Shown: positions 1 to 64,000 of the stretch, piece after piece
Layout of the letters: every line of letters begins with the position of its first letter
How positions within the stretch are numbered: position 1 is the stretch's first letter
DNA from: Gammaproteobacteria bacterium
GTDB taxonomy: Bacteria; Pseudomonadota; Gammaproteobacteria; Pseudomonadales; Azotimanducaceae
Assembly: GCA_007694905.1 (NCBI GenBank)
Contig: REEU01000144.1
Coordinates: forward strand, 1-64,000
Length of the DNA stretch: 64,000 nucleotides
Direction of reading: 5' to 3'
Notes under the pieces: model-generated
Databases searched by the model: none
What the model was told of the DNA's origin: nothing
Seen by the model: only the letters and a program-made list of their open reading frames with translations
Program-made: the position numbers and the translations under genes

Positions 1-632
1 GCCCGGCAGCCATACAGGCTCGCGCACAGACTGCGAACTTCGGGTTCGGGACACTTGCGGCAGGCTTGCAGTTGAAGACTGGGCCTGTGGCCAGGGCACC
101 CCGCTGTGCGCTTCGATGGCCGGTGGCCGCTCCGCCCGCAAGAACAGTCGAATCCGAACGCTATGCCTGTCGGGCCTGGCCCTCAGGGGCGCTGTACTCA
201 GACAGCGCGCAGCCGTGTGCGTGGTTTGGTGCTGGGCTCGATGTCGTGATGGGCTGCGTCGCATCTGCTTTACAAACTGCTCACAACTTCGGGCGATCGT
301 GTCCCTAAAATGCTGGTGATGGCTCAGGCCAAGGCGCCTGCCCGGGCGATTATCCTCACGCAGCCTCCAAGAACCGATCGCAACGCCCTGATTTAAATGA
401 ATCTATGGGGTGGTGGCCTTTGCCGATCTGAACTATTGTTTGTGTAAAGGGGGTGTAAATCAGGGGTGTATTCGGCGCCAGCGTGCTGACCAGAGCTGGC
501 AGCAGCGACCCGATTGAAGCGCCACGGTCCGGGCGACCCTCATCCGGTTCGTGAGGCTTTGCGTGCGCGCTTCGCGAACGCGGAATGCAAGAACGTCTTA
601 CCCCTTAATCATTCCGGCCGAGGAAGCCAGTC
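1..632. other. Non-coding stretch upstream of the DUF11 cluster
   Basis: I see no convincing gene here. Short open frames exist but lack a good ribosome site and have arginine-, alanine- and cysteine-rich translations typical of GC-rich non-coding DNA. Around 431-476 there is a locally AT-richer segment with repeated GGGGTGTA words, which could belong to the promoter of the gene at 633. No clear -35/-10 pair can be defended. Confidence 0.5.
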
Positions 633-1721
633 ATGTTCGGATTCAAGCGCTACCCCGTCGCCCTGCTCGCTGCTGTGCTGGCGTCGCCCGGAGCCTACGC
701 GGAGGTGTTCACCGAGACCGGCAGCTTGGGTCCCCAGGGTACCCAGGCAGGAACGGTGATCTCCAATCAGGCTCGAGCCGAGTATGCAATCAGCGGTAAT
801 CCCGTGATTGAGCAATCCAATCTGGACACTTTCAGCGTCGACGAGCGGATACAGGTGGACGTTACCGTGCAGACGCCGTCGGTGACGGTACAGGGGGGGC
901 AGAGCCAGCGCCTGCAGCCTTTTCTGATTACGAATCTGGGCAACGGGCAGGAACGCTTCAGCCTCGAAGTGCTGCCCATGGCTACAGCATTCACCCCGGT
1001 CTTTGCCTCCGACAACCTCGTCTATCGGGCCGTCGGTGACAGCTGTACCACTGATGACGTTACCGCGTCTCGGGCCTTCGATGTCGAGGCGGATCAACTC
1101 GATCTCGCTTCTGGCGGCACCATCCTGATCTGCGTCCCGGCGGATATTCCTGCCGACGCGGCAGATGGCGAAGAGGGGCTGATCGTCCTGCGCGCGAAGT
1201 CCGACACCCCGGGGGCGGATGGTGCGGGCATCGGCGACGCACTGGCCGGGGTCGGTGACGAGGGCGTCGATGCTGTGGTGGTCCAGGCCAACGGCAGTGA
1301 CGAGGATGAGGGTCTGTACGTGGTCAGCGCCGTCGATGTCACGGTGGTGAAGTCCATTTCCGAGGTGGCGGACGGGTTTCGTACCGGGCCGCCGAACACC
1401 GCGGATGGAGGGCGTTTCATTCCTGATGCGATCGTCACCTATCGTCTCGACGTCACCGTGGCCGGCAGCGGTAGCGTGGACAATCTGCGCATCATCGACG
1501 ACATCCCGCTGCCCAGCGGCGACAGTGGTATCGCCTACGTTCCGAACTCGGTGGTCGTCGACGGTGCCGCCCAGACCGATTCCGCTGACGGCGATCTGAC
1601 CACGGTCACCGAAGTGACCGTCGACGGTGTTCCCCACCGACGCATCACGGTTGATTTCGGCCCGACTTCCGGCGATCCGCTGTTCGAGAGCGTGATCACG
1701 TTCCAGTTCCAGATCCAGTGA
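633..1721 (+). CDS. Exported DUF11-like repeat protein (first of the cluster)
   Basis: The 362-residue product has a Sec signal peptide (residues 1-23, ending AYA) and an acidic, beta-rich mature chain. Directly after the signal comes GTVISNQARAEY (about 40-51), a motif repeated near the N-termini of the proteins starting at 2406 and 3829. The C-terminal part (about 235-360), with VVKSISEVADG and a stretch on unfolding 'dimensions' of a repeat, resembles the DUF11/conserved-repeat fold of surface proteins. A GAGG ribosome site lies nine bases before the ATG. The next gene begins 20 bases after the stop, so they are probably co-transcribed. Role unknown; a periplasmic or surface partner of the giant downstream protein is an inference. 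Confidence 0.75.
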   Translation: MFGFKRYPVALLAAVLASPGAYAEVFTETGSLGPQGTQAGTVISNQARAEYAISGNPVIEQSNLDTFSVDERIQVDVTVQTPSVTVQGGQSQRLQPFLITNLGNGQERFSLEVLPMATAFTPVFASDNLVYRAVGDSCTTDDVTASRAFDVEADQLDLASGGTILICVPADIPADAADGEEGLIVLRAKSDTPGADGAGIGDALAGVGDEGVDAVVVQANGSDEDEGLYVVSAVDVTVVKSISEVADGFRTGPPNTADGGRFIPDAIVTYRLDVTVAGSGSVDNLRIIDDIPLPSGDSGIAYVPNSVVVDGAAQTDSADGDLTTVTEVTVDGVPHRRITVDFGPTSGDPLFESVITFQFQIQ

Positions 1722-1741
1722 ACCAATAGAGGAGATCCGTC

Positions 1742-2230
1742 ATGAAGACGATTCATGCGCTGTGCGCCTTGATCCTGCTGTCGGCGACGACGGTCGCTTG
1801 GTCTCAAGAGCCCATCCGGCTCGTGAGCTCCGTGCAGAAGGTCGAAACGGTCGTCAACGAGCAGGGCGAGCAGGAGCGGCGCCTGGTTGCCGCGGAACGC
1901 GTTATTCCCGGCGACGAACTGCGCTACACGGTCACGTTCACGAATCAAGGTGACGAGGCGGTGGATGCGGGGAGCATCGTCATCACCAACCCCGTACCGG
2001 AGAACACGATCTATCTGGAGGGCAGTGCGGGCGGCTCGGGTACCGACGTGCGGTTCTCAGTGGATGGCGGCGAAACCTGGGGTGAACCCGATGCCCTGAG
2101 GGTCACGGGCGAAGACGGGCGGACGCGCGTCGCCGATGCCGAGGAATACAGCCACATACGCTGGACCTTCCGTCCCTTGCTGCAGCCGGACCAGGAAAGT
2201 TCGGTGTTCTTTCGGGTGCGTCTGCGCTGA
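1742..2230 (+). CDS. Small exported DUF11-like protein
   Basis: A 162-residue protein with a clear signal peptide (residues 1-21, cleavage after a WSQ-type end). The mature part reads as a single DUF11-like beta-sandwich: VIPGDELRYTVTFTNQG near the start of the domain, then ITNPVPENTIYLEGSA and a final RWTFRPLLQPDQESSVFFRVRLR-like strand. That order (a request for continuity, 'ties' to norms, then an inequality of strands) matches family members that are one domain long. AGAGGAG sits seven bases before the ATG. Lies between two other DUF11-like genes. It lacks the post-signal GT-I-N-A motif of its neighbours. Confidence 0.75.
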   Translation: MKTIHALCALILLSATTVAWSQEPIRLVSSVQKVETVVNEQGEQERRLVAAERVIPGDELRYTVTFTNQGDEAVDAGSIVITNPVPENTIYLEGSAGGSGTDVRFSVDGGETWGEPDALRVTGEDGRTRVADAEEYSHIRWTFRPLLQPDQESSVFFRVRLR

Positions 2231-2405
2231 TGGCAGGCGCTCCGAGAGGGCCGGACATGAATGAAGGGGCGGCCGGGGTCATGCCCGTTCGGCACCACCA
2301 GGCAAGGAAGTAGACAAGACGTTGAGTGCGACGACTGCAATCAGCGCATGGATCGGACCACGAATACAGGGTTCGACTGCGACCGACAAAGGAAGGACAT
2401 CCACC

Positions 2406-3653
2406 ATGAATGTGAAACACACAGGCAAGCTGTTTACCCTGGGGGCCATCCTGGCTTTCGGGGTGGGGTGGGGGCCGTTGGCCTCAGCGACTCCGGCAGG
2501 AACCGAGATCCTCAACGACGCCCTGCTGAACTTCAGCGTCGGCGGAGTTGCTCAGGACGAGATCTCGACGGCTGATCCGGATCAGGACGGCACTTCGCGC
2601 TTCCTGGTCGACCGCAGGCTCGACGTTCTGGTCACGCGGGCCGATGGCACAGTGGTGTCGGTTGTGCCCGGGGCCGAGGGTGTGGTGCTCAGCTTTGATG
2701 TCACCAATCAGAGCAACGACACCATGGACATCCTCCTGGGTCTGTCCCGAAACGAAGCAAATGATGTCTTCACCATCGGTTCGGCGGCCATCGATCCACC
2801 AGCCACGGTGCAGGGCGTCTGCATTGATGCTGATACGGACGGAACTTGCGATACGGCTCTGGTGGCGGAGGGAAGTAACGGTTCCATCTACAGGATCCCT
2901 GCGGTGGATGCGGATGACACGGTGCGCATCCTGGTGCAGTTCGATATTCCTTCCGTTGCCGTCAATGGCGAGTTCGACGCCTGGTCTCTGGTTGCGGCGG
3001 TGACTGATCCCGGTGCCGGCGATGTGCTCGCGCAAGTGGACAGCAACGGCCGGGTCATGCTCGGATCCAGCGTAGCGGCTGTCGACGAAGCCGACGATCC
3101 GGACGTGGTGCAGAACGTTTTTGCGGACGTCGCGGGCGATCTCGGCTACGACTTCGTCGCTGATACGGCGAGCAGCACGGCCGATGTGGCCAATGGCGGC
3201 CAGCATTCCGCTACCAGCCAGTTCTTGATTTCCGCAGCGGTGATGACGATCGCCAAGTCCAGCCGCGTGGTGTGGGATCCCATCAACGGCTTCGGGTTCG
3301 GCTTTGCCGCTGGCGCTGCGCCGCCGTTCGACGGCAGTGCGACCGGCAACAATCCCAGGCGGATTCCCGGTGCGGTCATCGAGTATACGGTGACGGTATC
3401 CAATGCCGAGGATGCAGCCACGGCCACCGGCGTTCTGGTCGCCGACGGGCCTCCGGCCCTGACCTCGGCGGTCGTCGGCGGAACGCTGTTCGGCGATGAT
3501 GAGACAGCGCTCCCGAATATCTACATTCGTGCCTGCTCGGCTGCTGAGTTTGCGGTGGGCAGCGAAACGGTCGCTGACGATTTCGAGGCGGATCTCGACG
3601 ACTGTGCCGCGGAAGCGTCAGGGAGCGTCATCTTCTACGTCGTGATCGACTGA
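2406..3653 (+). CDS. Exported DUF11-like protein with shared N-terminal motif
   Basis: A 415-residue product. I start it at ATG 2406 because GGAAGGA lies just upstream and the product then opens with a normal signal peptide (residues 1-28); the open frame continues upstream to 2322. Immediately after the signal comes GTEILNDALLNF (about 32-43), the same motif as in the proteins at 633 and 3829. A central region of beta strands with Asp-rich turns is followed by GAVIEYTVTVSNAEDAATAT (about 320-339), a typical DUF11 strand. Two Cys near the C-terminus may form a disulfide. Probably acts outside the inner membrane with its cluster partners; function unknown. Confidence 0.72.
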   Translation: MNVKHTGKLFTLGAILAFGVGWGPLASATPAGTEILNDALLNFSVGGVAQDEISTADPDQDGTSRFLVDRRLDVLVTRADGTVVSVVPGAEGVVLSFDVTNQSNDTMDILLGLSRNEANDVFTIGSAAIDPPATVQGVCIDADTDGTCDTALVAEGSNGSIYRIPAVDADDTVRILVQFDIPSVAVNGEFDAWSLVAAVTDPGAGDVLAQVDSNGRVMLGSSVAAVDEADDPDVVQNVFADVAGDLGYDFVADTASSTADVANGGQHSATSQFLISAAVMTIAKSSRVVWDPINGFGFGFAAGAAPPFDGSATGNNPRRIPGAVIEYTVTVSNAEDAATATGVLVADGPPALTSAVVGGTLFGDDETALPNIYIRACSAAEFAVGSETVADDFEADLDDCAAEASGSVIFYVVID

Positions 3654-3708
3654 TCATGCTGGAAGCGCTTTCCTGTTGATCGGTCCGGCAGTCGTTCGCG
3701 TCCTGTGC

Positions 3709-3819
3709 ACGCTCCGCAGCCTCTTGGCTGCGGAGCGTACGTGCGTACGCGTTGAGAACGATTCGCCGCCGGATCAGGGTCGGCTTGCAAGGCATTCCGA
3801 GGGGGCCATTGGGCCCCCT
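3709..3819 (+). promoter_or_regulatory. Three consecutive hairpins in the leader of the giant gene
   Basis: Direct reading gives a 12-bp perfect stem (3709-3720 with 3727-3738, six-base loop), then a short GCGTAC/GTACGC hairpin just after it, then an 8-bp all-GC stem (3800-3807 with 3812-3819). The first sits 55 bases after the stop of the previous gene but has no U-tract, so it may be a factor-dependent or partial terminator, an mRNA stabiliser or an attenuator. It argues that the open frame extending up to 3676 is not translated. Confidence 0.5.
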
Positions 3820-3828
3820 GGGAGCGAC

Positions 3829-6800
3829 GTGCAGCGCCGGTCGCTGTCCATGCGTGAGCGTGGCCAGCGCCGGGCGTTGTGTTTCTGCACAGTGCTGCTG
3901 CTCGGCACTGCACCGGGTCTGGCCTGGGCCCAGACAGCACCCGGAACTGTCATCGATAACATCGCCCGGGCAGAACTCGGCATCGCTGCGGACGTGATCA
4001 CGTTCCTTTCCAATCCGGTGAGCTTTACCATCGCGGCACCGGAAGGTTCGGCGCCCACGGCCATCGAACTCGACAATCAGTCCGTGGATGAGGGCGTGCC
4101 GGGCGCGGTGATCGGCAACCTGAACGTGTTCGATCCGGACCCGGAGGCGACCCACACTTTCGCCGTGAACGATCCTCGCTTCGAGGTCGTGGGCAACGTG
4201 CTCAAGCTCGTCGATGACGTCGCGCTGGCGTTTGCCGACGCGCCGCTCAGGGTCATCGAGGTGACGGCCACGGATCCGAACGGCGACAGCATCACCGTTC
4301 CCTTTCCGATCGTGGTGCAGCCTGCATTCCGCTTCACACCCCTGCTGTGCTCGGCCAGCGGCAATGCGCCGATTCCACCCGGGAGCGCCACGGATGCCTC
4401 GGCGTCGGGCTTCGACGCGGTTGGCCCGACACCCGGCGCGGACGGATCCGTCGCCATCCTGCCTCCAGTAGATGCAAGCATTTGCGAGAACGTCACCACT
4501 GCGACGCTTGGGCAGTTCGAGGTTCCGGACGGCGCGAGCTTCAGCTTCGAGCCGAACGATGCCCGTTTCCTGGTCACGGCCAGCGGCGTGCTGCGCCTGC
4601 GGACGCCCCTCTTTCTGAACCACGAGCTTGAGCCGGAAGTGCTCATCGATGTGACCGTGTTCCGCGACGGCGCGTTGCATCGGGTGCAGCCGGTCCGGCT
4701 CACCGTGCGTGATCTGAACGAGCCCCCCACGGACATTCTGCTCGACGCGTCCAGCGTGCTCGAACGCACGCCGGGGGCGACCGTTGGTGCGTTGACCGTA
4801 GTCGACGAAGACGTCGACGACAGCCATACCTTCGAGGTATCGGATGCCCGCTTCGTCGTGGTCGGCGGCGTGCTGCAGCTGGCACCCGATCTGGAGATCG
4901 ATTTCGATCTGGAACCGCAGGTGGGTCTCGACGTCGTCGCGACGGACAACGGCGGCCTGCAGGTGCTGCGGCGCTTCACCCTAGAGGTCACCCCCCGCAA
5001 TCTGCCGCCGGAAGCCGAGAATCTGGACATCGGTGTCGCTCGCAGTGCACCTGCCGGTACGGTGATTGGCCAGATCCCGGCGCGGGATCCGAATGCGCGC
5101 GACACGCTGACGTTCGACCTGCTCAGCGGAAGTGACGGTCGCTTCGAGGTTGACGCCTCGAACGGCAGGATACGGGTGGCTGCGGGCGCGGAGCTGGGAG
5201 GGGAAGGTACCGTCTATACGCTGCAGGTTGATGTCAGCGACGACAACGCTGCGGCGGATTCCATCGGCGTGCTGACCACCACGGCAAGCGTGCGCATCAC
5301 GGTTACCGAATCCAACACGCCGCCTACCATCGCCGACCAGGTCTTCGATCCATTACCGGAGTTGAGTCCCGGCGGGACCCTGGTCGGCGTGATCGAAGCG
5401 ATGGACGAGGACGGACCGCTGACGTTCACCATCGTCGGTGGAGATCTGCGCGGAGCGTTCGCCATTGACTCGGAAACCGGCGCGGTGCTGGTGGCCCGAC
5501 CGGAGCTGCTGCGTTTCGATCAGGGGTCGATATGGACCTTCGAGGTGGCGGTGACGAACAGCCATCCAATGCCGCTCACCAGCATCGCGACCATCACCGT
5601 CACCTTGCTCGAGATTCCGAAGCCGCCTCTGCTCGCTGCAGGCACTTTCCAGGTCACGGAGAGGGCGCCACTCGGAACCCTGGTCGGTGTCGTCGAGGCT
5701 CGCTTCGGCGGTGGCCCGATACCGGATGGTGAGACGGTGACGTTGCTCCACGAAATCGTTGCCGGCAATGGCGGTGGTGCGTTCGCGATCGATCCCGAGA
5801 GCGGGGTCATCACGGTCGCGAATAGTGCCGCGATCGTCCTGGCTGAAGCGCCGTCATTCGATCTCCTGATTCGTGTCACCGAGTCGATTCCGCGGACGCC
5901 GGCGGGCCGTCTGGCCAGCGAGGCGGGCGTGCGGGTCATCGTCGTTGCGGGCGTATCCGGCCCTGAGGTCATCCTGCTCGAGCAGGAGGTGATCGCCGCC
6001 GATTCCCCGAGTGCACGGGTGGGCAGCGTCACCGTGATCGACCCGTCGCAGCCTGATGGACACCTGCTCACCGTTGACGACGCACGCTTCGTGATCGTGG
6101 CCGGGGAGTTGCGCCTCGCGCCGGGCGTCAGCCTGCCGCCGAACACCCTGGTGACGATCCGCATCACGGCCACCGACGGCTTCGGTCAGTCCCTGACCCG
6201 CCCGTTCACCGTCGGGACTGCTGCACAGGAGCGCAGCCCGGCTACGCTGCTGTTCATGAAGGTGCCGCCCCCAATCGGTGCCGACGTCAGGTCCCTGCTG
6301 GCGAGCCAGGGAACATTCGAGCCGGATCTCAGCGTGCCGGTGGATGTGGGAATCACCCAGTGCGCGACCGTGGACGACCTTGCCGGGCCCTTCGAGGATG
6401 CGGTCGTGCCGCGCGGACTCGACGATCGTGAGTTGAACCTTGCTGGCGCACTCACTCTGCGGCGTACCTCCGTTTATGCGGTGGGTGAGCCGGTCTTCCT
6501 CGGCCTGCACGATCAGGATGCGAACCAGGATCCTGCCGTCCGCGAGCAGGTGGAGGTGAGGGTCACGGTGTCGGATACGGGCGACCGGGAAATCATCCGT
6601 CTGACGGAGACCGGACCCGACACCGGATTCTTCGTCGGGACGATTCGATCCGGCGGCGCCGCCGCAGAGCCGTTCGACTGCATGCTGGCCGTTCAATCCG
6701 ACAGCGAGATCCTCGCCACCTACTTCGACCCCGAGGATGCGAGCGACACCGTTTCCGCCGCGGCCATCGTGGCGCCCATCGGCGTGGTGTTCGACAGTGA

Positions 6801-9800
6801 GACCGGGCGCCGCATCGACGATGCCCGGATCCGGATCGTCGACGATGCGACGGGAGGCGAGGCGCGGGTGTTCGGCGACATGCCCTTTGCTGCCTTCCCG
6901 GCCGAGATCGCATCCGGTCGTGAAGTGGAGGATGCAGGCGGCATCCGCTACCGCTTTGATAGCGGACAGTTCCGCTTTCCTTTCCTGCCTCCGGGCCGGT
7001 ATCGCCTGGAGGTGACGCCGCCGAACCGTTACCGCTTTCCCTCGGTTCGGAATGCAGTTGAACTCGACCTCGTGGCCGGCGGGCCCTACAGCATCAATGC
7101 CGCTTCCCGCGGCCAGGTGTTTGAGGTGGAGATCGGTCCTGGAATACAGATGGACATTCCGCTGGACCTGCAGCCTATCGAGCGCAGCGAATCCATCCTC
7201 GAGCTTTTCACGCTGGCCAACGGCACGGATGACGGCGAGGAGCTGTTCATCTCGCGGACCCAGTGCGACGCGGACGGCAGTCCGGTCGAACTCGACCTGC
7301 CGCGGGATCGCGATGGCCAGTTGCTCGATCTACCGGGTACCGTCGCGCTGCAGCCCGCCGTTGCGTTCAACGTGGGCGAGCCCGTGTTCGTGCGCCTGAT
7401 CGATCCGGACCAGGACTCAAACCCTGCGGCGCCGGATACGGTGAGGGTCACGCTGCGCATTGTCGAAACGAATGAGACGGAAACGCTGATTCTGCGCGAG
7501 ACCGGGGCCAGCACCGGTGTCTTCACCGGCTTCATCGGGGCCGGCGCGGCCATGCCGGCGGCTGGCGACTGTCGTCTCGGGCATGTCACCAACGGACGGC
7601 TCGAGGCGCACTACAGCGATCCGGAGGATCCCAGCGATCAGTCCCGAGCGGCGGCGCTGATCGATCCGGTGGGACGCATCTTCGATGCGGCCAGCGGGGA
7701 GATGCTGGAAGGGGTACGCATCACCCTCATCGACGCCGCAACCGGGGCGCCCGCGACCGTGCGCGCGGCGGATGGCGTATCGAGCTGGCCCGCCACGGTG
7801 ACAACCGGTGCAACGGTCGTCGACGGTGCCGGCAACCCGGTCACCGTGCCCGTGGGCGGCTTCCGCTTCCCGATGGTCGCGGCAGGCACGTATCGCTATG
7901 AGATCGCGGCGCCGGAAGGCTTCCGCTTCCCCTCCATGACCGATGACGCGGCTCTGCAGCAACTCTCATCGGCGCCGTTCCTGCTCGGTGATGGCAGTCG
8001 TGGCGCCTCCTTCGAAGTGGCCGCAGGCGCGCTGCCAGCGCAGGACGTGCCGCTGGATCCCATCGTCGTCGATCTGTTCGTCAGCAAGCGGGCGCTGTCG
8101 GACACGGTTGCGGTGGGCGACTTCATTCAATACGAGCTCTCCGTCGAAAACCCGTCCCCGATGGCGTCGGGTGCTCTGGAACTCCTGGACTTCATGCCTC
8201 TCGGCTTCCGCTATCAGAGCGGTTCGGCCAGGATCGGCTCCGAACGCGTCGCGGATGTAGAAGTGGAACCCGACGGTCGCACGCTGCGGCTGCCCATAGC
8301 GAACCTGGAGCCGGGCGACCGCGTCAGCATCCGCTACGTCAGTGAGATCACCGCGGGAGCGCGGCAGGGCATCGCCGTCAATCAGGCGACGGCCGTGGGT
8401 GCAGGTGTCCGCAGCAGCAACACCGCACAAGCGCGGGTCCGCGTCCGCGAGGATCTGCTGCGCTCGCGGGCGACGCTGCTCGGCCGCGTGGTCGAAGGCG
8501 CCTGCGACGCAGCTGAGGAGGAGCGCAAGGGTCTTGCTGGCGTACGGCTGTACATGGAAGACGGCACCTTCGTCGTCACGGACAGCGAGGGGCGCTGGCA
8601 CATCGAGGGTGTGAAGCCCGGTGGCCACGTGGTGCAGATCGACGAAACGAGTCTGCCGTCCTCGCACCAGATCATCGCTTGTGACGACAACGCCCGCTTC
8701 GCCGGGACACCCTTCAGCCAGTTCGTGGATGTGCAGGGTGGCAGCCTGTGGCGGGCCGATTTTCACGTCGCTTGGCGACCGCCGGAGGTGACGGAGGTGA
8801 CGCAGCAGTTGTATGGGCGCATCGAAGGTGCACGGATGCACGTTCGCTCCGAACTTGCCGGCGGCCAGCTGCCGCTGACGGACGCGAGCCAGGTCATTAT
8901 GCTCCCGGACGGCTGGCGTTATGTTCCCGGCTCCAGCCGCATCGAGGGCCAGGCCGTGGCTGATCCCGACGGCTATGAAAGCGGTGCCCTGACTTATCGC
9001 CTCGGCAACCTGCCGCGGGACTGGCGCCGCACCCTCGAACTTCTGGCAGAGCCTGGCGCAGGAGTCCGGGCGCGGACAGAGCAGGTGCAAGCCATGCTGA
9101 TGTTCCACTCTCCGAGGGGCGAGCGGGTGCGGCTGCCAGTGGCCAGTGTCACGATCTCGAGCACGCCCGCGGCAGAGCCTGCCGCCATGTTCGCTTTTGC
9201 GGGCATTGGAACGAAGGACGGTACGCCGGGGATCAGCCGGCAGCACGTCGAGAGCCTCATTGGGGATGCGGATGCGGATCCGGATCTGCGGGTGGAACTC
9301 ATCGTGGGTGACGGGATTCCGGGTTGTGGTCACAGGACCGTCGATGGCTGCACCTCCGTCGTCGAGGCCGCAACCCTGGTCGAATCCCTGACTGGGCGCG
9401 CGCCGGAAATCATTGCTGTGCGCGACGTGGGTGCCCCGGGTGAGATTCTCGATGTGAGGCTGATCCGTTCGGATGCCGTCACGCGGGTCATCGTCGCGGG
9501 TGAGGACGCCGCTCAGCAGGTGACCGTCACGGGGAACATTCCCGGGACCGGGCCGGAGACGCGTACGCTGCCACCGATTCCGGCGCTTCCGGAGCAGCGG
9601 CTGCCGACGTTCAGCGGCGAGGAACTCGCCGCCATCGAAGGCGCACATGGCATCGTCTGGCCGGAGGCTGACTTCCTGCCGCGGATCCGTGCGGTGCACT
9701 TCGCCGTGAAGCATCCTCTGGATCACCGGGCCGAAGCGCGAATCAACGGCATTCCCGTGTCGCCGTTGCTGTTCGACGGCGTCAGGAAGTTCGAGGACCG

Positions 9801-12756
9801 GGACCTCGGTCTGTCGGTCTGGAACGGGGTGCCCCTCAACGAGGGAGATAATCGCCTGGACGTACGGTTCTTCAAGGGCCGCGAGCAGGTGGGGGAGGCG
9901 AGCCGGATTGTACGCTTCGCCGGTGGACCGGTTCGGGCCGAGCTGGTCCCGAAGCGCTCGGTGCCGGTGGCCGATGGCATCGAAGCACCGATCATCGCGA
10001 TTCGTCTCTACGACAGAACGGGCTCGCCTGTGCGTCCCGGGATGACCGGCGACTTCACCGTGCGCAAACCCTACCGCGCATATGAGACGGAACGCGAACT
10101 GACCCAGATCAATCTCACCTCCACCGGCTCACGCCGGGCCAGCTATGTCGTCCGCGAGGACGGCATCGCCTTCATAGAGCTTCAGCCCACCACGCGGGCC
10201 GGAGAGGTGGTGCTCGATTTCGAGTTTGCAGATCGCCGCCGCGATGAAATCCGCGCCCGACTGACTCCCGCCATGCGGGAGTGGATCCTGGTGGGATTCG
10301 CCGAGGGTTCCATCGGCTACGAAACACTCGGGGGTAACATGGTAGCGGCAGGCGATGCCGGAAAGGAGGACGGTTTCCACCTCGACGGGCGGGTGTCCTT
10401 GTTTGCCCGTGGTGCCGTTCAGGGCAAGTACCTGCTGACCTTGGCCTACGACTCTTCGGGAAGTTCCGATGCGCTCGGCAGCCAGATCGACCCGAACCGG
10501 TTCTATACGCTCTACGGAGACGCATCGCAGCAGGGTTACGACGCGGAAAGTCAGCGCAAGCTCTATCTGCGCGTCGAGCGTGGCACCTTCTATGCGCTGT
10601 TCGGGGACTTCGATACGGGCCTGACGGTGAACGAACTCGGACGCTACAGCCGCCGCTTCACCGGCATGAAATCCGAGTACGACGGGGCCCACTGGGGCTA
10701 CCGTGTGTTTGGAGCCGAGGCGACGCAGGCCTATCTGCGCGACGACATTCGCGGTGACGGTACTTCGGGGCTGTACCGGCTCGGGGCGCGCAACGTGATT
10801 GCGAACAGCGAGCGCATCCGCATCGAGACCCGCGACCGCTTCGACATCGACAACGTCATCGAGGAGCGCGCGCTGACCCGGTTCCGCGATTACAACATCG
10901 ACTACGACGCCGGAACCCTGCTGTTCAAGGAGCCGATCTTCAGTCAGGACGACGCCCTGAATCCCATCTTCGTCGTGGTGGAGTACGAGACAGACGGTAG
11001 CGGCAGTCAGGATTTGATCGTCGGTGGGCGCGTGGCGCGGAAGGTCGACGGTGTCGGTAGTGAGGTGGGCCTCACGGCCGTCTACGACGGTACGACGAAC
11101 AACGAGCAGAAACTCGGAGCGCTTGACGCCCGGATCCGACTCGGTGACCGGACCGAGGTGAAGGCGGAATTGGCATGGAGCCAGGCAGAGAACCGTGACG
11201 ACACTCATTCCGGCTGGGGTTATCGGGTCGAAGCTGAGCATGGGGCGGGTGGACTCAACGCGCGTGCCTACGTGCGTGAGCAGCGATCGGGTTTCGGCAT
11301 CGGTCAGCAGTTCGCAGGCTCCACCGGAACGCGTCGCTTTGGCGCCCGAGTTGATCAGGATCTCGGCGGTCACTTTCGCGTCGACTCCGAGGCCTGGCAG
11401 GAGGACAACCTCGATTCGGGTGACACGCGCCGGATCGGCGACACCCGGATCCGGTGGCAGCAGGATGTCACCGAACTCAGTGCCGGTGCGCGCGTCGTGC
11501 GTGAGTCGCGCGCTGCTGGTGATCTAGAGAGCAATCTGCTCACGGCACGGGCGAGCCGGGTCTTCGTCGACGGTCGCCTGCGCCTGAATGCCAATGGTGA
11601 ATACGACCTCGGCGGCGGCAAGGGGGAGAACAGCGATTTCCCGACCCGCCTTGGTCTGGGCGGAGAGTTTGAAGTCTGGAGCGGCCTGAGACTGTTCGGT
11701 CGTCAGGAGTACACCTTCGGTGACGAGCGTAATACCGAAGACACGCGCATCGGCGTCCGCTCCAGCCTCTGGTCCGGCGCTACGCTCGAAAGCGGCGTCA
11801 GTCGCCGCTTGAGCGACGATCAGGAACGCATCGCAGCGACCACCGGACTGGTTCAGAACCTGCGCCTGTCGCAACACTGGCGCATGGATCTGGGCATGGA
11901 CCGGGAGCAGACGCTGAAGGACAGCCGCAGCTTCGACTCCCCGCCCGGACCCTGGCCGGAATCACGCAATCCCGGTGGTTTCAATCCGCGGGTCCCTCCC
12001 ATCTCCGGCTCCAACGGCAATGACTTCACGTCAGGCTTCGTTGGGATCGGCTACGCCCGTGATCGCTGGGAGGCAACATCGCGGGTCGAGTACCGCACGG
12101 CCGATTCGGAGGATCGCTGGAACCTGCTTGCCGGCTATGCCCATCAGCTGGACGACGGCCGCATTGCCAGCGTGCGCTTTACGTTCATGGACAGCGATGG
12201 CCAAAACGGCCGTGATCGCTCTGCGGATGCGCGGGTCGGGGTGGCCTGGCGGCCTGGCCACAGTGCCTGGACCTTCCTGGATCGCCTGGATCTGGTTGCC
12301 AGGGAGCGCAAGGGTATCGATCTCGATCTCGTCCAGCGCAAGCTGATAAACAACTTCAATGCCAACTGGAAGCCGAACGCGCGCAACCAGCTGTCGCTGA
12401 TCTGGGGCATGAAGTACGTTGTCGACGACATCGATGGTGACAGGTTCTCCGGCGTCACTGCACTGTACGGATTCGAGTACCGGCATGATCTGAACGCCAG
12501 CTGGGACATCGGGCTGCACGGCGGCGCTCTGCATTCCTGGAACGCTGACGTGATCGACTATCAAAGCGGCCTGTCCTTGGGCCACACGCCCTGGCGCAAC
12601 GTCTGGATCAGCCTGGGCTACAATTTTCAGGGTTTCCGCGACGATGACTTCGCTGGCGCCCACTACACCGCGCAGGGACCCTTCCTGCGCTTCCGCCTGA
12701 AAGTCGACCAACACTCGCTGCGTGACTACCTTGGTGCGATGCCTTTCAGCCTCTGA
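3829..12756 (+). CDS. Giant surface protein: cadherin-like, DUF11 and SdrD-B-like modules with C-terminal outer-membrane-barrel-like domain
   Basis: About 2,975 residues. Order seen: signal peptide (to about 34, AWA end); GTVIDNIARAEL motif (39-50); roughly eight cadherin-like units with D-x-D/D-P-D calcium-type turns (about 75-800); two tandem units of about 300 residues (about 806-1412); a DUF11 domain (about 1415-1540); an SdrD-B-like unit with YMEDGTFVVTDSEGRWHIEG (about 1545-1645); linker domains; then from about 2147 to the end alternating strands with aromatic girdles, resembling an outer-membrane barrel. GTG 3829 is chosen because GGGAG lies four bases before it; ATG 3850 gives the same signal peptide but no ribosome site. 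Likely anchored in the outer membrane with the N-terminal modules outside or in the periplasm; adhesion or scaffold role is inferred. Confidence 0.82.
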   Translation: MQRRSLSMRERGQRRALCFCTVLLLGTAPGLAWAQTAPGTVIDNIARAELGIAADVITFLSNPVSFTIAAPEGSAPTAIELDNQSVDEGVPGAVIGNLNVFDPDPEATHTFAVNDPRFEVVGNVLKLVDDVALAFADAPLRVIEVTATDPNGDSITVPFPIVVQPAFRFTPLLCSASGNAPIPPGSATDASASGFDAVGPTPGADGSVAILPPVDASICENVTTATLGQFEVPDGASFSFEPNDARFLVTASGVLRLRTPLFLNHELEPEVLIDVTVFRDGALHRVQPVRLTVRDLNEPPTDILLDASSVLERTPGATVGALTVVDEDVDDSHTFEVSDARFVVVGGVLQLAPDLEIDFDLEPQVGLDVVATDNGGLQVLRRFTLEVTPRNLPPEAENLDIGVARSAPAGTVIGQIPARDPNARDTLTFDLLSGSDGRFEVDASNGRIRVAAGAELGGEGTVYTLQVDVSDDNAAADSIGVLTTTASVRITVTESNTPPTIADQVFDPLPELSPGGTLVGVIEAMDEDGPLTFTIVGGDLRGAFAIDSETGAVLVARPELLRFDQGSIWTFEVAVTNSHPMPLTSIATITVTLLEIPKPPLLAAGTFQVTERAPLGTLVGVVEARFGGGPIPDGETVTLLHEIVAGNGGGAFAIDPESGVITVANSAAIVLAEAPSFDLLIRVTESIPRTPAGRLASEAGVRVIVVAGVSGPEVILLEQEVIAADSPSARVGSVTVIDPSQPDGHLLTVDDARFVIVAGELRLAPGVSLPPNTLVTIRITATDGFGQSLTRPFTVGTAAQERSPATLLFMKVPPPIGADVRSLLASQGTFEPDLSVPVDVGITQCATVDDLAGPFEDAVVPRGLDDRELNLAGALTLRRTSVYAVGEPVFLGLHDQDANQDPAVREQVEVRVTVSDTGDREIIRLTETGPDTGFFVGTIRSGGAAAEPFDCMLAVQSDSEILATYFDPEDASDTVSAAAIVAPIGVVFDSETGRRIDDARIRIVDDATGGEARVFGDMPFAAFPAEIASGREVEDAGGIRYRFDSGQFRFPFLPPGRYRLEVTPPNRYRFPSVRNAVELDLVAGGPYSINAASRGQVFEVEIGPGIQMDIPLDLQPIERSESILELFTLANGTDDGEELFISRTQCDADGSPVELDLPRDRDGQLLDLPGTVALQPAVAFNVGEPVFVRLIDPDQDSNPAAPDTVRVTLRIVETNETETLILRETGASTGVFTGFIGAGAAMPAAGDCRLGHVTNGRLEAHYSDPEDPSDQSRAAALIDPVGRIFDAASGEMLEGVRITLIDAATGAPATVRAADGVSSWPATVTTGATVVDGAGNPVTVPVGGFRFPMVAAGTYRYEIAAPEGFRFPSMTDDAALQQLSSAPFLLGDGSRGASFEVAAGALPAQDVPLDPIVVDLFVSKRALSDTVAVGDFIQYELSVENPSPMASGALELLDFMPLGFRYQSGSARIGSERVADVEVEPDGRTLRLPIANLEPGDRVSIRYVSEITAGARQGIAVNQATAVGAGVRSSNTAQARVRVREDLLRSRATLLGRVVEGACDAAEEERKGLAGVRLYMEDGTFVVTDSEGRWHIEGVKPGGHVVQIDETSLPSSHQIIACDDNARFAGTPFSQFVDVQGGSLWRADFHVAWRPPEVTEVTQQLYGRIEGARMHVRSELAGGQLPLTDASQVIMLPDGWRYVPGSSRIEGQAVADPDGYESGALTYRLGNLPRDWRRTLELLAEPGAGVRARTEQVQAMLMFHSPRGERVRLPVASVTISSTPAAEPAAMFAFAGIGTKDGTPGISRQHVESLIGDADADPDLRVELIVGDGIPGCGHRTVDGCTSVVEAATLVESLTGRAPEIIAVRDVGAPGEILDVRLIRSDAVTRVIVAGEDAAQQVTVTGNIPGTGPETRTLPPIPALPEQRLPTFSGEELAAIEGAHGIVWPEADFLPRIRAVHFAVKHPLDHRAEARINGIPVSPLLFDGVRKFEDRDLGLSVWNGVPLNEGDNRLDVRFFKGREQVGEASRIVRFAGGPVRAELVPKRSVPVADGIEAPIIAIRLYDRTGSPVRPGMTGDFTVRKPYRAYETERELTQINLTSTGSRRASYVVREDGIAFIELQPTTRAGEVVLDFEFADRRRDEIRARLTPAMREWILVGFAEGSIGYETLGGNMVAAGDAGKEDGFHLDGRVSLFARGAVQGKYLLTLAYDSSGSSDALGSQIDPNRFYTLYGDASQQGYDAESQRKLYLRVERGTFYALFGDFDTGLTVNELGRYSRRFTGMKSEYDGAHWGYRVFGAEATQAYLRDDIRGDGTSGLYRLGARNVIANSERIRIETRDRFDIDNVIEERALTRFRDYNIDYDAGTLLFKEPIFSQDDALNPIFVVVEYETDGSGSQDLIVGGRVARKVDGVGSEVGLTAVYDGTTNNEQKLGALDARIRLGDRTEVKAELAWSQAENRDDTHSGWGYRVEAEHGAGGLNARAYVREQRSGFGIGQQFAGSTGTRRFGARVDQDLGGHFRVDSEAWQEDNLDSGDTRRIGDTRIRWQQDVTELSAGARVVRESRAAGDLESNLLTARASRVFVDGRLRLNANGEYDLGGGKGENSDFPTRLGLGGEFEVWSGLRLFGRQEYTFGDERNTEDTRIGVRSSLWSGATLESGVSRRLSDDQERIAATTGLVQNLRLSQHWRMDLGMDREQTLKDSRSFDSPPGPWPESRNPGGFNPRVPPISGSNGNDFTSGFVGIGYARDRWEATSRVEYRTADSEDRWNLLAGYAHQLDDGRIASVRFTFMDSDGQNGRDRSADARVGVAWRPGHSAWTFLDRLDLVARERKGIDLDLVQRKLINNFNANWKPNARNQLSLIWGMKYVVDDIDGDRFSGVTALYGFEYRHDLNASWDIGLHGGALHSWNADVIDYQSGLSLGHTPWRNVWISLGYNFQGFRDDDFAGAHYTAQGPFLRFRLKVDQHSLRDYLGAMPFSL
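6243..8063 (+). repeat. Two tandem ~300-residue units inside the giant gene
   Basis: The two units (about 6243-7160 and 7190-8063) keep the same order of landmarks: a Cys-containing early strand, a GEPVF strand, an Asp/Asn-rich DQDxN turn, an ETG-x-(S/D)TG-x-F loop, a YxDPED segment, a (G)R-x-x-(D)DA/EGVRI strand and a final F-R-F-P-x(2)-P/A-G-x-Y-R-E element. Identity is moderate, so the duplication is old. The repeated EDPED and DPDQD loops look like cation sites. Confidence 0.6.
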
Positions 12757-12861
12757 GCCTGCTTGCGCACCAGCAGCCCGGCCTGCCGGGGCAGGCTGGA
12801 TCGGGTATCCTGCGACGCTCGTGCATGGGCTGCGAAGAAGCGATGAAAGGAGCGGAACCTG

Positions 12862-14937
12862 GTGATAAGGCTGTTGCGAGGGTCGGGTGCTGGAGTCGCG
12901 TTGCTGGTCGGCGTCGGGGCGATGCCTTCGGTTGCGGCCGAGCAAACCGTGGACGAGGTGCGGGTCGTCGGTCAGCGCAGCCTGGCGCCGGAATTCGAGA
13001 ACGTCGGCAATTTCTCCCGCATCGACGAGGCTACCGTGCAGCGCATCGGCGCCGTCCATGCGCACGAGACCATGGTGCGCATCCCCGGCGTCTGGATATC
13101 CCGTGGTTCGGAGCAGGAGCATTTGACCGCGGTGCGTTCGGCGGTGCTTACCGGCCCCGGCGCCTGCGGCGCTTTTCTGCTGCAGGAGAACGGCGTGCCG
13201 ATACGGCCGGCTGGTTTCTGCAACGTCAACAATCTCTTCGAAATCAACGTCGAGCAGGCGGCCGCCGTCGAGGTGATCCGCGGACCGGCGAGTGCCCTCT
13301 ATGGAGGCAACGCGCTGCATGGCGTGATCAACGTGGTTTCGCCCGCGGCGGAGGCGGGCGTGCCGAATCGCGTGCTGCTCGAAGCCGGGCCCTGGAATTA
13401 CTTTCGCGCTGCGCTGGATGTGTCCGCCGAAACCCGCGTGGGCCGGATTCGCGCGCTGCTGCAGGCTACGAGCAGCGACGGTTGGCGCGACGATACGGGG
13501 CACGAGCAGCAGAAACTGAATTTGGCCTGGGACACGTCCTTCGGCGCCTGGGAAGCGAACACGCTGCTTGCCGCCACCCGCCTGGACCAGGATACGGGGG
13601 GGTTCGTCGTCGGCGAGGATGCCTACAAGGATCCGGACCTGCGCAGCAGCAATCCGAATCCCGAGGCGTATCGCAAAGCCTGGGCCCTGCGCCTGTCCAG
13701 TGAGCTGCTGCGTCCCCTCGATGGCGGTTCCGCAGTGGTGGTGACGCCCTACCTCCGGGCCAGCGACATGGAGTTTCTGCAGCACTTTCTTCCGGGACAG
13801 CCGCTGGAGGAGAACGGTCAATGGAGTGCGGGGGTGATCGCCCGCTGGCGCAATGCCGGTGAAGTGCTGTCGTGGACGATCGGCGGCCATCTCGAATACG
13901 CGGACACCTGGCTGGAGCAGACGCAGGATGGACCGACCATGGGTTCGCCATTTCTGGTGGCAACCCGTCCGCCGGGCGTGCACTACGACTACGACGTCGA
14001 CAGCTGGCTTGCAGCCGCATTCTACGATGTCGCCTGGCACGTTCATCCGCAGGTGGATCTGGTCCACAGCCTGCGTCTGGAAACCGTTCGCTACGACTAC
14101 GACAACCGGACGCTGACGGGCAACACCCGGGATGACGGGACAGCATGTGGCTTCGGAGGCTGTCTCTATTCCCGTCCGGCGGATCGTTCCGATCGCTTCA
14201 CCGACATCGCCACGCGCATCGGTGCGGAATATCGGCCCAGCGCGAGCACCCGTACCTGGCTGACGGCCGGAATTGGATTCCGCGCACCCCAGACCACGGA
14301 ACTCTATCGGCTGCAGTCGGGTCAGGAAGTGACGGATCTGGAAAGCGAGTCGCTGCGATCGCTGGAAATCGGCGTTCAGACGGGCGGAGAGCGGGCCCGC
14401 ATCGGAGTGACCGGGTTTCTCGAACGCAAGCGGGACGAAGTCCTGCGCGACGCGGATGGGTTCAACATCTCGGCGGGCAGAACGCGTGCGGAGGGGATCG
14501 AGCTCGATGCCGTGGTAACGCCGCTTCCCGAACATCGCCTGACCCTCGCGGCGACCTGGGCGCGGCATCGCTATGATTTCTCTCGGGATCTGGGCGGCGA
14601 GGTCATCACGGCGGGCGACGACGTGGACACCGCCCCGCGCTGGCACGGCTCTGCCCAGTGGCTGTGGCAGGCGCGGGAGGATGTCAGCGCGGAAGTGGAG
14701 GCGGTCTATCTCGCCCGCTACTTCGTGAATGCCGAGAACACACAGACGTATCCCGGCCACCTGCTGTTTAACCTGCGTGCGGCGTGGCAGTTCCGACCCA
14801 GCGCCAGTCTCTCCTTCAGGGTCTTGAACGTCACGGATCGCAAATACGCCGACCGGGCCGACTTTGCCTTCGGTAATTTCCGCTACTTCCCCGGTCAGCC
14901 GCGTCGGGCGCATGTGACGCTGGAACTGGAATTCTGA
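12862..14937 (+). CDS. TonB-dependent outer-membrane receptor
   Basis: A 691-residue receptor: signal peptide (about 1-25), a plug domain with VIRGPASALYGGNALHGVIN (about 137-156) typical of the family, then a 22-strand-type barrel ending in the C-terminal LELEF signature with terminal Phe. A GTG start is used, with AGGAG nine bases upstream. It ends five bases before rlmM's region. An energy-coupled uptake role through TonB-ExbB-ExbD is family knowledge. The substrate is not visible: two Cys in the segment around residues 425-431 and an early CGAF loop could stabilise extracellular loops. The gene is separated from the giant gene by a small GC hairpin (12781-12796). Confidence 0.9.
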   Translation: MIRLLRGSGAGVALLVGVGAMPSVAAEQTVDEVRVVGQRSLAPEFENVGNFSRIDEATVQRIGAVHAHETMVRIPGVWISRGSEQEHLTAVRSAVLTGPGACGAFLLQENGVPIRPAGFCNVNNLFEINVEQAAAVEVIRGPASALYGGNALHGVINVVSPAAEAGVPNRVLLEAGPWNYFRAALDVSAETRVGRIRALLQATSSDGWRDDTGHEQQKLNLAWDTSFGAWEANTLLAATRLDQDTGGFVVGEDAYKDPDLRSSNPNPEAYRKAWALRLSSELLRPLDGGSAVVVTPYLRASDMEFLQHFLPGQPLEENGQWSAGVIARWRNAGEVLSWTIGGHLEYADTWLEQTQDGPTMGSPFLVATRPPGVHYDYDVDSWLAAAFYDVAWHVHPQVDLVHSLRLETVRYDYDNRTLTGNTRDDGTACGFGGCLYSRPADRSDRFTDIATRIGAEYRPSASTRTWLTAGIGFRAPQTTELYRLQSGQEVTDLESESLRSLEIGVQTGGERARIGVTGFLERKRDEVLRDADGFNISAGRTRAEGIELDAVVTPLPEHRLTLAATWARHRYDFSRDLGGEVITAGDDVDTAPRWHGSAQWLWQAREDVSAEVEAVYLARYFVNAENTQTYPGHLLFNLRAAWQFRPSASLSFRVLNVTDRKYADRADFAFGNFRYFPGQPRRAHVTLELEF

Positions 14938-14951
14938 AGGCCGTGAACCGC

Positions 14952-16004
14952 ATGGATCGCTGGCTTCTGCTGTGCCGCCCCGGCTTCGAGGGCGACACGG
15001 CTGCCGAAGTGATGCACCGGTTGGGCCTGGCGGGCGGGCACGGTCACGCCCGGACGCGGGACGGCAGTGGGCTGCTGGAAGTGTTCCCCGGCGAAGGCGA
15101 TGCCCTGGCGTGGCTGGAAGCGGACACGCTTCGCGATGCCGTTTTCCCACGGCAGTACTGTGCCAGCGGGGCCCTGGTCGAAGGCCTTCCCACCGAGGAC
15201 CGTTTGCGTCCGCTGCTGGCTGACTGGCAGCGACCGGTGGCCGATGCGCTGGTGGAGACCGCCGAAGGAGCAGGGCATCGGGAGCTCGGCAGGCTGGTGC
15301 AGCGCCTGCAGGGACCCTTGAAGGGGGTGCTGCAGGAGCGTGGACTGTGGCGGCCGGACGATGCATTCGCGCCACGTCTCCACGTCGTTCTGGATTCCGG
15401 TAGCAGCGCCTGGGTCGGTGTTGCGCCGCGGCGTCTCTCCTCGCCTCTGCCGGGAGGCATCCCCCGGCTGCGGCGGCTCGGTGGCGCGCCCTCGCGGTCA
15501 GCCTTGAAGTTGGACGAGGCGCTGCGCTATCTGGTGGGGGAGAGCGAGCGCTACCTGCAGATGCGCTCCGGTATGACGGCGGCCGACCTCGGTGCTGCAC
15601 CGGGGGGCTGGACCTGGGTGCTCCGGCAGTGGGGCGTGGGCGTGTTTGCCGTGGATAACGGCGCGCTGGCGCCAGGACTCAAGCTGGACCCGGACGTGGT
15701 CCACGTACGCGCCGATGCCTTCACCTGGGAGCCGCCGCAGGCGCTGGACTGGCTGGTCTGCGACCTGGTGGATAAGCCCGCCCGGGTAGTGGAATTGATG
15801 GCCCGGTGGCTGCGTCGGGGATGGGCGAAACGGGCCCTGTTCAATCTCAAACTGCCGATGCGGCGCCGCTGGCATGCCGTACAGGATGCCGAAGTGCGGT
15901 TTTTCCGCACCCTGGGCCCGGAGTCGGAGCGTTTCCGTCTTCGAGTGCGTCATCTCTACCATGATCGGGAAGAGGTGACAGCCTACGCTGAGCCGCTGGC
16001 ATGA
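14952..16004 (+). CDS. rlmM: 23S rRNA 2'-O-ribose cytidine-2498 methyltransferase RlmM
   Basis: A 350-residue SAM-dependent methyltransferase that modifies C2498 in the peptidyl transferase region of 23S rRNA. The N-terminal THUMP-like part begins LLLCRPGFEGDTAAEV as in E. coli YgdE. The Rossmann-fold domain carries DLGAAPGGWTW (SAM loop), VDNG, a catalytic-type VCDLVDKPARV segment and FNLKLPMRRR with the catalytic Lys. It ends with LYHDREEVT, also diagnostic. ATG 14952 is chosen over GTG 14943 because the product then aligns with E. coli from residue 1. Follows the TonB receptor closely. Confidence 0.95.
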   Translation: MDRWLLLCRPGFEGDTAAEVMHRLGLAGGHGHARTRDGSGLLEVFPGEGDALAWLEADTLRDAVFPRQYCASGALVEGLPTEDRLRPLLADWQRPVADALVETAEGAGHRELGRLVQRLQGPLKGVLQERGLWRPDDAFAPRLHVVLDSGSSAWVGVAPRRLSSPLPGGIPRLRRLGGAPSRSALKLDEALRYLVGESERYLQMRSGMTAADLGAAPGGWTWVLRQWGVGVFAVDNGALAPGLKLDPDVVHVRADAFTWEPPQALDWLVCDLVDKPARVVELMARWLRRGWAKRALFNLKLPMRRRWHAVQDAEVRFFRTLGPESERFRLRVRHLYHDREEVTAYAEPLA

Positions 16005-16074
16005 TTCCCGGTGAAATTGACCCTGCTTGCGAAAACGACAAGACTCCAGCGGTTACTCTGCAAGAGTGTCTTCG

Positions 16075-16872
16075 ATGGCCGATCTTGTCAGTCGCCTGAA
16101 CACGCTCGCGAACCACCTCTGGGGGCTGGCGCCTGGTGCGCGAACGCCGCTCGCGGATCGTGATGTGCGCCTCGTGGCACATCGCGGCGCGCATGGGGAG
16201 GGCGCGGCTATCGAAAACACCCTCGAGGCTTTCGATCTGTGTTTCCAACGCGGCGTTTGGGGCGTGGAGCTCGATGTCCACCTGACCCGGGATCTGGAGC
16301 CGGTGATCCACCACGATCCGCATTGCGGCCGGTTGTACGGTCGGCCGGATCTGGCCATCGCCGAAGTGGACTTTGCAACCCTGCGCAAGGCAGTGCCCAG
16401 GATTCCTCACCTCAGTGAAGTCGTTGAGCGCTACGGCGGTCGCATGCACCTCATGCTGGAGATCAAGGAATCCTGGCGCGAACGAAAGCAGGTCCCCGAC
16501 GTGGTCAGCCGCGCCCTGGCAGCACTGGAGCCGCAACAGGACTTTCACCTCCTGTCGCTGGTCCCGGACCATCTGGAGGGGTTCGCATCCATTCCGCCAT
16601 TGGCCTACGTGGATGTCGCCTGGTTCAATCCAGGGGAAACCATTGCGACCAATCGGGAGCTCGGTCACGGAGCGGTGTCGGGGTCATTCGTTTTTCTCGG
16701 GCCTCGTCGTCTACGGGAACTGCGCGCGGAAGGCAAGAGGGTCGGTACGGGCTTCGTAGAGACCGTCGCTGCCATGCGTCGCGAAGTGGCGCGCGACGTG
16801 GACTGGATCTTCACGGATCGTATTCTGCGGCTGCAGCCGCACGTCACGAGTCATTCATCGAAGGAGCCTTGA
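16075..16872 (+). CDS. Glycerophosphodiester phosphodiesterase (GDPD) family
   Basis: A 265-residue TIM-barrel enzyme. LVAHRGAHGEG followed by ENTLEAF (about 34-50) is the GDPD HRG/ENT signature, VELDVHLTRD gives the metal-binding Glu/Asp pair, and VIHHDP the second catalytic His. LMLEIKE carries the later Glu and Lys. Family knowledge: hydrolysis of glycerophosphodiesters to sn-glycerol-3-phosphate and an alcohol. There is no signal peptide with start 16075; a TTG start at 16027 would add 16 residues without improving the fold. The next gene starts two bases after the stop, so the two are probably co-translated. Confidence 0.88.
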   Translation: MADLVSRLNTLANHLWGLAPGARTPLADRDVRLVAHRGAHGEGAAIENTLEAFDLCFQRGVWGVELDVHLTRDLEPVIHHDPHCGRLYGRPDLAIAEVDFATLRKAVPRIPHLSEVVERYGGRMHLMLEIKESWRERKQVPDVVSRALAALEPQQDFHLLSLVPDHLEGFASIPPLAYVDVAWFNPGETIATNRELGHGAVSGSFVFLGPRRLRELRAEGKRVGTGFVETVAAMRREVARDVDWIFTDRILRLQPHVTSHSSKEP

Positions 16873-16874
16873 AC

Positions 16875-17921
16875 ATGCGCATCAGCACGTTGCTGAGTTA
16901 CGCCGGCGGTTTTCGCGAGGCGACCGAGGAAGTGGCTGTGCTGGAGAAGGCCGGCCTGGATGCGGTGTGGGTCCCCGAGGCGTATTCCTTTGATGCGCCG
17001 AGCGCAATGGGTTACCTCGCGGCAAAAACAGAACGGGTGACCATCGCCTCGGGCATAATGCCCGTTTATACGCGTACACCGACGCTGCTGGCCATGACGG
17101 CGGCGGGGATCGACTACCTTTCCGATGGCCGCTGCATGCTCGGCATCGGTGCGTCGGGACCGCAGGTCATGGAGGGTTTTCACGGTCTTCCCTACAAGGC
17201 ACCGGTCGCCCATATCCGCGAGACCATCGAGATCTGCCGCATGGTTTGGCGTCGCGAGAAGGTGGAGTATTCGGGCAAGCACTTCGAGATACCGCTTTCC
17301 AAGAACAAAGGTACTGGGCTCGGCAAGCCGTTGAAGTTGATCAATCACCCGGTTCGCGACGACATTCCGATTTGCGTGGCGGCACTTGGTCCGCAGAGCG
17401 TGGCCATGACCGCGGAAGTGGCCGATGCTTGGCTGCCTGCGTTCTACATGCCGGAAGGGTCAGCGGAGATCTGGGGTCAGGCATTGGCCGAGGGCAGGGC
17501 GAAGCGGGATCCGAAGCGGGCGCCGCTCGAGATCTATGCCGGCGGCGCCGTCGCGATCGGCCAGGGCATGGAGGCGCTGCGTGATCGGGCGCGGCCTCAG
17601 ATTGCGCTCTACGTCGGCGGCATGGGTGCGAAGGAGAAGAACTTCTACAACCAGATCTTCCGCAAGAACGGCTACGAGAAGGAAGCAGAGCTGATCCAGG
17701 AACTCTACCTGGCCGGACGCAAGGATGAGGCCGAGGCTGCGATCCCAGAGGACTATCTGGCCAAGGCTTCACTCATCGGCGACGAGGGGTTTGTCCGCGA
17801 ACGTCTGCAGGCGCTGAAAGCATCCGGCGTCAACGCTCTGAACGTGTCCCTGTTCGGCGACAGCCGCGAGGAGCGCATCAGGCAGTGCGAGAAGCTGAGA
17901 AATCTGGTCGACGCCATGTGA
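16875..17921 (+). CDS. LLM-class (F420/FMN-dependent) oxidoreductase
   Basis: A 348-residue luciferase-like TIM-barrel protein. The N-terminal ISTLLSYAGGF...VAVLEKAGLDAVWVPE and the motif around VTIASGIMPVYTRTPTLLAMTAAGIDYLSDGR (quoted in part) are typical of LLM flavin oxidoreductases, with GIGASGPQV as the phosphate-binding loop. AAGGAG lies eight bases before ATG 16875. Whether it uses F420 or FMN cannot be told from sequence alone; in gammaproteobacteria FMN is more likely unless F420 synthesis genes exist. Substrate unknown. Confidence 0.85.
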   Translation: MRISTLLSYAGGFREATEEVAVLEKAGLDAVWVPEAYSFDAPSAMGYLAAKTERVTIASGIMPVYTRTPTLLAMTAAGIDYLSDGRCMLGIGASGPQVMEGFHGLPYKAPVAHIRETIEICRMVWRREKVEYSGKHFEIPLSKNKGTGLGKPLKLINHPVRDDIPICVAALGPQSVAMTAEVADAWLPAFYMPEGSAEIWGQALAEGRAKRDPKRAPLEIYAGGAVAIGQGMEALRDRARPQIALYVGGMGAKEKNFYNQIFRKNGYEKEAELIQELYLAGRKDEAEAAIPEDYLAKASLIGDEGFVRERLQALKASGVNALNVSLFGDSREERIRQCEKLRNLVDAM

Positions 17922-17957
17922 GCTGGCCTGCATTGTGTCCCTTGAAGGAACTGAATC

Positions 17958-18332
17958 ATGGATGTCGTCATATTGGGCGCAAGCCCCAAGCCCGACCGCT
18001 TCGCGAACCGTGCCCAGCGAAAACTGACCGCGTATGGCCACGCCGTGATTCCGGTCAACCCCGCCCTGGCTGAGGTGGAGGGGGTGGCTACGGTTCCACT
18101 TGCGGAGCTGCCGCCTTCGCCACATACGATTACCGTCTACCTCCAGCGCGACCGGATTCTGCCGTTAGTATCGGATATAGCAGCGTTGGCACCGAAACGA
18201 GTGATCCTCAATCCGGGAGCTGATGATCCCGAAGTGGTGCGTGCACTCGAGGACGCAGGTCTGGCCGTACAGCTCGACTGCACGCTGATTCTGCTTGACG
18301 AGGGTCGCTTCGAGGACGTGCCGGTTGTGTGA
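17958..18332 (+). CDS. CoA-binding (YccU/succinyl-CoA-synthetase-like) domain protein
   Basis: A 124-residue single Rossmann-like domain. VVILGASPKPDRFANRAQ near the start, VIPVNP in the middle and RVILNPGADDPEVVRALEDAG (quoted in part) later are the hallmarks of CoA_binding_2 proteins related to YccU. Family members bind CoA or nucleotides; no reaction is established. Preceded by GAAGGAA-type ribosome site. Its C-terminal half is repeated in a broken copy at 22340-22548. Convergent with the SDR gene that ends 12 bases later. Confidence 0.85.
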   Translation: MDVVILGASPKPDRFANRAQRKLTAYGHAVIPVNPALAEVEGVATVPLAELPPSPHTITVYLQRDRILPLVSDIAALAPKRVILNPGADDPEVVRALEDAGLAVQLDCTLILLDEGRFEDVPVV

Positions 18333-18343
18333 GTGATGCCGCG

Positions 18344-19144
18344 TCAAGACGACACCACGGAGCCGCCATCGCAGGTAATCACTTCCCCCACCGTGAAGGC
18401 TGACGCACGGGAACTCAAGAAGATGGCTATGCCGGCGATGTCTTCGGCGGTGCCGACGCGGCCTCTCGGGTTGCCGCGACCAACCCCATCCCAATCGGTC
18501 TGGTCAACGTCGCCGCCGCCGCCAACCCCGGTGCTGAGCATGTAGGTGGGGAATGGTCCCGGAGCGATGGCATTCACCAGGATGTTCTCTTTCACCAGAT
18601 GGGTGGCGAGCACACGGGTGAGGTGATGCACAGCTGCTTTCGACGGCCCATAGGAAAACGTGTCGAATACGGGTGTCTTCAGGCCGTCAATGGAGCCGAC
18701 GTTGATCACCCGGGCAGGATCTTCTTCGGAAGCCGACTTGCGCAGCAGCGGCAAAAGCTTCTGAGTCAGAAAGAACACCCCTTTTACGTTGGTATTCATG
18801 ACTTTATCCCAGCCAAGTTCGGGAAACTCATCGAGCGGTGCGCCCCAGGACACGCCGGCGTTGTTGACCAGGATATCGAGCTGCTGTTCGCGCTTCGACA
18901 ACTCGGTGGCGAAGGCCTCGATGCCTGACATCTCGGCAAGGTTGGCGGGGATGGAGATGCAGTCGCCGCCGAACTGCTCGCTTAAACGCCTAGCGGTCTC
19001 GTCACAGGCGCCTGCTTTGCGCGCGCTGATGTAGACCTTCGCGCCGCTGGCGAGGAATCCCGCGGCTATCATTGCGCCGATGCCCCTGGATCCGCCGGTC
19101 ACCACGGCCACCTTGCCGGCGATGGAAAACAAGTTGTCGAGCAT
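18344..19144 (-). CDS. Short-chain dehydrogenase/reductase (SDR)
   Basis: A 266-residue classical SDR: TGGSRGIG cofactor loop (about 16-23), NNAG, catalytic Ser in NVGSIDG, and YGPSK with the catalytic Tyr and Lys. The start at 19144 is preceded by AAAGGAG, which decides between it and an upstream ATG. NAD(P)H-linked oxidation or reduction of an alcohol/carbonyl is family knowledge; the substrate is unknown. It is transcribed away from the carotenoid oxygenase at 19317, with a shared 172-bp promoter region, so it may process an oxygenase product. Confidence 0.9.
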   Translation of the reverse strand: MLDNLFSIAGKVAVVTGGSRGIGAMIAAGFLASGAKVYISARKAGACDETARRLSEQFGGDCISIPANLAEMSGIEAFATELSKREQQLDILVNNAGVSWGAPLDEFPELGWDKVMNTNVKGVFFLTQKLLPLLRKSASEEDPARVINVGSIDGLKTPVFDTFSYGPSKAAVHHLTRVLATHLVKENILVNAIAPGPFPTYMLSTGVGGGGDVDQTDWDGVGRGNPRGRVGTAEDIAGIAIFLSSRASAFTVGEVITCDGGSVVSS

Positions 19145-19316
19145 CTCAAACTCCTTTAAGGAATATCGATTAAGCGTCACCATGCCCGAAACGAATGCAC
19201 ACGGCGACCCGCGCCGAAGCGGCAGCGGTGCCGGTCCAGGCCGTCGGGCTGTTTTATGTTGACGATGTCAACTTGGCGGTCCACATTCGAACTTTCCTGG
19301 TGGCAGGGACACCGTC

Positions 19317-20663
19317 ATGATCGATCGATATCTGGCTCATAACTTCGCGCCTGTTGACCGGGAGATCACTGAGACGTCTTTGGACGTGATCGGGACGTTG
19401 CCGGAAGAGCTCAGCGGCCGCTATCTGCGTAACGGCCCCAACCCGGTGGGGGCGGTGGACAAGGACCGCCACCACTGGTTCACCGGCGCCGGTATGGTCC
19501 ATGGGGTGCGGCTCGAGCAAGGCCGGGCGTGCTGGTATCGCAATCGCTGGGTGCGCAATTCCGAGACGATCAAGGCATTGGGAGAGATCCCTTCGGATGC
19601 GCCGGTCAGCGGCGTCAACAACACCCATGTCATTGGTCACGCCGGGCGGACCTGGGCCCTTGTGGAGGCTGGGACGCCACCGGTGGAGCTCGGGTACGAA
19701 CTGGATACCGTAGGCGTTAATACATTCTTCGGCACGCTTTCCGATCGCGCCTTCACGGCGCACCCGAAGATCGATCCGGACACCGGCGACCTCCATGCCG
19801 TGGCCTATCACTGGCCCGACTTCGGGGATCACGTGCAGTACGTTCACGTCGGTCGTGATGGCCGGGTGCAGCGTACGGTCAACGTGCCGGTGCCGGGGAT
19901 GCCGATGATTCACGACAGTAGCCTGACGGAACATTATGTCGTCCTGTTCGATCTGCCTGTCACGGTCAGTTTCGATTTGCTTGGCCGCGGCATGCGGTTC
20001 CCGTTTGCCTGGAATGCGGATTACGCGCCGCGCGTAGGCCTGCTGCCACGCAACGGTGAAGCAATGGATGTGATCTGGTGTGACGTCAATCCCTGCTACG
20101 TTTTCCATCCGATGAACGCCTACGAGGACGGCGACGGCAATGTGGTCATCGATCTTTGCCGCTACGAGCGGATGTTTCAGCGAGATGTGCAAGGTCCGTT
20201 CGGGGACAGCCTGGCGACACTGGATCGCTGGACCGTCAATCCGCGTACCCGTGTAGTGTCCGAGACACGCATTGATGAGCGCGCTCAGGAGTTCCCGCGC
20301 TGCCACCCGGGGCGAAACGGCAAACCCTATCGTTACGGCTATAGCGTTGCTGTCGAAGCGGACACGTTCCCGGCGATCAACAAGATCGACGTGCACACGG
20401 GTGTGGTGACCCGGGTCGATATAGGGCCAGGTCGCCACGCCGGTGAGCCCTACTTCGTGCCGCGCGCGGGCGCCGAGGATGAGGACGACGGTTATCTGCT
20501 CAACTACGTCTATGATCAGAGTCGCGATGCCAGCGAGCTCATGGTGCTGGATGCGCGGACGCCCGCTGAGGGGCCAATCGCACGCGTGCTGTTGCCAGCA
20601 CGTGTTCCCTATGGCTTTCACGGCAGCTGGGTGCCGGACGGCTATGACGGACCTTCTGTCTGA
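19317..20663 (+). CDS. Carotenoid oxygenase family protein
   Basis: A 448-residue seven-bladed propeller enzyme of the carotenoid cleavage dioxygenase/lignostilbene dioxygenase family. The entry motif LSGRYLRNGPNP (about 33-44) is diagnostic, and four Fe(II)-binding histidines are visible in AHPK, MIHDSSLT, CYVFHPMNAYEDG and the C-terminal YGFHGSWVP. EMRF-type Glu residues of the second shell are present around RYERMFQR. Family knowledge: O2-dependent cleavage of an alkene bond in an apocarotenoid or stilbene. No carotenoid synthesis gene is nearby, so the substrate may be dietary/aromatic. Divergent from the SDR at 18344. Confidence 0.9.
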   Translation: MIDRYLAHNFAPVDREITETSLDVIGTLPEELSGRYLRNGPNPVGAVDKDRHHWFTGAGMVHGVRLEQGRACWYRNRWVRNSETIKALGEIPSDAPVSGVNNTHVIGHAGRTWALVEAGTPPVELGYELDTVGVNTFFGTLSDRAFTAHPKIDPDTGDLHAVAYHWPDFGDHVQYVHVGRDGRVQRTVNVPVPGMPMIHDSSLTEHYVVLFDLPVTVSFDLLGRGMRFPFAWNADYAPRVGLLPRNGEAMDVIWCDVNPCYVFHPMNAYEDGDGNVVIDLCRYERMFQRDVQGPFGDSLATLDRWTVNPRTRVVSETRIDERAQEFPRCHPGRNGKPYRYGYSVAVEADTFPAINKIDVHTGVVTRVDIGPGRHAGEPYFVPRAGAEDEDDGYLLNYVYDQSRDASELMVLDARTPAEGPIARVLLPARVPYGFHGSWVPDGYDGPSV

Positions 20664-20820
20664 ACCACCGCGATGTCGATGGCTCAACCGTACCCGTGCA
20701 TCCGGATTGGGGGCGTGCGTGCTCAACAGCCTGCGCGATCCGTCGATAGGCGGCCCTTGAGTACAGGGTTCCACGCGTTTTCTTGAATTGTGCAAGGCGC
20801 TTGTGACCAGTGGCCGGCAG

Positions 20821-22017
20821 CTATGTGTGAACAGTCATCGTGCGTGCCTGATACAAAATAACCACGTCACCGAGTGTCTGGTTCATCCCGCTGCGCTGCC
20901 GGAGTTGCGCATGCAGTGCGTCCGCCCGCATGTTCAACTCGGTGCCGGTTCGATCGTTGTCCAGGCGCAGGGTAATGGTTACGTGAACCTGGCCCGCCAG
21001 ATAATGCAGCCCCACGTGCTCGATCATCGCCAGCTCTGGTTCCCCTGCCCAGGCCTTGCTCAGGCGCTCGGTCACCTCCGGCCGGAGCGGCAGACCCTCC
21101 GTGCGCACCTGCTCTTCGTCATCTTCTGGATCGACATGCACGGTGACATCGTTGAGAGCAGGCATGCAGGCCCGCACGGCACGATAGACCTCGTCGGCAA
21201 TCTGGTGCCCCTCCGAAACCGATATGCGCGGCGCAACCTGCACATGCACGTCTGCCGCCGCCTCATTGCCGAGCTTGCGCGTCCGCAGCATGTGCGCGTT
21301 CTTCACGCCCGGCACACCTTTCACGGCTTGGTGGATCTTCGCCACTTGTTGCGGCTCCAGCGCCGTGTCGATGAGCTCTGCTGCGCTGTTCGAGATCAGT
21401 CTCCAGGCCATGGTCAGGATGAACAGGGCCACTACGATTGCGGCGACAGCATCCAGCCACGGCCAGCCGGCCACCGCGCCGCCGATACCGACGAGCACCA
21501 CAAGGGAGGAGATGGCATCCGAACGGTGGTGCCAGGCGTTTGCCTGCAGCATCGACGATCCGATCCGTCGCGCGATCCGGACGGTGTACTGGTACAGCCC
21601 CTCCTTGGCCACCAGTGTCAGTATCGCGAAGGCCAATGCCGCCGGGGCCGGTCCGGTCAAGGTCTCCCAGCTCAACAGACGCTGGGCTGACGCCCAGGCG
21701 ATGCCGAGTGCTGCCAAGACCAGCAGCACGCCCACGATAATGGTGGCCAGGGTCTCGATCCGTCCGTGGCCATAGGGATGATTCCGGTCGGGGGATTCAG
21801 AGGCTTTGCTCGCGGCATACAGCACCACACCATCGCTGACGAGGTCGGACAGCGTATGCGCGCCGTCGGCGATCAGGGCCTGGGATTGGAAGAGCCAGCC
21901 GCTGACGATCTGGGTCAGGGCGAGCAGAGTGTTCACGATCGCACCGATCGCTGTGGCCAGCCGGGTGGCCTTGTAGCGGTCCCTGCGCGATGGCAACTCG
22001 CTGTCCATGGGATTCAT
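20821..22017 (-). CDS. Cation diffusion facilitator (CDF) divalent metal exporter
   Basis: A 398-residue CDF transporter with about six membrane segments. The first metal site is LIADGAHTLSD in TM2 and the second HHRSDAIS in TM5 (HxxxD pair), the tetrahedral site of Zn/Fe/Mn exporters. The cytoplasmic C-terminal domain contains paired motifs such as DVHVQVAPRISVSEGHQIAD and VTVHVDPEDDEE. GGGAG lies four bases before ATG 22017. Family knowledge: proton-coupled efflux of Zn2+, Fe2+ or Mn2+. Neighbours to the right are also metal-related. Confidence 0.92.
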   Translation of the reverse strand: MNPMDSELPSRRDRYKATRLATAIGAIVNTLLALTQIVSGWLFQSQALIADGAHTLSDLVSDGVVLYAASKASESPDRNHPYGHGRIETLATIIVGVLLVLAALGIAWASAQRLLSWETLTGPAPAALAFAILTLVAKEGLYQYTVRIARRIGSSMLQANAWHHRSDAISSLVVLVGIGGAVAGWPWLDAVAAIVVALFILTMAWRLISNSAAELIDTALEPQQVAKIHQAVKGVPGVKNAHMLRTRKLGNEAAADVHVQVAPRISVSEGHQIADEVYRAVRACMPALNDVTVHVDPEDDEEQVRTEGLPLRPEVTERLSKAWAGEPELAMIEHVGLHYLAGQVHVTITLRLDNDRTGTELNMRADALHAQLRQRSGMNQTLGDVVILYQARTMTVHT

Positions 22018-22206
22018 CGAACTCCCTGCGATGGTCTGGGACTGCTCCAGCGTGATGCGTCCATCGCTCTAATCGCCCCTTCCTCGATCGTCCAGTGCGT
22101 GCATTGCGTTCTCGCCAGCTTAACCTGCCGGAGGCACTGTTGCCCTGATGCCGGAGCGGATGCCCCGGGGCTTGCGTATGCGAAACGACCGGCACCTCTG
22201 TTGGGC

Positions 22207-22279
22207 TGGATGCAGGCCGCCTCGTGTACATCGGGCGGGGTACTCACACAGCCGAGTCGAGGAGCCATACCGCAGTGAG
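22207..22279 (+). repeat. Direct repeat copy A (partner at 24081-24151)
   Basis: Copy A contains TGGATGCAGGCCGCCTCG (22207-22224) and AGGAGCCATACCGCAGTGAG (22260-22279), with 35 diverged bases between. Copy B has both blocks in the same order and orientation at 24081-24098 and 24132-24151 with a 33-base spacer. The repeats flank the MFS gene and reflect duplication of the mgtE tail. Confidence 0.85.
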
Positions 22280-22330
22280 AAGGCAGATCGCGGGCTGCGC
22301 CCGCGGGTCGTCGTGATGTGGCGACAGAGT
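22207..22330 (-). pseudogene. Degraded C-terminal tail of an mgtE-like gene (second copy)
   Basis: On the - strand a short piece reads LLTAVWLLDSAV and then a stop, matching FLTAVWLLELTV at the end of the broken mgtE at 24116. The DNA shares a 20-bp exact block (22260-22279 with 24132-24151) and an 18-bp block beyond the stop (22207-22224 with 24081-24098). Upstream, the ITT segment is still visible but shifted in frame. Only the very end of the gene survives, so it cannot be functional. Confidence 0.7.
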
Positions 22331-22339
22331 CGCTCGAGG

Positions 22340-22548
22340 CGGTCACGCTCATTGGGCAGAGCCGCGACCGCATGCTGCCGTTGGCGGCAGGCATCGCAAC
22401 CCTGGCGCCTAGGCGGGTGATTCTCAATCCGGGCGCTGAGGACTCGAAAGTGGTGGAAGCCTTGCTGGCGAAAGGTGTGCCCGTGCAACTCGCCTGCACG
22501 ATGGTCCTTCTGGATGAGGGCCGCTTCGACGATCTGGCGGTGTCCTGA
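22340..22548 (+). pseudogene. C-terminal half of a CoA-binding protein gene
   Basis: The frame ending at 22548 reads SRDRMLPLAAGIATLAPRR, then RVILNPGAEDSKVVEALL, then LDEGRFDDLAVS. This is clearly homologous to the second half of the intact protein at 17958-18332 (QRDRILPL, RVILNPGADDPEVVRAL, LDEGRFEDVPVV). The N-terminal Rossmann half with the CoA-binding loop is absent, and directly upstream lies the mgtE-tail remnant in the opposite orientation. An ATG at 22318 exists but translation would not give a folded domain. Confidence 0.75.
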
Positions 22549-22659
22549 AGCAGTGAGGTCGCGGCGCGTGCTTCGCATGCGGCGCGCCTACTTGCAGGGG
22601 TTCTTTGGGTTCGACCGTGTACGGTTGGCAAGCCTGCCGCCGCGTCCGCATCCGGCAGA

Positions 22660-23979
22660 TCACAAAGTCGTGCCCCAGCGGGGGTGCTGGTCATCGATCA
22701 CCAGTGGATGACGATGTCGGCGCTGTCCCTGAAGATGGGGATGATCGGCGGGAAGGTTGGCATGCGTGTGCTCGACTTCCGTCGGATCTCCCGCGGGCCA
22801 CAGGCGCATCGCCACCGCGGCGCCAACAATGGCCAGCCCGGCCAGGCCGACCAGCGTCGGGGTGGCTCCGAATCGGGTCATTAGCCAGCCGGAAAGGGGA
22901 TAGGTGATCAGCCAGCAGGCATGTGAAAGTGCAAACTGTGCCGCGAACAGCGCTGGCCGATCTTCCGCATGGGCGGAACGGCGAAGCAGACGCCCGGATG
23001 GTGTCAGTACCGCGGAATAGCCCAGGCCGGCGAGGCACCAGGCTCCGAGCAGCGTCTCCCAACGAGGACCCATGACGGCAGTCGCTGCAGCCATGCCGAG
23101 AAGTGCGACGATCATCAGAAGGGCCCCGCCCAGCATCACCGGCCGATCCGTCGTCCGTTCCAGCACTTTTGGCAGCGCCAGTGCCGCAGTCATGGAGCCC
23201 GTGCCGAACGCGAACAGAGTCCAGGCGAGCGCACTCTCGGGCAACCCAAGCGTTCCGCGAACCAGGACGACAGAGTTGACCATGACCATGGCGCCTGCCG
23301 CTGCGGCCGCGAAGTTCAGGCCCAGAAGCCCCCGCAATCGCGGGGTGGCCAGGTAGATGCGCAGACCGCGCGTGATGCCATCGTAGATGCCGCGCGTTTT
23401 CGACGGCCTGGGACTGGGCAGAACAACGGCAATGATCAGCAACGCCGACGCTGCAAAACCGGCGACCGTGCCAAGAAAGAGCGTGTTGTAGGACAGGACC
23501 ACCAGTAGCAGTGCTGCGATCATGGGACTCACGATGTTTTCGAGGTCGTAGGCCAGACGCGACAGCGACAACGCACGGACATAGCGTGCCTCGTCGGGCA
23601 GCACATCAGGAATGGTCGCCTGGAAGGTCGGCGTGAACGCTGCCGAGGCGGACTGCAGCAGGAAAATCAGCACGTAAACCTGCCAGACCTCGCTAACAAA
23701 GGGCAGGCACAGCGCCACGCCGGCGCGAACGAGATCGAGTACCACCAGCAGGGTGCGTCGGTTCATCCGTTGGGCGAGGGCGCCGGCAATGGGCGCAATG
23801 CCCACGTAGGCCAGCATCTTGATGGTGAAGACCGTACCCAGGACCATCGCGGCGCCGCTCCCGGCGAGTTCGTAGGCCAACAGGCCGAGCGCGATCGTGG
23901 CGAGCCCTGTTCCCAGCAGTGCCATGACCTGCGCGGCGAAGAGGTGGCGGAAGGTGCGGTCGTGAAGAATCTCCAGCAT
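22660..23979 (-). CDS. MFS transporter with histidine-rich C-terminal tail
   Basis: A 439-residue major facilitator protein with twelve predicted membrane segments, beginning LLGTGLATIALGLLAYEL and containing an A-motif-like loop GALAQRMNRRT (about 63-73). The last about 45 residues are hydrophilic and rich in His (EHTHANLPADHPH, then RRHRHP), unusual for the family and suggestive of divalent metal binding. Related carriers export drugs, siderophores or metals; given its place among metal genes I favour metal or metal-chelate efflux, as inference. It lies between two direct-repeat copies derived from mgtE, so it may have been moved here. Confidence 0.85.
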   Translation of the reverse strand: MLEILHDRTFRHLFAAQVMALLGTGLATIALGLLAYELAGSGAAMVLGTVFTIKMLAYVGIAPIAGALAQRMNRRTLLVVLDLVRAGVALCLPFVSEVWQVYVLIFLLQSASAAFTPTFQATIPDVLPDEARYVRALSLSRLAYDLENIVSPMIAALLLVVLSYNTLFLGTVAGFAASALLIIAVVLPSPRPSKTRGIYDGITRGLRIYLATPRLRGLLGLNFAAAAAGAMVMVNSVVLVRGTLGLPESALAWTLFAFGTGSMTAALALPKVLERTTDRPVMLGGALLMIVALLGMAAATAVMGPRWETLLGAWCLAGLGYSAVLTPSGRLLRRSAHAEDRPALFAAQFALSHACWLITYPLSGWLMTRFGATPTLVGLAGLAIVGAAVAMRLWPAGDPTEVEHTHANLPADHPHLQGQRRHRHPLVIDDQHPRWGTTL

Positions 23980-24059
23980 GAAGACCTCTGAGCTGTCGGG
24001 AGATCGCTCTCAACTCGACGCGGGCAGCGTGTCTGGTCTGGCCGCGCTGCCCTTGTAGA

Positions 24060-24093
24060 CGGCCTGCATCCCTGGCTGGTTGGATGCAGGCCG
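24060..24093 (-). repeat. 12-bp perfect inverted repeat after the mgtE remnant
   Basis: CGGCCTGCATCC (24060-24071) pairs fully with GGATGCAGGCCG (24082-24093) across a ten-base loop. It lies 22 bases beyond the mgtE stop on the - strand and has no U-tract, so it is a terminator-like hairpin of uncertain strength. The right arm is part of the direct repeat also found at 22207-22224, where the left arm is missing. Confidence 0.6.
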
Positions 24094-24151
24094 CCTCGAA
24101 CAGATTGCGAAGAGTTCACACGGTCAATTCAAGGAGCCATACCGCAGTGAG
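24081..24151 (+). repeat. Direct repeat copy B (partner at 22207-22279)
   Basis: Same two exact blocks as copy A. Here the second block encodes, on the - strand, the last residues of the mgtE remnant, so this copy is the likely source. Confidence 0.85.
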
Positions 24152-24649
24152 GAAGTAGACGCCGAGGCCGGTGAAGTCCTTGATCGTGGTGATGAAGGGT
24201 GCGGCGCCGGGTGCGTGATCGACGCCCAGCTTGAGCAGCAACCAGGGCAGCAGGAAGCCAAGCAGGCAGGCCGTCGTCACCGAGAACATGAGCGCGACAC
24301 CGACGACCACACCGAGCAGCGGCATGCCGTTGGGCGCACCCTGCTAGAAGTAGGCGATCAGACCGCCGATAGTCGCCAGCACCACGCCCATCGTCAGGCC
24401 GACCAGGGGTTCGCGCCTGACATGCTTGCGGAAGAACTGGTTGGGGTCGATGTGGCCAAGGGCCAGTCCGCGGGCGAAGGTGTAACCTGCGGCCCCATTG
24501 GGCAACTGCGAGCTGCGCACGCGCTCGACTGCCTCTGCGGCGATGGTGGAGTCAGGCATGTTCAGGCAATCCTGACTCATGCACTGGGCCACGGGCTGAA
24601 TCGTGCGCTCGACGCCGATGTCGGTGTAGCGGACGTCATTGAGAACCAT
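24116..24649 (-). pseudogene. mgtE: Broken mgtE magnesium transporter gene (internal deletion and in-frame amber)
   Basis: Start ATG 24649 has a good GGGGAG ribosome site. The frame runs through a partial CBS-like segment (MSQDCLNMPDSTIAAEAVERVR), then jumps to membrane-domain sequence (ARGLALGHIDPNQFFRKHV, GLTMGVVLATIGGLIAYF), then a TAG at 24344-24346, and continues in the same frame as LLGVVVGVALMFSVTTACLL to ITTIKDFTGLGVYFLTAVWL and a stop. Intact MgtE is about 450 residues with an N domain, two CBS domains and five TM helices; only about 178 codons remain. Loss of most cytosolic domain plus the amber codon indicates a pseudogene. Confidence 0.82.
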
Positions 24650-24778
24650 GTCGTTTCTCCCCTCGTAGAGGTGGCAATTCAAATGCCGTCTCTTCCAAGG
24701 CACGGTGTAATTGGGCCAATTTTTGTGCTGACGCGGCCGCGACAGAACTGTCGCGACCGCGTCTGAACGGGCTTTGGG

Positions 24779-26980
24779 TCAGAACGTGTAGCGATATCCC
24801 AGAACAAGGTTGCGCCCGGGCTGGTCAAAGCGGCTGGGGTTATCGGGCCCGAGGATTGGATCCTTGAAGCGACGCACCACTGACAAGTGATCCTGGTAGC
24901 TCTTGTCCAGCGCATTGTCGATCCGCAGATTGAACATATGGTGCCCACGACTGGTGTCGAACCTGTAGCCAGCTTCGAGGTTCACCACCGTGTAGCCAGA
25001 GGTGGGTAGTTCGTTATCGGGAACCCGGGTCTGCGAGTCCACCCAGCGCACGCGACCACCGATCCGCCAGGAATCACTCTCGTAGAATAGACCCGCCGAC
25101 ATCCGCAACGGCGGCATGAATGGAAGGGGCTCATTGACATCGCGCCGATCTCCCCTGACATAGTCGGAAACAAGGACGGCGCGCAGGTTCTCCGTCAGGA
25201 ACATCTCACCCTTGACCTCGAAGCCATACTGCTCGGCATCAGCGCCGAAGAACTGGATACAGGACGCGAATTCCCGGTCCGGCTGGACTCGGAACTCGAT
25301 ATCGCCGCAGTTCGGTGCGAGGGTCCGCAGTGCAACGAAATCATCGATCCTGTTGTAGAAGCCTGAGATTTCGAGACGGGCCCGGTCTGCGGAGTAGATC
25401 CCGAACAGATCAAGGCCGTAGCCGGTCTCGCTGCTCAGTGTGGAATCACCGAGTTCCACACGCGCTGCTCCGGCGTGCCAACCGTCTGCAAAACGCTCCA
25501 GCACCGTTGGATTGCGGTGGGCTCGGGCAAGCTGCGCGCCCAGGGTCCACGCGTCGCTGGCGCGCCAGCTCAGGCCCAGCGCGGCCGCGATGTTGAAGAC
25601 GTTCTCATCCAACAGATCCTCCGGCGGGAAAAATCGGTTCTCTACCCCCTTGAGCCACTCATGCTCGAAGCGCACACCCGCCTGCAGGCTGAGCGTGTCG
25701 GTGAGCGTGATCTCCTGCATGGTGAAGACCGCGAGGTTGACAAGGTCTTCGCCTGGATTGTAGGCCTCGTTACCTTCAACCTCCTGGTATCGATAGTGCA
25801 GATTCATACCGATGACGCCCACATCCGATGGCCCGATAGGGCCATGAGGCAATAGCATGGTGGCCGCCAGCGTGCGGGTCTTGATCTCAAGCTCGAGATC
25901 CTCGGGCGGAGGATTCGGCTCGCCCTCCTCCTGTAGCGATTGAGACCAGCTCGCGCGCAGCTCGAGCTCGTCGAAGAACCCACCGAGCGCCCAGATTGCA
26001 AAGGCCTGACTGTTCCAGCGATCGATACGAATTTCGAGATCAGGCTCCTCCTCGATGAATTGGCTCGGGTTTCCGGGATCGGTGAACGCTGCGAATTCGG
26101 GTGCCCCGTAGTCGTTCTCGTAGTATCGAACGGAGATCCCGCCACGGAATCGCTCACTCTGGAAGCCGTATCCAAGGGCTGCGGTGTAGCTGTCCAGCTG
26201 TGTGTTCTGGAGGCGTCCGGATGGAGTCCGCGTATCGTCGTTCGTGCGGTAGGTGTAACTTCCCTTGATGGCATGGCTATCGCTTCCGTAAAGCAGCGCA
26301 GCGGAACCGGCCAGGCCGTCGTTCACCGAGGTTGCATGCGCAGCAACACCACCACTGATACCGACGTCCCAGCTGCGAGGCGCATCCTCGGTGAAGACAT
26401 TGATGACGCCACCGAGCGCGCTGGAGCCGTACAGCAGGCTTGCCGGCCCGCGCACCACCTCGATACGGTTCATGCCGAGCGGATCGAGGGTGACCGCGTG
26501 GTCCGGCGCCGTCGCCTGGATATCGCCCATCCGCTCTCCGTTTTCGAGCACGACCAAGCGTTCTCCATCGAAACCGCGGATCACTGGGCGAGCGGGTGCG
26601 CCGCCGAACGAGCGCGCGGCGAGTCCGGGCTGGCCGTCGAGCATCTCGCCTATTGAAGTCGCGCTCATCTGAAATACCTGATCTTCGTCGAAGAAGCTGA
26701 CAGGCTGATAGTTGCCCACGGTGGCAATCGGTGAGGCGGTCACGACCACCTCTTCGATTGCCCGCCTAGGCCGTTGCTCGCGGACAGGTTCGGCATGCGC
26801 TTCGCCACCGGTGTCTGCGCCGCCGTGTGCTTGAGCGTTGATGGCCTGAGGCGCGGACAGCAGCGCTACGACTGCAGCGATGGCCACCGCCAGGGGGCGC
26901 CGCTGGGGCGTGGTGTGGGAGAAATAGGTCTGGGTGCTCGCGGCTGCAGCAGCGGTGCGTGATGGGTCACTTTTCGTCAT
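24779..26980 (-). CDS. TonB-dependent receptor, ZnuD-like (probable metal uptake)
   Basis: A 733-residue receptor. A long N-terminus precedes the signal-like hydrophobic stretch (about 30-50); then a His/Glu-containing linker, the TonB box region EEVVVTASP, and a plug with RPVIRGFDGERLVVLENGER-type sequence, PDHAVTLDPLGMNRIEVVRG and LLYGSSALGGVINVF. These features match ZnuD and related zinc receptors. The barrel ends with the GYRYTF C-terminal signature. GGAG lies upstream of ATG 26980. Zinc (or another divalent metal) import across the outer membrane is inferred from plug similarity and neighbours; no Zur box was recognised. Confidence 0.87.
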   Translation of the reverse strand: MTKSDPSRTAAAAASTQTYFSHTTPQRRPLAVAIAAVVALLSAPQAINAQAHGGADTGGEAHAEPVREQRPRRAIEEVVVTASPIATVGNYQPVSFFDEDQVFQMSATSIGEMLDGQPGLAARSFGGAPARPVIRGFDGERLVVLENGERMGDIQATAPDHAVTLDPLGMNRIEVVRGPASLLYGSSALGGVINVFTEDAPRSWDVGISGGVAAHATSVNDGLAGSAALLYGSDSHAIKGSYTYRTNDDTRTPSGRLQNTQLDSYTAALGYGFQSERFRGGISVRYYENDYGAPEFAAFTDPGNPSQFIEEEPDLEIRIDRWNSQAFAIWALGGFFDELELRASWSQSLQEEGEPNPPPEDLELEIKTRTLAATMLLPHGPIGPSDVGVIGMNLHYRYQEVEGNEAYNPGEDLVNLAVFTMQEITLTDTLSLQAGVRFEHEWLKGVENRFFPPEDLLDENVFNIAAALGLSWRASDAWTLGAQLARAHRNPTVLERFADGWHAGAARVELGDSTLSSETGYGLDLFGIYSADRARLEISGFYNRIDDFVALRTLAPNCGDIEFRVQPDREFASCIQFFGADAEQYGFEVKGEMFLTENLRAVLVSDYVRGDRRDVNEPLPFMPPLRMSAGLFYESDSWRIGGRVRWVDSQTRVPDNELPTSGYTVVNLEAGYRFDTSRGHHMFNLRIDNALDKSYQDHLSVVRRFKDPILGPDNPSRFDQPGRNLVLGYRYTF

Positions 26981-27036
26981 CGTGTCTACTCCAAAAAGAA
27001 TTTACGTCAGGGAGGACCACGACAACGCCACACGGC

Positions 27037-27135
27037 TCAATTGGGTGGGGGCGCGGCTCGCTTCCTGATCTTCTCTGTCTGATCTTCAGTCAGGTTTGGA
27101 CTTGGGGGTTCCTCGTTGATGGTGTCACCTCCTTT
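27037..27135 (-). other. Very strong Shine-Dalgarno followed by a 27-codon frame with ATC in the start position
   Basis: On the - strand AAAGGAGGTGA (27125-27135) is almost a full complement of the 16S tail. Four bases on from it an ATC codon occupies the start position (27118-27120), followed by an open frame reading NEEPPSPNLTEDQTEKIRKR and a few more residues to a TGA at 27037. There is no ATG/GTG/TTG at the right distance apart from a GTG inside the site. It may be a micro-gene that lost its ATG, one using a rare start, or a leader peptide for the receptor gene. Confidence 0.35.
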
Positions 27136-27216
27136 CTTCAGGTTGGATTCTGAGTTGCAGCAGGAGCCCGGACAGCGCGATTCACGCGGCCAGGGCGTTG
27201 AGGTACTTGATGGTGC

Positions 27217-27537
27217 TTATGTACATGTGTTCACCCGGCTCTCATGGCCAATCAACGGCCAATTGGCGCCGGATTCGAAGGGACGAACGCGATCGCCGCA
27301 GTTCTCGAGCCGGACATGGTCCGCTGTCCATTTCAGGGGGAGGCCCTGCAGGGTGATGGCGGGCAGCAAAGCGAATGCCCAGGCGCTGCCAGCGAAGCCG
27401 GCGTCCCACGCCTCGATCTGCAGCACGCCGGGCTCGGCGAGTTCTGCGTCATCGATGGGGTAGTGTCCGCCTGACGACCACGCGGGCGCGGTGACCGTGG
27501 CAAGGGTAATCAATGCGGCGAGCTTGTGCTTCTGCAT
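27217..27537 (-). pseudogene. Short exported protein, probably a truncated remnant
   Basis: A 106-residue frame with a clean signal peptide (residues 1-22, ending WSS). The following GGHYPIDDAELAEPGVLQIEAW resembles the start of a family of exported proteins found beside zinc-type TonB receptors, which are normally more than 200 residues long and beta-rich. After about residue 60 the sequence no longer looks like that family (GANWPLIGHESRVNTCT end), suggesting truncation or an internal frameshift. Lies upstream of the ZnuD-like receptor on the same strand. Could also be a genuine short protein. Confidence 0.45.
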
Positions 27538-27951
27538 ATCGACCTCCGTCTGAATGTGACGGCGGGCCGGTCATCAACCAAGCTTGGTGACACACGTGCA
27601 TACGATTGCAAAGCATCGCCATGTCGGCGACGCGAGCGGGTATGCTAAATGTGCTGGACGGTCGTCTCGCGAGCACTCGCGGCAGACGACCAGGGGGAAG
27701 GCTACCGCGAGTGCTGGCTAGGACAACTGTCGCTGTCGGATTGAAGACTCAAAGCCTGCCTCTTTCGGTTGCTGATAAGCGCCGGGACTTTAACCGATGA
27801 CCAGCTGGCGTCAACCCTAAAGTCTGTGCTGTCATCGAATGTTCATGACGCGCCGCCACCTCGATGATGAACACCCAGGCTTGGAGAGGGCCGTTACTGG
27901 ATCACGACGATCAGGCGCGGCCGACAATGATCAGCCGCCTTATGACGAGGG
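27538..27951. other. Intergenic stretch without a recognisable gene
   Basis: Four hundred bases between the exported-protein remnant and the manganese exporter. A 12-bp perfect palindrome ACCAAGCTTGGT (27577-27588) lies 40 bases before the remnant's start and could be a regulator site. Small frames present have no ribosome sites or family resemblance. Confidence 0.45.
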
Positions 27952-28539
27952 TCACGGTAACGGACTGCGCAGCAGCAGCGTGCCCATCAAGCCCAGGCCG
28001 ATCAGGACGAACATGCCGGCCGAAACCTGATTGATGCGACGGCGCGGTAGGCTGGCTGCATAGCGGTGTCCCAGCCAGATCACCGGGGCGTTGATCGCCA
28101 TCATTCCCAGCACGGATCCGAAGAAAATCATCGCGGGTTGTTCGAGGCCGGCCGCGAGACCAACAGTGGCCAACTGCGTCTTGTCGCCCATCTCCATCAG
28201 AAAAAACAGGCTCGCCGTGCCCCAGAACGCCCGTCGCTGCGACACCGCTGGCAGGGCTTCGCTGGCGTCGTCTTCGCCTGGATGGAGGCCGGCCCACAGA
28301 CCCATGCCGACGAAGGCCAGGGCCACGATCCAGTCCAGTGCCGAATGGTCGATCCATTGCCCGATGAGGGCACCGAGGGTCACGGCGATGACGGCCAGCG
28401 CCACCGTCGCCAGACAGATGCCGGCAAGAACGGCCCAGGGTCGGCGCGTACGGGCGCTGAGATACAGGGTGACGAGTTGGGATTTGTCGCCCAGTTCAGC
28501 CAGGGCGATGGCCAGGAAGGTCAGCCAAAGGCTGCTCAT
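27952..28539 (-). CDS. mneA: TMEM165/GDT1 (UPF0016) family manganese exporter
   Basis: A 195-residue, six-helix inner-membrane protein with the two family-defining motifs: AELGDKSQLVTLYLSAR (about 13-29) and FLMEMGDKTQLATVGLAA in the second half. These E-x-G-D-K-(S/T) motifs form the cation site. Bacterial members (MneA of Vibrio) export Mn2+. ATG 28539 is chosen because translation from upstream would run through the riboswitch. The leader holds a yybP-ykoY element, which strongly supports manganese-induced expression and a manganese role. Confidence 0.92.
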   Translation of the reverse strand: MSSLWLTFLAIALAELGDKSQLVTLYLSARTRRPWAVLAGICLATVALAVIAVTLGALIGQWIDHSALDWIVALAFVGMGLWAGLHPGEDDASEALPAVSQRRAFWGTASLFFLMEMGDKTQLATVGLAAGLEQPAMIFFGSVLGMMAINAPVIWLGHRYAASLPRRRINQVSAGMFVLIGLGLMGTLLLRSPLP

Positions 28540-28614
28540 GCAAACTCCAGGTGCGGGCCGGATTCGGTGAAAGCCATGCAGCATGACGCAACGTCCGGCC
28601 CGGATCGCTGAGTC

Positions 28615-28740
28615 ATGCCACAGGTCTCACCAGGCCGGGGCGCAGCAGACGCTGGCTGCCCTGTCCATGGCCCATGCGGGCCAATTGTGTTGAACAGGGC
28701 TCCCGATTCGTTCAAACCGGGACGGTTACTCCCCTGGAGC
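28615..28740 (-). promoter_or_regulatory. yybP-ykoY manganese riboswitch
   Basis: On the - strand the leader carries GGGGAGTAACC (28724-28734) and, about 95 bases later, GGTGAGACCTGTGGC (28617-28631). These correspond to the two conserved L1/L3 loops of the yybP-ykoY Mn2+ aptamer (GGGGAGUA... and UGAGACCU...GCC). The intervening sequence can form the variable P2-P4 stems. The element ends about 75 bases before the exporter ATG, the usual arrangement. Mn2+ binding would turn the gene on. Confidence 0.9.
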
Positions 28741-28919
28741 GCGGCCACTTTAGCACGTGAAAAGTCGTTGCGTCGGCTGCTCGAGGAATAGGCCCGGCAG
28801 CCACCGAGCTATTGGCTGCAAAGGGTGCTGCTGGTTGATGTGCTGGCGCAGGTCGACATGGGCAGGTCCACTACGACTCAGCCCGGGGATGCGTCTGATC
28901 AGTTACGGACTGAACACGG

Positions 28920-29411
28920 TCAGTCGAGTCGTATGGTTGAGTAACCCTGGTTTTCGTAGCCCATGATGGACAGGAACGTGTTCCCTACCAGGTGGATGCC
29001 GGGCAGCAGGTCCTCCTGCGCCAGATCGAAGCGCTGTGTGGCCAGGCCACACGCCTCCATGTGAACGCTGTCCCGTTGCAGCAGGCCCTGAAGGCGCTCA
29101 TGCACCTGCCGCAGGACAAACGCCTCGCGATCATCCCGATGATCGGGAGATGCGGCGATCAGGCCGGCCGCACCGCCGCGAAAGCCTAAGACCATCTCCG
29201 GTTTCAAGCCCTGACGAACCATGTCATCAAAGGTCTGTTCGATCACGGCGAGGCGGCCTATAAGATGCTGCGGATCTCCGATCGTGATGTCCCACATGAT
29301 GCGGCCGGTCTCCATGCCGGCAATGGCCCTGTTGTCGCCGGGCCTGTCGGCCAGCGTTGCGGTAGGCAGGAGTACGCTCAAAGTCAGCAGGATGGGGAGC
29401 AGGGATTGCAT
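28920..29411 (-). CDS. Exported DsrE/DsrF-like protein
   Basis: A 163-residue product with signal peptide (residues 1-22, ATLADR end). The mature chain follows the DsrE fold: RIMWDITIGDPQHLIGRLAV, then a helix, then GLKPEMVLGFRGGAAGLI, ending with a helix-strand pair and IHLVGNTFLSIMGYENQGYS. The Cys in MEACGLATQRF occupies the position where DsrE-family proteins often hold a reactive Cys. Periplasmic members are associated with sulfur metabolism, but specific function is unknown. ATG 29411 is chosen because it alone gives a signal peptide. Confidence 0.75.
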   Translation of the reverse strand: MQSLLPILLTLSVLLPTATLADRPGDNRAIAGMETGRIMWDITIGDPQHLIGRLAVIEQTFDDMVRQGLKPEMVLGFRGGAAGLIAASPDHRDDREAFVLRQVHERLQGLLQRDSVHMEACGLATQRFDLAQEDLLPGIHLVGNTFLSIMGYENQGYSTIRLD

Positions 29412-29566
29412 GGGCTTCGCCTCATTCTCGAAACGGTTCGACTGTAACCTTCCGCCGTAGCTGCCACGAGGTTTGATGCGCACTTCGAGCCGCTGCTGTG
29501 GAAAGAACCTGGCAACGCTTGTTGGCCGCTGCGGGGCCTCCACTTTGGAGTGGTGGTCTGCAGGCT

Positions 29567-30157
29567 TCAATGATCGGAGTTGACGTGAACTTCGAACTCT
29601 TCCGCGAGGCGAGGGGGCGTGAACTGGCCAGGGTGGCGGCCGATCTTGTCGGCATAGAAGGCACGGATGCGGTCCATGTCGGCACCGACGTCGCCGCTTG
29701 GGATGACTGCAGGGCCAAGGCCACCGCGCTTGCGCGCGTAATCAAGGTGGCCAAGGATGATCGGCACGTTAGCCATTCGGGCAATGTGGTAGAAACCCGA
29801 CCGCCAGGTGGTTCCGAGCCGCCGCGTGCCTTCCGCGGGAACCGCCAGCACCAGATCGTCCTGTCCCGCGAATCGCGCCGCGCTTTGCTCGACCAGATTC
29901 GAGCGGACGTCCCGCTGAATTGGAATCCCGCCCAACGCACGATAGAGGCCACCGATCGGCGACTCGAACAATTCGGCCTTGCCCATCCAGTTCAGACGCA
30001 GGCCAAGCGAGCAGGCCATCGCGATCATGAACACGAAATCCCAGTTGGACGTGTGCGGCGCAGCGATCAGGACGTAGCGCCGGTGAGCGGGCGGCTCGCC
30101 CTCGAAGGCCCAGCCAGAGAGACGCAGGAAAGCCCGGGCCAGGTTCGATTTCAACAT
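29567..30157 (-). CDS. PlsC-type 1-acyl-glycerol-3-phosphate acyltransferase family
   Basis: A 196-residue acyltransferase. AAPHTSNWDFVFM carries the HX4D catalytic motif (about 33-38), a GKAELFESP loop follows, and LAVPAEGTRRLGTTWRSGFY is the substrate-binding EGTR block. Family knowledge: transfer of an acyl group to lysophosphatidic acid or a related acceptor at the inner membrane. The protein is shorter than canonical PlsC (about 240) and has no obvious N-terminal TM helix. It is transcribed in the same direction as the system to its right but 135 bases away. Confidence 0.87.
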   Translation of the reverse strand: MLKSNLARAFLRLSGWAFEGEPPAHRRYVLIAAPHTSNWDFVFMIAMACSLGLRLNWMGKAELFESPIGGLYRALGGIPIQRDVRSNLVEQSAARFAGQDDLVLAVPAEGTRRLGTTWRSGFYHIARMANVPIILGHLDYARKRGGLGPAVIPSGDVGADMDRIRAFYADKIGRHPGQFTPPRLAEEFEVHVNSDH

Positions 30158-30292
30158 CTGCAGCGCCCCAATTTGATATGCATGCCCCTTCGCGATGGTA
30201 TCCAGTCGGTGTAGGCAGTGTAGTCACAGTCAGGGCACTTGTATCCATTGGTCAGGCGCGAAAGCCGTGATATCCCGGGTCGGCAGGCGCCA

Positions 30293-31300
30293 TCAGCGGC
30301 GATTACGGCCACTATGCAGCGCGACGAAGGTGCCGTTGTTCTGTTCACAGATGATGCGCATGAGCACTGCAAATCGCAGCCCGGTTTCCTGCACCGATCC
30401 GGTGTAGTCGAAGATCACAGGAAAGCCTACGGAATGGATGCGGGCCCATGTTCCACCGTCAGGATGCCTGTTCGCCACCCGCACGCGCTCGGCCGCGCCA
30501 TGCAGATCGTGACCGTGCATCTCGTCACCAAGGAAATAGATACTGACGTTGTCGTTGTTGCGGCCGTAGAGCCGGACGGCTTCCATCAGGCCTTCCACGG
30601 GGCTCGAGTTGGAGAAGGGGCGCCAGGTCTGCAGGCGCTGCAGAACAGAGCGGCGGAACGCCGGCGTGTCGTCGATCCACTCGCCCTGCCGACCCCGGAA
30701 CAGATGCGTTCCCATGTCGTTCATCACCTGCATGCCTTTGACCTGCGGGTAGACGTCCAGGATCTCCTCCATGATCTGCATCATGCGCGGCCAGGTGTAG
30801 TTGGTCATGCTCGGTGAGGTGTCGATCACGAACACCACCCATTCGGCGTCGATGGGAATGCCGCCCACCTGTTGATCCATGTGCGCCGGCCGGAAGTCCG
30901 CCAGCAGACGCTGCATCTCCTCCGTGAGCTGCTGCTTGGCCCGCTGCAGTCGTGACTCGAGTTCGGCCATCACCTGGGCGTCGGTGCGGGTGTCGTCGGT
31001 CGCACTTTCGATGCGGGCGAGTTCGCGGCGCAGGCGATCGAGCCGGTCACGCTCGCGGGCAAGCTCCGCTTCGGTTTCACTCACGCGCTCGGAAGTCGTC
31101 CGGGTGTCGTCCTGAATGTCGGCCAGACGCTGCTCCAGGTAGGCGAGGCGGGCTTCCGTGTCGTCCACCACGTCAGCTCGCAGCTGCGGTTCATAGATCT
31201 TCACGATCACCAACAACAGGATGATGGCGCCGAAGCCACAGGAGATGGCGTCCAGGAAGGACAGGCTCAGGGTGTCGGTTTCGCGGCGGCGACGTCTCAT
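30293..31300 (-). CDS. TolR-like one-TM protein with von Willebrand A domain (second paralog)
   Basis: A 335-residue protein: five Arg at the N-terminus, then SLSFLDAISCGFGAIILLLV (about 12-31) with an Asp at the start of the single TM segment, as in MotB/TolR/ExbD proteins. A coiled coil (about 45-130) leads to a vWA domain with VVFVIDTSPSMTN (MIDAS DxSxS), NSSPVEG and YFLGDEMHG. Its start overlaps the stop of the upstream vWA gene (ATGA). A dimer or heterodimer with its paralog, with the channel at 32429, is inferred. Last gene of the putative system. Confidence 0.87.
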   Translation of the reverse strand: MRRRRRETDTLSLSFLDAISCGFGAIILLLVIVKIYEPQLRADVVDDTEARLAYLEQRLADIQDDTRTTSERVSETEAELARERDRLDRLRRELARIESATDDTRTDAQVMAELESRLQRAKQQLTEEMQRLLADFRPAHMDQQVGGIPIDAEWVVFVIDTSPSMTNYTWPRMMQIMEEILDVYPQVKGMQVMNDMGTHLFRGRQGEWIDDTPAFRRSVLQRLQTWRPFSNSSPVEGLMEAVRLYGRNNDNVSIYFLGDEMHGHDLHGAAERVRVANRHPDGGTWARIHSVGFPVIFDYTGSVQETGLRFAVLMRIICEQNNGTFVALHSGRNRR

Positions 31301-32397
31301 GGCCAGTCCTTCGTCGGACTCAGGAAGGTTCCCCCGGTACGCAACGTCAGGTCCCAGTACGCAGGCGCTGCGCGGGGGTCGCCCTCCAACGGAAACAGGA
31401 TGATGTTGAGCGGTACGTTGGTGGGGAGGGTGCGTACGGCCAGCTCGAACAGGCGCACACGCTCACGACCCGAAATCACGCTCCGCGCAGGCGGACTGTC
31501 GCCTACCGTGGGCAGGCTGTCGGTGATCAGATAGACGTTGTCCGCCCTGGGCGCAAGCTCGCGTATGACGCCGAACGCGGCGTGAAGGCTGCTGCCGCCG
31601 CCTGGATCGAGCTGACGCGTTTTCTCGACGGCCTCGGTCAGGCGACCCGCCTCATCGGAGGCGGACAACCAGGTGCCTTCCGTACCCTCGATCAGTGGGC
31701 GAGCCTGGTCGTTGAACAGATACACCTGAAACTGACTGGTCGGTGGGATTTGGGCGGTGATCCAATCGATGGTCGCCAGGATCCGCTGCCACTTGTCCGA
31801 TGACACCTTGCGCTCGAAGGGCATGTTGCGGCGCCGGATCACGTTCACCAGCGTCTCATCGAGCATGCTGGTGGACACGTCCACGAGGACCAGGATACGG
31901 TCTCCGCCCATACGCATACCGGTGAGATAGGCGCGGTCGCCGTCGCCTGTCAGCGCACGGATCTGGCGCCCGGCTTCCTCCCGCGTCATCGCTTCTTCTG
32001 CAAGCTGCTGGGTCTCCGCCTGCAACTGGCGCAGCTCCTCCTGCAGGCGGCGGAGCTCTTCGCGCCTTTCGATCTCGGTACGCTGCCGTTCCGACATGCG
32101 GGCTTCGGCTTCCTGCACTGCCGCGGACAGCTCTTCTGCTTCGGCGCGGGAACTGGCGCGTTGCTCGATGGCTCCAGCGAGGGCTTCCCGGATACGTTCG
32201 AGCTGCCGGCCACTGGAGGCCACGCGGGCCTCGAGGCGCTCGATCTCGGCGCTGTCTTCACGCACGGTGTCCTGGGTTTCCACCGCGATCTGGGCAGAGA
32301 TGATCATGAAAAAAAGGATCACGGCACCAAAGCCACAACTCATGATGTCGAGGAACGACAGACTGAAGACGTTGAACTGGCGTCTGCGACGGGCCAT
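31297..32397 (-). CDS. TolR-like one-TM protein with von Willebrand A domain (first paralog)
   Basis: A 366-residue paralog of the next gene: ARRRRQFNVFSLSFLDIMSC at the N-terminus, membrane segment with the conserved Asp, long coiled coil rich in Glu/Arg (about 45-145) and a vWA domain with LVLVDVSTSMLDE (MIDAS), GGGSSLHAAF and YLITDSLPT. The TM Asp is the proton-carrying residue in MotB/TolR relatives. It follows the channel gene by 31 bases and overlaps the second vWA gene by four. Likely periplasmic vWA domain binding a partner in a metal-dependent way. Confidence 0.9.
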   Translation of the reverse strand: MARRRRQFNVFSLSFLDIMSCGFGAVILFFMIISAQIAVETQDTVREDSAEIERLEARVASSGRQLERIREALAGAIEQRASSRAEAEELSAAVQEAEARMSERQRTEIERREELRRLQEELRQLQAETQQLAEEAMTREEAGRQIRALTGDGDRAYLTGMRMGGDRILVLVDVSTSMLDETLVNVIRRRNMPFERKVSSDKWQRILATIDWITAQIPPTSQFQVYLFNDQARPLIEGTEGTWLSASDEAGRLTEAVEKTRQLDPGGGSSLHAAFGVIRELAPRADNVYLITDSLPTVGDSPPARSVISGRERVRLFELAVRTLPTNVPLNIILFPLEGDPRAAPAYWDLTLRTGGTFLSPTKDWP

Positions 32398-32428
32398 GGC
32401 AATAACCTGCGCGGCGGGCGGACCGCGC

Positions 32429-33226
32429 TCAGTCGGACTTCATGTGGCGGATCAGGTTGTGGTCCACGTAGGTCTCGGTGTCGAACACGAGGCGCTCCTG
32501 GAGTTGCTGCAACTGGTGCACCAGAAACATGACGACGATGCTGATGAGCAGCGCGATAAAGGTGGAGTTGAACGCAACGCCCAGCGACGTGGTGACCCCG
32601 GTGATGTCACCTTCGACCGCGCGGTGGGCCTGTCCGAGCGCCTCGCCGATACCGCGGACAGTGCCTATGAAGCCGACGGACGGAATGGCCCAGGCGATGT
32701 AGCGGATCATGGACAGCTCGGACTCAAGGAGATCGGCCTCGCCGTGACACAGGTCCCGCGTCGCTGCGGAGACGTCCTGCACGTTACGCGTAGATCCGAA
32801 GCGTTCCAGGGCCGCGAGCAGGGCCCGGGGAAGCAGCATCTTCCGCTCTTTGTCCGGCAAAGCCTGTACGTTGCGGGCATAGTCGCGCGTGTCCTCCGGC
32901 AGAATGCGCAACCCCTCCGGGACGTTGACCAGATCACGCTCCAGCAGGGCCCGCTCGCGGATGGAGCCCATGGCCTTGAAGCCCATGATCGAGAATGCCC
33001 ACAGCATCAGGATGAAGCACACCTGCTGCTCGAAATCGCGTACCAGCACGTAAACCGAGCGCTCGGGCACATAGTAGGGATCCTGGCCCATGCGGATTTC
33101 CTGGGCTTCGAGGATCTCGAAGGCGGTGGGGCGGATGTGGCCGGTATAGAGAATCTGGATGACGATGACGATCAGGATCAGGGACGCCACCTGGTAGACG
33201 AATTCGGTCGGAAAATTCTGCTTCAT
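32429..33226 (-). CDS. MotA/TolQ/ExbB-type proton channel subunit
   Basis: A 265-residue inner-membrane protein. Hydrophobic segments lie at about 11-30 and 65-90, then SVGFIGTVRGIGEALG (about 181-196), the conserved MotA/TolQ/ExbB signature in TM3, and TSLGVAFNSTFIALLISIVV (about 210-229) in TM4. A large cytoplasmic loop separates TM2 and TM3. Family knowledge: five such subunits surround a dimer of one-TM TolR-like proteins and convert proton flow into motion. The two TolR-like vWA genes follow directly, so the three probably form the motor. Confidence 0.92.
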   Translation of the reverse strand: MKQNFPTEFVYQVASLILIVIVIQILYTGHIRPTAFEILEAQEIRMGQDPYYVPERSVYVLVRDFEQQVCFILMLWAFSIMGFKAMGSIRERALLERDLVNVPEGLRILPEDTRDYARNVQALPDKERKMLLPRALLAALERFGSTRNVQDVSAATRDLCHGEADLLESELSMIRYIAWAIPSVGFIGTVRGIGEALGQAHRAVEGDITGVTTSLGVAFNSTFIALLISIVVMFLVHQLQQLQERLVFDTETYVDHNLIRHMKSD

Positions 33227-33253
33227 GAGGATCCTTGGCGCGAAAGCCTGGCT

Positions 33254-33472
33254 TCAGATATCGGTGGGGTAATCCACTTCCTGGTCGTAGCGAAGCTGGT
33301 CCGTGGGCAGGAAACCGTCGTCGTCACGGACGACTGACACCGGCGCTTCCCGCTCCTGCGCGGGGATTTCCGGACTGGTCTCAGATTCCACATCAGGCGC
33401 CTCGGCAGGCTCGTCAGCGGTGATCCACGCGAGCGGCAGCAGCAGCAGAGCAAGCAGGATGAGGACGCGCAT
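33254..33472 (-). CDS. Small exported acidic protein of the envelope system
   Basis: A 72-residue product with a hydrophobic signal (residues 1-19, ITADE end) and an acidic mature tail (EAPDVESETSPEIPAQE), ending DQLRYDQEVDYPTDI. GGAG lies eight bases before ATG 33472. It sits 27 bases before the channel gene in the same direction. No family recognised; could be a periplasmic accessory or assembly factor. Confidence 0.62.
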   Translation of the reverse strand: MRVLILLALLLLPLAWITADEPAEAPDVESETSPEIPAQEREAPVSVVRDDDGFLPTDQLRYDQEVDYPTDI

Positions 33473-33544
33473 GGGCAAATCTCCGCTCGGCAGGATCGCG
33501 TCACAGACCATGCCGGCTCGGCGCTTAACCGAGGCTGAAAGGGA

Positions 33545-34198
33545 TCAGCTTCCGGCGTTGAGAAAAGCCTTCAGCTGATTGGCCATGCCGCCGCAGGCCG
33601 AGGATTGTACCCGGGCAATGAGCGGTACGGGGACGATCACTGCAGGCATGTAGGAGGTTCCTGAGGCGTCGGTTGAAATCTTGCCGACCTTGCTCATCGA
33701 CCCCAGGTCCCAGATCGACGCCTCGTAGGACGAATCCCGATCCCAGGTCACGAAACCGAAGCAGCCGCCGCCGGTGGGCGATACGGCGCAGGTCATGGAG
33801 CCGGAGGTGTCGTTGGTGCTGGTGGAGCCGTCGAGCCAGACGAGGTAACGCACGCCGGCGGCCTGAAGGCGCTCAGCAACAAGGTTGTTCGACATCAGTC
33901 CGGGCAGGTCGCGAATCTCGATGGGGGCGGTGCGGGGCTCGAACCAGGGGAACAGGGTGTCGACGAACTCCCGTTCGGGCAGCACCGAGATGCGATTGCG
34001 GCCGCTTGCCAGGCTGTTGCCGACGCAGGAGACGAAGTCTGGTTCCGTTTCGTAGCCGTTGTTGTGGCGACGGCCGAGGACCACCACGTTGTCTGTGTCA
34101 CGCATACCGGTCGCTCCTGATCGAACCTCCTCCACCGTGGAGCTGACGCATCCCGCAAGCAGGAACAGCGTAAAGGCTGGGAACAGGATCTTGAACAT
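33545..34198 (-). CDS. Lipoprotein of the envelope system (217 aa)
   Basis: A 217-residue lipoprotein with lipobox LFLLAGC (Cys at about 17). The chain contains VLGRRHNNGYETEPDF, an LVAERLQAAGVRYLVWLDG segment like LpoB/DUF-type lipoproteins that bind peptidoglycan enzymes or secretins, and SSACGGMANQLKAFL at the end with paired Cys. ATG 34198 is preferred over 34204 because AGGAG is then seven bases upstream. It overlaps the end of the neighbouring lipoprotein gene region, indicating translational coupling. Function unknown. Confidence 0.75.
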   Translation of the reverse strand: MFKILFPAFTLFLLAGCVSSTVEEVRSGATGMRDTDNVVVLGRRHNNGYETEPDFVSCVGNSLASGRNRISVLPEREFVDTLFPWFEPRTAPIEIRDLPGLMSNNLVAERLQAAGVRYLVWLDGSTSTNDTSGSMTCAVSPTGGGCFGFVTWDRDSSYEASIWDLGSMSKVGKISTDASGTSYMPAVIVPVPLIARVQSSACGGMANQLKAFLNAGS

Positions 34199-34200
34199 GA

Positions 34201-34893
34201 TCATTCTCCTCGGGGTGAGGCGTCGAACGCGGCGAGTTCGCGCTCGAGCCAGGGGCGGAGCTCTTCCTGCCTCGGAAATCCAATGGCCAGGAATGCCCCC
34301 GCATCACGCAGGGCGTTGATGGCGGCATCGCGTACAGCTGCTTCGGCGGTTTCGAGCATCAGACTGCGCGTCTTGCCGTAAGCGGTGACAGGCCAGCTTG
34401 CGATCAAGTCGCCGGACGGCTCGAGCAGGCGCATCTCATAGCGAATCCAGACTTCGAAGAAGTTGCTGCGGGTCTGGAACGGAATGGCAAACTGCATTTC
34501 CTTGACTTCCGGAACGAGCACTGCATGCAGGGACGTCGGGATCTGCCCCGGTTCGATGCTGTCGACTTCCACGACGCGCTCGAACATGCCGGGGAGCACG
34601 GCCAGGAGCATGTTCACCTGGGCGACACCGATGTCGATGGCCCAATCGCCGCGCTGAGGGACGGACTCCTCGAGCCGGAAGCGCCGGAACTCTTCGGTGA
34701 AGTGAACGCCGAGCTGGAGCGGCATGGGGTCGACGACTGGGGAGGGGAAGTCGCCGCTGGTGACCTGAACGGCTGTCGTGCCGCAGCCGACCAGAATCAG
34801 GCTCAGCAGCAGGAGGGCGCCTGTGGACGCATAGGGGCCGCGGGACTCACTCCCAGTGGTCAATGCAGTTGTCGAAGGAACCCGGTACTGCAT
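34201..34893 (-). CDS. Lipoprotein of the envelope system (230 aa)
   Basis: A 230-residue lipoprotein: after a polar lead, LLSLILVGCG gives a lipobox with Cys at about 37. The mature chain has EFRRFRLEESVPQRGDWAID, a strand-rich core and RYEMRLLEPSGDLIASWPVT, resembling lipoproteins that act as periplasmic scaffolds; the family is not recognised. GAGG precedes ATG 34893. Next to a second lipoprotein whose start lies inside its stop region, so they are likely coupled. Confidence 0.77.
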   Translation of the reverse strand: MQYRVPSTTALTTGSESRGPYASTGALLLLSLILVGCGTTAVQVTSGDFPSPVVDPMPLQLGVHFTEEFRRFRLEESVPQRGDWAIDIGVAQVNMLLAVLPGMFERVVEVDSIEPGQIPTSLHAVLVPEVKEMQFAIPFQTRSNFFEVWIRYEMRLLEPSGDLIASWPVTAYGKTRSLMLETAEAAVRDAAINALRDAGAFLAIGFPRQEELRPWLERELAAFDASPRGE

Positions 34894-34993
34894 GCTGGAT
34901 CCTCGTCAGGCATGAACCGCGACGCACCCGCGGCCAGCCCTAACCCGAACTTAACACTTCCCAGGGTCGCGCCCAATGGGCGTGATCTGAAGA

Positions 34994-36397
34994 TCAGGCG
35001 CCAGGATGCACCACGATGGGTGTGAGGCGGATCCGTTCGTTGATGAGGACCTCGTCTCCTGGCGCAAGGTGGACGGCCCTTTCCACGGTCACGCCGTCCT
35101 GGAGGATCTGAGCGTTGACCTCCGGATCGAGCCGAATGCCCAGTTCTTGGACCCGGATAGTGCAGACGGGTTCCGAGGTGCCGGGGAGCGCTAGCGTTCC
35201 TTCACCAGCAGGTCCTCCGATGGTTAGCACAGCGCTTCGAAGCGGCCAGGCCTCATGGCCAAGCAGCAGGTGGGTGGGTCGTGTGGTCGCCGCGGTTGGC
35301 GCCTCGGATGGAGGCCTTGCTGGCTCAGCGGGCCTTGGCGGTGAGCTCGAGTCTGCTGACTTGAGCGTCTGATGTCCACGCCGATTGGGCAGGCGCGTCA
35401 CGAATGCCAGCCGCTCACCCTCGCGGCGCACCTCGGCCAGACAGGCCAGAGTACCGCGACGCACCGCGTCATCGGTCTCCAGTTCCACGGAAGGCTCCTC
35501 GAGCAGCCCGTTCAGGGTCCTGACCAACCCGGGGAGAGCGGCCATGCGCGCATCCAGGCGGATGACAGTCTGCCCTTGCGACAGTAAGCGCAGCCGTTCC
35601 GTAAGCTGTTCATAGCGGGGGCGCAGCCGCTCCACGAGGGCGTCATGGTGGAGGTTGACGCGGAAGCTGTTGCGGCCCGTGTCCAGTTCCAGCATAGCCT
35701 CGCCATCGCGCTGGAGCTGGATGAGCCAGCCACCGAGATTGTCATACAGCCGCTGTTCGCTGCTTGCTTCGTGAAGTGGGTCGAAGCGCGTTTCACGGAT
35801 GAACGCATCTGCAATCAAACCCACCATGGTGTCCTGGAGTCCGAGCAGCGAGGTGGCTGCGGTGTCATCGACGCGATCCCGCTGCAGCTCGTCGCCGGCA
35901 GTGACGCGGGTGATCACGGTGCGGTGGAGCTGTCCGCTGACATGCAGCACGGCGCCTGGGCTGCTGCCATCGGCAGCCACCGCCGCGACGGCGAGATCCA
36001 CGAGGCCGACGGATTTGAATGGACATTCGCGTGCAATCCCGAGCAGGAGTGCGAGCTGGTTGCGATCGAACTGTCCTGGAACGGCGAACACCACCTCGTC
36101 TGTGCCGCCGTCCGGGCTACTGGTTGCCAGGGACCAAAGATCCAGCAGATGGGCATAGGCCAGATCCGCGACGGTGCGCGCCCGCGGCCCGGGTTGGGGC
36201 AGGGTGTCGGTGGACAGGCGTGACCAGAACTGGGTGTGGGTGTGGCGTGGATGCAAGCGCGCTTCGCTGCGCGCCTGCATCCCGAGCAGCAGCCGATCCC
36301 CCTGCAGCAGCGCGTAGCCCGGGCTTTCAGCCAGATGCTGCGCTTCGTTGCCGATGCGCACCCCGGCGTCGTTCAGTTCGATCACGTTCAGGGCCAC
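34994..36397 (-). CDS. Actin/Hsp70-fold-like protein with C-terminal FHA-like domain
   Basis: A 467-residue cytoplasmic protein. The first part has an actin/Hsp70-type layout: VVFAVPGQFDRNQLALLLGI (about 103-122), then VGLVDLAVAAVAADG and GAVLHVSGQLHRTVI, a second phosphate-type strand. After a Pro/Ser-rich linker (about 345-375) the end (about 377-465) reads like an FHA-type beta sandwich: ILQDGVTVERAVHLAPGDEV and LTPIVV. GTG 36397 is chosen because GGAG lies five bases upstream; GTG 36403 overlaps that site. Possibly an ATP-dependent cytoplasmic scaffold that couples to the membrane PEGA-SUMF1 protein encoded just upstream. Inference only. Confidence 0.62.
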   Translation of the reverse strand: MALNVIELNDAGVRIGNEAQHLAESPGYALLQGDRLLLGMQARSEARLHPRHTHTQFWSRLSTDTLPQPGPRARTVADLAYAHLLDLWSLATSSPDGGTDEVVFAVPGQFDRNQLALLLGIARECPFKSVGLVDLAVAAVAADGSSPGAVLHVSGQLHRTVITRVTAGDELQRDRVDDTAATSLLGLQDTMVGLIADAFIRETRFDPLHEASSEQRLYDNLGGWLIQLQRDGEAMLELDTGRNSFRVNLHHDALVERLRPRYEQLTERLRLLSQGQTVIRLDARMAALPGLVRTLNGLLEEPSVELETDDAVRRGTLACLAEVRREGERLAFVTRLPNRRGHQTLKSADSSSPPRPAEPARPPSEAPTAATTRPTHLLLGHEAWPLRSAVLTIGGPAGEGTLALPGTSEPVCTIRVQELGIRLDPEVNAQILQDGVTVERAVHLAPGDEVLINERIRLTPIVVHPGA

Positions 36398-36399
36398 GT

Positions 36400-38475
36400 T
36401 CACTCCAGATAGCGGGCAATGCGGAAGCCGACATCTGCACGGCCCTCGCGGCCGAAGTCCCGGAATGTCAGGCGCAGTTCCGTGAGGGTCCCGTGCATCC
36501 AGCTCGCACCACGAATCACGTGGTAGTCGCCGCTGTCGGGGCCCAGCGGGTCCACCACGTTCGATGGCAGATCCTCACTGGTTCCGGCGTAGAAGTCGTT
36601 CACCCATTCTGCCACGTTGCTGCCGAGATCGTGGATGCCGCGATGATTGGGTTGGTAGTTGGCGACCGGTGCCGACACGATGCTGCCGTCTGTGTAGCCG
36701 AGCAGCGTACGGCCGAGCAGATTGGCGATGGAGCGGTCGGCGTAATTGCCATGACGTTCCGGGGGCGGCATGTCGTTACCCCAGGGGAAGCGTAACTGGC
36801 TGCCGTCGTCCTTCACCCGTGCCGCCCACTCCCACTCTGCTTCAGTAGGCAGCCGATAGCCCGTGGATTCAGGGTCGAAGCCCACGACGCGATTGTTCCG
36901 CACCAGATACGCCTTGGGCAGCCCGTCCTGTTCCGACAGCCAGTTGCAGAACAGGGCCGCTTCCTGCCAGGTGATGTTTACGACCGGCTGACGATTGCCG
37001 TTGAGGCTGTGGGACTCCCACTCGCCGGAGTTGTGGCCCGCTGCGAACTGTCGGAATTGGGCGTTGGTGACCTCCGTGACGGCGAGATAGAACGGTCGTG
37101 TCAGGGTGACCTCACGCAGCACCTCGTTCGCACGGCGCCCGGGCTCGCGCCGGGACGCGCCCATGGTGAAGTCGTCGGGACGCAGGAGGCGCATCTCCTG
37201 TCCGGCGGCGGTTTCGATGACGGGTCGAATGGCGGCCCTGCGCGCTTCCTCGACGGTCTGCAGGGAGAGGCTTATTTCCTGGGGGAAACCGGGCCGGGGC
37301 GTCACGCTGGTGCGGTAGGGCACGTAGCCGTCTTTGCGTATCTCGATCTGATGGGCGACAGCCGGCAGCGACAGCGTCTGATTGGCGCGGCCTTGTCCGC
37401 GACCGTCGACCAGAACCTCGGCATCCTCGGGTTGGACCGCGATGCGGACGTCACCCAGTTCTGCGGGGAGATCGACCGCAAGGCGTTGTTCTTCACCGGA
37501 AACGATCCGGACCTGGCGCCGAATCCGGCTGTAACCGGGTCGGAACAGGTCCACCTGGTAGTCGCGGCCGGGTCGGAGCTGGACCTCCACGGGCGTGCGG
37601 CCCTGAAAGTTACCGTCGACGGTCACCGTGGCGCCTGCAGGACGGGAGCTGACCATAAGCAGTCCATCGGCGCGTTCGAGCCGCACCGGATCGAGCACCT
37701 GGTCCTCGCCCGCCACGACCTGCACCTGCGTCTGCCAGGCCTTGTAGCCTTCGAGCTTGGCGGTGAGCGTGTGCGCCCCCTGCAAAAGCTCGAATTCGGC
37801 GGGCGTGGTGCCAACCACGGTGCCGTCGTCGAGACTGATCTCGGCGCCGGGGGGCTCGGTATCCAGGCGGAGCTCTGCCCATGCCGGTGCGAGCTCCACG
37901 TCTATGCGCTGCGTGACGCCGCGGCCTTCGACTTCGAACTCCTGTTGTTGTGGCAGGTAGCGATCGGCCGCGACGCTGATCTGGTAGGTTCCGGGTTCCA
38001 GCTCGAGGTCAGCGAGTGGCGTGGCGCCGACGTCTGCACCGTCGACCCGTACCCGGGCGCCGGCGACGGGCTCGGAGTTGATGCTGATCAAGCCCGGCAG
38101 CGGTCGGAACTCGAACTCGAACCGGGACTCCCCGCCGCGTGCCACCCGGATCTCCTCGTCGAGGGGGTGGTAGCCCTCGAGGTCGGCCTCGATTCGGAAC
38201 GTGCCTGGGCGCATGAGTATGCGGCCCCCCACGGGCAATGTGATGCCACCGCTTACCCGGACGGACTGGGCATCCGGAGTGAACTCCAGCAACACAGGTC
38301 GCGAGGTGAAGAGAAAAAGCGCCACCATGGCGAGCCCGGCAAGCACCGCGAAGGAGATAACCGTGGCCGGACGCCAGCGCGTCGCGGCGCGCCACTCCTG
38401 AGGGTCCGAGGGCCGGAATACGGCGGGTTCGATGATGTCTTCATCAGCCTCCGGCCGGGAGCGCTCGTCGTTCAC
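36400..38475 (-). CDS. Membrane protein with PEGA repeats and SUMF1/FGE-like domain
   Basis: A 691-residue protein: cytoplasmic N-terminus, one TM helix (about 36-57), four to five PEGA-type beta domains (for example INSEPVAGARVRVDG, LDTEPPGAEISLDDG, SSRPAGATVTVDG; about 100-410), then an SUMF1/formylglycine-enzyme-like domain (about 430-690) with TEVTNAQFRQF, PVVNITWQEAALFCNWL, YRLPTEAEWEWAAR and GSNVAEWVNDF. The catalytic Cys pair of true FGE is absent: the RGGSFMC segment is RGASWMH here. So it probably binds rather than oxidises. GTG start with GAGGAG nine bases before. Adjacent stop/start with both neighbours. Confidence 0.9.
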   Translation of the reverse strand: MNDERSRPEADEDIIEPAVFRPSDPQEWRAATRWRPATVISFAVLAGLAMVALFLFTSRPVLLEFTPDAQSVRVSGGITLPVGGRILMRPGTFRIEADLEGYHPLDEEIRVARGGESRFEFEFRPLPGLISINSEPVAGARVRVDGADVGATPLADLELEPGTYQISVAADRYLPQQQEFEVEGRGVTQRIDVELAPAWAELRLDTEPPGAEISLDDGTVVGTTPAEFELLQGAHTLTAKLEGYKAWQTQVQVVAGEDQVLDPVRLERADGLLMVSSRPAGATVTVDGNFQGRTPVEVQLRPGRDYQVDLFRPGYSRIRRQVRIVSGEEQRLAVDLPAELGDVRIAVQPEDAEVLVDGRGQGRANQTLSLPAVAHQIEIRKDGYVPYRTSVTPRPGFPQEISLSLQTVEEARRAAIRPVIETAAGQEMRLLRPDDFTMGASRREPGRRANEVLREVTLTRPFYLAVTEVTNAQFRQFAAGHNSGEWESHSLNGNRQPVVNITWQEAALFCNWLSEQDGLPKAYLVRNNRVVGFDPESTGYRLPTEAEWEWAARVKDDGSQLRFPWGNDMPPPERHGNYADRSIANLLGRTLLGYTDGSIVSAPVANYQPNHRGIHDLGSNVAEWVNDFYAGTSEDLPSNVVDPLGPDSGDYHVIRGASWMHGTLTELRLTFRDFGREGRADVGFRIARYLE

Positions 38476-40035
38476 TTAGATGCGCTCCTCGGTACGGATG
38501 ATCACCGGATTGCCGGAGCCATCCGCGGCGACCCGGAACTCGAGCCGCACGTCGCGGTAGCCTGGGCGACTGCCGGTTGCGGTGTAGAGCCCGGGCCGCA
38601 GTTCGATGCGGCGTTCCTCGAAGCTGCCGAGCCGTGCCACGCGCAGGATCGTCACCTCGGTGGCGCCATCGGAGCGCAGTCGCACCGTGACCGGTGCGGC
38701 AGCGACTTCGAGCAGTTGCTCGAGCTCGGCGACGTGTGCTGCGAACCCCGGCCGCGGATGCTCGACTGCACGCAACTCCCGCAGCAATGAACGAGCGTCA
38801 GCCAGCACCACGTCCTCGCTGAGACGATCCGGTTGGCCCAGCGTCTCCAGCATCCGCTCCTCGAGGGCGGCGAGACGGCGCGCCTTGCTGCGGCCCTGCC
38901 GTGCGAAGCTCAAGGCCCCGTCCAGCTCCAGCGCCTCGTCGTAACGCTGCGCGGCCTCGGTCCACTGTTCGTCCTCCATCAGTGCTGTGGCTTCCTGACG
39001 CAGCGACTCGATGCGGCGGTCGGTGCTGGCCTGTTCCACCAGCAGCAGGCCTTCCTCGGCTTCCGATGACCCGGAGCGTAACCGAAGTGCCTCGCGAAAT
39101 GCGTCACGCGCCGTGTCCAGGTGACCCGATGCCAGCGCGCCATAACCCCGCGACAGCGCAGCATTGAAGGCTCGGGTGACGATCCGACTGCGGGCTTCGG
39201 CCAGACCCTGGCGGGCGGCCACGGTCTCCGCATCCAGCTCCAGGGCGGCTTCGAACTGGGTGCGCGCAGCTTCGAGCTCACCCGCCGCCAGGTGTCCTTC
39301 GCCATCGCGGACAGCGCTCAGAACAGCGTCGAGGACCTCCGCTCGCTCCAGTCCTCGGCGCGCCGCACTCGAATCCGGACGGATGGCCAGCGCAAGTTCG
39401 TAGGCATCCCGCGCCTCGTCGCTCAGGGCGTCCTCGATCGCATCGAGGCCACGCTGCAACGCGGACTCGTAGGCATCTTTGGCCGTGCCCTGGAGCTCCT
39501 TCAGAGCGCTCACCGCGTCCTGATAACGCTGCCGCGCTTCGTCGAATCGCTCCTCGATAAAGGCGTCGTCGCCGCTGGCAGCGAGCGCACGGGCGGCGGC
39601 GAGACGGTCGGCGCCCCAGCGCTCGACGGCGCGGGATTCGAGATCGTCCTGCAGATCGAGCAGGCGCGAGATCAAATCCTCCACTGCACGCCGTTCCCGC
39701 TCCAGACGACTCTGCTGATAGGGCGCTACCGGGTCACCGTTCTCCTCTTCAGCCTGCTGGGCGGGTCCAGCTTCCCGCCTGCGTTCGCGGGCGCCGGGTG
39801 GGGGGCTTTCGGCACCCGTGGCGATACGTTCAAGGTCCGGTCGCAGGGCGTTGGGGAGCATGACGAGCAAGCCGCCGAACAGCAGGCCGAACAGGACTAC
39901 TGCGCTCCAGGTGAGGAGGCGACGGCGGCCATCGGACGCGGCCGGCGTGAGTTCGGCTTCGCGTGTGAGGGCGACCTCCGCCGGTGCGATGGTCTCGAAG
40001 TCGTCCTGGGCGTTTTCGGTCTTGCGATCAGTCAT
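38476..40035 (-). CDS. One-TM protein with periplasmic TPR repeats and PEGA-like end
   Basis: A 519-residue protein with cytoplasmic N-terminus, a TM helix (about 43-62), a charged stretch, and TPR-type helical repeats from about 120 to 400 (AALELDAETVAARQGLAEA, ALRLRSGSSEAEEGLLLVEQ). The last about 90 residues (RSDGATEVTILRVARLG, ELRPGLYTATGSRPGYRDV) form a PEGA-like beta domain as in the downstream PEGA-SUMF1 protein. Stop and next start are adjacent, so they are co-translated. Likely periplasmic scaffold of the envelope system. Confidence 0.85.
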   Translation of the reverse strand: MTDRKTENAQDDFETIAPAEVALTREAELTPAASDGRRRLLTWSAVVLFGLLFGGLLVMLPNALRPDLERIATGAESPPPGARERRREAGPAQQAEEENGDPVAPYQQSRLERERRAVEDLISRLLDLQDDLESRAVERWGADRLAAARALAASGDDAFIEERFDEARQRYQDAVSALKELQGTAKDAYESALQRGLDAIEDALSDEARDAYELALAIRPDSSAARRGLERAEVLDAVLSAVRDGEGHLAAGELEAARTQFEAALELDAETVAARQGLAEARSRIVTRAFNAALSRGYGALASGHLDTARDAFREALRLRSGSSEAEEGLLLVEQASTDRRIESLRQEATALMEDEQWTEAAQRYDEALELDGALSFARQGRSKARRLAALEERMLETLGQPDRLSEDVVLADARSLLRELRAVEHPRPGFAAHVAELEQLLEVAAAPVTVRLRSDGATEVTILRVARLGSFEERRIELRPGLYTATGSRPGYRDVRLEFRVAADGSGNPVIIRTEERI

Positions 40036-40148
40036 GGCGATGTCGGCGACGCTGCAGTCAGGTTCGGCAGGGGCGGCAGCTTACAATGGCTGCGCGGCCC
40101 TTGCCTCACCGGGTCAGGTCGGGTTGGACCCGCCCGTAAACCATCCGT

Positions 40149-41375
40149 TCAGCCGTCCCCGGCCACCGGCAGCCCGACGTCGGAACGATAGAGCTCCTCG
40201 AGGATCTCTTTCCACTGGTCGTACTGACTGTCGACCGTACCGGTCAGAGTAATCGTCCGATCATCGAGTTCGATGACGCTGGGCGTGATTTCCTGCTCCA
40301 GGGAGTTGGCGAGCTCGTTCAGGGTCAGGGCGTGAAGTTCCGCCTCCTGACGGCGTGCAAGCCCGTCACGCACCATGTAGGCGCCCCCCATGATGCCGAG
40401 ATGTCCGGCCGCCCGGCCATAAGGGCTGTCGCTCTGGCTGGCCGCGTAGATACCGCCGGCCACCGCCAGGGCACCCATGATGGTCCGGTTGCGAGCAGAC
40501 TCGCGCATTTCCCGCAGCGCCACCGCTTCCCGATAGGTGTGGCGCCGATATTCGGTGTAAGGGGTGTCCATCTCCGCTACAAATTGCCCGTAGTGGGCGT
40601 CGAGCGTGTCGATGAACAGGTGCTCCCGATCCCGGACACGGCCGATCCGGGACATCATCGGATCATTCTCTGCGGGCAACCGCACGAGCTCGAAGCGGCC
40701 ATTGCGCCGCTCCTCCAGATAGCCGTCGAAGGCCTCCGGCGCGAATTCGCGCGCGAAACGCATGCGGCCGATCTCGCGGGTTTGTTGAATCTCGGCGGCG
40801 CTCATGCGTTCCCGATAGGCCAGCATATCGTTGGCGATTTCGTTGTAGAGCTGCTGGAACGGATCGAGCCCTGCCGGCGCGACTTCGTCGTAGGCGTAGC
40901 GGCTGGCCTGGTAGCCATACTCCCGCTTGAACCAGCGTCGGCCGCTGGCATCGGCGACTTCGACTTCCATTCTGAGGGTTTCACCATTCGATTCCAGCAG
41001 CTTGGCGTCCACTGTCACGTCGACCGCGTGGGTGTGCCGCGGGACCACGCGCACAGCACCCCAGTTGCCGGTGGATTCCAGCGTGTCCTTGAGCAGGAAC
41101 GGCATGAAGCGCGCCTCCGCCCGCCGTACCTCAGGCAGAATGCCGTCACGTTCTCTCGCGCGCCATTCTTCTGGGATATTGGGCTCGAACAGCTGGATGC
41201 CCACGTCGAGAAGCAGTGCTTCCGGAATGGGTTCACTGGCCTGACGGGGCGGCGTAGTGTCCACCCGCTTGACGGTCTGGGACACGCAGCCGCCGAGCAG
41301 TCCGGCCACGAGCAGCAGGCCGAGAATGCGCGCGCCGATCGCGCGCGGGAACAAGTCGTGCTGGCGTACTTTCAT
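40149..41375 (-). CDS. Lipoprotein of the envelope system (408 aa)
   Basis: A 408-residue lipoprotein: LLVAGLLGGC lipobox (Cys about 27). The mature chain is helical and acidic, with ASRYAYDEVAPAGLDPFQQL and MSAAEIQQTREIGRMRFARE, a Gly/Ala-rich hydrophobic patch (about 310-345; AVAGGIYAASQ...AGHLGIMGGAY) that may contact membrane, and a BON-like end (TLTGTVDSQYDQWKEILEEL). The start at 41375 is chosen for the lipoprotein signal; the frame is open far upstream, overlapping the next gene on the same strand. Family not recognised. Confidence 0.75.
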   Translation of the reverse strand: MKVRQHDLFPRAIGARILGLLLVAGLLGGCVSQTVKRVDTTPPRQASEPIPEALLLDVGIQLFEPNIPEEWRARERDGILPEVRRAEARFMPFLLKDTLESTGNWGAVRVVPRHTHAVDVTVDAKLLESNGETLRMEVEVADASGRRWFKREYGYQASRYAYDEVAPAGLDPFQQLYNEIANDMLAYRERMSAAEIQQTREIGRMRFAREFAPEAFDGYLEERRNGRFELVRLPAENDPMMSRIGRVRDREHLFIDTLDAHYGQFVAEMDTPYTEYRRHTYREAVALREMRESARNRTIMGALAVAGGIYAASQSDSPYGRAAGHLGIMGGAYMVRDGLARRQEAELHALTLNELANSLEQEITPSVIELDDRTITLTGTVDSQYDQWKEILEELYRSDVGLPVAGDG

Positions 41376-41397
41376 CGCTGCCACTCCTGCATGCTGT

Positions 41398-42642
41398 TCA
41401 GCGCCGGCCCGCAACGTAACGTCGATACTCATCCCAGAGCTTCTCCCGAAGTTCCGGATCGGTCTCGGCCATGGCGGCTTCCCGCAATTGCCGTGCCACG
41501 ACGTCATCGTTGGCGCCGTCTCCGATGTCCTCCGGAACGGGGAGGACCTCACCGCCGCCGACAGAGCCTCTGCTGGTTCCGCTGCCGGACTGGCCATCAG
41601 GCTGCTGCTGGCTGCTGGGTGCCGGAGGCGGGGGCACGGGGCGGCGTCCGGCGGTGTCGCGGCCGCCGCGGCGATCCGCTTCACCTTCGTCGCCGCCATC
41701 GCTGCGCCCGGCGGCTTCGATGGTCCCAGGGGCGTTGCCTCGGCGGGCGAGGATGGTGGCGCGTTCATCGAGAATACGGCCATCGAAGTCGCCCATGGCG
41801 TCGGCAAGAACCCGTTCGAGCTCTGCGTGGCGCTCGGCGGCAGTCTGGCTGCCAGCACCGCTTCCAGCCTCGTCTTCTGCGCCGGATGCGTCACCATAGG
41901 TTTCTTCCGACGTGGGGGCACGGCCGCTTCCTGATGCACCTGGCTGGTGCCAGGGGCCCGCTGCGTCCTCGCCACCGGCGCCGCCCCCGGCAGCGACATC
42001 GCCGCCAGGCTCAGTGCCCTCGGCCGCAGCATCCGGGCTCTGCCTGGATGAACCACCCCCGGCGATCATGTCGTCCAGGTCACCCGAAACCAGGTCGTCG
42101 AGATCGCCCTGCGCGTCGCCATCGCTTCCGGCCGGCCGGCTGCCAGCCGGTGCGCCCATGCCGCCGTCGGCGCCGTCTCCTTCGCTGGGGGCCTCACTGC
42201 TGCGGCTGCGCGCGGCCGAGCGCCGGAACACCTCGATGGCCTCGGCGAGGACCCCATCGTCGTCGACGGATGCGCCGGCTCCGGCGCTTCCGTCACCGCC
42301 TTCCGCAGCGCCGGCATCAGCCGTCTGGCTCCCGGCATCGCCCGGTTCCCCCCCGGTTGGTGACTGAGCGCCATCGGAAGAAGCCGTCGGCTGCGAGGGC
42401 TGCCCGGCTGGCTGCTGCTGCGGCGACGGCTGTCCTGCTGACGGCGAGGACGGGCTCGGCGGCTGGCTCGATGGCGCAGAAGGGCTCGACGGCGGCGACG
42501 GGCTCGAAGGCGAGGGCGCACTGGGCGGACTCGGCGGCATCGGGCTCGACGGACCGGAATGGCTCGGGCTCTGGCAACCGGCGAAGCTCAGGGCGCCCAG
42601 CAGCAGGAGCGCGGCCTGAAGGATTCGTGGGCGGGTCGACAT
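41398..42642 (-). CDS. Low-complexity Ser/Pro/Gly-rich lipoprotein
   Basis: A 414-residue lipoprotein with lipobox LSFAGCQ (Cys about 22). Residues about 25-75 are almost only Ser and Pro in SPSSPSPP-type repeats; about 75-290 are Gly/Ser/Asp/Ala-rich with DLDDLVSGDLDDMIAGGG. The C-terminal 100 residues regain normal composition: RHAELERVLADAMGDFDGR and ETDPELREKLWDEYRRYV. GAGGAGGT lies just before ATG 42642. Looks like an extended spacer or wall-crossing linker with a small C-terminal binding domain. The long open frame on the opposite strand is composition-driven. Confidence 0.72.
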   Translation of the reverse strand: MSTRPRILQAALLLLGALSFAGCQSPSHSGPSSPMPPSPPSAPSPSSPSPPSSPSAPSSQPPSPSSPSAGQPSPQQQPAGQPSQPTASSDGAQSPTGGEPGDAGSQTADAGAAEGGDGSAGAGASVDDDGVLAEAIEVFRRSAARSRSSEAPSEGDGADGGMGAPAGSRPAGSDGDAQGDLDDLVSGDLDDMIAGGGSSRQSPDAAAEGTEPGGDVAAGGGAGGEDAAGPWHQPGASGSGRAPTSEETYGDASGAEDEAGSGAGSQTAAERHAELERVLADAMGDFDGRILDERATILARRGNAPGTIEAAGRSDGGDEGEADRRGGRDTAGRRPVPPPPAPSSQQQPDGQSGSGTSRGSVGGGEVLPVPEDIGDGANDDVVARQLREAAMAETDPELREKLWDEYRRYVAGRR

Positions 42643-42758
42643 GGGCACCTCCTCAATACTCCGAGCCTGCCAGAGGGCAATGAATGACCCCTGAACGTCG
42701 GACTCCACGTCATTGGACCCGCTTGCGAACGTCAGGTTTCGCAGTCCGTGAACGAGTG

Positions 42759-44189
42759 TCAATGATCGTCGCTGCGGGCCGTTTCCTGGCGAGGCTCGGT
42801 GTAATAGACGAATCGGTGACGATACTGCATGCCCTCGGTTGCGGCAGGTTGGTCGTCCACGAATCGGGGACGGAACCGGGCTGCACGTACGGAGCGCCGC
42901 AGGCGGAAGTCGAGCAGTCCTTCCGGTTCGGCGTCGGTGATGTCGAGATTCCGGAGTCGACCACGGTCCGTGACGTCGTACACCATGTCCACGAATCCTT
43001 CGTGGGTGCGGATGCCCTCGGTCCACGGTGGCGGATTCGGTGCCGGCGGAATCGGGAACACCAGGGCCGTGGGCGCTCCGAACAGCGCTTCGACCTGCTC
43101 CTCGGGTGCGCCTGAGCGGCGCAGCAGCTCCCGCGCCTGGCCATAGGTGGCCATGGCCTGATTCCATTTGTCGAACAGCAGGTACCAGTCTCCAAGTTCG
43201 ACGAGTGCTTCCACCTGTTCGTCGGTTTCGATGTCCGGGTGGTCGAGCTGCAATCTGACGCTGCGGACCAGGGCGCGCTCGCCGACGCCGTAGGGATTCA
43301 GGGTGTGGCGCTGCTGCATGTGCAGATCACGATCAGGGGGGGGGCCTCCGGAGGTGATCCGGAACGAGGGCTCCTCCCGTCGCGCCGCCGCAGCCGGTGG
43401 ATAGCGCTCCATGCGGTAGGTCTTGGCAAGGCGCTGCAGCGGCTCGACAAGACGAATGTCATCATTGCCGTAGTGTTTCTCGACGATCTCGACCGCGCGT
43501 TCGTAGAGCCCGCGCGCGCTCAGGATCGCGCCGGTCCGCTGATACCACTCCGCCATCCGGTAAAGGGCCGGCAGGATCTCAGGAGCATCCTCGCCAAGCT
43601 CGCGTTGCCTGACGTAGTACGAGTACTCCTGCAGCTGCGTGGCTTCCTGCCACTCGCTGCGCAGGGCGTGAAGTTCCGTGATGCGGTCCAGGTAGGTCAG
43701 CTGGCTCGAGTCATGCAGACCCTGGTTCATGCGATTCACGTATACGGCCTGACCGTAGTGTTCGAGCGCTTCCTGATAGTCGTCGAGACCACGGTAGCTC
43801 GCGCCAATGCCGGCGAGGGCGGTGACGTTGCGCTGGTCCCAGCGGCCATGTTGCTCGCGGACGAGATCGAGGGCCTGCTCCCAGGCGCTCAGCGCCTCCC
43901 GGTATTCGCCGGTTTCCTGTTTGATCCGGGCGAGCGCAAACAGCGCATCGATGCTGTTACCGCTGCCGCGAGCGTCTCCGAACAGCTCCAGCGCAAAGCG
44001 ATCGGGCCCCTCGGGCTCCCCATGTTCTCCGCTGCCCATGCCTTCCGGACCGGCGACTGGCGCGTAGGGGCCCGCTGCCGGTGGCTGGGACGGATCAGCA
44101 GCGTCACTGGTCTCAGCCAGGGCTGCGGGTACCAGCATCCCTTGTGCAAGGAGAAGGACGAGGGCGGGGCGAATTTGATGGCGTATCAT
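42759..44189 (-). CDS. Exported TPR protein with TonB-C-like C-terminal domain (first gene of the system)
   Basis: A 476-residue protein: signal peptide (1-25, AALAE end), acidic linker, TPR-type helices (about 75-330; ALFALARIKQETGEYREALS, ALEHYGQAVYVNRMNQG) and a C-terminal domain (about 395-460) with GFVDMVYDVTDRGRLRNLDI, then RSVRAARFRPRFVDD, which follows the TonB C-terminal fold (strand-strand-helix-strand, RFxP and a variable-side beta strand). GGAG lies seven bases before ATG 44189. In TonB/TolA such domains cross the periplasm and bind outer-membrane partners; here it may receive force from the channel at 32429. Divergent from tusA. Confidence 0.83.
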   Translation of the reverse strand: MIRHQIRPALVLLLAQGMLVPAALAETSDAADPSQPPAAGPYAPVAGPEGMGSGEHGEPEGPDRFALELFGDARGSGNSIDALFALARIKQETGEYREALSAWEQALDLVREQHGRWDQRNVTALAGIGASYRGLDDYQEALEHYGQAVYVNRMNQGLHDSSQLTYLDRITELHALRSEWQEATQLQEYSYYVRQRELGEDAPEILPALYRMAEWYQRTGAILSARGLYERAVEIVEKHYGNDDIRLVEPLQRLAKTYRMERYPPAAAARREEPSFRITSGGPPPDRDLHMQQRHTLNPYGVGERALVRSVRLQLDHPDIETDEQVEALVELGDWYLLFDKWNQAMATYGQARELLRRSGAPEEQVEALFGAPTALVFPIPPAPNPPPWTEGIRTHEGFVDMVYDVTDRGRLRNLDITDAEPEGLLDFRLRRSVRAARFRPRFVDDQPAATEGMQYRHRFVYYTEPRQETARSDDH

Positions 44190-44409
44190 CGGGCACTCCG
44201 GGAGAACCTGCTGGACTCCAACCCGTTATCTATACCAGGCGCAGTCCGGGTGACGAGCAACCCGGTGGCCTCCGGGTGCAAACCCGTTCGACCCCATTGA
44301 CGACTGCCGCTGTTGCGTTGTCAAGGGGCGTGCATGCGGACCACGCACTGGTCCGCTGGATTATTGGACAGGCGAACTTGAAAATGGTTGCGGTACCCCT
44401 GGAGTGACC
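44190..44409. promoter_or_regulatory. Divergent promoter region between the envelope system and tusA
   Basis: A 220-base spacer holds the 5' ends of both transcription units. I see no confident -35/-10 pairs or repeats; a regulator site is possible. The stretch around 44340-44395 is AT-richer than its surroundings. Confidence 0.45.
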
Positions 44410-44673
44410 ATGAACGATTCCTCAGAACCGGCATGGCGGCTCGAAGCCGACGATGCGCTCGATACCCGTGGCTTACGTTGCCCTGAGCCCCTGATGCTGC
44501 TGCGCAACCGTATGCGCACCCTGGCGCCCGGTACGCTGCTTTATGTCGTGGCCACGGACCCGGCGTCGGTGCGCGACTTCGAGCAGTACAGCCGCTTTCT
44601 CGGTCACGCCATCCGTGCGCGGGAAGAGGCGGCAGGCGAGTTTCGATTCCTGTTCTGCAAAGGACAGCGATGA
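44410..44673 (+). CDS. tusA: TusA-family sulfurtransferase
   Basis: An 87-residue two-layer sandwich protein with the sulfur-carrier motif LDTRGLRCPEPLMLLRNRM (Cys of CPxP at about 24). Family knowledge: relay of persulfide sulfur for tRNA thiolation or molybdenum cofactor, or as a general carrier. GGAG precedes ATG 44410, which decides against GTG 44404. The following gene begins one base after the stop, implying co-transcription. Confidence 0.9.
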   Translation: MNDSSEPAWRLEADDALDTRGLRCPEPLMLLRNRMRTLAPGTLLYVVATDPASVRDFEQYSRFLGHAIRAREEAAGEFRFLFCKGQR

Positions 44674-44674
44674 C

Positions 44675-45157
44675 ATGCGCGATCCTGTGATTCACTATTT
44701 CGCCTTCGGCAGCAACATGAATCCTGAGCGTGTGCGCGCCCGGGGATTGCGCTTCGAGGCGATCACCGGCGCGCGCCTGGAAGGTTTTGCCCTGGTGTTC
44801 GACAAGTCCGCAGCGGAGCATCCGGGCAGCGGTCATGCCAATATTGCCTGGGCTCAGAACGACGCGGTGGAGGGTGTGCTCTACCGGCTCGTGGGCGCCG
44901 AGCAGATTCTGCTCATGGATCCCTTCGAACAGACGCCCGTGAACTACAGCCGCGAGGTGGTGCGTGTGATGACGGCCGGCGGTAGCGAAGTGGCCTGGAC
45001 CTACATTGCCAATCCCGCCCGGCGGCGCCCGAACGGTCGCCCTGAACGCGCCTATCTGGCGCATCTGCTGGCCGGCAGGCCCTGGCTCAGTGACGCCTAC
45101 CACGCGCGGTTGGCTGCATGGCCGGTCGCCGATCCTGCCCCCGACGTCAGTGACTGA
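44675..45157 (+). CDS. Gamma-glutamylcyclotransferase-like protein
   Basis: A 160-residue protein with YFAFGSNMNPERVRARG (about 8-24), the glycine-rich FGSNM signature of the cyclotransferase fold, AWAQNDAVEGVLYRL and the downstream TYIANPARRRPNGRP strand. Family members release 5-oxoproline from gamma-glutamyl amines. The catalytic Glu likely lies in DAVEGVLY. It overlaps epmC by eight bases. Substrate unproven. Confidence 0.85.
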   Translation: MRDPVIHYFAFGSNMNPERVRARGLRFEAITGARLEGFALVFDKSAAEHPGSGHANIAWAQNDAVEGVLYRLVGAEQILLMDPFEQTPVNYSREVVRVMTAGGSEVAWTYIANPARRRPNGRPERAYLAHLLAGRPWLSDAYHARLAAWPVADPAPDVSD

Positions 45158-45656
45158 CCGCCACAGCGCAGATCTGGTCTGGCTGTTCGATGGTCTGTTC
45201 GAGCGGCGCTATTGCGTCTGTCTGCGCGGAGGCGCCGCGGAGCCGTTCTATGCGCCGGCGACCGAGCACGGACCTGCCGTGATTCACTTCCGTGCCGACT
45301 ACTTCTCCAGCGCCCTGCACGAAGTGGCGCACTGGTGCCTGGCGGGCGAGGCGCGACGGCGCCGTCCGGACTACGGGTACTGGTATGCCCCGGATGGTCG
45401 GGATGCCGCGGCTCAGGCTGCGTTCGAGACGGTGGAAGTGGCGCCCCAGGCGCTGGAGTGGCTGTTCGCCGACGCCGCAGGTCATCCGTTCCGGGCCAGC
45501 GTCGACAACCTCGAAGCCGGCAGCGCGACGCATCAGCGCTTCGCCGCCGCGCTGGAACGGGAACGTGCACGGCGCTTGCGGGTCGGCTTACCGCCCCGGG
45601 CGGCGGCTTTCCGGACTGCGCTGCTGGCCTTCTTCCGGGACGGTGGGCACCGATGA
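45150..45656 (+). CDS. epmC: Elongation factor P hydroxylase EpmC
   Basis: A 168-residue protein matching E. coli YfcM: FHEVAHWCLAG-like segment with HEVAHW (HExxH), DYGYWYAPDGRD, FETVEVAPQALEWLF and SVDNLE. Family knowledge: hydroxylates the beta-lysylated Lys of EF-P. GTG 45150 is chosen because the resulting N-terminus MTDRHSADLVWLFDGLFE aligns with that of YfcM. Overlaps the upstream gene by eight bases and its own stop region overlaps the next ATG. Confidence 0.93.
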   Translation: MTDRHSADLVWLFDGLFERRYCVCLRGGAAEPFYAPATEHGPAVIHFRADYFSSALHEVAHWCLAGEARRRRPDYGYWYAPDGRDAAAQAAFETVEVAPQALEWLFADAAGHPFRASVDNLEAGSATHQRFAAALERERARRLRVGLPPRAAAFRTALLAFFRDGGHR

Positions 45657-46066
45657 ATGCAGGACGAGTGGATGCGGTCGTTATCGGTGCCGGTGTCATT
45701 GGTCTGGCCTGCGGCCGGGCATTGGCGCGATCGGGGCGCGAGACCCTGGATCTGGCCGGTCGCGTTCGCTTCGGTCCGGACGTGGCTTGGATCGACCGCG
45801 AGGACTACGCCTTCGACGACAGCAATCGCGCGCACTTCGTCGCAGCCATCGAACGGTACTTTCCCGAGCTTGATCCGCAGCGCCTGCGTCCCGACCAGTG
45901 CGGTATTCGGGCCCGGCTCGGCGGGCCGGAGACGGCGTTTTCCGATTTCCGCATCGATGGTGGAGACATGCACGGGATGCCCGGCCTCGTCAATCTGTTG
46001 GGGATCGAGTCGCCCGGGTTGACGGCCTCTCTGGCCATTGCCGAGGCTGTCCTGGGGCGCTTGTGA
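45653..46066 (+). pseudogene. FAD-dependent oxidoreductase (LhgO/DAO type) with large in-frame internal deletion
   Basis: The 137-residue frame starts as a normal FAD Rossmann fold (VVIGAGVIGLACGRALARSG, about 9-28) and then continues directly as the C-terminal part: TLDLAGRVRFGPDVAWID, GIRARLGG and GLVNLLGIESPGLTASLA, which are signature C-terminal elements of L-2-hydroxyglutarate oxidase-like proteins. Normal relatives are about 370 residues. About 230 residues of FAD and substrate domain are missing between GRE and TLDL, with no stop. Catalysis is not expected. ATG 45653 overlaps epmC's end by four bases. Confidence 0.8.
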
Positions 46067-46075
46067 AGGCGCCCG

Positions 46076-47197
46076 TCAGGCCACGGGGTAGAGGACGCGG
46101 TCGTCGTAGCCAGTAAAGATGGGCAGGTAGCCGGCGAGTTCCCGATCCAGATCCGGATCGCCGCTGTCGACCTGCAGCGGTCGGCCGTCGAGGGCAGCGA
46201 GCTTGCTGCGGGTGGCGATCACCATCAGCCGCTCCCGCCCGGCTCTGCGCACAAGTTCCGGGCCGATCTGCTGGTTGCCGCGACCCAGCAGATGGCCCTG
46301 GCCGCCGATGAACGTGATCAGGATCCAGACGGTTGCGTCTTGCGTCTGCGCGAGCAGTCCGCGCGCATCCAGGTCCTGAGCAATGCAGGCGCCGCCCTTT
46401 ATCAGGTCGACGCCGAGCAGGGTGTTCGGCAGGTTCATATGGGCCATGACGGCGGCTGTGGTACTGCCTGGTCCGATCACCCATAGATCACTTGCCGGTG
46501 CGGTGGTGATGAGTTCGGCGATCCAGGCCGCCACCTCCTCGAGCACCAGCGGTTCGGACTCGCGCCCACCGATCTTCGTCTGCTGGACCCAGCGCGGCTC
46601 GGCCGGCACCTGAAGTTCGCCGAACCAGCGGCTGTTGACGCGTCCGGCACGCAGCTCGGCCTCGTCGATGTCGCGGACCTCACCGGTTTCCAGACCGACG
46701 AGTTCACCGTCAAGCAGCTGTCTGATCACGGCAGCGGCGGCCTCGGGCGTCACGGCATAGACGCCCGAGTGCATCTTCACGCCCGCGGGGATGCCGAGTA
46801 CCGGCCGCGGCGCGGCCAGTGCGCTGCAGACGTCGCGGGCGGTACCGTCTCCGCCAACGAAGAGCAGCAGATCGACCTCCGCTTCGGCCAGGGCCTTAAC
46901 GGCCGCACGGGTATCCTCGGCGCGGGTTGCAGATGCTCTCGGGGCTCCCAGGACTTCCGGCTCGAAGCCCGCGGCTCGGACCGCATCTGCGCCCATGGCG
47001 CCGTCCCACGTGAGTATGGACAGGTCTTCGCGGCGATCGATCAGCGCTGCCAGCGTGCGGCGGGCCCGCTCTCCGGCACGGGCATCCGCACCCCGACGCT
47101 GGGCTTCGGCGATTACCTCGGCCCCGTCGCTACCCTTCATCGCAGTGGGCCCGCCGATTCCGGCCAGGGGATTGACCACGATTCCCAGTCGCAACAT
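46076..47197 (-). CDS. ATP-NAD kinase family protein
   Basis: A 373-residue protein. Start LGIVVNPLAGIGGP, then FVGGDGTARDVCSAL (about 118-132, the GGDGT signature of NAD kinase/diacylglycerol kinase folds), PVLGIPAGVKMHSGV and ATVWILITFIGGQGHLLGRG later match the AcoX-like branch of this family. The reaction is likely phosphorylation of NAD or a related substrate, not proven. Start overlaps the stop of the next gene by one base (TGATG). Confidence 0.85.
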   Translation of the reverse strand: MLRLGIVVNPLAGIGGPTAMKGSDGAEVIAEAQRRGADARAGERARRTLAALIDRREDLSILTWDGAMGADAVRAAGFEPEVLGAPRASATRAEDTRAAVKALAEAEVDLLLFVGGDGTARDVCSALAAPRPVLGIPAGVKMHSGVYAVTPEAAAAVIRQLLDGELVGLETGEVRDIDEAELRAGRVNSRWFGELQVPAEPRWVQQTKIGGRESEPLVLEEVAAWIAELITTAPASDLWVIGPGSTTAAVMAHMNLPNTLLGVDLIKGGACIAQDLDARGLLAQTQDATVWILITFIGGQGHLLGRGNQQIGPELVRRAGRERLMVIATRSKLAALDGRPLQVDSGDPDLDRELAGYLPIFTGYDDRVLYPVA

Positions 47198-47697
47198 CAG
47201 CCCCGGGCCCGCTCGAGTACGTCCAGCACCACGGCGCGGATCCGCTCGCTTGACTGGCTGCCAAGGGCCAGCCGCAGACGGTTGATGTGGCTGCGCTGGT
47301 TCAACAGTACCGAACTCGGCACGTCGTTGCCGAAGCCCTCGCGGACCCGTTCCCGCATGCGATTCGGAATGCCATTGCCGAAGTCGTCAGTCTCGAAGGG
47401 CGTCACCTGTCCAGCCACTGCGGACAGCAGGCTGAACATGCGACCGCCGAGTACGGCCTGATCGACTGCTTCCTGGCGGATCGTATCCTCGAAGCGGATG
47501 TAGCCCTCTTCGGCAAGCCAGAGGATGGCGCCGAGGCAGGACATATGGCGCGCGGTATGCAGGCCGTACTCATCCGGTTCGTCCGGCCCGGAGATGTCCT
47601 CGACAAACAGCGTCGATTTGCGCGGAAACGTCAGATAGAGCTGATTCAGGACCAGCGCGATGTCCTTGCAGAAGTCGTCGATGTGCAAATCGGACAC
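47197..47697 (-). CDS. Conserved hypothetical protein (166 aa)
   Basis: A 166-residue helical protein, no signal or membrane segment. Features: DFCKDIALVLNQLYLTFPRK, HTARHMSCLGAILWLAEEGY (helix with a possible winged-helix turn), RFEDTIRQEAVDQAVLGGRM and a C-terminal helix RIRAVVLDVLERARG. GTG 47697 is selected for a GGAG six bases upstream. Overlaps the kinase-like gene by one base, so they are translated together. I do not recognise the family. Confidence 0.72.
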   Translation of the reverse strand: MSDLHIDDFCKDIALVLNQLYLTFPRKSTLFVEDISGPDEPDEYGLHTARHMSCLGAILWLAEEGYIRFEDTIRQEAVDQAVLGGRMFSLLSAVAGQVTPFETDDFGNGIPNRMRERVREGFGNDVPSSVLLNQRSHINRLRLALGSQSSERIRAVVLDVLERARG

Positions 47698-47734
47698 GAA
47701 TCGCTCCGTCGTGGCGCTGGGGCCACGGGTCGCT

Positions 47735-48949
47735 TCACTGCTGGTAATGCTCCAGGAAGTGTCCGAGCCGGGTGACCGCATGGCGGAGGTCATCAGGACG
47801 CGGCAGGAACACCATGCGGAAGTGGTCAGGCTCAGGCCAGTTGAAGCCGGTTCCCTGCACCATCAGGATCTTCTCCTGCAGCAGCAGGTCAAGGACGAAC
47901 TGCTCGTCGTCACGAATCGGGTAGACCTTGGGGTCGAGGCGCGGAAAGAGATACAGCGCGCCTCTCGGCTTGACGCAACTCACGCCCGGAATCTGATTCA
48001 GCAGCGACCACGCCAGATCGCGCTGATCGTGCAGAACGCCGCCTGGGCAAACCAGGTCCTGAATGCTCTGATAGCCGCCCAGAGCAGTTTGCACCGCGAA
48101 CTGGGTAGGGACGTTCGCGCACAGGCGCATGGACGCGAGGATCTCGAGACCTTCCAGGTAGTCCCGGGCCCGCAATCTGGCACCGGAGACGATCAGCCAG
48201 CCGGTGCGGAAACCGGCCGCCCGATAATTCTTGGACAGGCCACCGAACGTGAGCGTCAGCAGATCCTCGGACAGGGATGCCAGTGGCACGTGGGTGGCGC
48301 CGTCGTAGAGAATTTTGTCGTAGATCTCGTCGGCGAACAGCACCAGCTCATGCTCGCGGGCGATTTCGATCACGCCCTCGAGCACCTGACGCGAATAGAC
48401 CGCCCCGGTGGGGTTGTTGGGGTTGATGATCACCAGCGCCCGGGTGCGAGGCGTGATAAGGCTGCGGATGTTATCGAGGTCCGGGAACCAGTCGGACTGT
48501 TCGTCGCAGCGGTAATGCACCGGTCGACCGCCGGCCAGCGTCACCGCCGCGGTCCACAGGGGATAGTCCGGCGCGGGAATCAGCACCTCGTCACCGTTGT
48601 TGAGCAGACCCTGGGTCGCGAGCCCGATCAGTTCGCTGACGCCGTTACCGATGAAGACATCCTCGATCTCGACGCCCCTAATGCCGATCTGCTGGGTGTA
48701 CTGCATGACGGCCTTGCGCGCTGAGAACAGGCCCTTGGATTCGCAGTAGCCCTGCGCCTGGGGCAGGTTGCGGATCACGTCCTGGATCAGTTCGTCCGGG
48801 GCTTCGAAGCCGAACGGGGCTGGATTGCCGATGTTGAATTTAAGGATCCGGTGCCCTTCCTCTTCGAGCCGCCGCGCCTCCCGCAGGATGGGTCCACGAA
48901 TCTCGTAGCAGACGGAATCCAGCTTGTGGGATTTGAGGATTTCACGCAT
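47735..48949 (-). CDS. alaA: Alanine/aromatic aminotransferase, AlaA type
   Basis: A 404-residue class I PLP-dependent aminotransferase. KFNIGNPAPFGFEAP at the start, VSELIGLATQGLL and INPNNPTGAVY in the middle, and GGLSKNYRAAGFRTGW with the PLP-binding Lys are hallmarks of AlaA. Family knowledge: alanine synthesis from pyruvate and glutamate. ATG 48949 has a GAGG-like site. Transcribed away from msrB with a 106-base spacer. Confidence 0.93.
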   Translation of the reverse strand: MREILKSHKLDSVCYEIRGPILREARRLEEEGHRILKFNIGNPAPFGFEAPDELIQDVIRNLPQAQGYCESKGLFSARKAVMQYTQQIGIRGVEIEDVFIGNGVSELIGLATQGLLNNGDEVLIPAPDYPLWTAAVTLAGGRPVHYRCDEQSDWFPDLDNIRSLITPRTRALVIINPNNPTGAVYSRQVLEGVIEIAREHELVLFADEIYDKILYDGATHVPLASLSEDLLTLTFGGLSKNYRAAGFRTGWLIVSGARLRARDYLEGLEILASMRLCANVPTQFAVQTALGGYQSIQDLVCPGGVLHDQRDLAWSLLNQIPGVSCVKPRGALYLFPRLDPKVYPIRDDEQFVLDLLLQEKILMVQGTGFNWPEPDHFRMVFLPRPDDLRHAVTRLGHFLEHYQQ

Positions 48950-49055
48950 GGCTCGGTCCCGAGAGGGGCACCGCGTCGAGACCGTCGCCGGACGGTGCTA
49001 GAATTTCGGGTCCCCGAGGTCGAAATGGCCGGGAATCATAGCAGGAGCGCCGAAC

Positions 49056-49466
49056 ATGAGTAAGGTCGAAAAGAGCGAGAGCGAATGGCAGGCCGAACTG
49101 GCTCCCGAGGAGTATGAAGTCGCCCGCTGCGGGGGTACCGAGCGCGCATTCACCGGACGTTACTGGGACACGAAGACCCCGGGGACGTATCACTGCGTGT
49201 GCTGTGGCGCCGCGCTGTTCGACTCCTCGACGAAGTACGACTCAGGATCCGGCTGGCCGAGCTTCTGGGCGCCGATTGCCGCCGAGGCGGTGGCGGAGAA
49301 AGAGGATCGCTCGTTGTTCATGCGCCGCACCGAGGTGCTGTGCGCAAAGTGTGATGCCCATCTCGGGCATGTTTTCCCGGATGGACCCAAGCCAACCGGG
49401 TTGCGCTACTGCATGAATTCGGCATCGCTCAGGCTCGCGGCGCGGGAGAACGAGAAGTCGGCCTGA
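49056..49466 (+). CDS. msrB: Peptide methionine (R)-S-oxide reductase MsrB
   Basis: A 136-residue Msr[21 protein letters not shown] carries the first Zn Cys pair, [13 protein letters not shown] the second, and [10 protein letters not shown] the catalytic Cys with its RYC-x-NSASL context. The Zn-bound SelR fold reduces methionine-R-sulfoxide in proteins. GGAG precedes the ATG. Confidence 0.95.
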
Positions 49467-49495
49467 CCGCAGCGCGGGAGGTCTGGGGCAGGGCA

Positions 49496-51082
49496 TCAGA
49501 ACGCGGCGGCGTGCCCCTCCTTGCGATGATCGGAGCCAGCGCACCATGCGCCATCCCCCAGCCGTTGGATGATCTGGGCGCCGCCGAATACGTGTTCCAT
49601 GGATTCCCGCTCTACGGTGTGGCCGCGACCAGCGAGGTCAGCCGCCACGCCCGGATCGAAGCCTGATTCAAGTGCCAGCGTGCCGTCCTCGCGTACGTGC
49701 CAGCGTGGTGCGTCGGACGCCGCCTGAGGGTTCTGGCCGCGCAGGACGATGCGCTCGAGCATCTGCAGGTGCCCCTGATGCTGCATGTGGCCGCCCATGA
49801 CGCCGAAGGCCAGCAGTGCTTTGCCGCCGCGGGTGGCGAAGCCGGGAATGATGGTGTGGAAGGGGCGCTTGCCTGGACCGACCCGGTTCGGGTGTCCGGG
49901 TTCGAGAGAAAATCCCTCGCCGCGGTTCTGGAGTGCGATGCCCGTGTCGGGCACCAGTACGCCGGAACCGAAGCCGCGGTAATTGGACTGAATGAAGGAG
50001 ACGGCCATGCCGTCTGCATCGGCGCAGCACAGATAGACCGTGTCCGGCGAGGTGGGCATCTGCAGGGGTCGCTGATCCGCCCGGTCCAGGCGGATCCCCG
50101 CCGCCAGACGGTCGAGGCGCTCCGCTGCGAGCAGCTCCCGCGGATCGCGCAGGAGGTGCTCGGGATCGGCGACGAAGCTGAACGCGTCGCGGATCCCGAT
50201 CCGGCTGGCCTCGATCTGGAGGTGGACTGCATCGGCACTGTCGAGGGCAAACCGGCCGCTGTCGAGCCGTTCCAGCACGGCAGCGGCGATCAGGGCGCCG
50301 AGTCCCTGCCCGTTGGGGGGTAACTCATGTAACCGGGCGCCGGCGAAGTCCACTGCGAGGGGTTCCACCCAAAGCGGCGCGTGGCTGGCCATGTCCTCGC
50401 TGCTCAACGCTCCGCCATGGGCTTGTGCCGCGGCTGCAATGCGTTGCGCGAGGTCGCCTCGGTAGTAGGATTCGCCGCGGTCGGCGGCGATCTGCGCCAG
50501 CGTCGTGGCGAGCCCGCGGGGAACGAATCGTTCTCCGGCGGCGGGTGCCCGGCCCTGCGGACAGAAGTGGTCCACGAAGTCGGGGAACGTTGCGTAGAGT
50601 CTCGGTACAAGGCCCCAGTAGAACGCCGTCTTGGGCCCGACGTGAAAGCCGTCGTGGGCATAGCTCAGTGCATCCTCGAACAGCTGCGCGAACGGCAGCC
50701 GCCCGAATCGTTCCGAAAGCGCGCTCCATACTGAGACCGCGCCAGGTACCGTGACGGCGTCGCCGCCGCGGCTCGGCATAGTCTTGCGGCCGTCGAAACG
50801 CTCCGGTAGCCACGCCCTGGGCGCAGCCCCGGAACCGTTGATTCCGTGCAGAGCGCTGCCATCCCACACCTGGGCGAATGCATCGCCACCGAGACCGTTG
50901 TTGTTCGGCTCCACCACTGCCAGCGTGATCGCCGTGGCGAGCGCAGCATCCACTGCATTGCCGCCGGCGCGCAGCGCACGGATGCCGGACTGCACCGCCA
51001 GGGGCTGGGATGTGGCAACTGCGTTGCGCCCGATGACTGGGCTGCGTTCGGATGCGTAGGGCTGACTCGGATCGATGCTCAT
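49496..51082 (-). CDS. Gamma-glutamyltransferase family protein
   Basis: A 528-residue Ntn-hydrolase of the gamma-glutamyltransferase family without a signal peptide. NGLGGDAFAQVW, RGGDAVTVPGAVSVW and the small-subunit start PDTVYLCCADADGMAVSFIQ with nucleophile Thr are visible, then NRGEGFSLEPGHPN and AFGVMGGHMQHQGHLQ. The Cys pair in YLCCAD is unusual. Cytoplasmic relatives (YwrD or HpxW type) act on oxamate or other amides, so the substrate may not be glutathione. Its start overlaps the SDR stop by four bases (ATGA). Confidence 0.85.
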   Translation of the reverse strand: MSIDPSQPYASERSPVIGRNAVATSQPLAVQSGIRALRAGGNAVDAALATAITLAVVEPNNNGLGGDAFAQVWDGSALHGINGSGAAPRAWLPERFDGRKTMPSRGGDAVTVPGAVSVWSALSERFGRLPFAQLFEDALSYAHDGFHVGPKTAFYWGLVPRLYATFPDFVDHFCPQGRAPAAGERFVPRGLATTLAQIAADRGESYYRGDLAQRIAAAAQAHGGALSSEDMASHAPLWVEPLAVDFAGARLHELPPNGQGLGALIAAAVLERLDSGRFALDSADAVHLQIEASRIGIRDAFSFVADPEHLLRDPRELLAAERLDRLAAGIRLDRADQRPLQMPTSPDTVYLCCADADGMAVSFIQSNYRGFGSGVLVPDTGIALQNRGEGFSLEPGHPNRVGPGKRPFHTIIPGFATRGGKALLAFGVMGGHMQHQGHLQMLERIVLRGQNPQAASDAPRWHVREDGTLALESGFDPGVAADLAGRGHTVERESMEHVFGGAQIIQRLGDGAWCAGSDHRKEGHAAAF

Positions 51083-51867
51083 ACGGCCGTGTAGCCGCCA
51101 TCGATCACCAGTTCGGAACCGGTCATGAAGCTGGCATCGTCAGATGCCAGAAAGAGGATGCCCCGTGCCACTTCCTCCGGTTCGCCAAAGCGCCCCATGG
51201 GATGCAGGGCGCGAATGGTTTCACGGATCTCTTCCGGCGTGTAGCCGTCCGTGATCGGGTCCACCTGAGAAAATGCGTTCTCGATCAGGTTGGTTCGAAT
51301 GTAGCCTGGGTGAACTGAGTTGACCCGTATCGGCAGGCCCTCACGGGCGCACCAGGCGGCCACCGACTTGGTGAGGAGCCGGACACCGCCTTTGGAGGCG
51401 TTGTAGGCGGGGCCAGCGCCACCCACGAGGCCCATTATGGATGACACGTTGATTATGCTGCCGCCGGCACTGCCGTTAAGGCGCATGGCCGCAACCGCCG
51501 CCTGCACGCCCAGGAAGACACCATCGAGGTTGACGTCCAGTACCTTCCGCCAGGTGGCGAGATCCATCTCGTCGAGACGTTCCCGGACCGCGATGCCGGC
51601 GTTATTTACCAGGATGTCGAGGCGCTCGAAGCGGGCGTTACAGCGCTCGATGGCCGCCGACCAGTCCGCAGGCGATGTCACGTCGTGGACCACGAAGTCC
51701 AGGTCGGCGGTGGCTCCCATGGCTGCGTGCAGGACCGCCTCGGCGTTCGGATCCTTATCCGTGGCCAGGACCCTGGCGCCTGCCTCCAGCAGTGCGCGTA
51801 CGGTGGCGAGACCGATTCCTGCGCCTGCGCCCGTCACCAGAGCGACTTTCGCATCTAACCGATTCAT
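51079..51867 (-). CDS. Short-chain dehydrogenase/reductase (SDR)
   Basis: A 262-residue classical SDR: VALVTGAGAGIGLATVRAL, ILVNNAGIAV, catalytic Ser in INVSSIMG, and YNASKGGVRLL with Tyr and Lys; C-terminal GSELVIDGGYTAV is also typical. Overlaps the gamma-glutamyltransferase gene by four bases, suggesting coupled expression. Specific substrate unknown. Confidence 0.9.
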   Translation of the reverse strand: MNRLDAKVALVTGAGAGIGLATVRALLEAGARVLATDKDPNAEAVLHAAMGATADLDFVVHDVTSPADWSAAIERCNARFERLDILVNNAGIAVRERLDEMDLATWRKVLDVNLDGVFLGVQAAVAAMRLNGSAGGSIINVSSIMGLVGGAGPAYNASKGGVRLLTKSVAAWCAREGLPIRVNSVHPGYIRTNLIENAFSQVDPITDGYTPEEIRETIRALHPMGRFGEPEEVARGILFLASDDASFMTGSELVIDGGYTAV

Positions 51868-52220
51868 GCAGCTCGTTCTCCGAATTGATAAGCGATGTCC
51901 GCGTGTGCGTCCGGTTGACCGGGCGGTGGCCAACGTCGTGACCTGTCCAGAGTCTCCTGCCGGTGCCCCTCGCAAGCATGCTGCCTAATGAAAAGGAATC
52001 AGGCCAGTGTGGTTCATGCTCCCGTGCCGGGCTCAGGCTTGTGCTGGCTTGGCGACTGCCTCGGGCTGCGAGAGCTCCGGTGAGGTCGAAGGCCGGGCCC
52101 GGACTGGCCGCGGCTGGGTGTGCGCCTCGAATGAAATGGTCGTGCAGAATCCGTTTCGAGGGCCTGCCGCGCGGCTTGGGTCCGGGTAACATGAGCGCCG
52201 GGATATTGGGAGCGCTCACC
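51868..52220. other. Intergenic stretch, nothing recognised
   Basis: About 350 bases between the SDR start and the outer-membrane gene. Open frames here run into neighbours and show no ribosome site. It must contain promoters for both sides; none could be placed securely. Confidence 0.4.
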
Positions 52221-52767
52221 ATGGCGAGAATCTTCGTGCTGCTGCTGGCCTTGCTGATGATCGCTGCGCCGGCCTTCGCGGCTTCCGGACCGTCTTACAA
52301 CTATGCCGAAGTCGGCTACACCTATCTCGACCCTGACGACTTTCCATCGGAGGATGGTGCCGGCGTCGGCGGCTCCATCGCCGTGTACCCCAACGTTCAC
52401 TTCGTTGCGGATTACGACCAGATCCGGGGGGGGTGGCGTGAAGGCACACTTCACGCGAGTGGCGATCGGATTCAATTCCTACATCGACCATCGCTCCGAT
52501 TTCATCGTCCGGGCCGGTTATTTTCGCTCCGAAGCGGACCAGACCGATGATGACTTTCTTGCGGAAGTGGGTGCGCGAGCGATCTTCTTTGGTCGTCTGG
52601 AACTGAGTACGTTTGTGACCTATTACGACAACAGCGTCTTCGGACAGGACATCAGCCTCAGCATCGGCAGTGTGTTCAATTTCACCGATCACTTCGGTCT
52701 CTCGCTGCGTGCGGATGCATCCACCGAACGGACCCAGGCCCAGGCGAGACTGCGCTACTCGTTCTGA
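52221..52767 (+). pseudogene. Small outer-membrane beta-barrel protein interrupted by a frameshift at a G8 tract
   Basis: ATG 52221 (GGGAG eight bases before) gives a signal peptide (MARIFVLLLALLMIAAPAFA) and YNYAEVGYTYLDPDDF. At the run of eight G (52426-52433) the frame shifts: the remainder is coherent only in the +1-shifted frame, GVKAHFTRVAIGFNSYIDHR to LEVGARAIFF-type strands and the final ARLRYSF signature ending in Phe. With seven G the protein would be one continuous about 181-residue barrel. So the gene is either phase-variable or newly broken. The end overlaps the convergent neighbour by 13 bases. Confidence 0.82.
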
Positions 52768-53660
52768 AGCGGGCCGATGACGGATCGGCCCTGAAGGAGG
52801 TTCGCCGGCGCATAGCGGTCAGTGAGGATGCGAGCGTCCCGATCGTAGTCCCACTCGGTGCGCAGCGCGCCGGGGTAGCGCTCGATGGCGACGCCATAGG
52901 GGGCAAGCCGGGGTGCCAGCGCGGCCGCGCGCTGCTTCAGGGTTTCAGCATCCGGCCAGGACCGCTCCATGCCGATGAAGATGCGGTTGTGGCTGTCCTG
53001 CAAACGCAAGGTGGCGACAGTGGGAAAGCCGGCACGATAGGTCGCGGATTCGTGGTGGTAGAGCCGACTGGTCGCGAACGTGTTGGCCACGACCACGCCG
53101 TCGTCCGCAAGCACGCCGCGCAACTCCTCGAAGAACTCCACGGTCATCAGATGCTCGGGAATGTATTCGGCGGTGAAGGCGTCCAGTAGAATAAGATCCC
53201 AGGTTTCGCCCGCAAGTAACGCCCGTTTCACGAACACGCGCGCATCGCGCTCGTGGACGCGCATGTTTGCGCTGGGTGTGAAGTCGAAGTAGCGTGTCGC
53301 GACCTTCACCACGGCTGGATCAATTTCCACCAGATCCTGTTCGGCGTCGGGAAACAGCGCTTCGAACACCCTTGGCATGGTGCCGCCGCCAAGCCCGATG
53401 ACCAGGATTCGGCTCGGTTCAGGCTTCAGCAGCAGCCCCGCGAACATCATTCTCACGTAGCTGAACACCAGTCGGTCCGGATTCTGCAGGTCCATGCAGG
53501 TCTGGCGCGAGCTGCTGCGTCGTTCACTGAACAACAGGCAGCGCACGCCGCCCTGGTCGCGGACGAGGATATTGCGGTACAGGGAGCGCTCCTCGTGGAT
53601 GACCTGCGCCGAGCCGAACACGGGTATCAGCAGCAGGAGCAGCAGTAGCTTGGGCTTCAT
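52755..53660 (-). CDS. Spermidine-synthase-like protein (periplasm-facing half of a split pair)
   Basis: A 301-residue protein with an N-terminal hydrophobic segment (1-18). The Rossmann core ILVIGLGGGTMPRVF (about 86-100), VEIDPAVVKVATRYF and LDAFTAEYIPEHL match spermidine synthase-like aminopropyltransferases, but the catalytic Asp pair and polyamine loop are not convincing, as in the fused MFS/spermidine-synthase family. Overlaps the membrane partner gene by four bases. Probably acts with it in one complex; reaction unknown. Confidence 0.82.
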   Translation of the reverse strand: MKPKLLLLLLLIPVFGSAQVIHEERSLYRNILVRDQGGVRCLLFSERRSSSRQTCMDLQNPDRLVFSYVRMMFAGLLLKPEPSRILVIGLGGGTMPRVFEALFPDAEQDLVEIDPAVVKVATRYFDFTPSANMRVHERDARVFVKRALLAGETWDLILLDAFTAEYIPEHLMTVEFFEELRGVLADDGVVVANTFATSRLYHHESATYRAGFPTVATLRLQDSHNRIFIGMERSWPDAETLKQRAAALAPRLAPYGVAIERYPGALRTEWDYDRDARILTDRYAPANLLQGRSVIGPLQNE

Positions 53661-54259
53661 GGCGCGGGCTCCAGGCGCCTGTCAGCAACGAGGGCAAGCG
53701 TACCGCACAACAGCAGCAGCACGATCAGCGCGATCAGGATGGTGTCCACAGCGAACCAGAGGACGAAGTAGAACGAGGTCCCCAGCGTGCCGATGGCGCT
53801 GCCCAGCGTCGAGACGAAATACAACAGGCCCGCAACCTGTCCGCTGTGGTGCGTGTCCCGGATCAGCAGGCGCACAGAGTAGGGCGAGATCATGCCCAGC
53901 AGCACCGTGGGCAAGCCGAACAGAAAAACGGACGCCACCAAGGAGCCATAGCGCGGGTCCTCGATGCGCGCGAACACCCAGGTCATCATCCCGTCTCCGA
54001 ACAGCAGCAGGGGGCCGACCAGGATCGCACCGGCGAAGAACAGCATGCCGAACCGGGTGAGGTTCGGCTCCATGAGGGACAGCCGTCCACCGAGCAGGTA
54101 GCCGAAAGAGAGCGCCAGCATGAAGACGGTGATGATCGAGCCCCAAACGTGCACGCTGGAGCCGAACCAGGGTGCCAGGATGCGCCCCCCGAGCAGTTCG
54201 ACGGACATGATGGTGAAGCCGCCGGTAAAAGCGAGCACAAAGATGACAGCGCGGCGCAT
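53657..54259 (-). CDS. Membrane partner of the spermidine-synthase-like protein
   Basis: A 200-residue membrane protein with about five helices. FTIMSVELLGGRILAPWFGS (about 15-34) is the hallmark N-terminal motif of the membrane half of fused MFS/spermidine synthases. GMISPYSVRLLI and LGSAIGTLGTSFYFVLWF follow. In many bacteria both halves are one polypeptide; here the downstream gene encodes the soluble half with a four-base overlap (ATGA). Confidence 0.85.
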   Translation of the reverse strand: MRRAVIFVLAFTGGFTIMSVELLGGRILAPWFGSSVHVWGSIITVFMLALSFGYLLGGRLSLMEPNLTRFGMLFFAGAILVGPLLLFGDGMMTWVFARIEDPRYGSLVASVFLFGLPTVLLGMISPYSVRLLIRDTHHSGQVAGLLYFVSTLGSAIGTLGTSFYFVLWFAVDTILIALIVLLLLCGTLALVADRRLEPAP

Positions 54260-54402
54260 GGGACTCCGATGGCTGGTAGCGAGGCAGGCGAGAGTTTAGC
54301 CTCTGTGTCGGATCGATGTCTGGGAGCAGTCCTGACAGACTGCGGTTGTGGCTCTCCAGGTGGCCGCTACAATGCACCATCGTCGCACTACGGGTCCGGA
54401 CC

Positions 54403-54972
54403 ATGAATCTACCCAATCTGCTGACTCTGGTCCGGATCGGTCTGGTACCGGTACTGATCCTGACCTTTCTGTTACCCTGGACGTGGAGCTATCTGCTCGG
54501 CGCTGGAGTCTTTGCCCTTGCCAGCATCACCGACTGGCTGGACGGCTACCTGGCACGGCGCTGGAAACAGATCTCCCAGTTCGGAGCCTTTCTCGACCCG
54601 GTCGCCGACAAGCTCATCGTGGTGAGCGCCCTGGTCATGCTTGCGGGGGCTCACGCGAACATCTGGCTGTCGCTGGCCGCCGTCGTGATCATTGGTCGCG
54701 AAGTGGCGATTTCCGCGCTCAGGGAGTGGATGGCGGAAATGCAGCGCCGGGGTCTGGTGGCCGTCAGCTGGGTGGGCAAAGCAAAGACTGCGGTGCAAAT
54801 GATCGCCATCCTGGTGCTGCTGGCGCATCCTGCGGACCTGTCTCTGAGCCTGGTTTGGTTGGGGTACGGTCTGCTCTATGTGGCTGCGGTCCTGACCCTC
54901 TGGTCAATGGTCGCTTATCTGCGGGCGGCCTGGCCCACCTTGCGTGAGGCCTACCTGGACGCGGCCCCCTGA
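54403..54972 (+). CDS. pgsA: CDP-diacylglycerol-glycerol-3-phosphate 3-phosphatidyltransferase PgsA
   Basis: A 189-residue, membrane-embedded enzyme that makes phosphatidylglycerol phosphate. NLPNLLTLVRIGLVPVLIL opens it, and the catalytic CDP-alcohol signature is intact: DWLDGYLARRWKQISQFGAF followed by LDPVADK (D-x2-D-G-x2-A-R...G-x3-D-x3-D). Start 54403 matches family N-termini; an in-frame upstream region without a ribosome site is ignored. It stands just upstream of the tRNA. Confidence 0.95.
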   Translation: MNLPNLLTLVRIGLVPVLILTFLLPWTWSYLLGAGVFALASITDWLDGYLARRWKQISQFGAFLDPVADKLIVVSALVMLAGAHANIWLSLAAVVIIGREVAISALREWMAEMQRRGLVAVSWVGKAKTAVQMIAILVLLAHPADLSLSLVWLGYGLLYVAAVLTLWSMVAYLRAAWPTLREAYLDAAP

Positions 54973-55045
54973 CGTTCTACGGGTGCCACGTTGAGACTGG
55001 CGCTGGCAACCGGCGCTCAAATCAGTATCATTCGCGCCTCACCTG

Positions 55046-55119
55046 GGCTGGGTGGCAGAGTGGTCATGCAGCGGACTGCAAATCCGCCTACGCCGGTTCG
55101 ATTCCGACCCCAGCCTCCA
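55046..55119 (+). tRNA. tRNA-Cys (GCA)
   Basis: Cloverleaf reads cleanly: acceptor GGCTGGG pairs with CCCAGCC, discriminator U, encoded CCA. The D arm contains GCAGAGTGGTCATGC, the anticodon arm GGACTGCAAATCC carries GCA (Cys), and the T arm ends CGGTTCGATTCCG. There is no intron. A decayed second copy follows at about 55164. Confidence 0.97.
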
Positions 55120-55163
55120 AATTCCTGTTCCAGCTTCGAACGTCAGATATCGCAGTTGCGGGC

Positions 55164-55255
55164 GGCCTAGGTGAACCTCCGCCGCCGCATGCGGAGCAGC
55201 CTGCGAGGCCCGGTTCGCTACCGACCCCCAGCCTCCAAATTCCTGTTCCAGCTTC
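55164..55255 (+). pseudogene. Degenerate tandem copy of tRNA-Cys
   Basis: A 46-base block (55210-55255) nearly repeats the T arm, acceptor 3' strand, CCA and flank of tRNA-Cys (55093-55137), including AGCCTCCAAATTCCTGTTCC without change. Upstream, at the spacing expected for the 5' part, GGCCTAGGTG stands where the true tRNA has GGCTGGGTGG, followed by a non-pairing remainder. The anticodon stem is lost, so the copy is inactive. The T-run just after it, at 55255, could act as a terminator. Confidence 0.7.
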
Positions 55256-55259
55256 TTTT

Positions 55260-56123
55260 TCAGCGCAGCAGCAGCACCGGAATGCTGGCAGCACGGAGCA
55301 GATCCAGGGTGCGGCTGCCGAAGAAGATCCGCCGCAGGGTCGAGTGGGTGAAGGCGCCCATCACCAGCATGTTGATATCGAATTCCTGAACCTTCTTGGC
55401 CACGGTGGTTTCCGCATCGCCGTGCAGCAGGTGGGCTTCCACCTCGAAGCCCGCCTGCGCCAGCGTCTCTCGCGCCCATTCAAGCTGCTTAGATGCGTCC
55501 TTGCGCGGTTTGCCGGACATCAGCAAGTGGATGGGCAGTCCTGCGAACAATGGGCTGGTTGCCAGCATGACGACGCCTTTACGGGTGAGGTTGCCGCCGT
55601 CGAAGGCGATCATGATGCGTCGTGGCACCTGGAAATCCCGAGTCACGGTGAGGATCGGCTTGTGCAGCGCACGGACCACCCGCTCGACGTTGCGGCCGAG
55701 GTCGCGCTGGGTGGTCTCGGCTGATTCACCGCGCCGTCCGAGGACGAACAGTCTGACGCTGTCCTCCTGCTCGACCAGCGTCGCCTCGAGTTCGCCGTGG
55801 CGCTGGCGCACATCAGGGGACGCTACGCCTGCGGCGACGGCCCGTTCCCGGAGCTGATTGAGGAACAACCGGCCGCTCTCCCGCGCAGCGCGGCTGCGGG
55901 CCTCATCTTCGGCAGCGAGAGTCTGCAGCAGTTTCTCCTGGGCATCGACACCGATGGCACCGCTGTGATCCACCTCGACTGCCCGTTCCGGATGGCGATC
56001 CAGGATGTGCAGAAATTCCAGCGGCAGGGACAGCCTCAGGGCCGCCCAGGCGGCGTAATCCGCCACGTGATTGGCATACTGCGATTGATCGACGCAGGCC
56101 AGAACCCGGCTTTCGCTTGGCAT
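55260..56123 (-). CDS. Universal stress protein with two UspA domains
   Basis: A 287-residue tandem UspA protein. The first domain starts RVLACVDQSQYANHVADYAA; the second starts RRIMIAFDGGNLTRKGVVML and holds INMLVMGAFTHSTLRRIFFG (the G-x2-G-x9-G(S/T)-type nucleotide motif in degenerate form) near the end. Family knowledge: stress-response proteins that bind ATP or regulate partners. Follows the SulP gene by 14 bases on the same strand, so it may regulate that transporter. Confidence 0.9.
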   Translation of the reverse strand: MPSESRVLACVDQSQYANHVADYAAWAALRLSLPLEFLHILDRHPERAVEVDHSGAIGVDAQEKLLQTLAAEDEARSRAARESGRLFLNQLRERAVAAGVASPDVRQRHGELEATLVEQEDSVRLFVLGRRGESAETTQRDLGRNVERVVRALHKPILTVTRDFQVPRRIMIAFDGGNLTRKGVVMLATSPLFAGLPIHLLMSGKPRKDASKQLEWARETLAQAGFEVEAHLLHGDAETTVAKKVQEFDINMLVMGAFTHSTLRRIFFGSRTLDLLRAASIPVLLLR

Positions 56124-56137
56124 CGGTTGCGCTCCCG

Positions 56138-57613
56138 TCAGTGTCCCAGCAATCGAATGTCGGCATCGGGTTTATCGTGGATGCCGAAGCGGTCGATCAT
56201 GGTGGCGCTGGCTTCATTGAGCCCGATGACTTCCACCGTGGTGCCATCCCGCTGGAATTTGATGACCACCTTATCCAGAGCGCTCACGGCCGTGATGTCC
56301 CAGAAGTGGGCCCCGCTGACGTCGATGCGGACGCGATCGATCACTTCGCGGAAATCGAAGGCGTCGATGAAGCTGTCGGCGGAGGCGAAGAACACCTGGC
56401 CGGTGACGATGTAGGTGCGCACGCGCCCTTCATCTTCAGTGCGGGAGGTCACGAACAGAATGCGCCCCACCTTCTGGGCGAAGAAGAAGCCAGAGAGCAG
56501 AACGCCCACGGCGACACCCTTGGCCAGGTCATGGGTCAGGACCACCACGACGACGGTAGCCAGCATCACCACGCTGGAACTCTTCGGGTGCTCCTTGAGA
56601 TTGCGGATCGAGTCCCAGTTGAAGGTGCCGATGGCCACCATGATCATTACGGCCACCAGTGCGGCCATGGGGATGCGGGCCACCCAGTCGCCGATGAACA
56701 CCACCATCACCAGCAGGAAGACACCTGCGGCGAGGCAGGACAGGCGTCCCCGACCGCCGGATTTCACGTTGATCACCGACTGTCCGATCATGGCGCAGCC
56801 GGCCATGCCGCCAAGGAAACCGGAGGTGATGTTGGCCACGCCCTGGCCAACGGATTCGCGGGCCTTGTTGCTCGGGGAGTCGGTGAGATCGTCGACGATG
56901 GTCGCCGTCATCATGGATTCCAGCAGGCCGACCACGGCCAGGGTGGCGGCGACCGGGAAGATGATCTGCAGCGTCTCCCAGTTCAGCGGCACGTCCGGGA
57001 ACAGGAACACCGGCAGGCTGCTCGGCAACTCACCCATGTCGCCGACGGTGCGGACGTCGAGGCCGAAGACCATGGCCACGGCGGTCAGAACGACGATGGC
57101 GATGAGCGGCGACGGGATCGCACGGGTGAGCATGGGCAACAGGTAGATGATGCCGAGACCACCGGCCACCATGGCGTAGACGGGCCAGGCCACGCCGGTC
57201 AATTCCGGGATCTGGGCGAGAAAAATCAGTATGGCCAGGGCGTTGACGAAGCCGGTGATGACCGAGCGCGAGACGAATCGCATCAAGCGGTCGAGCCGGA
57301 TCCAGCCGGCAATGATCTGCAGGATGCCGGTGAGGACGGTGGCCGCGAGCAGATACTGCAGCCCGTGATCGCGCACGAGAACCACCATCAGCAGCGCCAT
57401 GGCACCGGTGGCGGCGGAAATCATGCCGGGCCGGCCGCCGGTGAAGGCGATCACCGTAGCGATGGAGAAGGAGGCGTAGAGCCCCACTTTGGGATCGACG
57501 CCGGCGATGATGGAAAAGGCGATGGCCTCGGGGATGAGCGCCAGCGCCACCACCAGGCCGGCGAGCAGGTCGTTGCGGATATTGGAAAGCCAGTCCTGGC
57601 GTAGCGTGTTCAT
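56138..57613 (-). CDS. SulP family anion transporter with STAS domain
   Basis: A 491-residue inner-membrane transporter. [20 protein letters not shown] is the SulP entry motif, with [20 protein letters not shown] in the next helix and [30 protein letters not shown] characteristic of the core. A C-terminal STAS domain (about 400-490; [14 protein letters not shown]) follows. Substrates in the family are sulfate, bicarbonate or dicarboxylates. ATG 57613 is chosen because it is where SulP homology begins. Operon with the universal stress gene. Confidence 0.92.
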
Positions 57614-57881
57614 CGCTGGGGTAGAGCGCCTTTGGCATACCGCAGGTGGGCGGATGTGACGAGTGGTGCCCGAGCCAACATGCGCGCGTCCCGCCGAAGC
57701 AACGGCAGCTCCGAAGCGGGCGGAATGAAGCGGCTCTGGCGAGCCTGGGATTTGAATGCCGACAAGCGCCTGGCGCGGCCGGACGCGGAGTCTATTGGGA
57801 ACGGGCCCGCCGAGCAAATGCACCGCGTAAGGCGTCCGCGTTACCATCGACGCTCACCTAAGGTGGCGGGAGGCCGCGAAC

Positions 57882-59105
57882 ATGCCGGCCGACAAGCAAG
57901 GCGTGGATCGCTGGCTATCCCTTCTGATCGAACTCGAGGACGGGCCGGGCGCGCTGGAGAAAGCGCTGCACCACTTCTCGGTGGCGGGGGTGAACCTGAC
58001 CCACATCGAATCCCGCCCCGCCCGCGACGGTCGCTTCGATTTCTACGTGGACTGCGAAGGTCAGCGCGGTGATCCAGCGATCGAGGCCGTGATTGCAGCG
58101 CTTGAACACGAGTCGGAAACGCTGCTCGTTCTCGACCAGCGCACAGTGCCCTGGTTTCCTCGGCAGGTGTCGGAACTCGATCGTATCGCCAGCCACACGC
58201 TGGACGCTGGTGCCGAGCTGGAAGCGCGCCATCAGGGCTTCAAGGATCCGGACTACCGCGCCCGTCGCGCCATGATCGACCGCCTGGCGCGCAACCACGT
58301 ACATGGCGCGCCTATTCCGCGGGTGGATTACACGGAGCAGGAGATCGAGACCTGGGGCATCGTCTATCGCAAGCTCGCAGAGCTTCACCAGCAGCGCGGC
58401 TGCGCCGCCTATCTCGAGGCCTTCGAGCACATGGCTCGAGCCTGCAGCTATGCCGCCGACAATATTCCCCAGGCGGCGGAGGTGAGTGCCTTTCTTGAGT
58501 CCCGCACCGGTTTCCGGCTGCGTCCCGTTGCGGGACTCCTGGCGCCGCGGGACTTTCTCAACGGGCTCGCGTTCCGCATCTTCTTCTCGACCCAGTACAT
58601 CCGCCATCACTCGGCGCCGCTGTACACCCCGGAACCGGACGTCTGCCACGAACTCATCGGCCACGCGCCCATGTTCGCGGATGCGGCCTTTGCTGATCTC
58701 TCCCAGGAGATCGGCCTGGCCAGCCTGGGTGCCAGCGATGCGGAGATCGAGCATCTGGCACGCTGCTACTGGTTCTCGGTGGAGTTCGGCCTGGTCCGTG
58801 AGCAGGGTGACCTCAAGGCCTACGGTGCCGGTTTGCTGTCCAGCTACGGCGAGCTCGAGTATGCGTGTGCGGGGCAGGAGGCGGAGCTGCGGGACTGGGA
58901 TCCTGCAGCGGCTGCGGAGCAGGACTTCCCGATCACGGAGTATCAGCCGGTGTACTTCGTCGCCGATTCCCTGCAGGACGCCAAGGCACGCATGCAGGCC
59001 TACTGCCGCACTCTGGCGCGACCGTTCTATGCCCGCTACCAGCCAGCGACGGAATCCATCTGGGTGGATCGGGCCGTGCGGCGGGCGTCGAGTTCACGCC
59101 GGTAG
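57882..59105 (+). CDS. phhA: Phenylalanine 4-monooxygenase with N-terminal ACT domain (animal-type)
   Basis: A 407-residue iron/tetrahydropterin hydroxylase. The N-terminus (about 12-90; LSLLIELEDGPGALEKALHH, NLTHIESRP) is an ACT regulatory domain, absent from most bacterial PhhA (about 270 aa). The catalytic part has GFRLRPVAGLLAPRDFLNGL, YTPEPDVCHELIGHAPMF (both Fe His), FADLSQEIGLASLGA and YWFSVEFGL (Fe Glu), closely resembling metazoan phenylalanine hydroxylase. Converts Phe to Tyr with O2. GGGAGG lies before ATG 57882. Together with hpd it feeds Tyr catabolism; no pterin-carbinolamine dehydratase in the window. Confidence 0.93.
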   Translation: MPADKQGVDRWLSLLIELEDGPGALEKALHHFSVAGVNLTHIESRPARDGRFDFYVDCEGQRGDPAIEAVIAALEHESETLLVLDQRTVPWFPRQVSELDRIASHTLDAGAELEARHQGFKDPDYRARRAMIDRLARNHVHGAPIPRVDYTEQEIETWGIVYRKLAELHQQRGCAAYLEAFEHMARACSYAADNIPQAAEVSAFLESRTGFRLRPVAGLLAPRDFLNGLAFRIFFSTQYIRHHSAPLYTPEPDVCHELIGHAPMFADAAFADLSQEIGLASLGASDAEIEHLARCYWFSVEFGLVREQGDLKAYGAGLLSSYGELEYACAGQEAELRDWDPAAAAEQDFPITEYQPVYFVADSLQDAKARMQAYCRTLARPFYARYQPATESIWVDRAVRRASSSRR

Positions 59106-59549
59106 CATCCGACTGTCCTTCATCGCCTTGAGGCTGAAGCTGGACTCCACGTGCCGCACGCCGGGGAAGCGCAGGATCCGCTCCATGCACAGCTCCGAAA
59201 AGTGGGCGACGTCCCGGGCCACCACTTTCATCAGGTAGTCGTGGGCGCCGCTGGTGGCGTGGCATTCGACAATGTGCTCTTCGTCGACCACCCGGCGGAT
59301 GAATTCCGCTGTGGTATCGGGCTGCCGCTCGAGTGAAACCTGGACGAAGGCGGTCACCGTCAGGCCGAGCAGGTGCTGGTCCAGGACGGCGGCGTAGCCC
59401 TGGATCACTCCGCTCTCTTCGAGCCGCTTCACCCGGCGGAAACAGGGCGACTCCGACAACCCCACCTGCTCTGAGAGGGCCACGTTGGACAGGCGGCCGT
59501 CGCGCTGCAGCAGTCCCAGGATCTGGCGTGCGATGGTATCGAGTTCCAC
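59094..59549 (-). CDS. Lrp/AsnC family transcriptional regulator
   Basis: A 151-residue regulator: DNA-binding HTH in RDGRLSNVALSEQVGLSESP and CFRRVKRLEESGVIQGYAAV, then a RAM effector domain with GAHDYLMKVVARDVAHFSEL and PGVRHVESSFSLKAMKDS. GTG 59549 is selected because AAGGAG lies six bases upstream. It reads into the hydroxylase 3' end by 12 bases and faces away from hpd, so it probably controls these aromatic amino acid genes, likely sensing Phe or Tyr. Confidence 0.92.
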   Translation of the reverse strand: MELDTIARQILGLLQRDGRLSNVALSEQVGLSESPCFRRVKRLEESGVIQGYAAVLDQHLLGLTVTAFVQVSLERQPDTTAEFIRRVVDEEHIVECHATSGAHDYLMKVVARDVAHFSELCMERILRFPGVRHVESSFSLKAMKDSRMLPA

Positions 59550-59701
59550 TGTTGGCTCCTTGTGGAAGAACTCTTCAATAAAAAGACGTATCAAGAAAGA
59601 ATATTGCTCCAAAGTGGCCGGAGTCGCAAAGATAGACAATTTCTTGCGCGGCGACCTCGGTAGCATGAAGGGGTCAACATGCGTCGTTGCGGAGGATCGA
59701 A
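59550..59701. promoter_or_regulatory. AT-rich control region between the Lrp-type gene and hpd
   Basis: A 152-base divergent spacer, clearly AT-richer than the genome, especially 59572-59612. AT-rich bendable DNA is normal for Lrp/AsnC binding. Poly-A/T tracts are present; no single operator can be fixed by eye. Confidence 0.5.
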
Positions 59702-60778
59702 ATGCAACCATCCCAGGACAATCCGATGCGGCTCGATGGATTCGAGTTTGTCGAGTTCTCCGCCCCGGAGGCGGGTGTGCTCGAACCCGTGTTCGAGCTG
59801 CTCGGCTTCCGGCAGGTGGCACGGCATCGCTCCAAGGACGTGGCGCTGTGGCGCCAGAACGACGTCAACTTCATCGTCAACTACGAGCCTAAAAGCCTCG
59901 CCGACTACTACGCTGAGGAGCATGGGCCCTCCGCCTGCGGCATGGCCTTCCGGGTGCACGACGCCCATCACGCCTATCGCCGGGCGTTGGAGCTTGGTGC
60001 CCAGCCGCTGGAGATTCCGGTGGGGCCGATGGAGTTGCGTCTACCGGCGGTCAAGGGCATCGGCGGTGCCCCGCTTTACCTGATCGACCGCTATCACGAA
60101 GGCAGCAGCATCTACGACATCGATTTCGAGCTCCTGCCCGGCGTGGACACCCGGCCGCAGGGTTGTGGCTTGCAGGAGATCGACCATCTCACCCACAACG
60201 TCTACCGCGGTCGCATGGATCACTGGGCGAAGTTCTACGAGCGCCTGTTCAACTTCCGCGAGATCCGTCACTTCGACATTCGCGGCAAACAGACGGGCCT
60301 CACGTCCAGGGCCATGTCGGCGCCGGATGGCAGGATCCGCATTCCGTTGAACGAGGAGGCCGGCGGCAGCGGCCAGATCGAGGAGTTCCTGATGGCGTAC
60401 AACGGCGAGGGTATTCAGCACATTGCCTTCGCCTGCAACGACCTCATCGCCACCTGGGATGCGCTCTCGGCGCGTGGACTTCCCTTTCTCGAGCCACCTC
60501 CGGAAACCTACTACGAGGTGCTTGAAGAGCGCCTGCCCGGCCATGACCAGCCCATCGCCGAGTTGCGCAAGCGCGGGATCCTCGTCGATGGCAGCACTAA
60601 TGACGGCGAGCGCCGCCTGCTGCTGCAGATCTTTTCGGAGCCGCTGATCGGACCCATCTTCTTCGAGCTCATCGAGCGCAAGGGTGACGAGGGCTTCGGC
60701 GAGGGCAACTTTCAGGCCCTGTTCGAATCCATGGAACGGGATCAGCTGCGCCGCGGCGCTCTGGAGACGACGTCATGA
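59702..60778 (+). CDS. hpd: 4-Hydroxyphenylpyruvate dioxygenase
   Basis: A 358-residue Fe(II) enzyme that converts 4-hydroxyphenylpyruvate to homogentisate. Iron ligands are seen in [11 protein letters not shown] (His), [11 protein letters not shown] (His) and [10 protein letters not shown] (Glu). The N-terminal [20 protein letters not shown] is typical of the bacterial type. GGAGG lies six bases before ATG 59702. Last four bases overlap the VOC gene. Confidence 0.95.
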
Positions 60779-61323
60779 GCCTCAAACGCATTCATCATGT
60801 CGCCTATCGTTGTAACGACACAGCGGAAACGGTGACGTTCTACCGGGACCTGCTTGGCATGGACTTCCAGCTCGCCATTGCCGAAGACCAGGTGCCCTCC
60901 ACGGGTGAACCCGATCCCTACATGCACGTGTTTCTCGATGCCGGCATGGGCAACGTGCTCGCCTTCTTCGAGCTGCCGAACTCACCGCCCGTGGGGCGTG
61001 ATCCAAGCACGCCGGAGTGGGTGCAGCACATTGCGTTCGAAGTGGGGTCGCTCGATGAGCAAAACACGATTCGTGCGCGCCTGGAAGCAGCCGGTGTGGA
61101 GGTGCTTGGCCCGGTGGATCACGGCATCTTCGATTCGATCTACTTCTTCGACCCTAACGGTCATCGCCTGGAACTGGCGGTGAACAAGGGATCTGCTGCG
61201 GACCTCGAGCGCCTGCACGAGGTTGCACCGGCCATGCTCGAAGAGTGGAGCCGGACCAAACGCGCCCCGAAGCACGCGGCGTGGCTGCATGAGCGGGCCC
61301 GGGCCGGACACGAGGAAACCTGA
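60775..61323 (+). CDS. VOC family (glyoxalase/dioxygenase-like) protein coupled to hpd
   Basis: A 182-residue vicinal-oxygen-chelate protein: [20 protein letters not shown] with first metal His, [10 protein letters not shown] with a second, and [15 protein letters not shown] with the Glu ligand of the third site. Members act on lactoylglutathione-type or aromatic-ring substrates. A four-base overlap with hpd indicates coupled translation, so it likely works in the same aromatic pathway. Exact reaction unknown. Confidence 0.87.
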
Positions 61324-61501
61324 GTCTCCGTTTCGGCCGTTACCGCGCTTGCGATGGCGTCGATCACTTGCCGTAAACGCTCTGGGCTTCCATGATGCCG
61401 CGCGACCAGCTGCGGCGGAACCCGATACCGCTGCGCGAGGTCCGGAGCAGGGTGCCCAGGGGCCGGCTGCGCGGAGAACTCGCGACGCGGCCCGGGCACA
61501 T

Positions 61502-61515
61502 CATCAGATCTGATG
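61502..61515. promoter_or_regulatory. 14-bp perfect palindrome just before metY
   Basis: CATCAGATCTGATG is its own reverse complement and ends five bases before the AAGGAG of metY. It could be an operator for a dimeric repressor or a small hairpin hiding the ribosome site. Nothing links it to a known regulator. Confidence 0.45.
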
Positions 61516-61533
61516 TCGGCAAGGAGCAGGCAC

Positions 61534-62808
61534 ATGCGCGACGAAACGCTGGCGATTCACGCCGGATACACCACCGATCCCACCACCAAATCCGTGGCCA
61601 CGCCGATCTACCAGACCGTGGCTTATGAATTCGACAGCGCACAGCACGGCGCCGACCTGTTCAACCTGGCGGTGCCCGGCAACATCTACTCGCGGATAAT
61701 GAATCCCACCAACGGCATTCTCGAGGAGCGGGTCGCACAACTCGAGGGTGGCGTGGCGGCCCTGGCCCTTTCCGCCGGTAGTGCGGCAGTGCACTACTCG
61801 ATCCTCAACATCGCCCGGGCTGGCGACAACATCGTAACGGTACCTCAGCTTTACGGGGGTACGTACACGCTGTTTGCGCACATGCTGCCGGAGCTTGGCG
61901 TTGACGTGCGTTTTGCGAAAGATGACAGCCCCGCGAGCCTCGAGCAGCTGATCGACGACCGCACCAAGGCCGTGTTCTGCGAGAGCATCGGCAATCCTGC
62001 CGGCAATATCGTCGACCTCGAAGCCATCGCTATCATGGCGCACCGCCATGGCGTGATCCTGATCGTGGACAACACGGTGGCGACGCCGGCGCTGCTGAAA
62101 CCGATCCAATACGGTGCCGATATCGTGGTGCACTCGCTCACCAAGTACATGGGCGGACACGGCACGACCCTCGGCGGCATCGTCGTCGACGGCGGCAAGT
62201 TCGACTGGGTCGCCCACAAGGACCGCTATCCCATGTTCACCACGCCAGAGCCCGCCTATCACGGCGTGGTCTACACCGATGCCTTCGGTCCGGCGGCGTA
62301 CGTTGCGCGGGTGCGGACGGTGGCGCTGCGCAATACCGGTTCCGCCCTGTCGCCGATGAACGCCTTCCTGCTCATGCAGGGCATCGAGACCCTGCCGCTG
62401 CGAATGGAGCGACACTGCGACAATGCCCTCGCCGTGGCGCAGCACCTTAAACAGCATCCGAAGGTGGACTGGGTCAGCTATGCCGGTCTGCCGGGAGACC
62501 GTTACCATGAACTCGCGCAACGCTATACGAGCGGGCGTCCGTCCTCGCTGCTCACATTCGGCCTGAAAGGCGGCTTCGAGGCCGGCGTGAAGTTCTATGA
62601 CGCGCTTGGACTGATCAAGCGGTTGGTGAACATCGGTGACGCCAAGACCCTGGCCTGCCATCCCGCGTCCACGACCCATCGTCAGCTCAGCGAAGCGGAG
62701 CAGGTGGCGGTGGGCGTGCGTCCGGAAATGATCCGGATCTGCGTCGGCATCGAGCACATCGACGACATCCTCGCGGACATCGATCAGGCGCTGGAGGCTG
62801 CCGGCTGA
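61534..62808 (+). CDS. metY: O-acetylhomoserine sulfhydrylase-type enzyme (MetY)
   Basis: A 424-residue gamma-family PLP enzyme: IYQTVAYEFDSAQHGADLF, NIYSRIMNPTNGILEERVA, CESIGNPAGNIVDL and VHSLTKYMGGHG with the PLP Lys. Family knowledge: makes homocysteine from O-acetylhomoserine and sulfide. AAGGAG lies seven bases before ATG 61534, which decides against 61513. A 210-base spacer with a palindrome precedes it. Confidence 0.93.
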   Translation: MRDETLAIHAGYTTDPTTKSVATPIYQTVAYEFDSAQHGADLFNLAVPGNIYSRIMNPTNGILEERVAQLEGGVAALALSAGSAAVHYSILNIARAGDNIVTVPQLYGGTYTLFAHMLPELGVDVRFAKDDSPASLEQLIDDRTKAVFCESIGNPAGNIVDLEAIAIMAHRHGVILIVDNTVATPALLKPIQYGADIVVHSLTKYMGGHGTTLGGIVVDGGKFDWVAHKDRYPMFTTPEPAYHGVVYTDAFGPAAYVARVRTVALRNTGSALSPMNAFLLMQGIETLPLRMERHCDNALAVAQHLKQHPKVDWVSYAGLPGDRYHELAQRYTSGRPSSLLTFGLKGGFEAGVKFYDALGLIKRLVNIGDAKTLACHPASTTHRQLSEAEQVAVGVRPEMIRICVGIEHIDDILADIDQALEAAG

Positions 62809-62839
62809 TCGGAGGTGGGCAGGGCGGCAGGCCGGCGCA

Positions 62840-64000
62840 TCATGTCTCGGTGGAACCGAGGCGGGCAACGGCCTCGTGGGTGGAGAGGAACACCTCTCCA
62901 CTGATATGACCGAGTAGCGTGCCGGCCTGCAGCCGATCCATCACGGGTCCCTTCACCTCCGCGAGATGCAGGCGGATGTCGCGCTGTGCGAGGGTCGCAT
63001 TCAGGTACTCGAGCATGTCGGCGGCCGTCGCATCCACCTGGCTCACCGACGACATGACCAGGATCAGGTGACGCGCCTCGGGGTGGGACTCGACGATGGC
63101 ACATAGGCGCGTCTCGATTTCTTCGGCGTTGCCGAAGAACAGGTTTTCATCCACCCGGACGATCACCTGCGCCGGGTCCACCTCCACCTCCGGGTGACGC
63201 AGGACGTTGCGGAAGTGCTCGCTTCCGGGGACGCGACCCATCACGGCCAGATGAGGATGACTCGCGCGCCAGACCAGCAGCGCCAGCGAGAACACGACGC
63301 CGAACATGACGCCGGTTTCGACGCCGGCCACGAGCACACCAAGAGCGGTACCGGCGAACGCGACACCCTCCAGAGGATCGAAGCGCCAGGCATGGCGCAA
63401 TCCCTTCAAGTCCACGAGGTTCACCGCGGCGGCCATGATCACGGCGGCCAGAACGGCGTTTGGCAGCGTTCGGAACAGCCCGGTGGCGAACAGAAGCACA
63501 ACGACCATGAGCAACGCCGCCAGGATGCCTGCGAGGGGTGACCGGGCGCCGGCTTCCGCGTTGACGACCGTGCGTGAGAAACCACCGGTGACAGGAAACG
63601 CGCCGGAGAAGGCGCTGGCCAGGTTCGCGGCACCCAGGCCGCGCAGCTCCGCATCCGGGTCGATGCGACCGCCATCCTTGCGGGCGAAGGCCTGGGCGAT
63701 GGCCACACTCTCGACGAAAGTGACCAGACTGATGATCAGTGCCGGCAGCCACAGGGCACCCAGCCACTGCCACTCCAGGTCCGGCAGCACCAGCTGCGGC
63801 AGCCCCGCCGGTAACGCACCCACCACGTCCAGGCGCGCCTCGAGCCCGGCGAGCGCGACCCAGGCCGCTGCCAGCAGCACGACGACCATCGGCGCAAGCC
63901 GCCCCAGGAGCGTGGCAGAAGTGCCCGCCAGCCCCAGCCGGACCAGGAGCTGCGGCAGGCGCCGCCGGGCCAGTCCAAGCAGGATCAATGCGGATAAACC
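62840..64000 (-). CDS. SulP family transporter with STAS domain (N-terminus beyond the window)
   Basis: The frame is open to the window edge, so this is the C-terminal about 387 residues of a SulP protein. ESVAIAQAFARKDGGRIDPD and RGLGAANLASAFSGAFPVTG, then SRTVVNAEAGARSPLAGI are core SulP motifs. The STAS domain (VRVDENLFFGNAEEIETRL, VSQVDATAADMLEYL) ends the protein. It differs from the SulP at 56138, which has no GSEHFR segment. Convergent with metY, 31 bases apart. Confidence 0.92.
   Translation of the reverse strand, partial: GLSALILLGLARRRLPQLLVRLGLAGTSATLLGRLAPMVVVLLAAAWVALAGLEARLDVVGALPAGLPQLVLPDLEWQWLGALWLPALIISLVTFVESVAIAQAFARKDGGRIDPDAELRGLGAANLASAFSGAFPVTGGFSRTVVNAEAGARSPLAGILAALLMVVVLLFATGLFRTLPNAVLAAVIMAAAVNLVDLKGLRHAWRFDPLEGVAFAGTALGVLVAGVETGVMFGVVFSLALLVWRASHPHLAVMGRVPGSEHFRNVLRHPEVEVDPAQVIVRVDENLFFGNAEEIETRLCAIVESHPEARHLILVMSSVSQVDATAADMLEYLNATLAQRDIRLHLAEVKGPVMDRLQAGTLLGHISGEVFLSTHEAVARLGSTET

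Follow-up and report, generated by a model that had tools for sequence, protein, structure and literature searches.

The window analysed here is a 64-kb stretch of gammaproteobacterial DNA in which twelve ORFs, all on the minus strand, span positions 30293–44189; the distance between neighbours lies between −4 and 116 bases, with a 4-base overlap in three pairs and directly adjoining ORFs in another, much as an earlier sequence-only reading of the same DNA had described. We call them g1 to g12 in descending order of coordinate, and the starts used here for g2 (42642) and g3 (41375) are both internal to longer mechanically called ORFs. Flagella, TonB import, Tol-Pal, gliding and Zorya depend on proton-driven 5:2 motors, and in motors of the MotAB, ExbBD and TolQR kind the partner of the channel has a single N-terminal helix with an essential Asp; the three genes at the low-coordinate end of the block encode proteins that look like the parts of such a motor. 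The product of g10 (32429–33226) matches the MotA/TolQ/ExbB channel family in Pfam (PF01618, E 2.6e-13, above the curated cut-off), and its Thr189 and Thr222, present in all 129 alignment rows, align with TolQ positions 145 and 178, which we take to be pore threonines. That the channel is not part of a known Tol, Exb or Mot set, a point on which the sequence-only reading could have failed, follows from two observations: g10 proteins cluster apart from the genome's nine other PF01618 proteins (98/94, with long branches), and other contigs encode TolQ, TolR and Pal as well as three MotA/PomA-type proteins of the flagellar kind, each above its curated cut-off.

The neighbouring genes g11 (31297–32397) and g12 (30293–31300) encode paralogues (hhalign E 8.6e-26) that each have one N-terminal hydrophobic segment containing Asp17, followed by a stretch resembling a coiled coil and a domain of the vWA type; the Pfam vWA match (PF13519) is over the cut-off for g11 (1.2e-6) and under it for g12 (0.0048). 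Asp17 is kept in 120/120 g11 rows and 113/113 g12 rows, which bears out the earlier description of two TolR-like vWA proteins with a transmembrane Asp, and the metal-dependent adhesion site (MIDAS) is equally constant (g11 Asp173 in 119, Ser175 in 120 and Ser177 in 120 of 120 rows; g12 Asp160, Ser162 and Ser164 in 113 of 113 rows each). Pfam scans of ten window proteins, g11 and g12 among them, gave no match to the ExbD/TolR family. Because the motor residues (channel Thr, transmembrane Asp and MIDAS) are essentially invariant, the block very probably encodes a proton-driven 5:2-type motor with two different vWA-bearing axles. The g11 + g12 pair is not universal, since four related loci (L108, L110, L114 and L115) retain g11 and lack g12, and in one genome (G250) the channel gene sits on a separate contig from the axle.

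The four lipoproteins and the small exported protein claimed for the block were confirmed. They are the Ser/Pro/Gly-rich g2 (41398–42642), which ends in a conserved motif, DDDIVARQLREAA..E.DPELREKLWEEYR.Y; g3 (40149–41375); g7 (34201–34893), a conserved family; g8 (33545–34204), in which 37 columns are invariant across 15 sequences; and the exported g9 (33254–33472, with a start perhaps at 33511), whose free C-terminus has the pattern [FYW]P.[DN]I, with DI or NI terminal in 111 of 113 sequences. A lipobox was recognised in 58 of 64 g2, 72 of 94 g3, 44 of 51 g7 and 44 of 49 g8 sequences examined, and Asp occupies position +2 in none of these, so by their sorting signals all four lipoproteins look to be directed to the outer membrane. 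The AlphaFold model of g3 (pLDDT 77), which combines a FlgT/PelC/CsgG/TolB-N-type domain with long helices, resembles the ring-forming lipoproteins FlgT, PelC and CsgG (VIA-align Z 10.8, 9.9 and 9.3, respectively, and 10.3 for the LPHT ring). A standalone g3 relative occurs elsewhere in the window's genome, genome G222 has g3 and lacks both axle and channel, and the g3 match in G135 is interrupted by five stop codons. The remaining exported protein, g1 (42759–44189), was expected to be a TPR protein with a TonB-C-like end; the TPR part is clear (TPR_12, 4.7e-22), and the TonB_C match is under the Pfam cut-off (0.0044), though the g1 profile matches (E 1.2e-12) the end of another protein of this genome that is a TonB_C member (PF03544, 9.5e-20) and adjoins ExbB-like genes.

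Two genes encode candidate inner-membrane proteins that the sequence-only reading had thought both carried PEGA modules, which holds for g5 and not for g4. The g5 protein (36400–38475) has a hydrophobic segment at residues 35–63 and four PEGA stretches (Pfam, 3e-57), and the g4 protein (38476–40035) has a hydrophobic segment at 39–65 and a TPR match, with no Pfam support for PEGA. That description did not include the full FGE-sulfatase/SUMF1 domain of g5 (Pfam, E 1.1e-38), whose relatives among solved structures are FGE (the best), PorK and PvdO. The g5 columns that align with the FGE catalytic cysteines, presumably Cys336 and Cys341 of the human enzyme, are mainly His661 (76/110 rows) and Glu666 (83/110), with Cys absent from the four commonest residues at both, and we rejected a formylglycine-generating role for g5 on account of this replacement. 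The g6 protein (34994–36403) is predicted to be cytosolic, with no hydrophobic segment and no TonB match in Pfam, and had been called an actin/Hsp70-like FHA protein. The first half of that name fits its predicted model (pLDDT 89), which has the fold of an Hsp70 nucleotide-binding domain (Z 29.6 to DnaK, with 14% identity and an rmsd of 3.1 over 324 residues). Hsp70 proteins characteristically carry phosphate and adenosine motifs rich in Gly, and as judged by eye the g6 alignment keeps none in the matching stretches. As to the second half, the FHA family (PF00498) matches 2 of 17 aligned g6 members and not the window's own g6; the C-terminal end of the family, FHA-like in some relatives, is perhaps a degenerate FHA domain.

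The relatives of g4 connect the block with protein phosphorylation. Among 107 g4 ORFs in 106 loci, a Ser/Thr kinase is fused in 42, adjacent in 4 and lacking in 56 (the window's g4 among them), and 5 are cut by a contig edge; all six fused ORFs tested match PF00069 over its cut-off, and one long g4 (L119) has no kinase match. The catalytic-loop motif is kept in 30 of the 42 fused kinases, and the 12 without it may be inactive. In 16/80 loci there is, in addition, another kinase together with a phosphatase of the PP2C type. Given the kinase fusion in g4, the kinase and PP2C genes and the g6 alongside, phosphorylation probably switches engagement of the motor in the lineages concerned. In the window's own strain, whose g6 has neither a detectable FHA domain nor the Hsp70 ATP motifs, such control is at most a candidate.

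We sampled 274 genomes of the class, 398 of the phylum and 25 of the window's family. The axle profile matches in 21/274 class genomes and 16/398 of the phylum sample, and the system is a minority trait that most sampled genomes lack. Of the 21 axle-positive class genomes, 21 have g10, 18 have g3 and 11 have g6 (Fisher p for co-occurrence with the axle, uncorrected for shared ancestry, 3.7e-24 for g3 and 2.6e-14 for g6). The block recurs among relatives and distant families with content and order conserved, and is therefore more than a chance assembly. Gene order is constant in the 80 loci listed except for g1 (present in 20 of them), g7 and g8, and a family outside the class has seven of the genes (g2, g3, g4, g5, g10, g11 and g12) in unchanged order. 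The claim of a conserved system is thus upheld, and the twelve genes are the version of the window's lineage, with g1, g6, g7 and g8 accessory; the recurring core is seven.

The motor core has already been predicted in print, so that "undescribed" in the sequence-only reading was right only in part. A 2025 paper in Mol Biol Evol (PMC12204202) predicts that a TolQ-like gene and two differing vWA proteins of TolR-like character, a heterologous pair, make up a motor (TolQ-like plus paired TPH-vWA, Figure 4c/d legend). Its AF3 prediction of this motor type, with a seed from Idiomarina, is independent of the present analysis. The arrangement set out there, a proteobacterial channel beside a heterologous vWA pair with a TolR-like Asp helix and without TolR/ExbD, is also that of our loci, where the channel gene adjoins a heterologous TPH-vWA pair without tolR or exbD, except in L108, L110, L114, L115 and G250 (above). 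The motor section of PMC12204202 is silent on lipoproteins, PEGA-SUMF1, kinase, PP2C, Hsp70/FHA and g9. The remaining gene set appears to be new, and the full set seems undescribed in the literature.

We favour, at a probability of roughly 0.6, a trans-envelope force machine that is driven by the proton-motive force and often linked to kinases. In this machine g10 would form a channel pentamer in the inner membrane, and g11 and g12 would form a heterodimeric axle with its Asp-bearing helices inside the pore, turned or cocked by proton flow. The periplasmic vWA heads, with their metal-dependent adhesion sites, would substitute for a peptidoglycan-binding or TonB/TolA part, giving the motor integrin-like heads in place of wall- or receptor-binding ones, and would tug at, or act as a ratchet against, a lipoprotein load in the outer membrane, in which g3 might be a ring and g2 a long, pliant tether bearing a conserved hook. 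An inner-membrane scaffold might consist of g5 (PEGA stalks and SUMF1 head) and g4 (TPRs), and in relatives with a Hanks-type Ser/Thr kinase at the N-terminal end of g4, kinase/PP2C genes and g6, phosphorylation would probably switch engagement. The likeliest job would be to apply force, under regulation, to the outer membrane or its attachment to the wall, Tol-like work on demand. The earlier idea of a proton-driven link from cytosol through inner to outer membrane survives, with the motor residues kept and the link plausible. We propose more tentatively that this is a kinase-gated rotary motor of a distinct class of envelope machine, in which phosphorylation times proton power and the two axles grip and release, through their metal-dependent adhesion sites, the FlgT/CsgG-type g3 ring, the g2 tether and perhaps the DI/NI terminus of g9 as a MIDAS ligand. 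Many gammaproteobacterial metagenome genomes carry the gene set, as does one family outside the class, and many relatives have kinase/phosphatase genes attached to it; the exact residues and genes named here make the role and switching of a vWA-type envelope motor directly testable.

Other known machines share parts with this block. The T6SS threonine-phosphorylation pathway (PpkA-PppA-Fha with TagQRST) comprises a Ser/Thr kinase, PP2C, FHA, a SUMF1 domain and a lipoprotein, a similar envelope control set; here, in contrast, that set accompanies a 5:2-type motor, and scans of ten window proteins gave no match to a T6SS family. In AglRQS/Glt one TolQ-like subunit type is combined with two TolR-like ones, AglQ and AglS being of ExbD type. 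A surface-motility or adhesion machine in which the motor drags surface adhesins, as do AglRQS-Glt of Myxococcus and GldLM of Flavobacterium, with vWA heads and TPR/FHA proteins as couplers, would explain the parallel make-up of the block (a TolQ-like protein with two of TolR-like type, together with TPR, FHA, TonB-C and lipoproteins), and the Myxococcus G1 cluster described in PMC3169522 likewise combines TPR, FHA with TonB, and a small protein that is exported. We nevertheless consider it unlikely: the vWA axles g11 and g12 have no ExbD match, the block has PEGA-SUMF1, its FHA-like end is on a soluble Hsp70-fold protein without the transmembrane segment or TonB of the GltG type, and none of the ten proteins scanned matched a barrel (Glt or other) or adhesin family. 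On this family-level comparison we rejected identity with AglRQS/Glt, whose core, moreover, also occurs in bacteria without documented gliding according to PMC3169522.

A second, unregulated Tol-Pal-type system, solely stabilising the outer membrane during division, is quite unlikely. It would fit the MotA/TolQ-family channel, the outer-membrane lipoproteins, the fact that TolQ supplies the only solved structures matched by the g10 profile (E 0.0014), the resemblance of the g3 domain to TolB-N (Z 7.4–8.0, close to the common chance level) and the OmpA-domain protein downstream in 29/80 loci. However, g10 scores 24 bits against a TolQ equivalog cut-off of 221, the ten proteins scanned gave no match to TolR/ExbD, TolA or Pal, grounds on which identity with Tol-Pal was rejected, the genome already has its own TolQ, TolR and Pal (above), and kinase and phosphatase genes recur with the block. 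Very unlikely, in our view, is a secretion machine like the PorKLMN of T9SS, whose motor would drive export or assembly through an outer-membrane ring of g3 and g5: T9SS also joins a proton-driven motor to a SUMF1-type ring protein, the g5 domain matches PorK (1.1e-22) and g3 has a CsgG/PelC-type domain, but SUMF1 domains are widespread, FGE is the better structural match, g5 reaches 109 bits against a GldK cut-off of 350 and GldL/M/N were unmatched in the ten proteins scanned, so that we rejected GldKLMN identity; neither an outer-membrane channel nor a recurring cargo stood out, and the block differs further in its MotA/TolQ-family channel, its vWA axles and a PEGA-linked SUMF1 domain on an inner-membrane anchor. 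We give very little credence to a Zorya-like anti-phage defence system. Zorya also runs a 5:2 ZorA-ZorB motor (PMC11890865), but PADLOC, applied to ten of the twelve proteins (g1, g3 to g8 and g10 to g12), matched none of ZorA-ZorD, by which Zorya was rejected, and returned generic TPR and coiled-coil matches only; the block, moreover, is steady in the window's family, with g11 in 23/25 genomes, and similar housekeeping-type genes recur near it.

The twelve genes that the sequence-only reading had placed at 30293-44189 are borne out as open reading frames (ORFs), all on the minus strand and separated by gaps of -4 to 116 bases; we number them g1 to g12 in order of transcription. The lipoprotein genes g2 and g3 start at 42642 and 41375, respectively, and the gene of the small exported protein, g9, probably starts at 33472, all on the minus strand. 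This block is a real, recurring and probably proton-driven envelope machine. Homology and invariant residues give good support to its predicted motor mechanism, and a putative link to kinases is supported in relatives; any assignment of the load on the motor or of its physiological role is putative.

Pfam, NCBIfam and PADLOC scans covered ten of the twelve window proteins (g2 and g9 were left out), and Pfam supports a MotA/TolQ/ExbB-type channel in g10, four PEGA modules and an FGE-sulfatase/SUMF1 domain in g5, and TPRs in g1 and g4. The vWA domains proposed for both axle proteins are upheld by Pfam in g11, while the g12 match falls under the cut-off, as does the match to the TonB-C end that had been proposed for g1. 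In the PDB, the g11 and g12 profiles matched essentially coiled coils and no vWA domain, so the vWA assignment of these two paralogues is based on their MIDAS motif and on Pfam.

Counting the window's own, 26 of 38 genomes have a match to the g11 protein, among them 23 of the 25 in the window's family. Among the 26 loci chosen by g11, several of which are cut by contig ends, profile matches number 17 for g1, 20 each for g2 and g3, 21 for g4, 23 each for g5 and g6, 22 for g7, 21 for g8 and 23 each for g9 and g10; g11 is in all 26 (one match, at locus L064, is distant) and g12 has an ORF of its own in 24 (25 profile matches, that of L062 being a cut g11 ORF). Most of the other genera listed share the order g1 g2 g3 g4 g5 g9 g10 g6 g11 g12 g7 g8. 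Some genera place g7 and g8 elsewhere, and in the window's genus, unlike the family's other genera, g6, g7 and g8 (33545-36403) precede g9 and g10.

A scan of named genomes gave at least 587 g10 relatives, and the best 80 by g10 similarity were taken as loci, many of them cut by contig ends. These 80 contain g5 in 75, g6 in 76, g9 in 77, g11 in 74, g12 in 63, g4 in 64, g3 in 59 and g2 in 54; g1 (20), g7 (21) and g8 (20) are rarer. The 37 of them that are at least 20 kb long carry g2 in 33, g3, g4, g6 and g9 in 36 each, g5 and g11 in all 37, g12 in 33, g1 in 16, and g7 and g8 in 15 each. All 80 come from metagenome-assembled genomes, mostly labeled Gammaproteobacteria, Woeseiaceae, Pseudomonadales or plain Proteobacteria; Desulfobacterales, Thermoanaerobaculia and Rhodospirillaceae appear in one locus title each and may be mis-binned or mis-named. 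The 135 neighbourhood loci include one pair from the same contig (L050 and L149). Spread on plasmids was considered and rejected, the one match, in a plasmid of Rhizobium, being weak (30% identical across 71% of the query). One genome, G012, holds a second, minimal copy g2 g3 g4 g5 g10 g11 g12 with a weak g9 (L060, contig C60:36000-55900) and also carries the full block (L058).

Across the class, the g12 profile, which picks up g11 too, matches 21 of 274 genomes (own included), 18 of them at E of about 4e-84 or better; G124, G127 and G135 match weakly, by way of a distant protein or one of the g11 type. The g3 gene occurs in 19 of the 274, 18 of which are among these 21 (the G135 copy has five internal stops), and all 11 genomes with g6 are among them as well (Fisher p for co-occurrence with the axle, 3.7e-24 for g3 and 2.6e-14 for g6; n = 274, shared ancestry ignored). 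At E ≤ 1e-20 g10 is found in 25 of the genomes, including all 21, and the other four match at E 5.6e-28 to 2.8e-21, as weakly as G127. In the phylum sample 16 of 398 genomes match, so that the block is a minority trait in both samples. Thirteen of these 16 belong to one family outside the class, in which six of seven fetched loci carry g2, g3, g4, g5, g10, g11 and g12 in the same order, with no profile match to g1 or g6-g9; the seventh locus, 6.2 kb long, shows g10-g12. These seven genes are the core and the remaining genes are accessory. There are exceptions: four closely related loci (L108, L110, L114 and L115) are without g12 and have g10 separated from g5/g9 by roughly 4 kb or more, the G250 channel gene sits on a different contig, and G222 has g3 and neither axle nor channel. 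The window's own genome contains a lone g3 relative (C39:17179-17961, L195:8907-10256; E 1.8e-67), near which no other block gene was found and whose neighbours were named by eye as TonB-receptor-like ORFs.

Residue counts for the motor proteins were made on distinct rows, which are still mutually related; matches with E above 1e-40 had been removed, as had fragments shorter than 300 residues for g11, 280 for g12, 230 for g10 and 500 for g5. Asp17 is present in 120/120 g11 and 113/113 g12 rows, Thr189 and Thr222 of g10 in 129/129, and the MIDAS DxSxS positions in 119, 120 and 120 of 120 g11 rows and in 113/113 g12 rows at every position. Residues 147-256 of g10 align without gaps to TolQ 103-212, and the two threonines fall on TolQ 145 and 178, its pore threonines.

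Could these proteins belong to a known system? TolQ, TolR, Pal and three MotA/PomA-type proteins, all over cut-offs, are encoded on other contigs of the window's genome, g10 scores 24 bits against the TolQ model (cut-off 221), and g10 proteins cluster away from the genome's nine other PF01618 proteins (support 98/94, the only grouping used from a channel tree in which several long branches may create false joins); the view that g10 lies outside the known Tol and Mot sets thus holds. The Agl/Glt core occurs in gammaproteobacteria too, according to PMC3169522, and, compared on domains alone, is a different set. A defence system was rejected, since the ten proteins scanned had nothing beyond generic TPR and coiled-coil matches in PADLOC. 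The earlier description of the system as undescribed is the part that needs division: an AF3 prediction in PMC12204202, seeded from Idiomarina, pairs TolQ-like channels with heterologous TPH-vWA proteins bearing a pore Asp, gives their function as unknown, and already covers g10-g12. For the remaining genes no description was found in the literature searched, which took in a minority of subscription papers and no bioRxiv preprints, and a word search found no vWA in the main text of a review and a research paper on 5:2 motors; any novelty would lie beyond g10-g12. In G127 (L194:8516-12567) two PP2C genes (Pfam) surround a vWA/TolR-like gene and a distantly related channel gene, an arrangement suggestive of a broader family of vWA motors linked to phosphatases.

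On the cytosolic side, 107 ORFs of the TPR protein g4 (106 loci) comprise 42 with a fused Hanks-type kinase domain, 4 with a separate adjoining kinase gene, 56 with no kinase, the window's included, and 5 cut at a contig edge; PF00069 was over cut-off in 6/6 fused ORFs tested, and the long g4 of L119, counted as kinase-less, gave no kinase match. Beside the block, 16 of the best 80 loci have a PP2C gene together with a second kinase (14 upstream of g2, 2 downstream of g12), and an OmpA-domain protein is encoded downstream in 29 of them, one example of each having been confirmed with Pfam. Pfam recognises an FHA domain at the C-terminus of g6 in 2 of 17 members. A phosphorylation switch is thus likely in many relatives and no more than possible in the window strain. 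The catalytic-loop motif is present in 30 of the 42 fused kinases; the other 12 may be inactive, which slightly lowers the probability of the boldest reading, a kinase-gated motor whose vWA axles would grip outer-membrane lipoproteins through their MIDAS; we hold it as tentative and at rather less than even odds. A search for a dedicated kinase of the window strain with a relative's kinase part gave eight matches in its genome (the best-scoring at 33% identity), none on the window's contig, and a kinase acting in trans is possible. The predicted fold of g6 is that of the Hsp70 nucleotide-binding domain (Z 29.6); an active Hsp70 ATPase was rejected on inspection by eye, the Gly-rich motifs being missing.

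In E. coli, lipoproteins with no Asp at +2 are sorted to the outer membrane. Asp at +2 was never seen in the recognised lipoboxes of 58 g2, 72 g3, 44 g7 and 44 g8 sequences (a simple lipobox pattern found none in a further 6, 22, 7 and 5, respectively), so by this rule all four are predicted to be outer-membrane lipoproteins. The g3 model (pLDDT 77, built from 18 sequences) contains a domain with FlgT as its best VIA-align match (Z 10.8 over 133 residues, rmsd 3.9), followed by an LPHT ring (10.3), DUF330 and PelC (9.9 each), CsgG (9.3) and TolB (7.4-8.0), on a scale where models without a clear match typically peak at Z 7-8; the top two Foldseek matches are HP0492 (E 1.4e-4) and TolB (E 1.9e-3). 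Several of these matched proteins build rings, and PelC is a dodecamer according to its structure entry title. A fold shared by g7 or g8 with g3 was rejected, as hhalign aligned the signal-peptide region alone; solved relatives were sought, with none for g8 and chance-level matches only for g7. Conservation in g2 is slight outside its C-terminal motif, and 111/113 g9 sequences have DI or NI as their last two residues. Among solved structures the SUMF1 domain of g5 best matches FGE (2.1e-29), and it matches the T9SS protein PorK at 1.1e-22; catalytic SUMF1 activity was rejected, since the FGE cysteines are missing at the aligned columns.

Directly downstream of g12 and on its strand lies an acyltransferase-like ORF (29567-30157, named by eye). 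Upstream of g1, at 44543-45656, are gamma-glutamyl-cyclotransferase-like and EpmC-like ORFs (also named by eye), whose like recur in 15/76 and 14/76 other loci, respectively, a hint that the chromosomal site is old.
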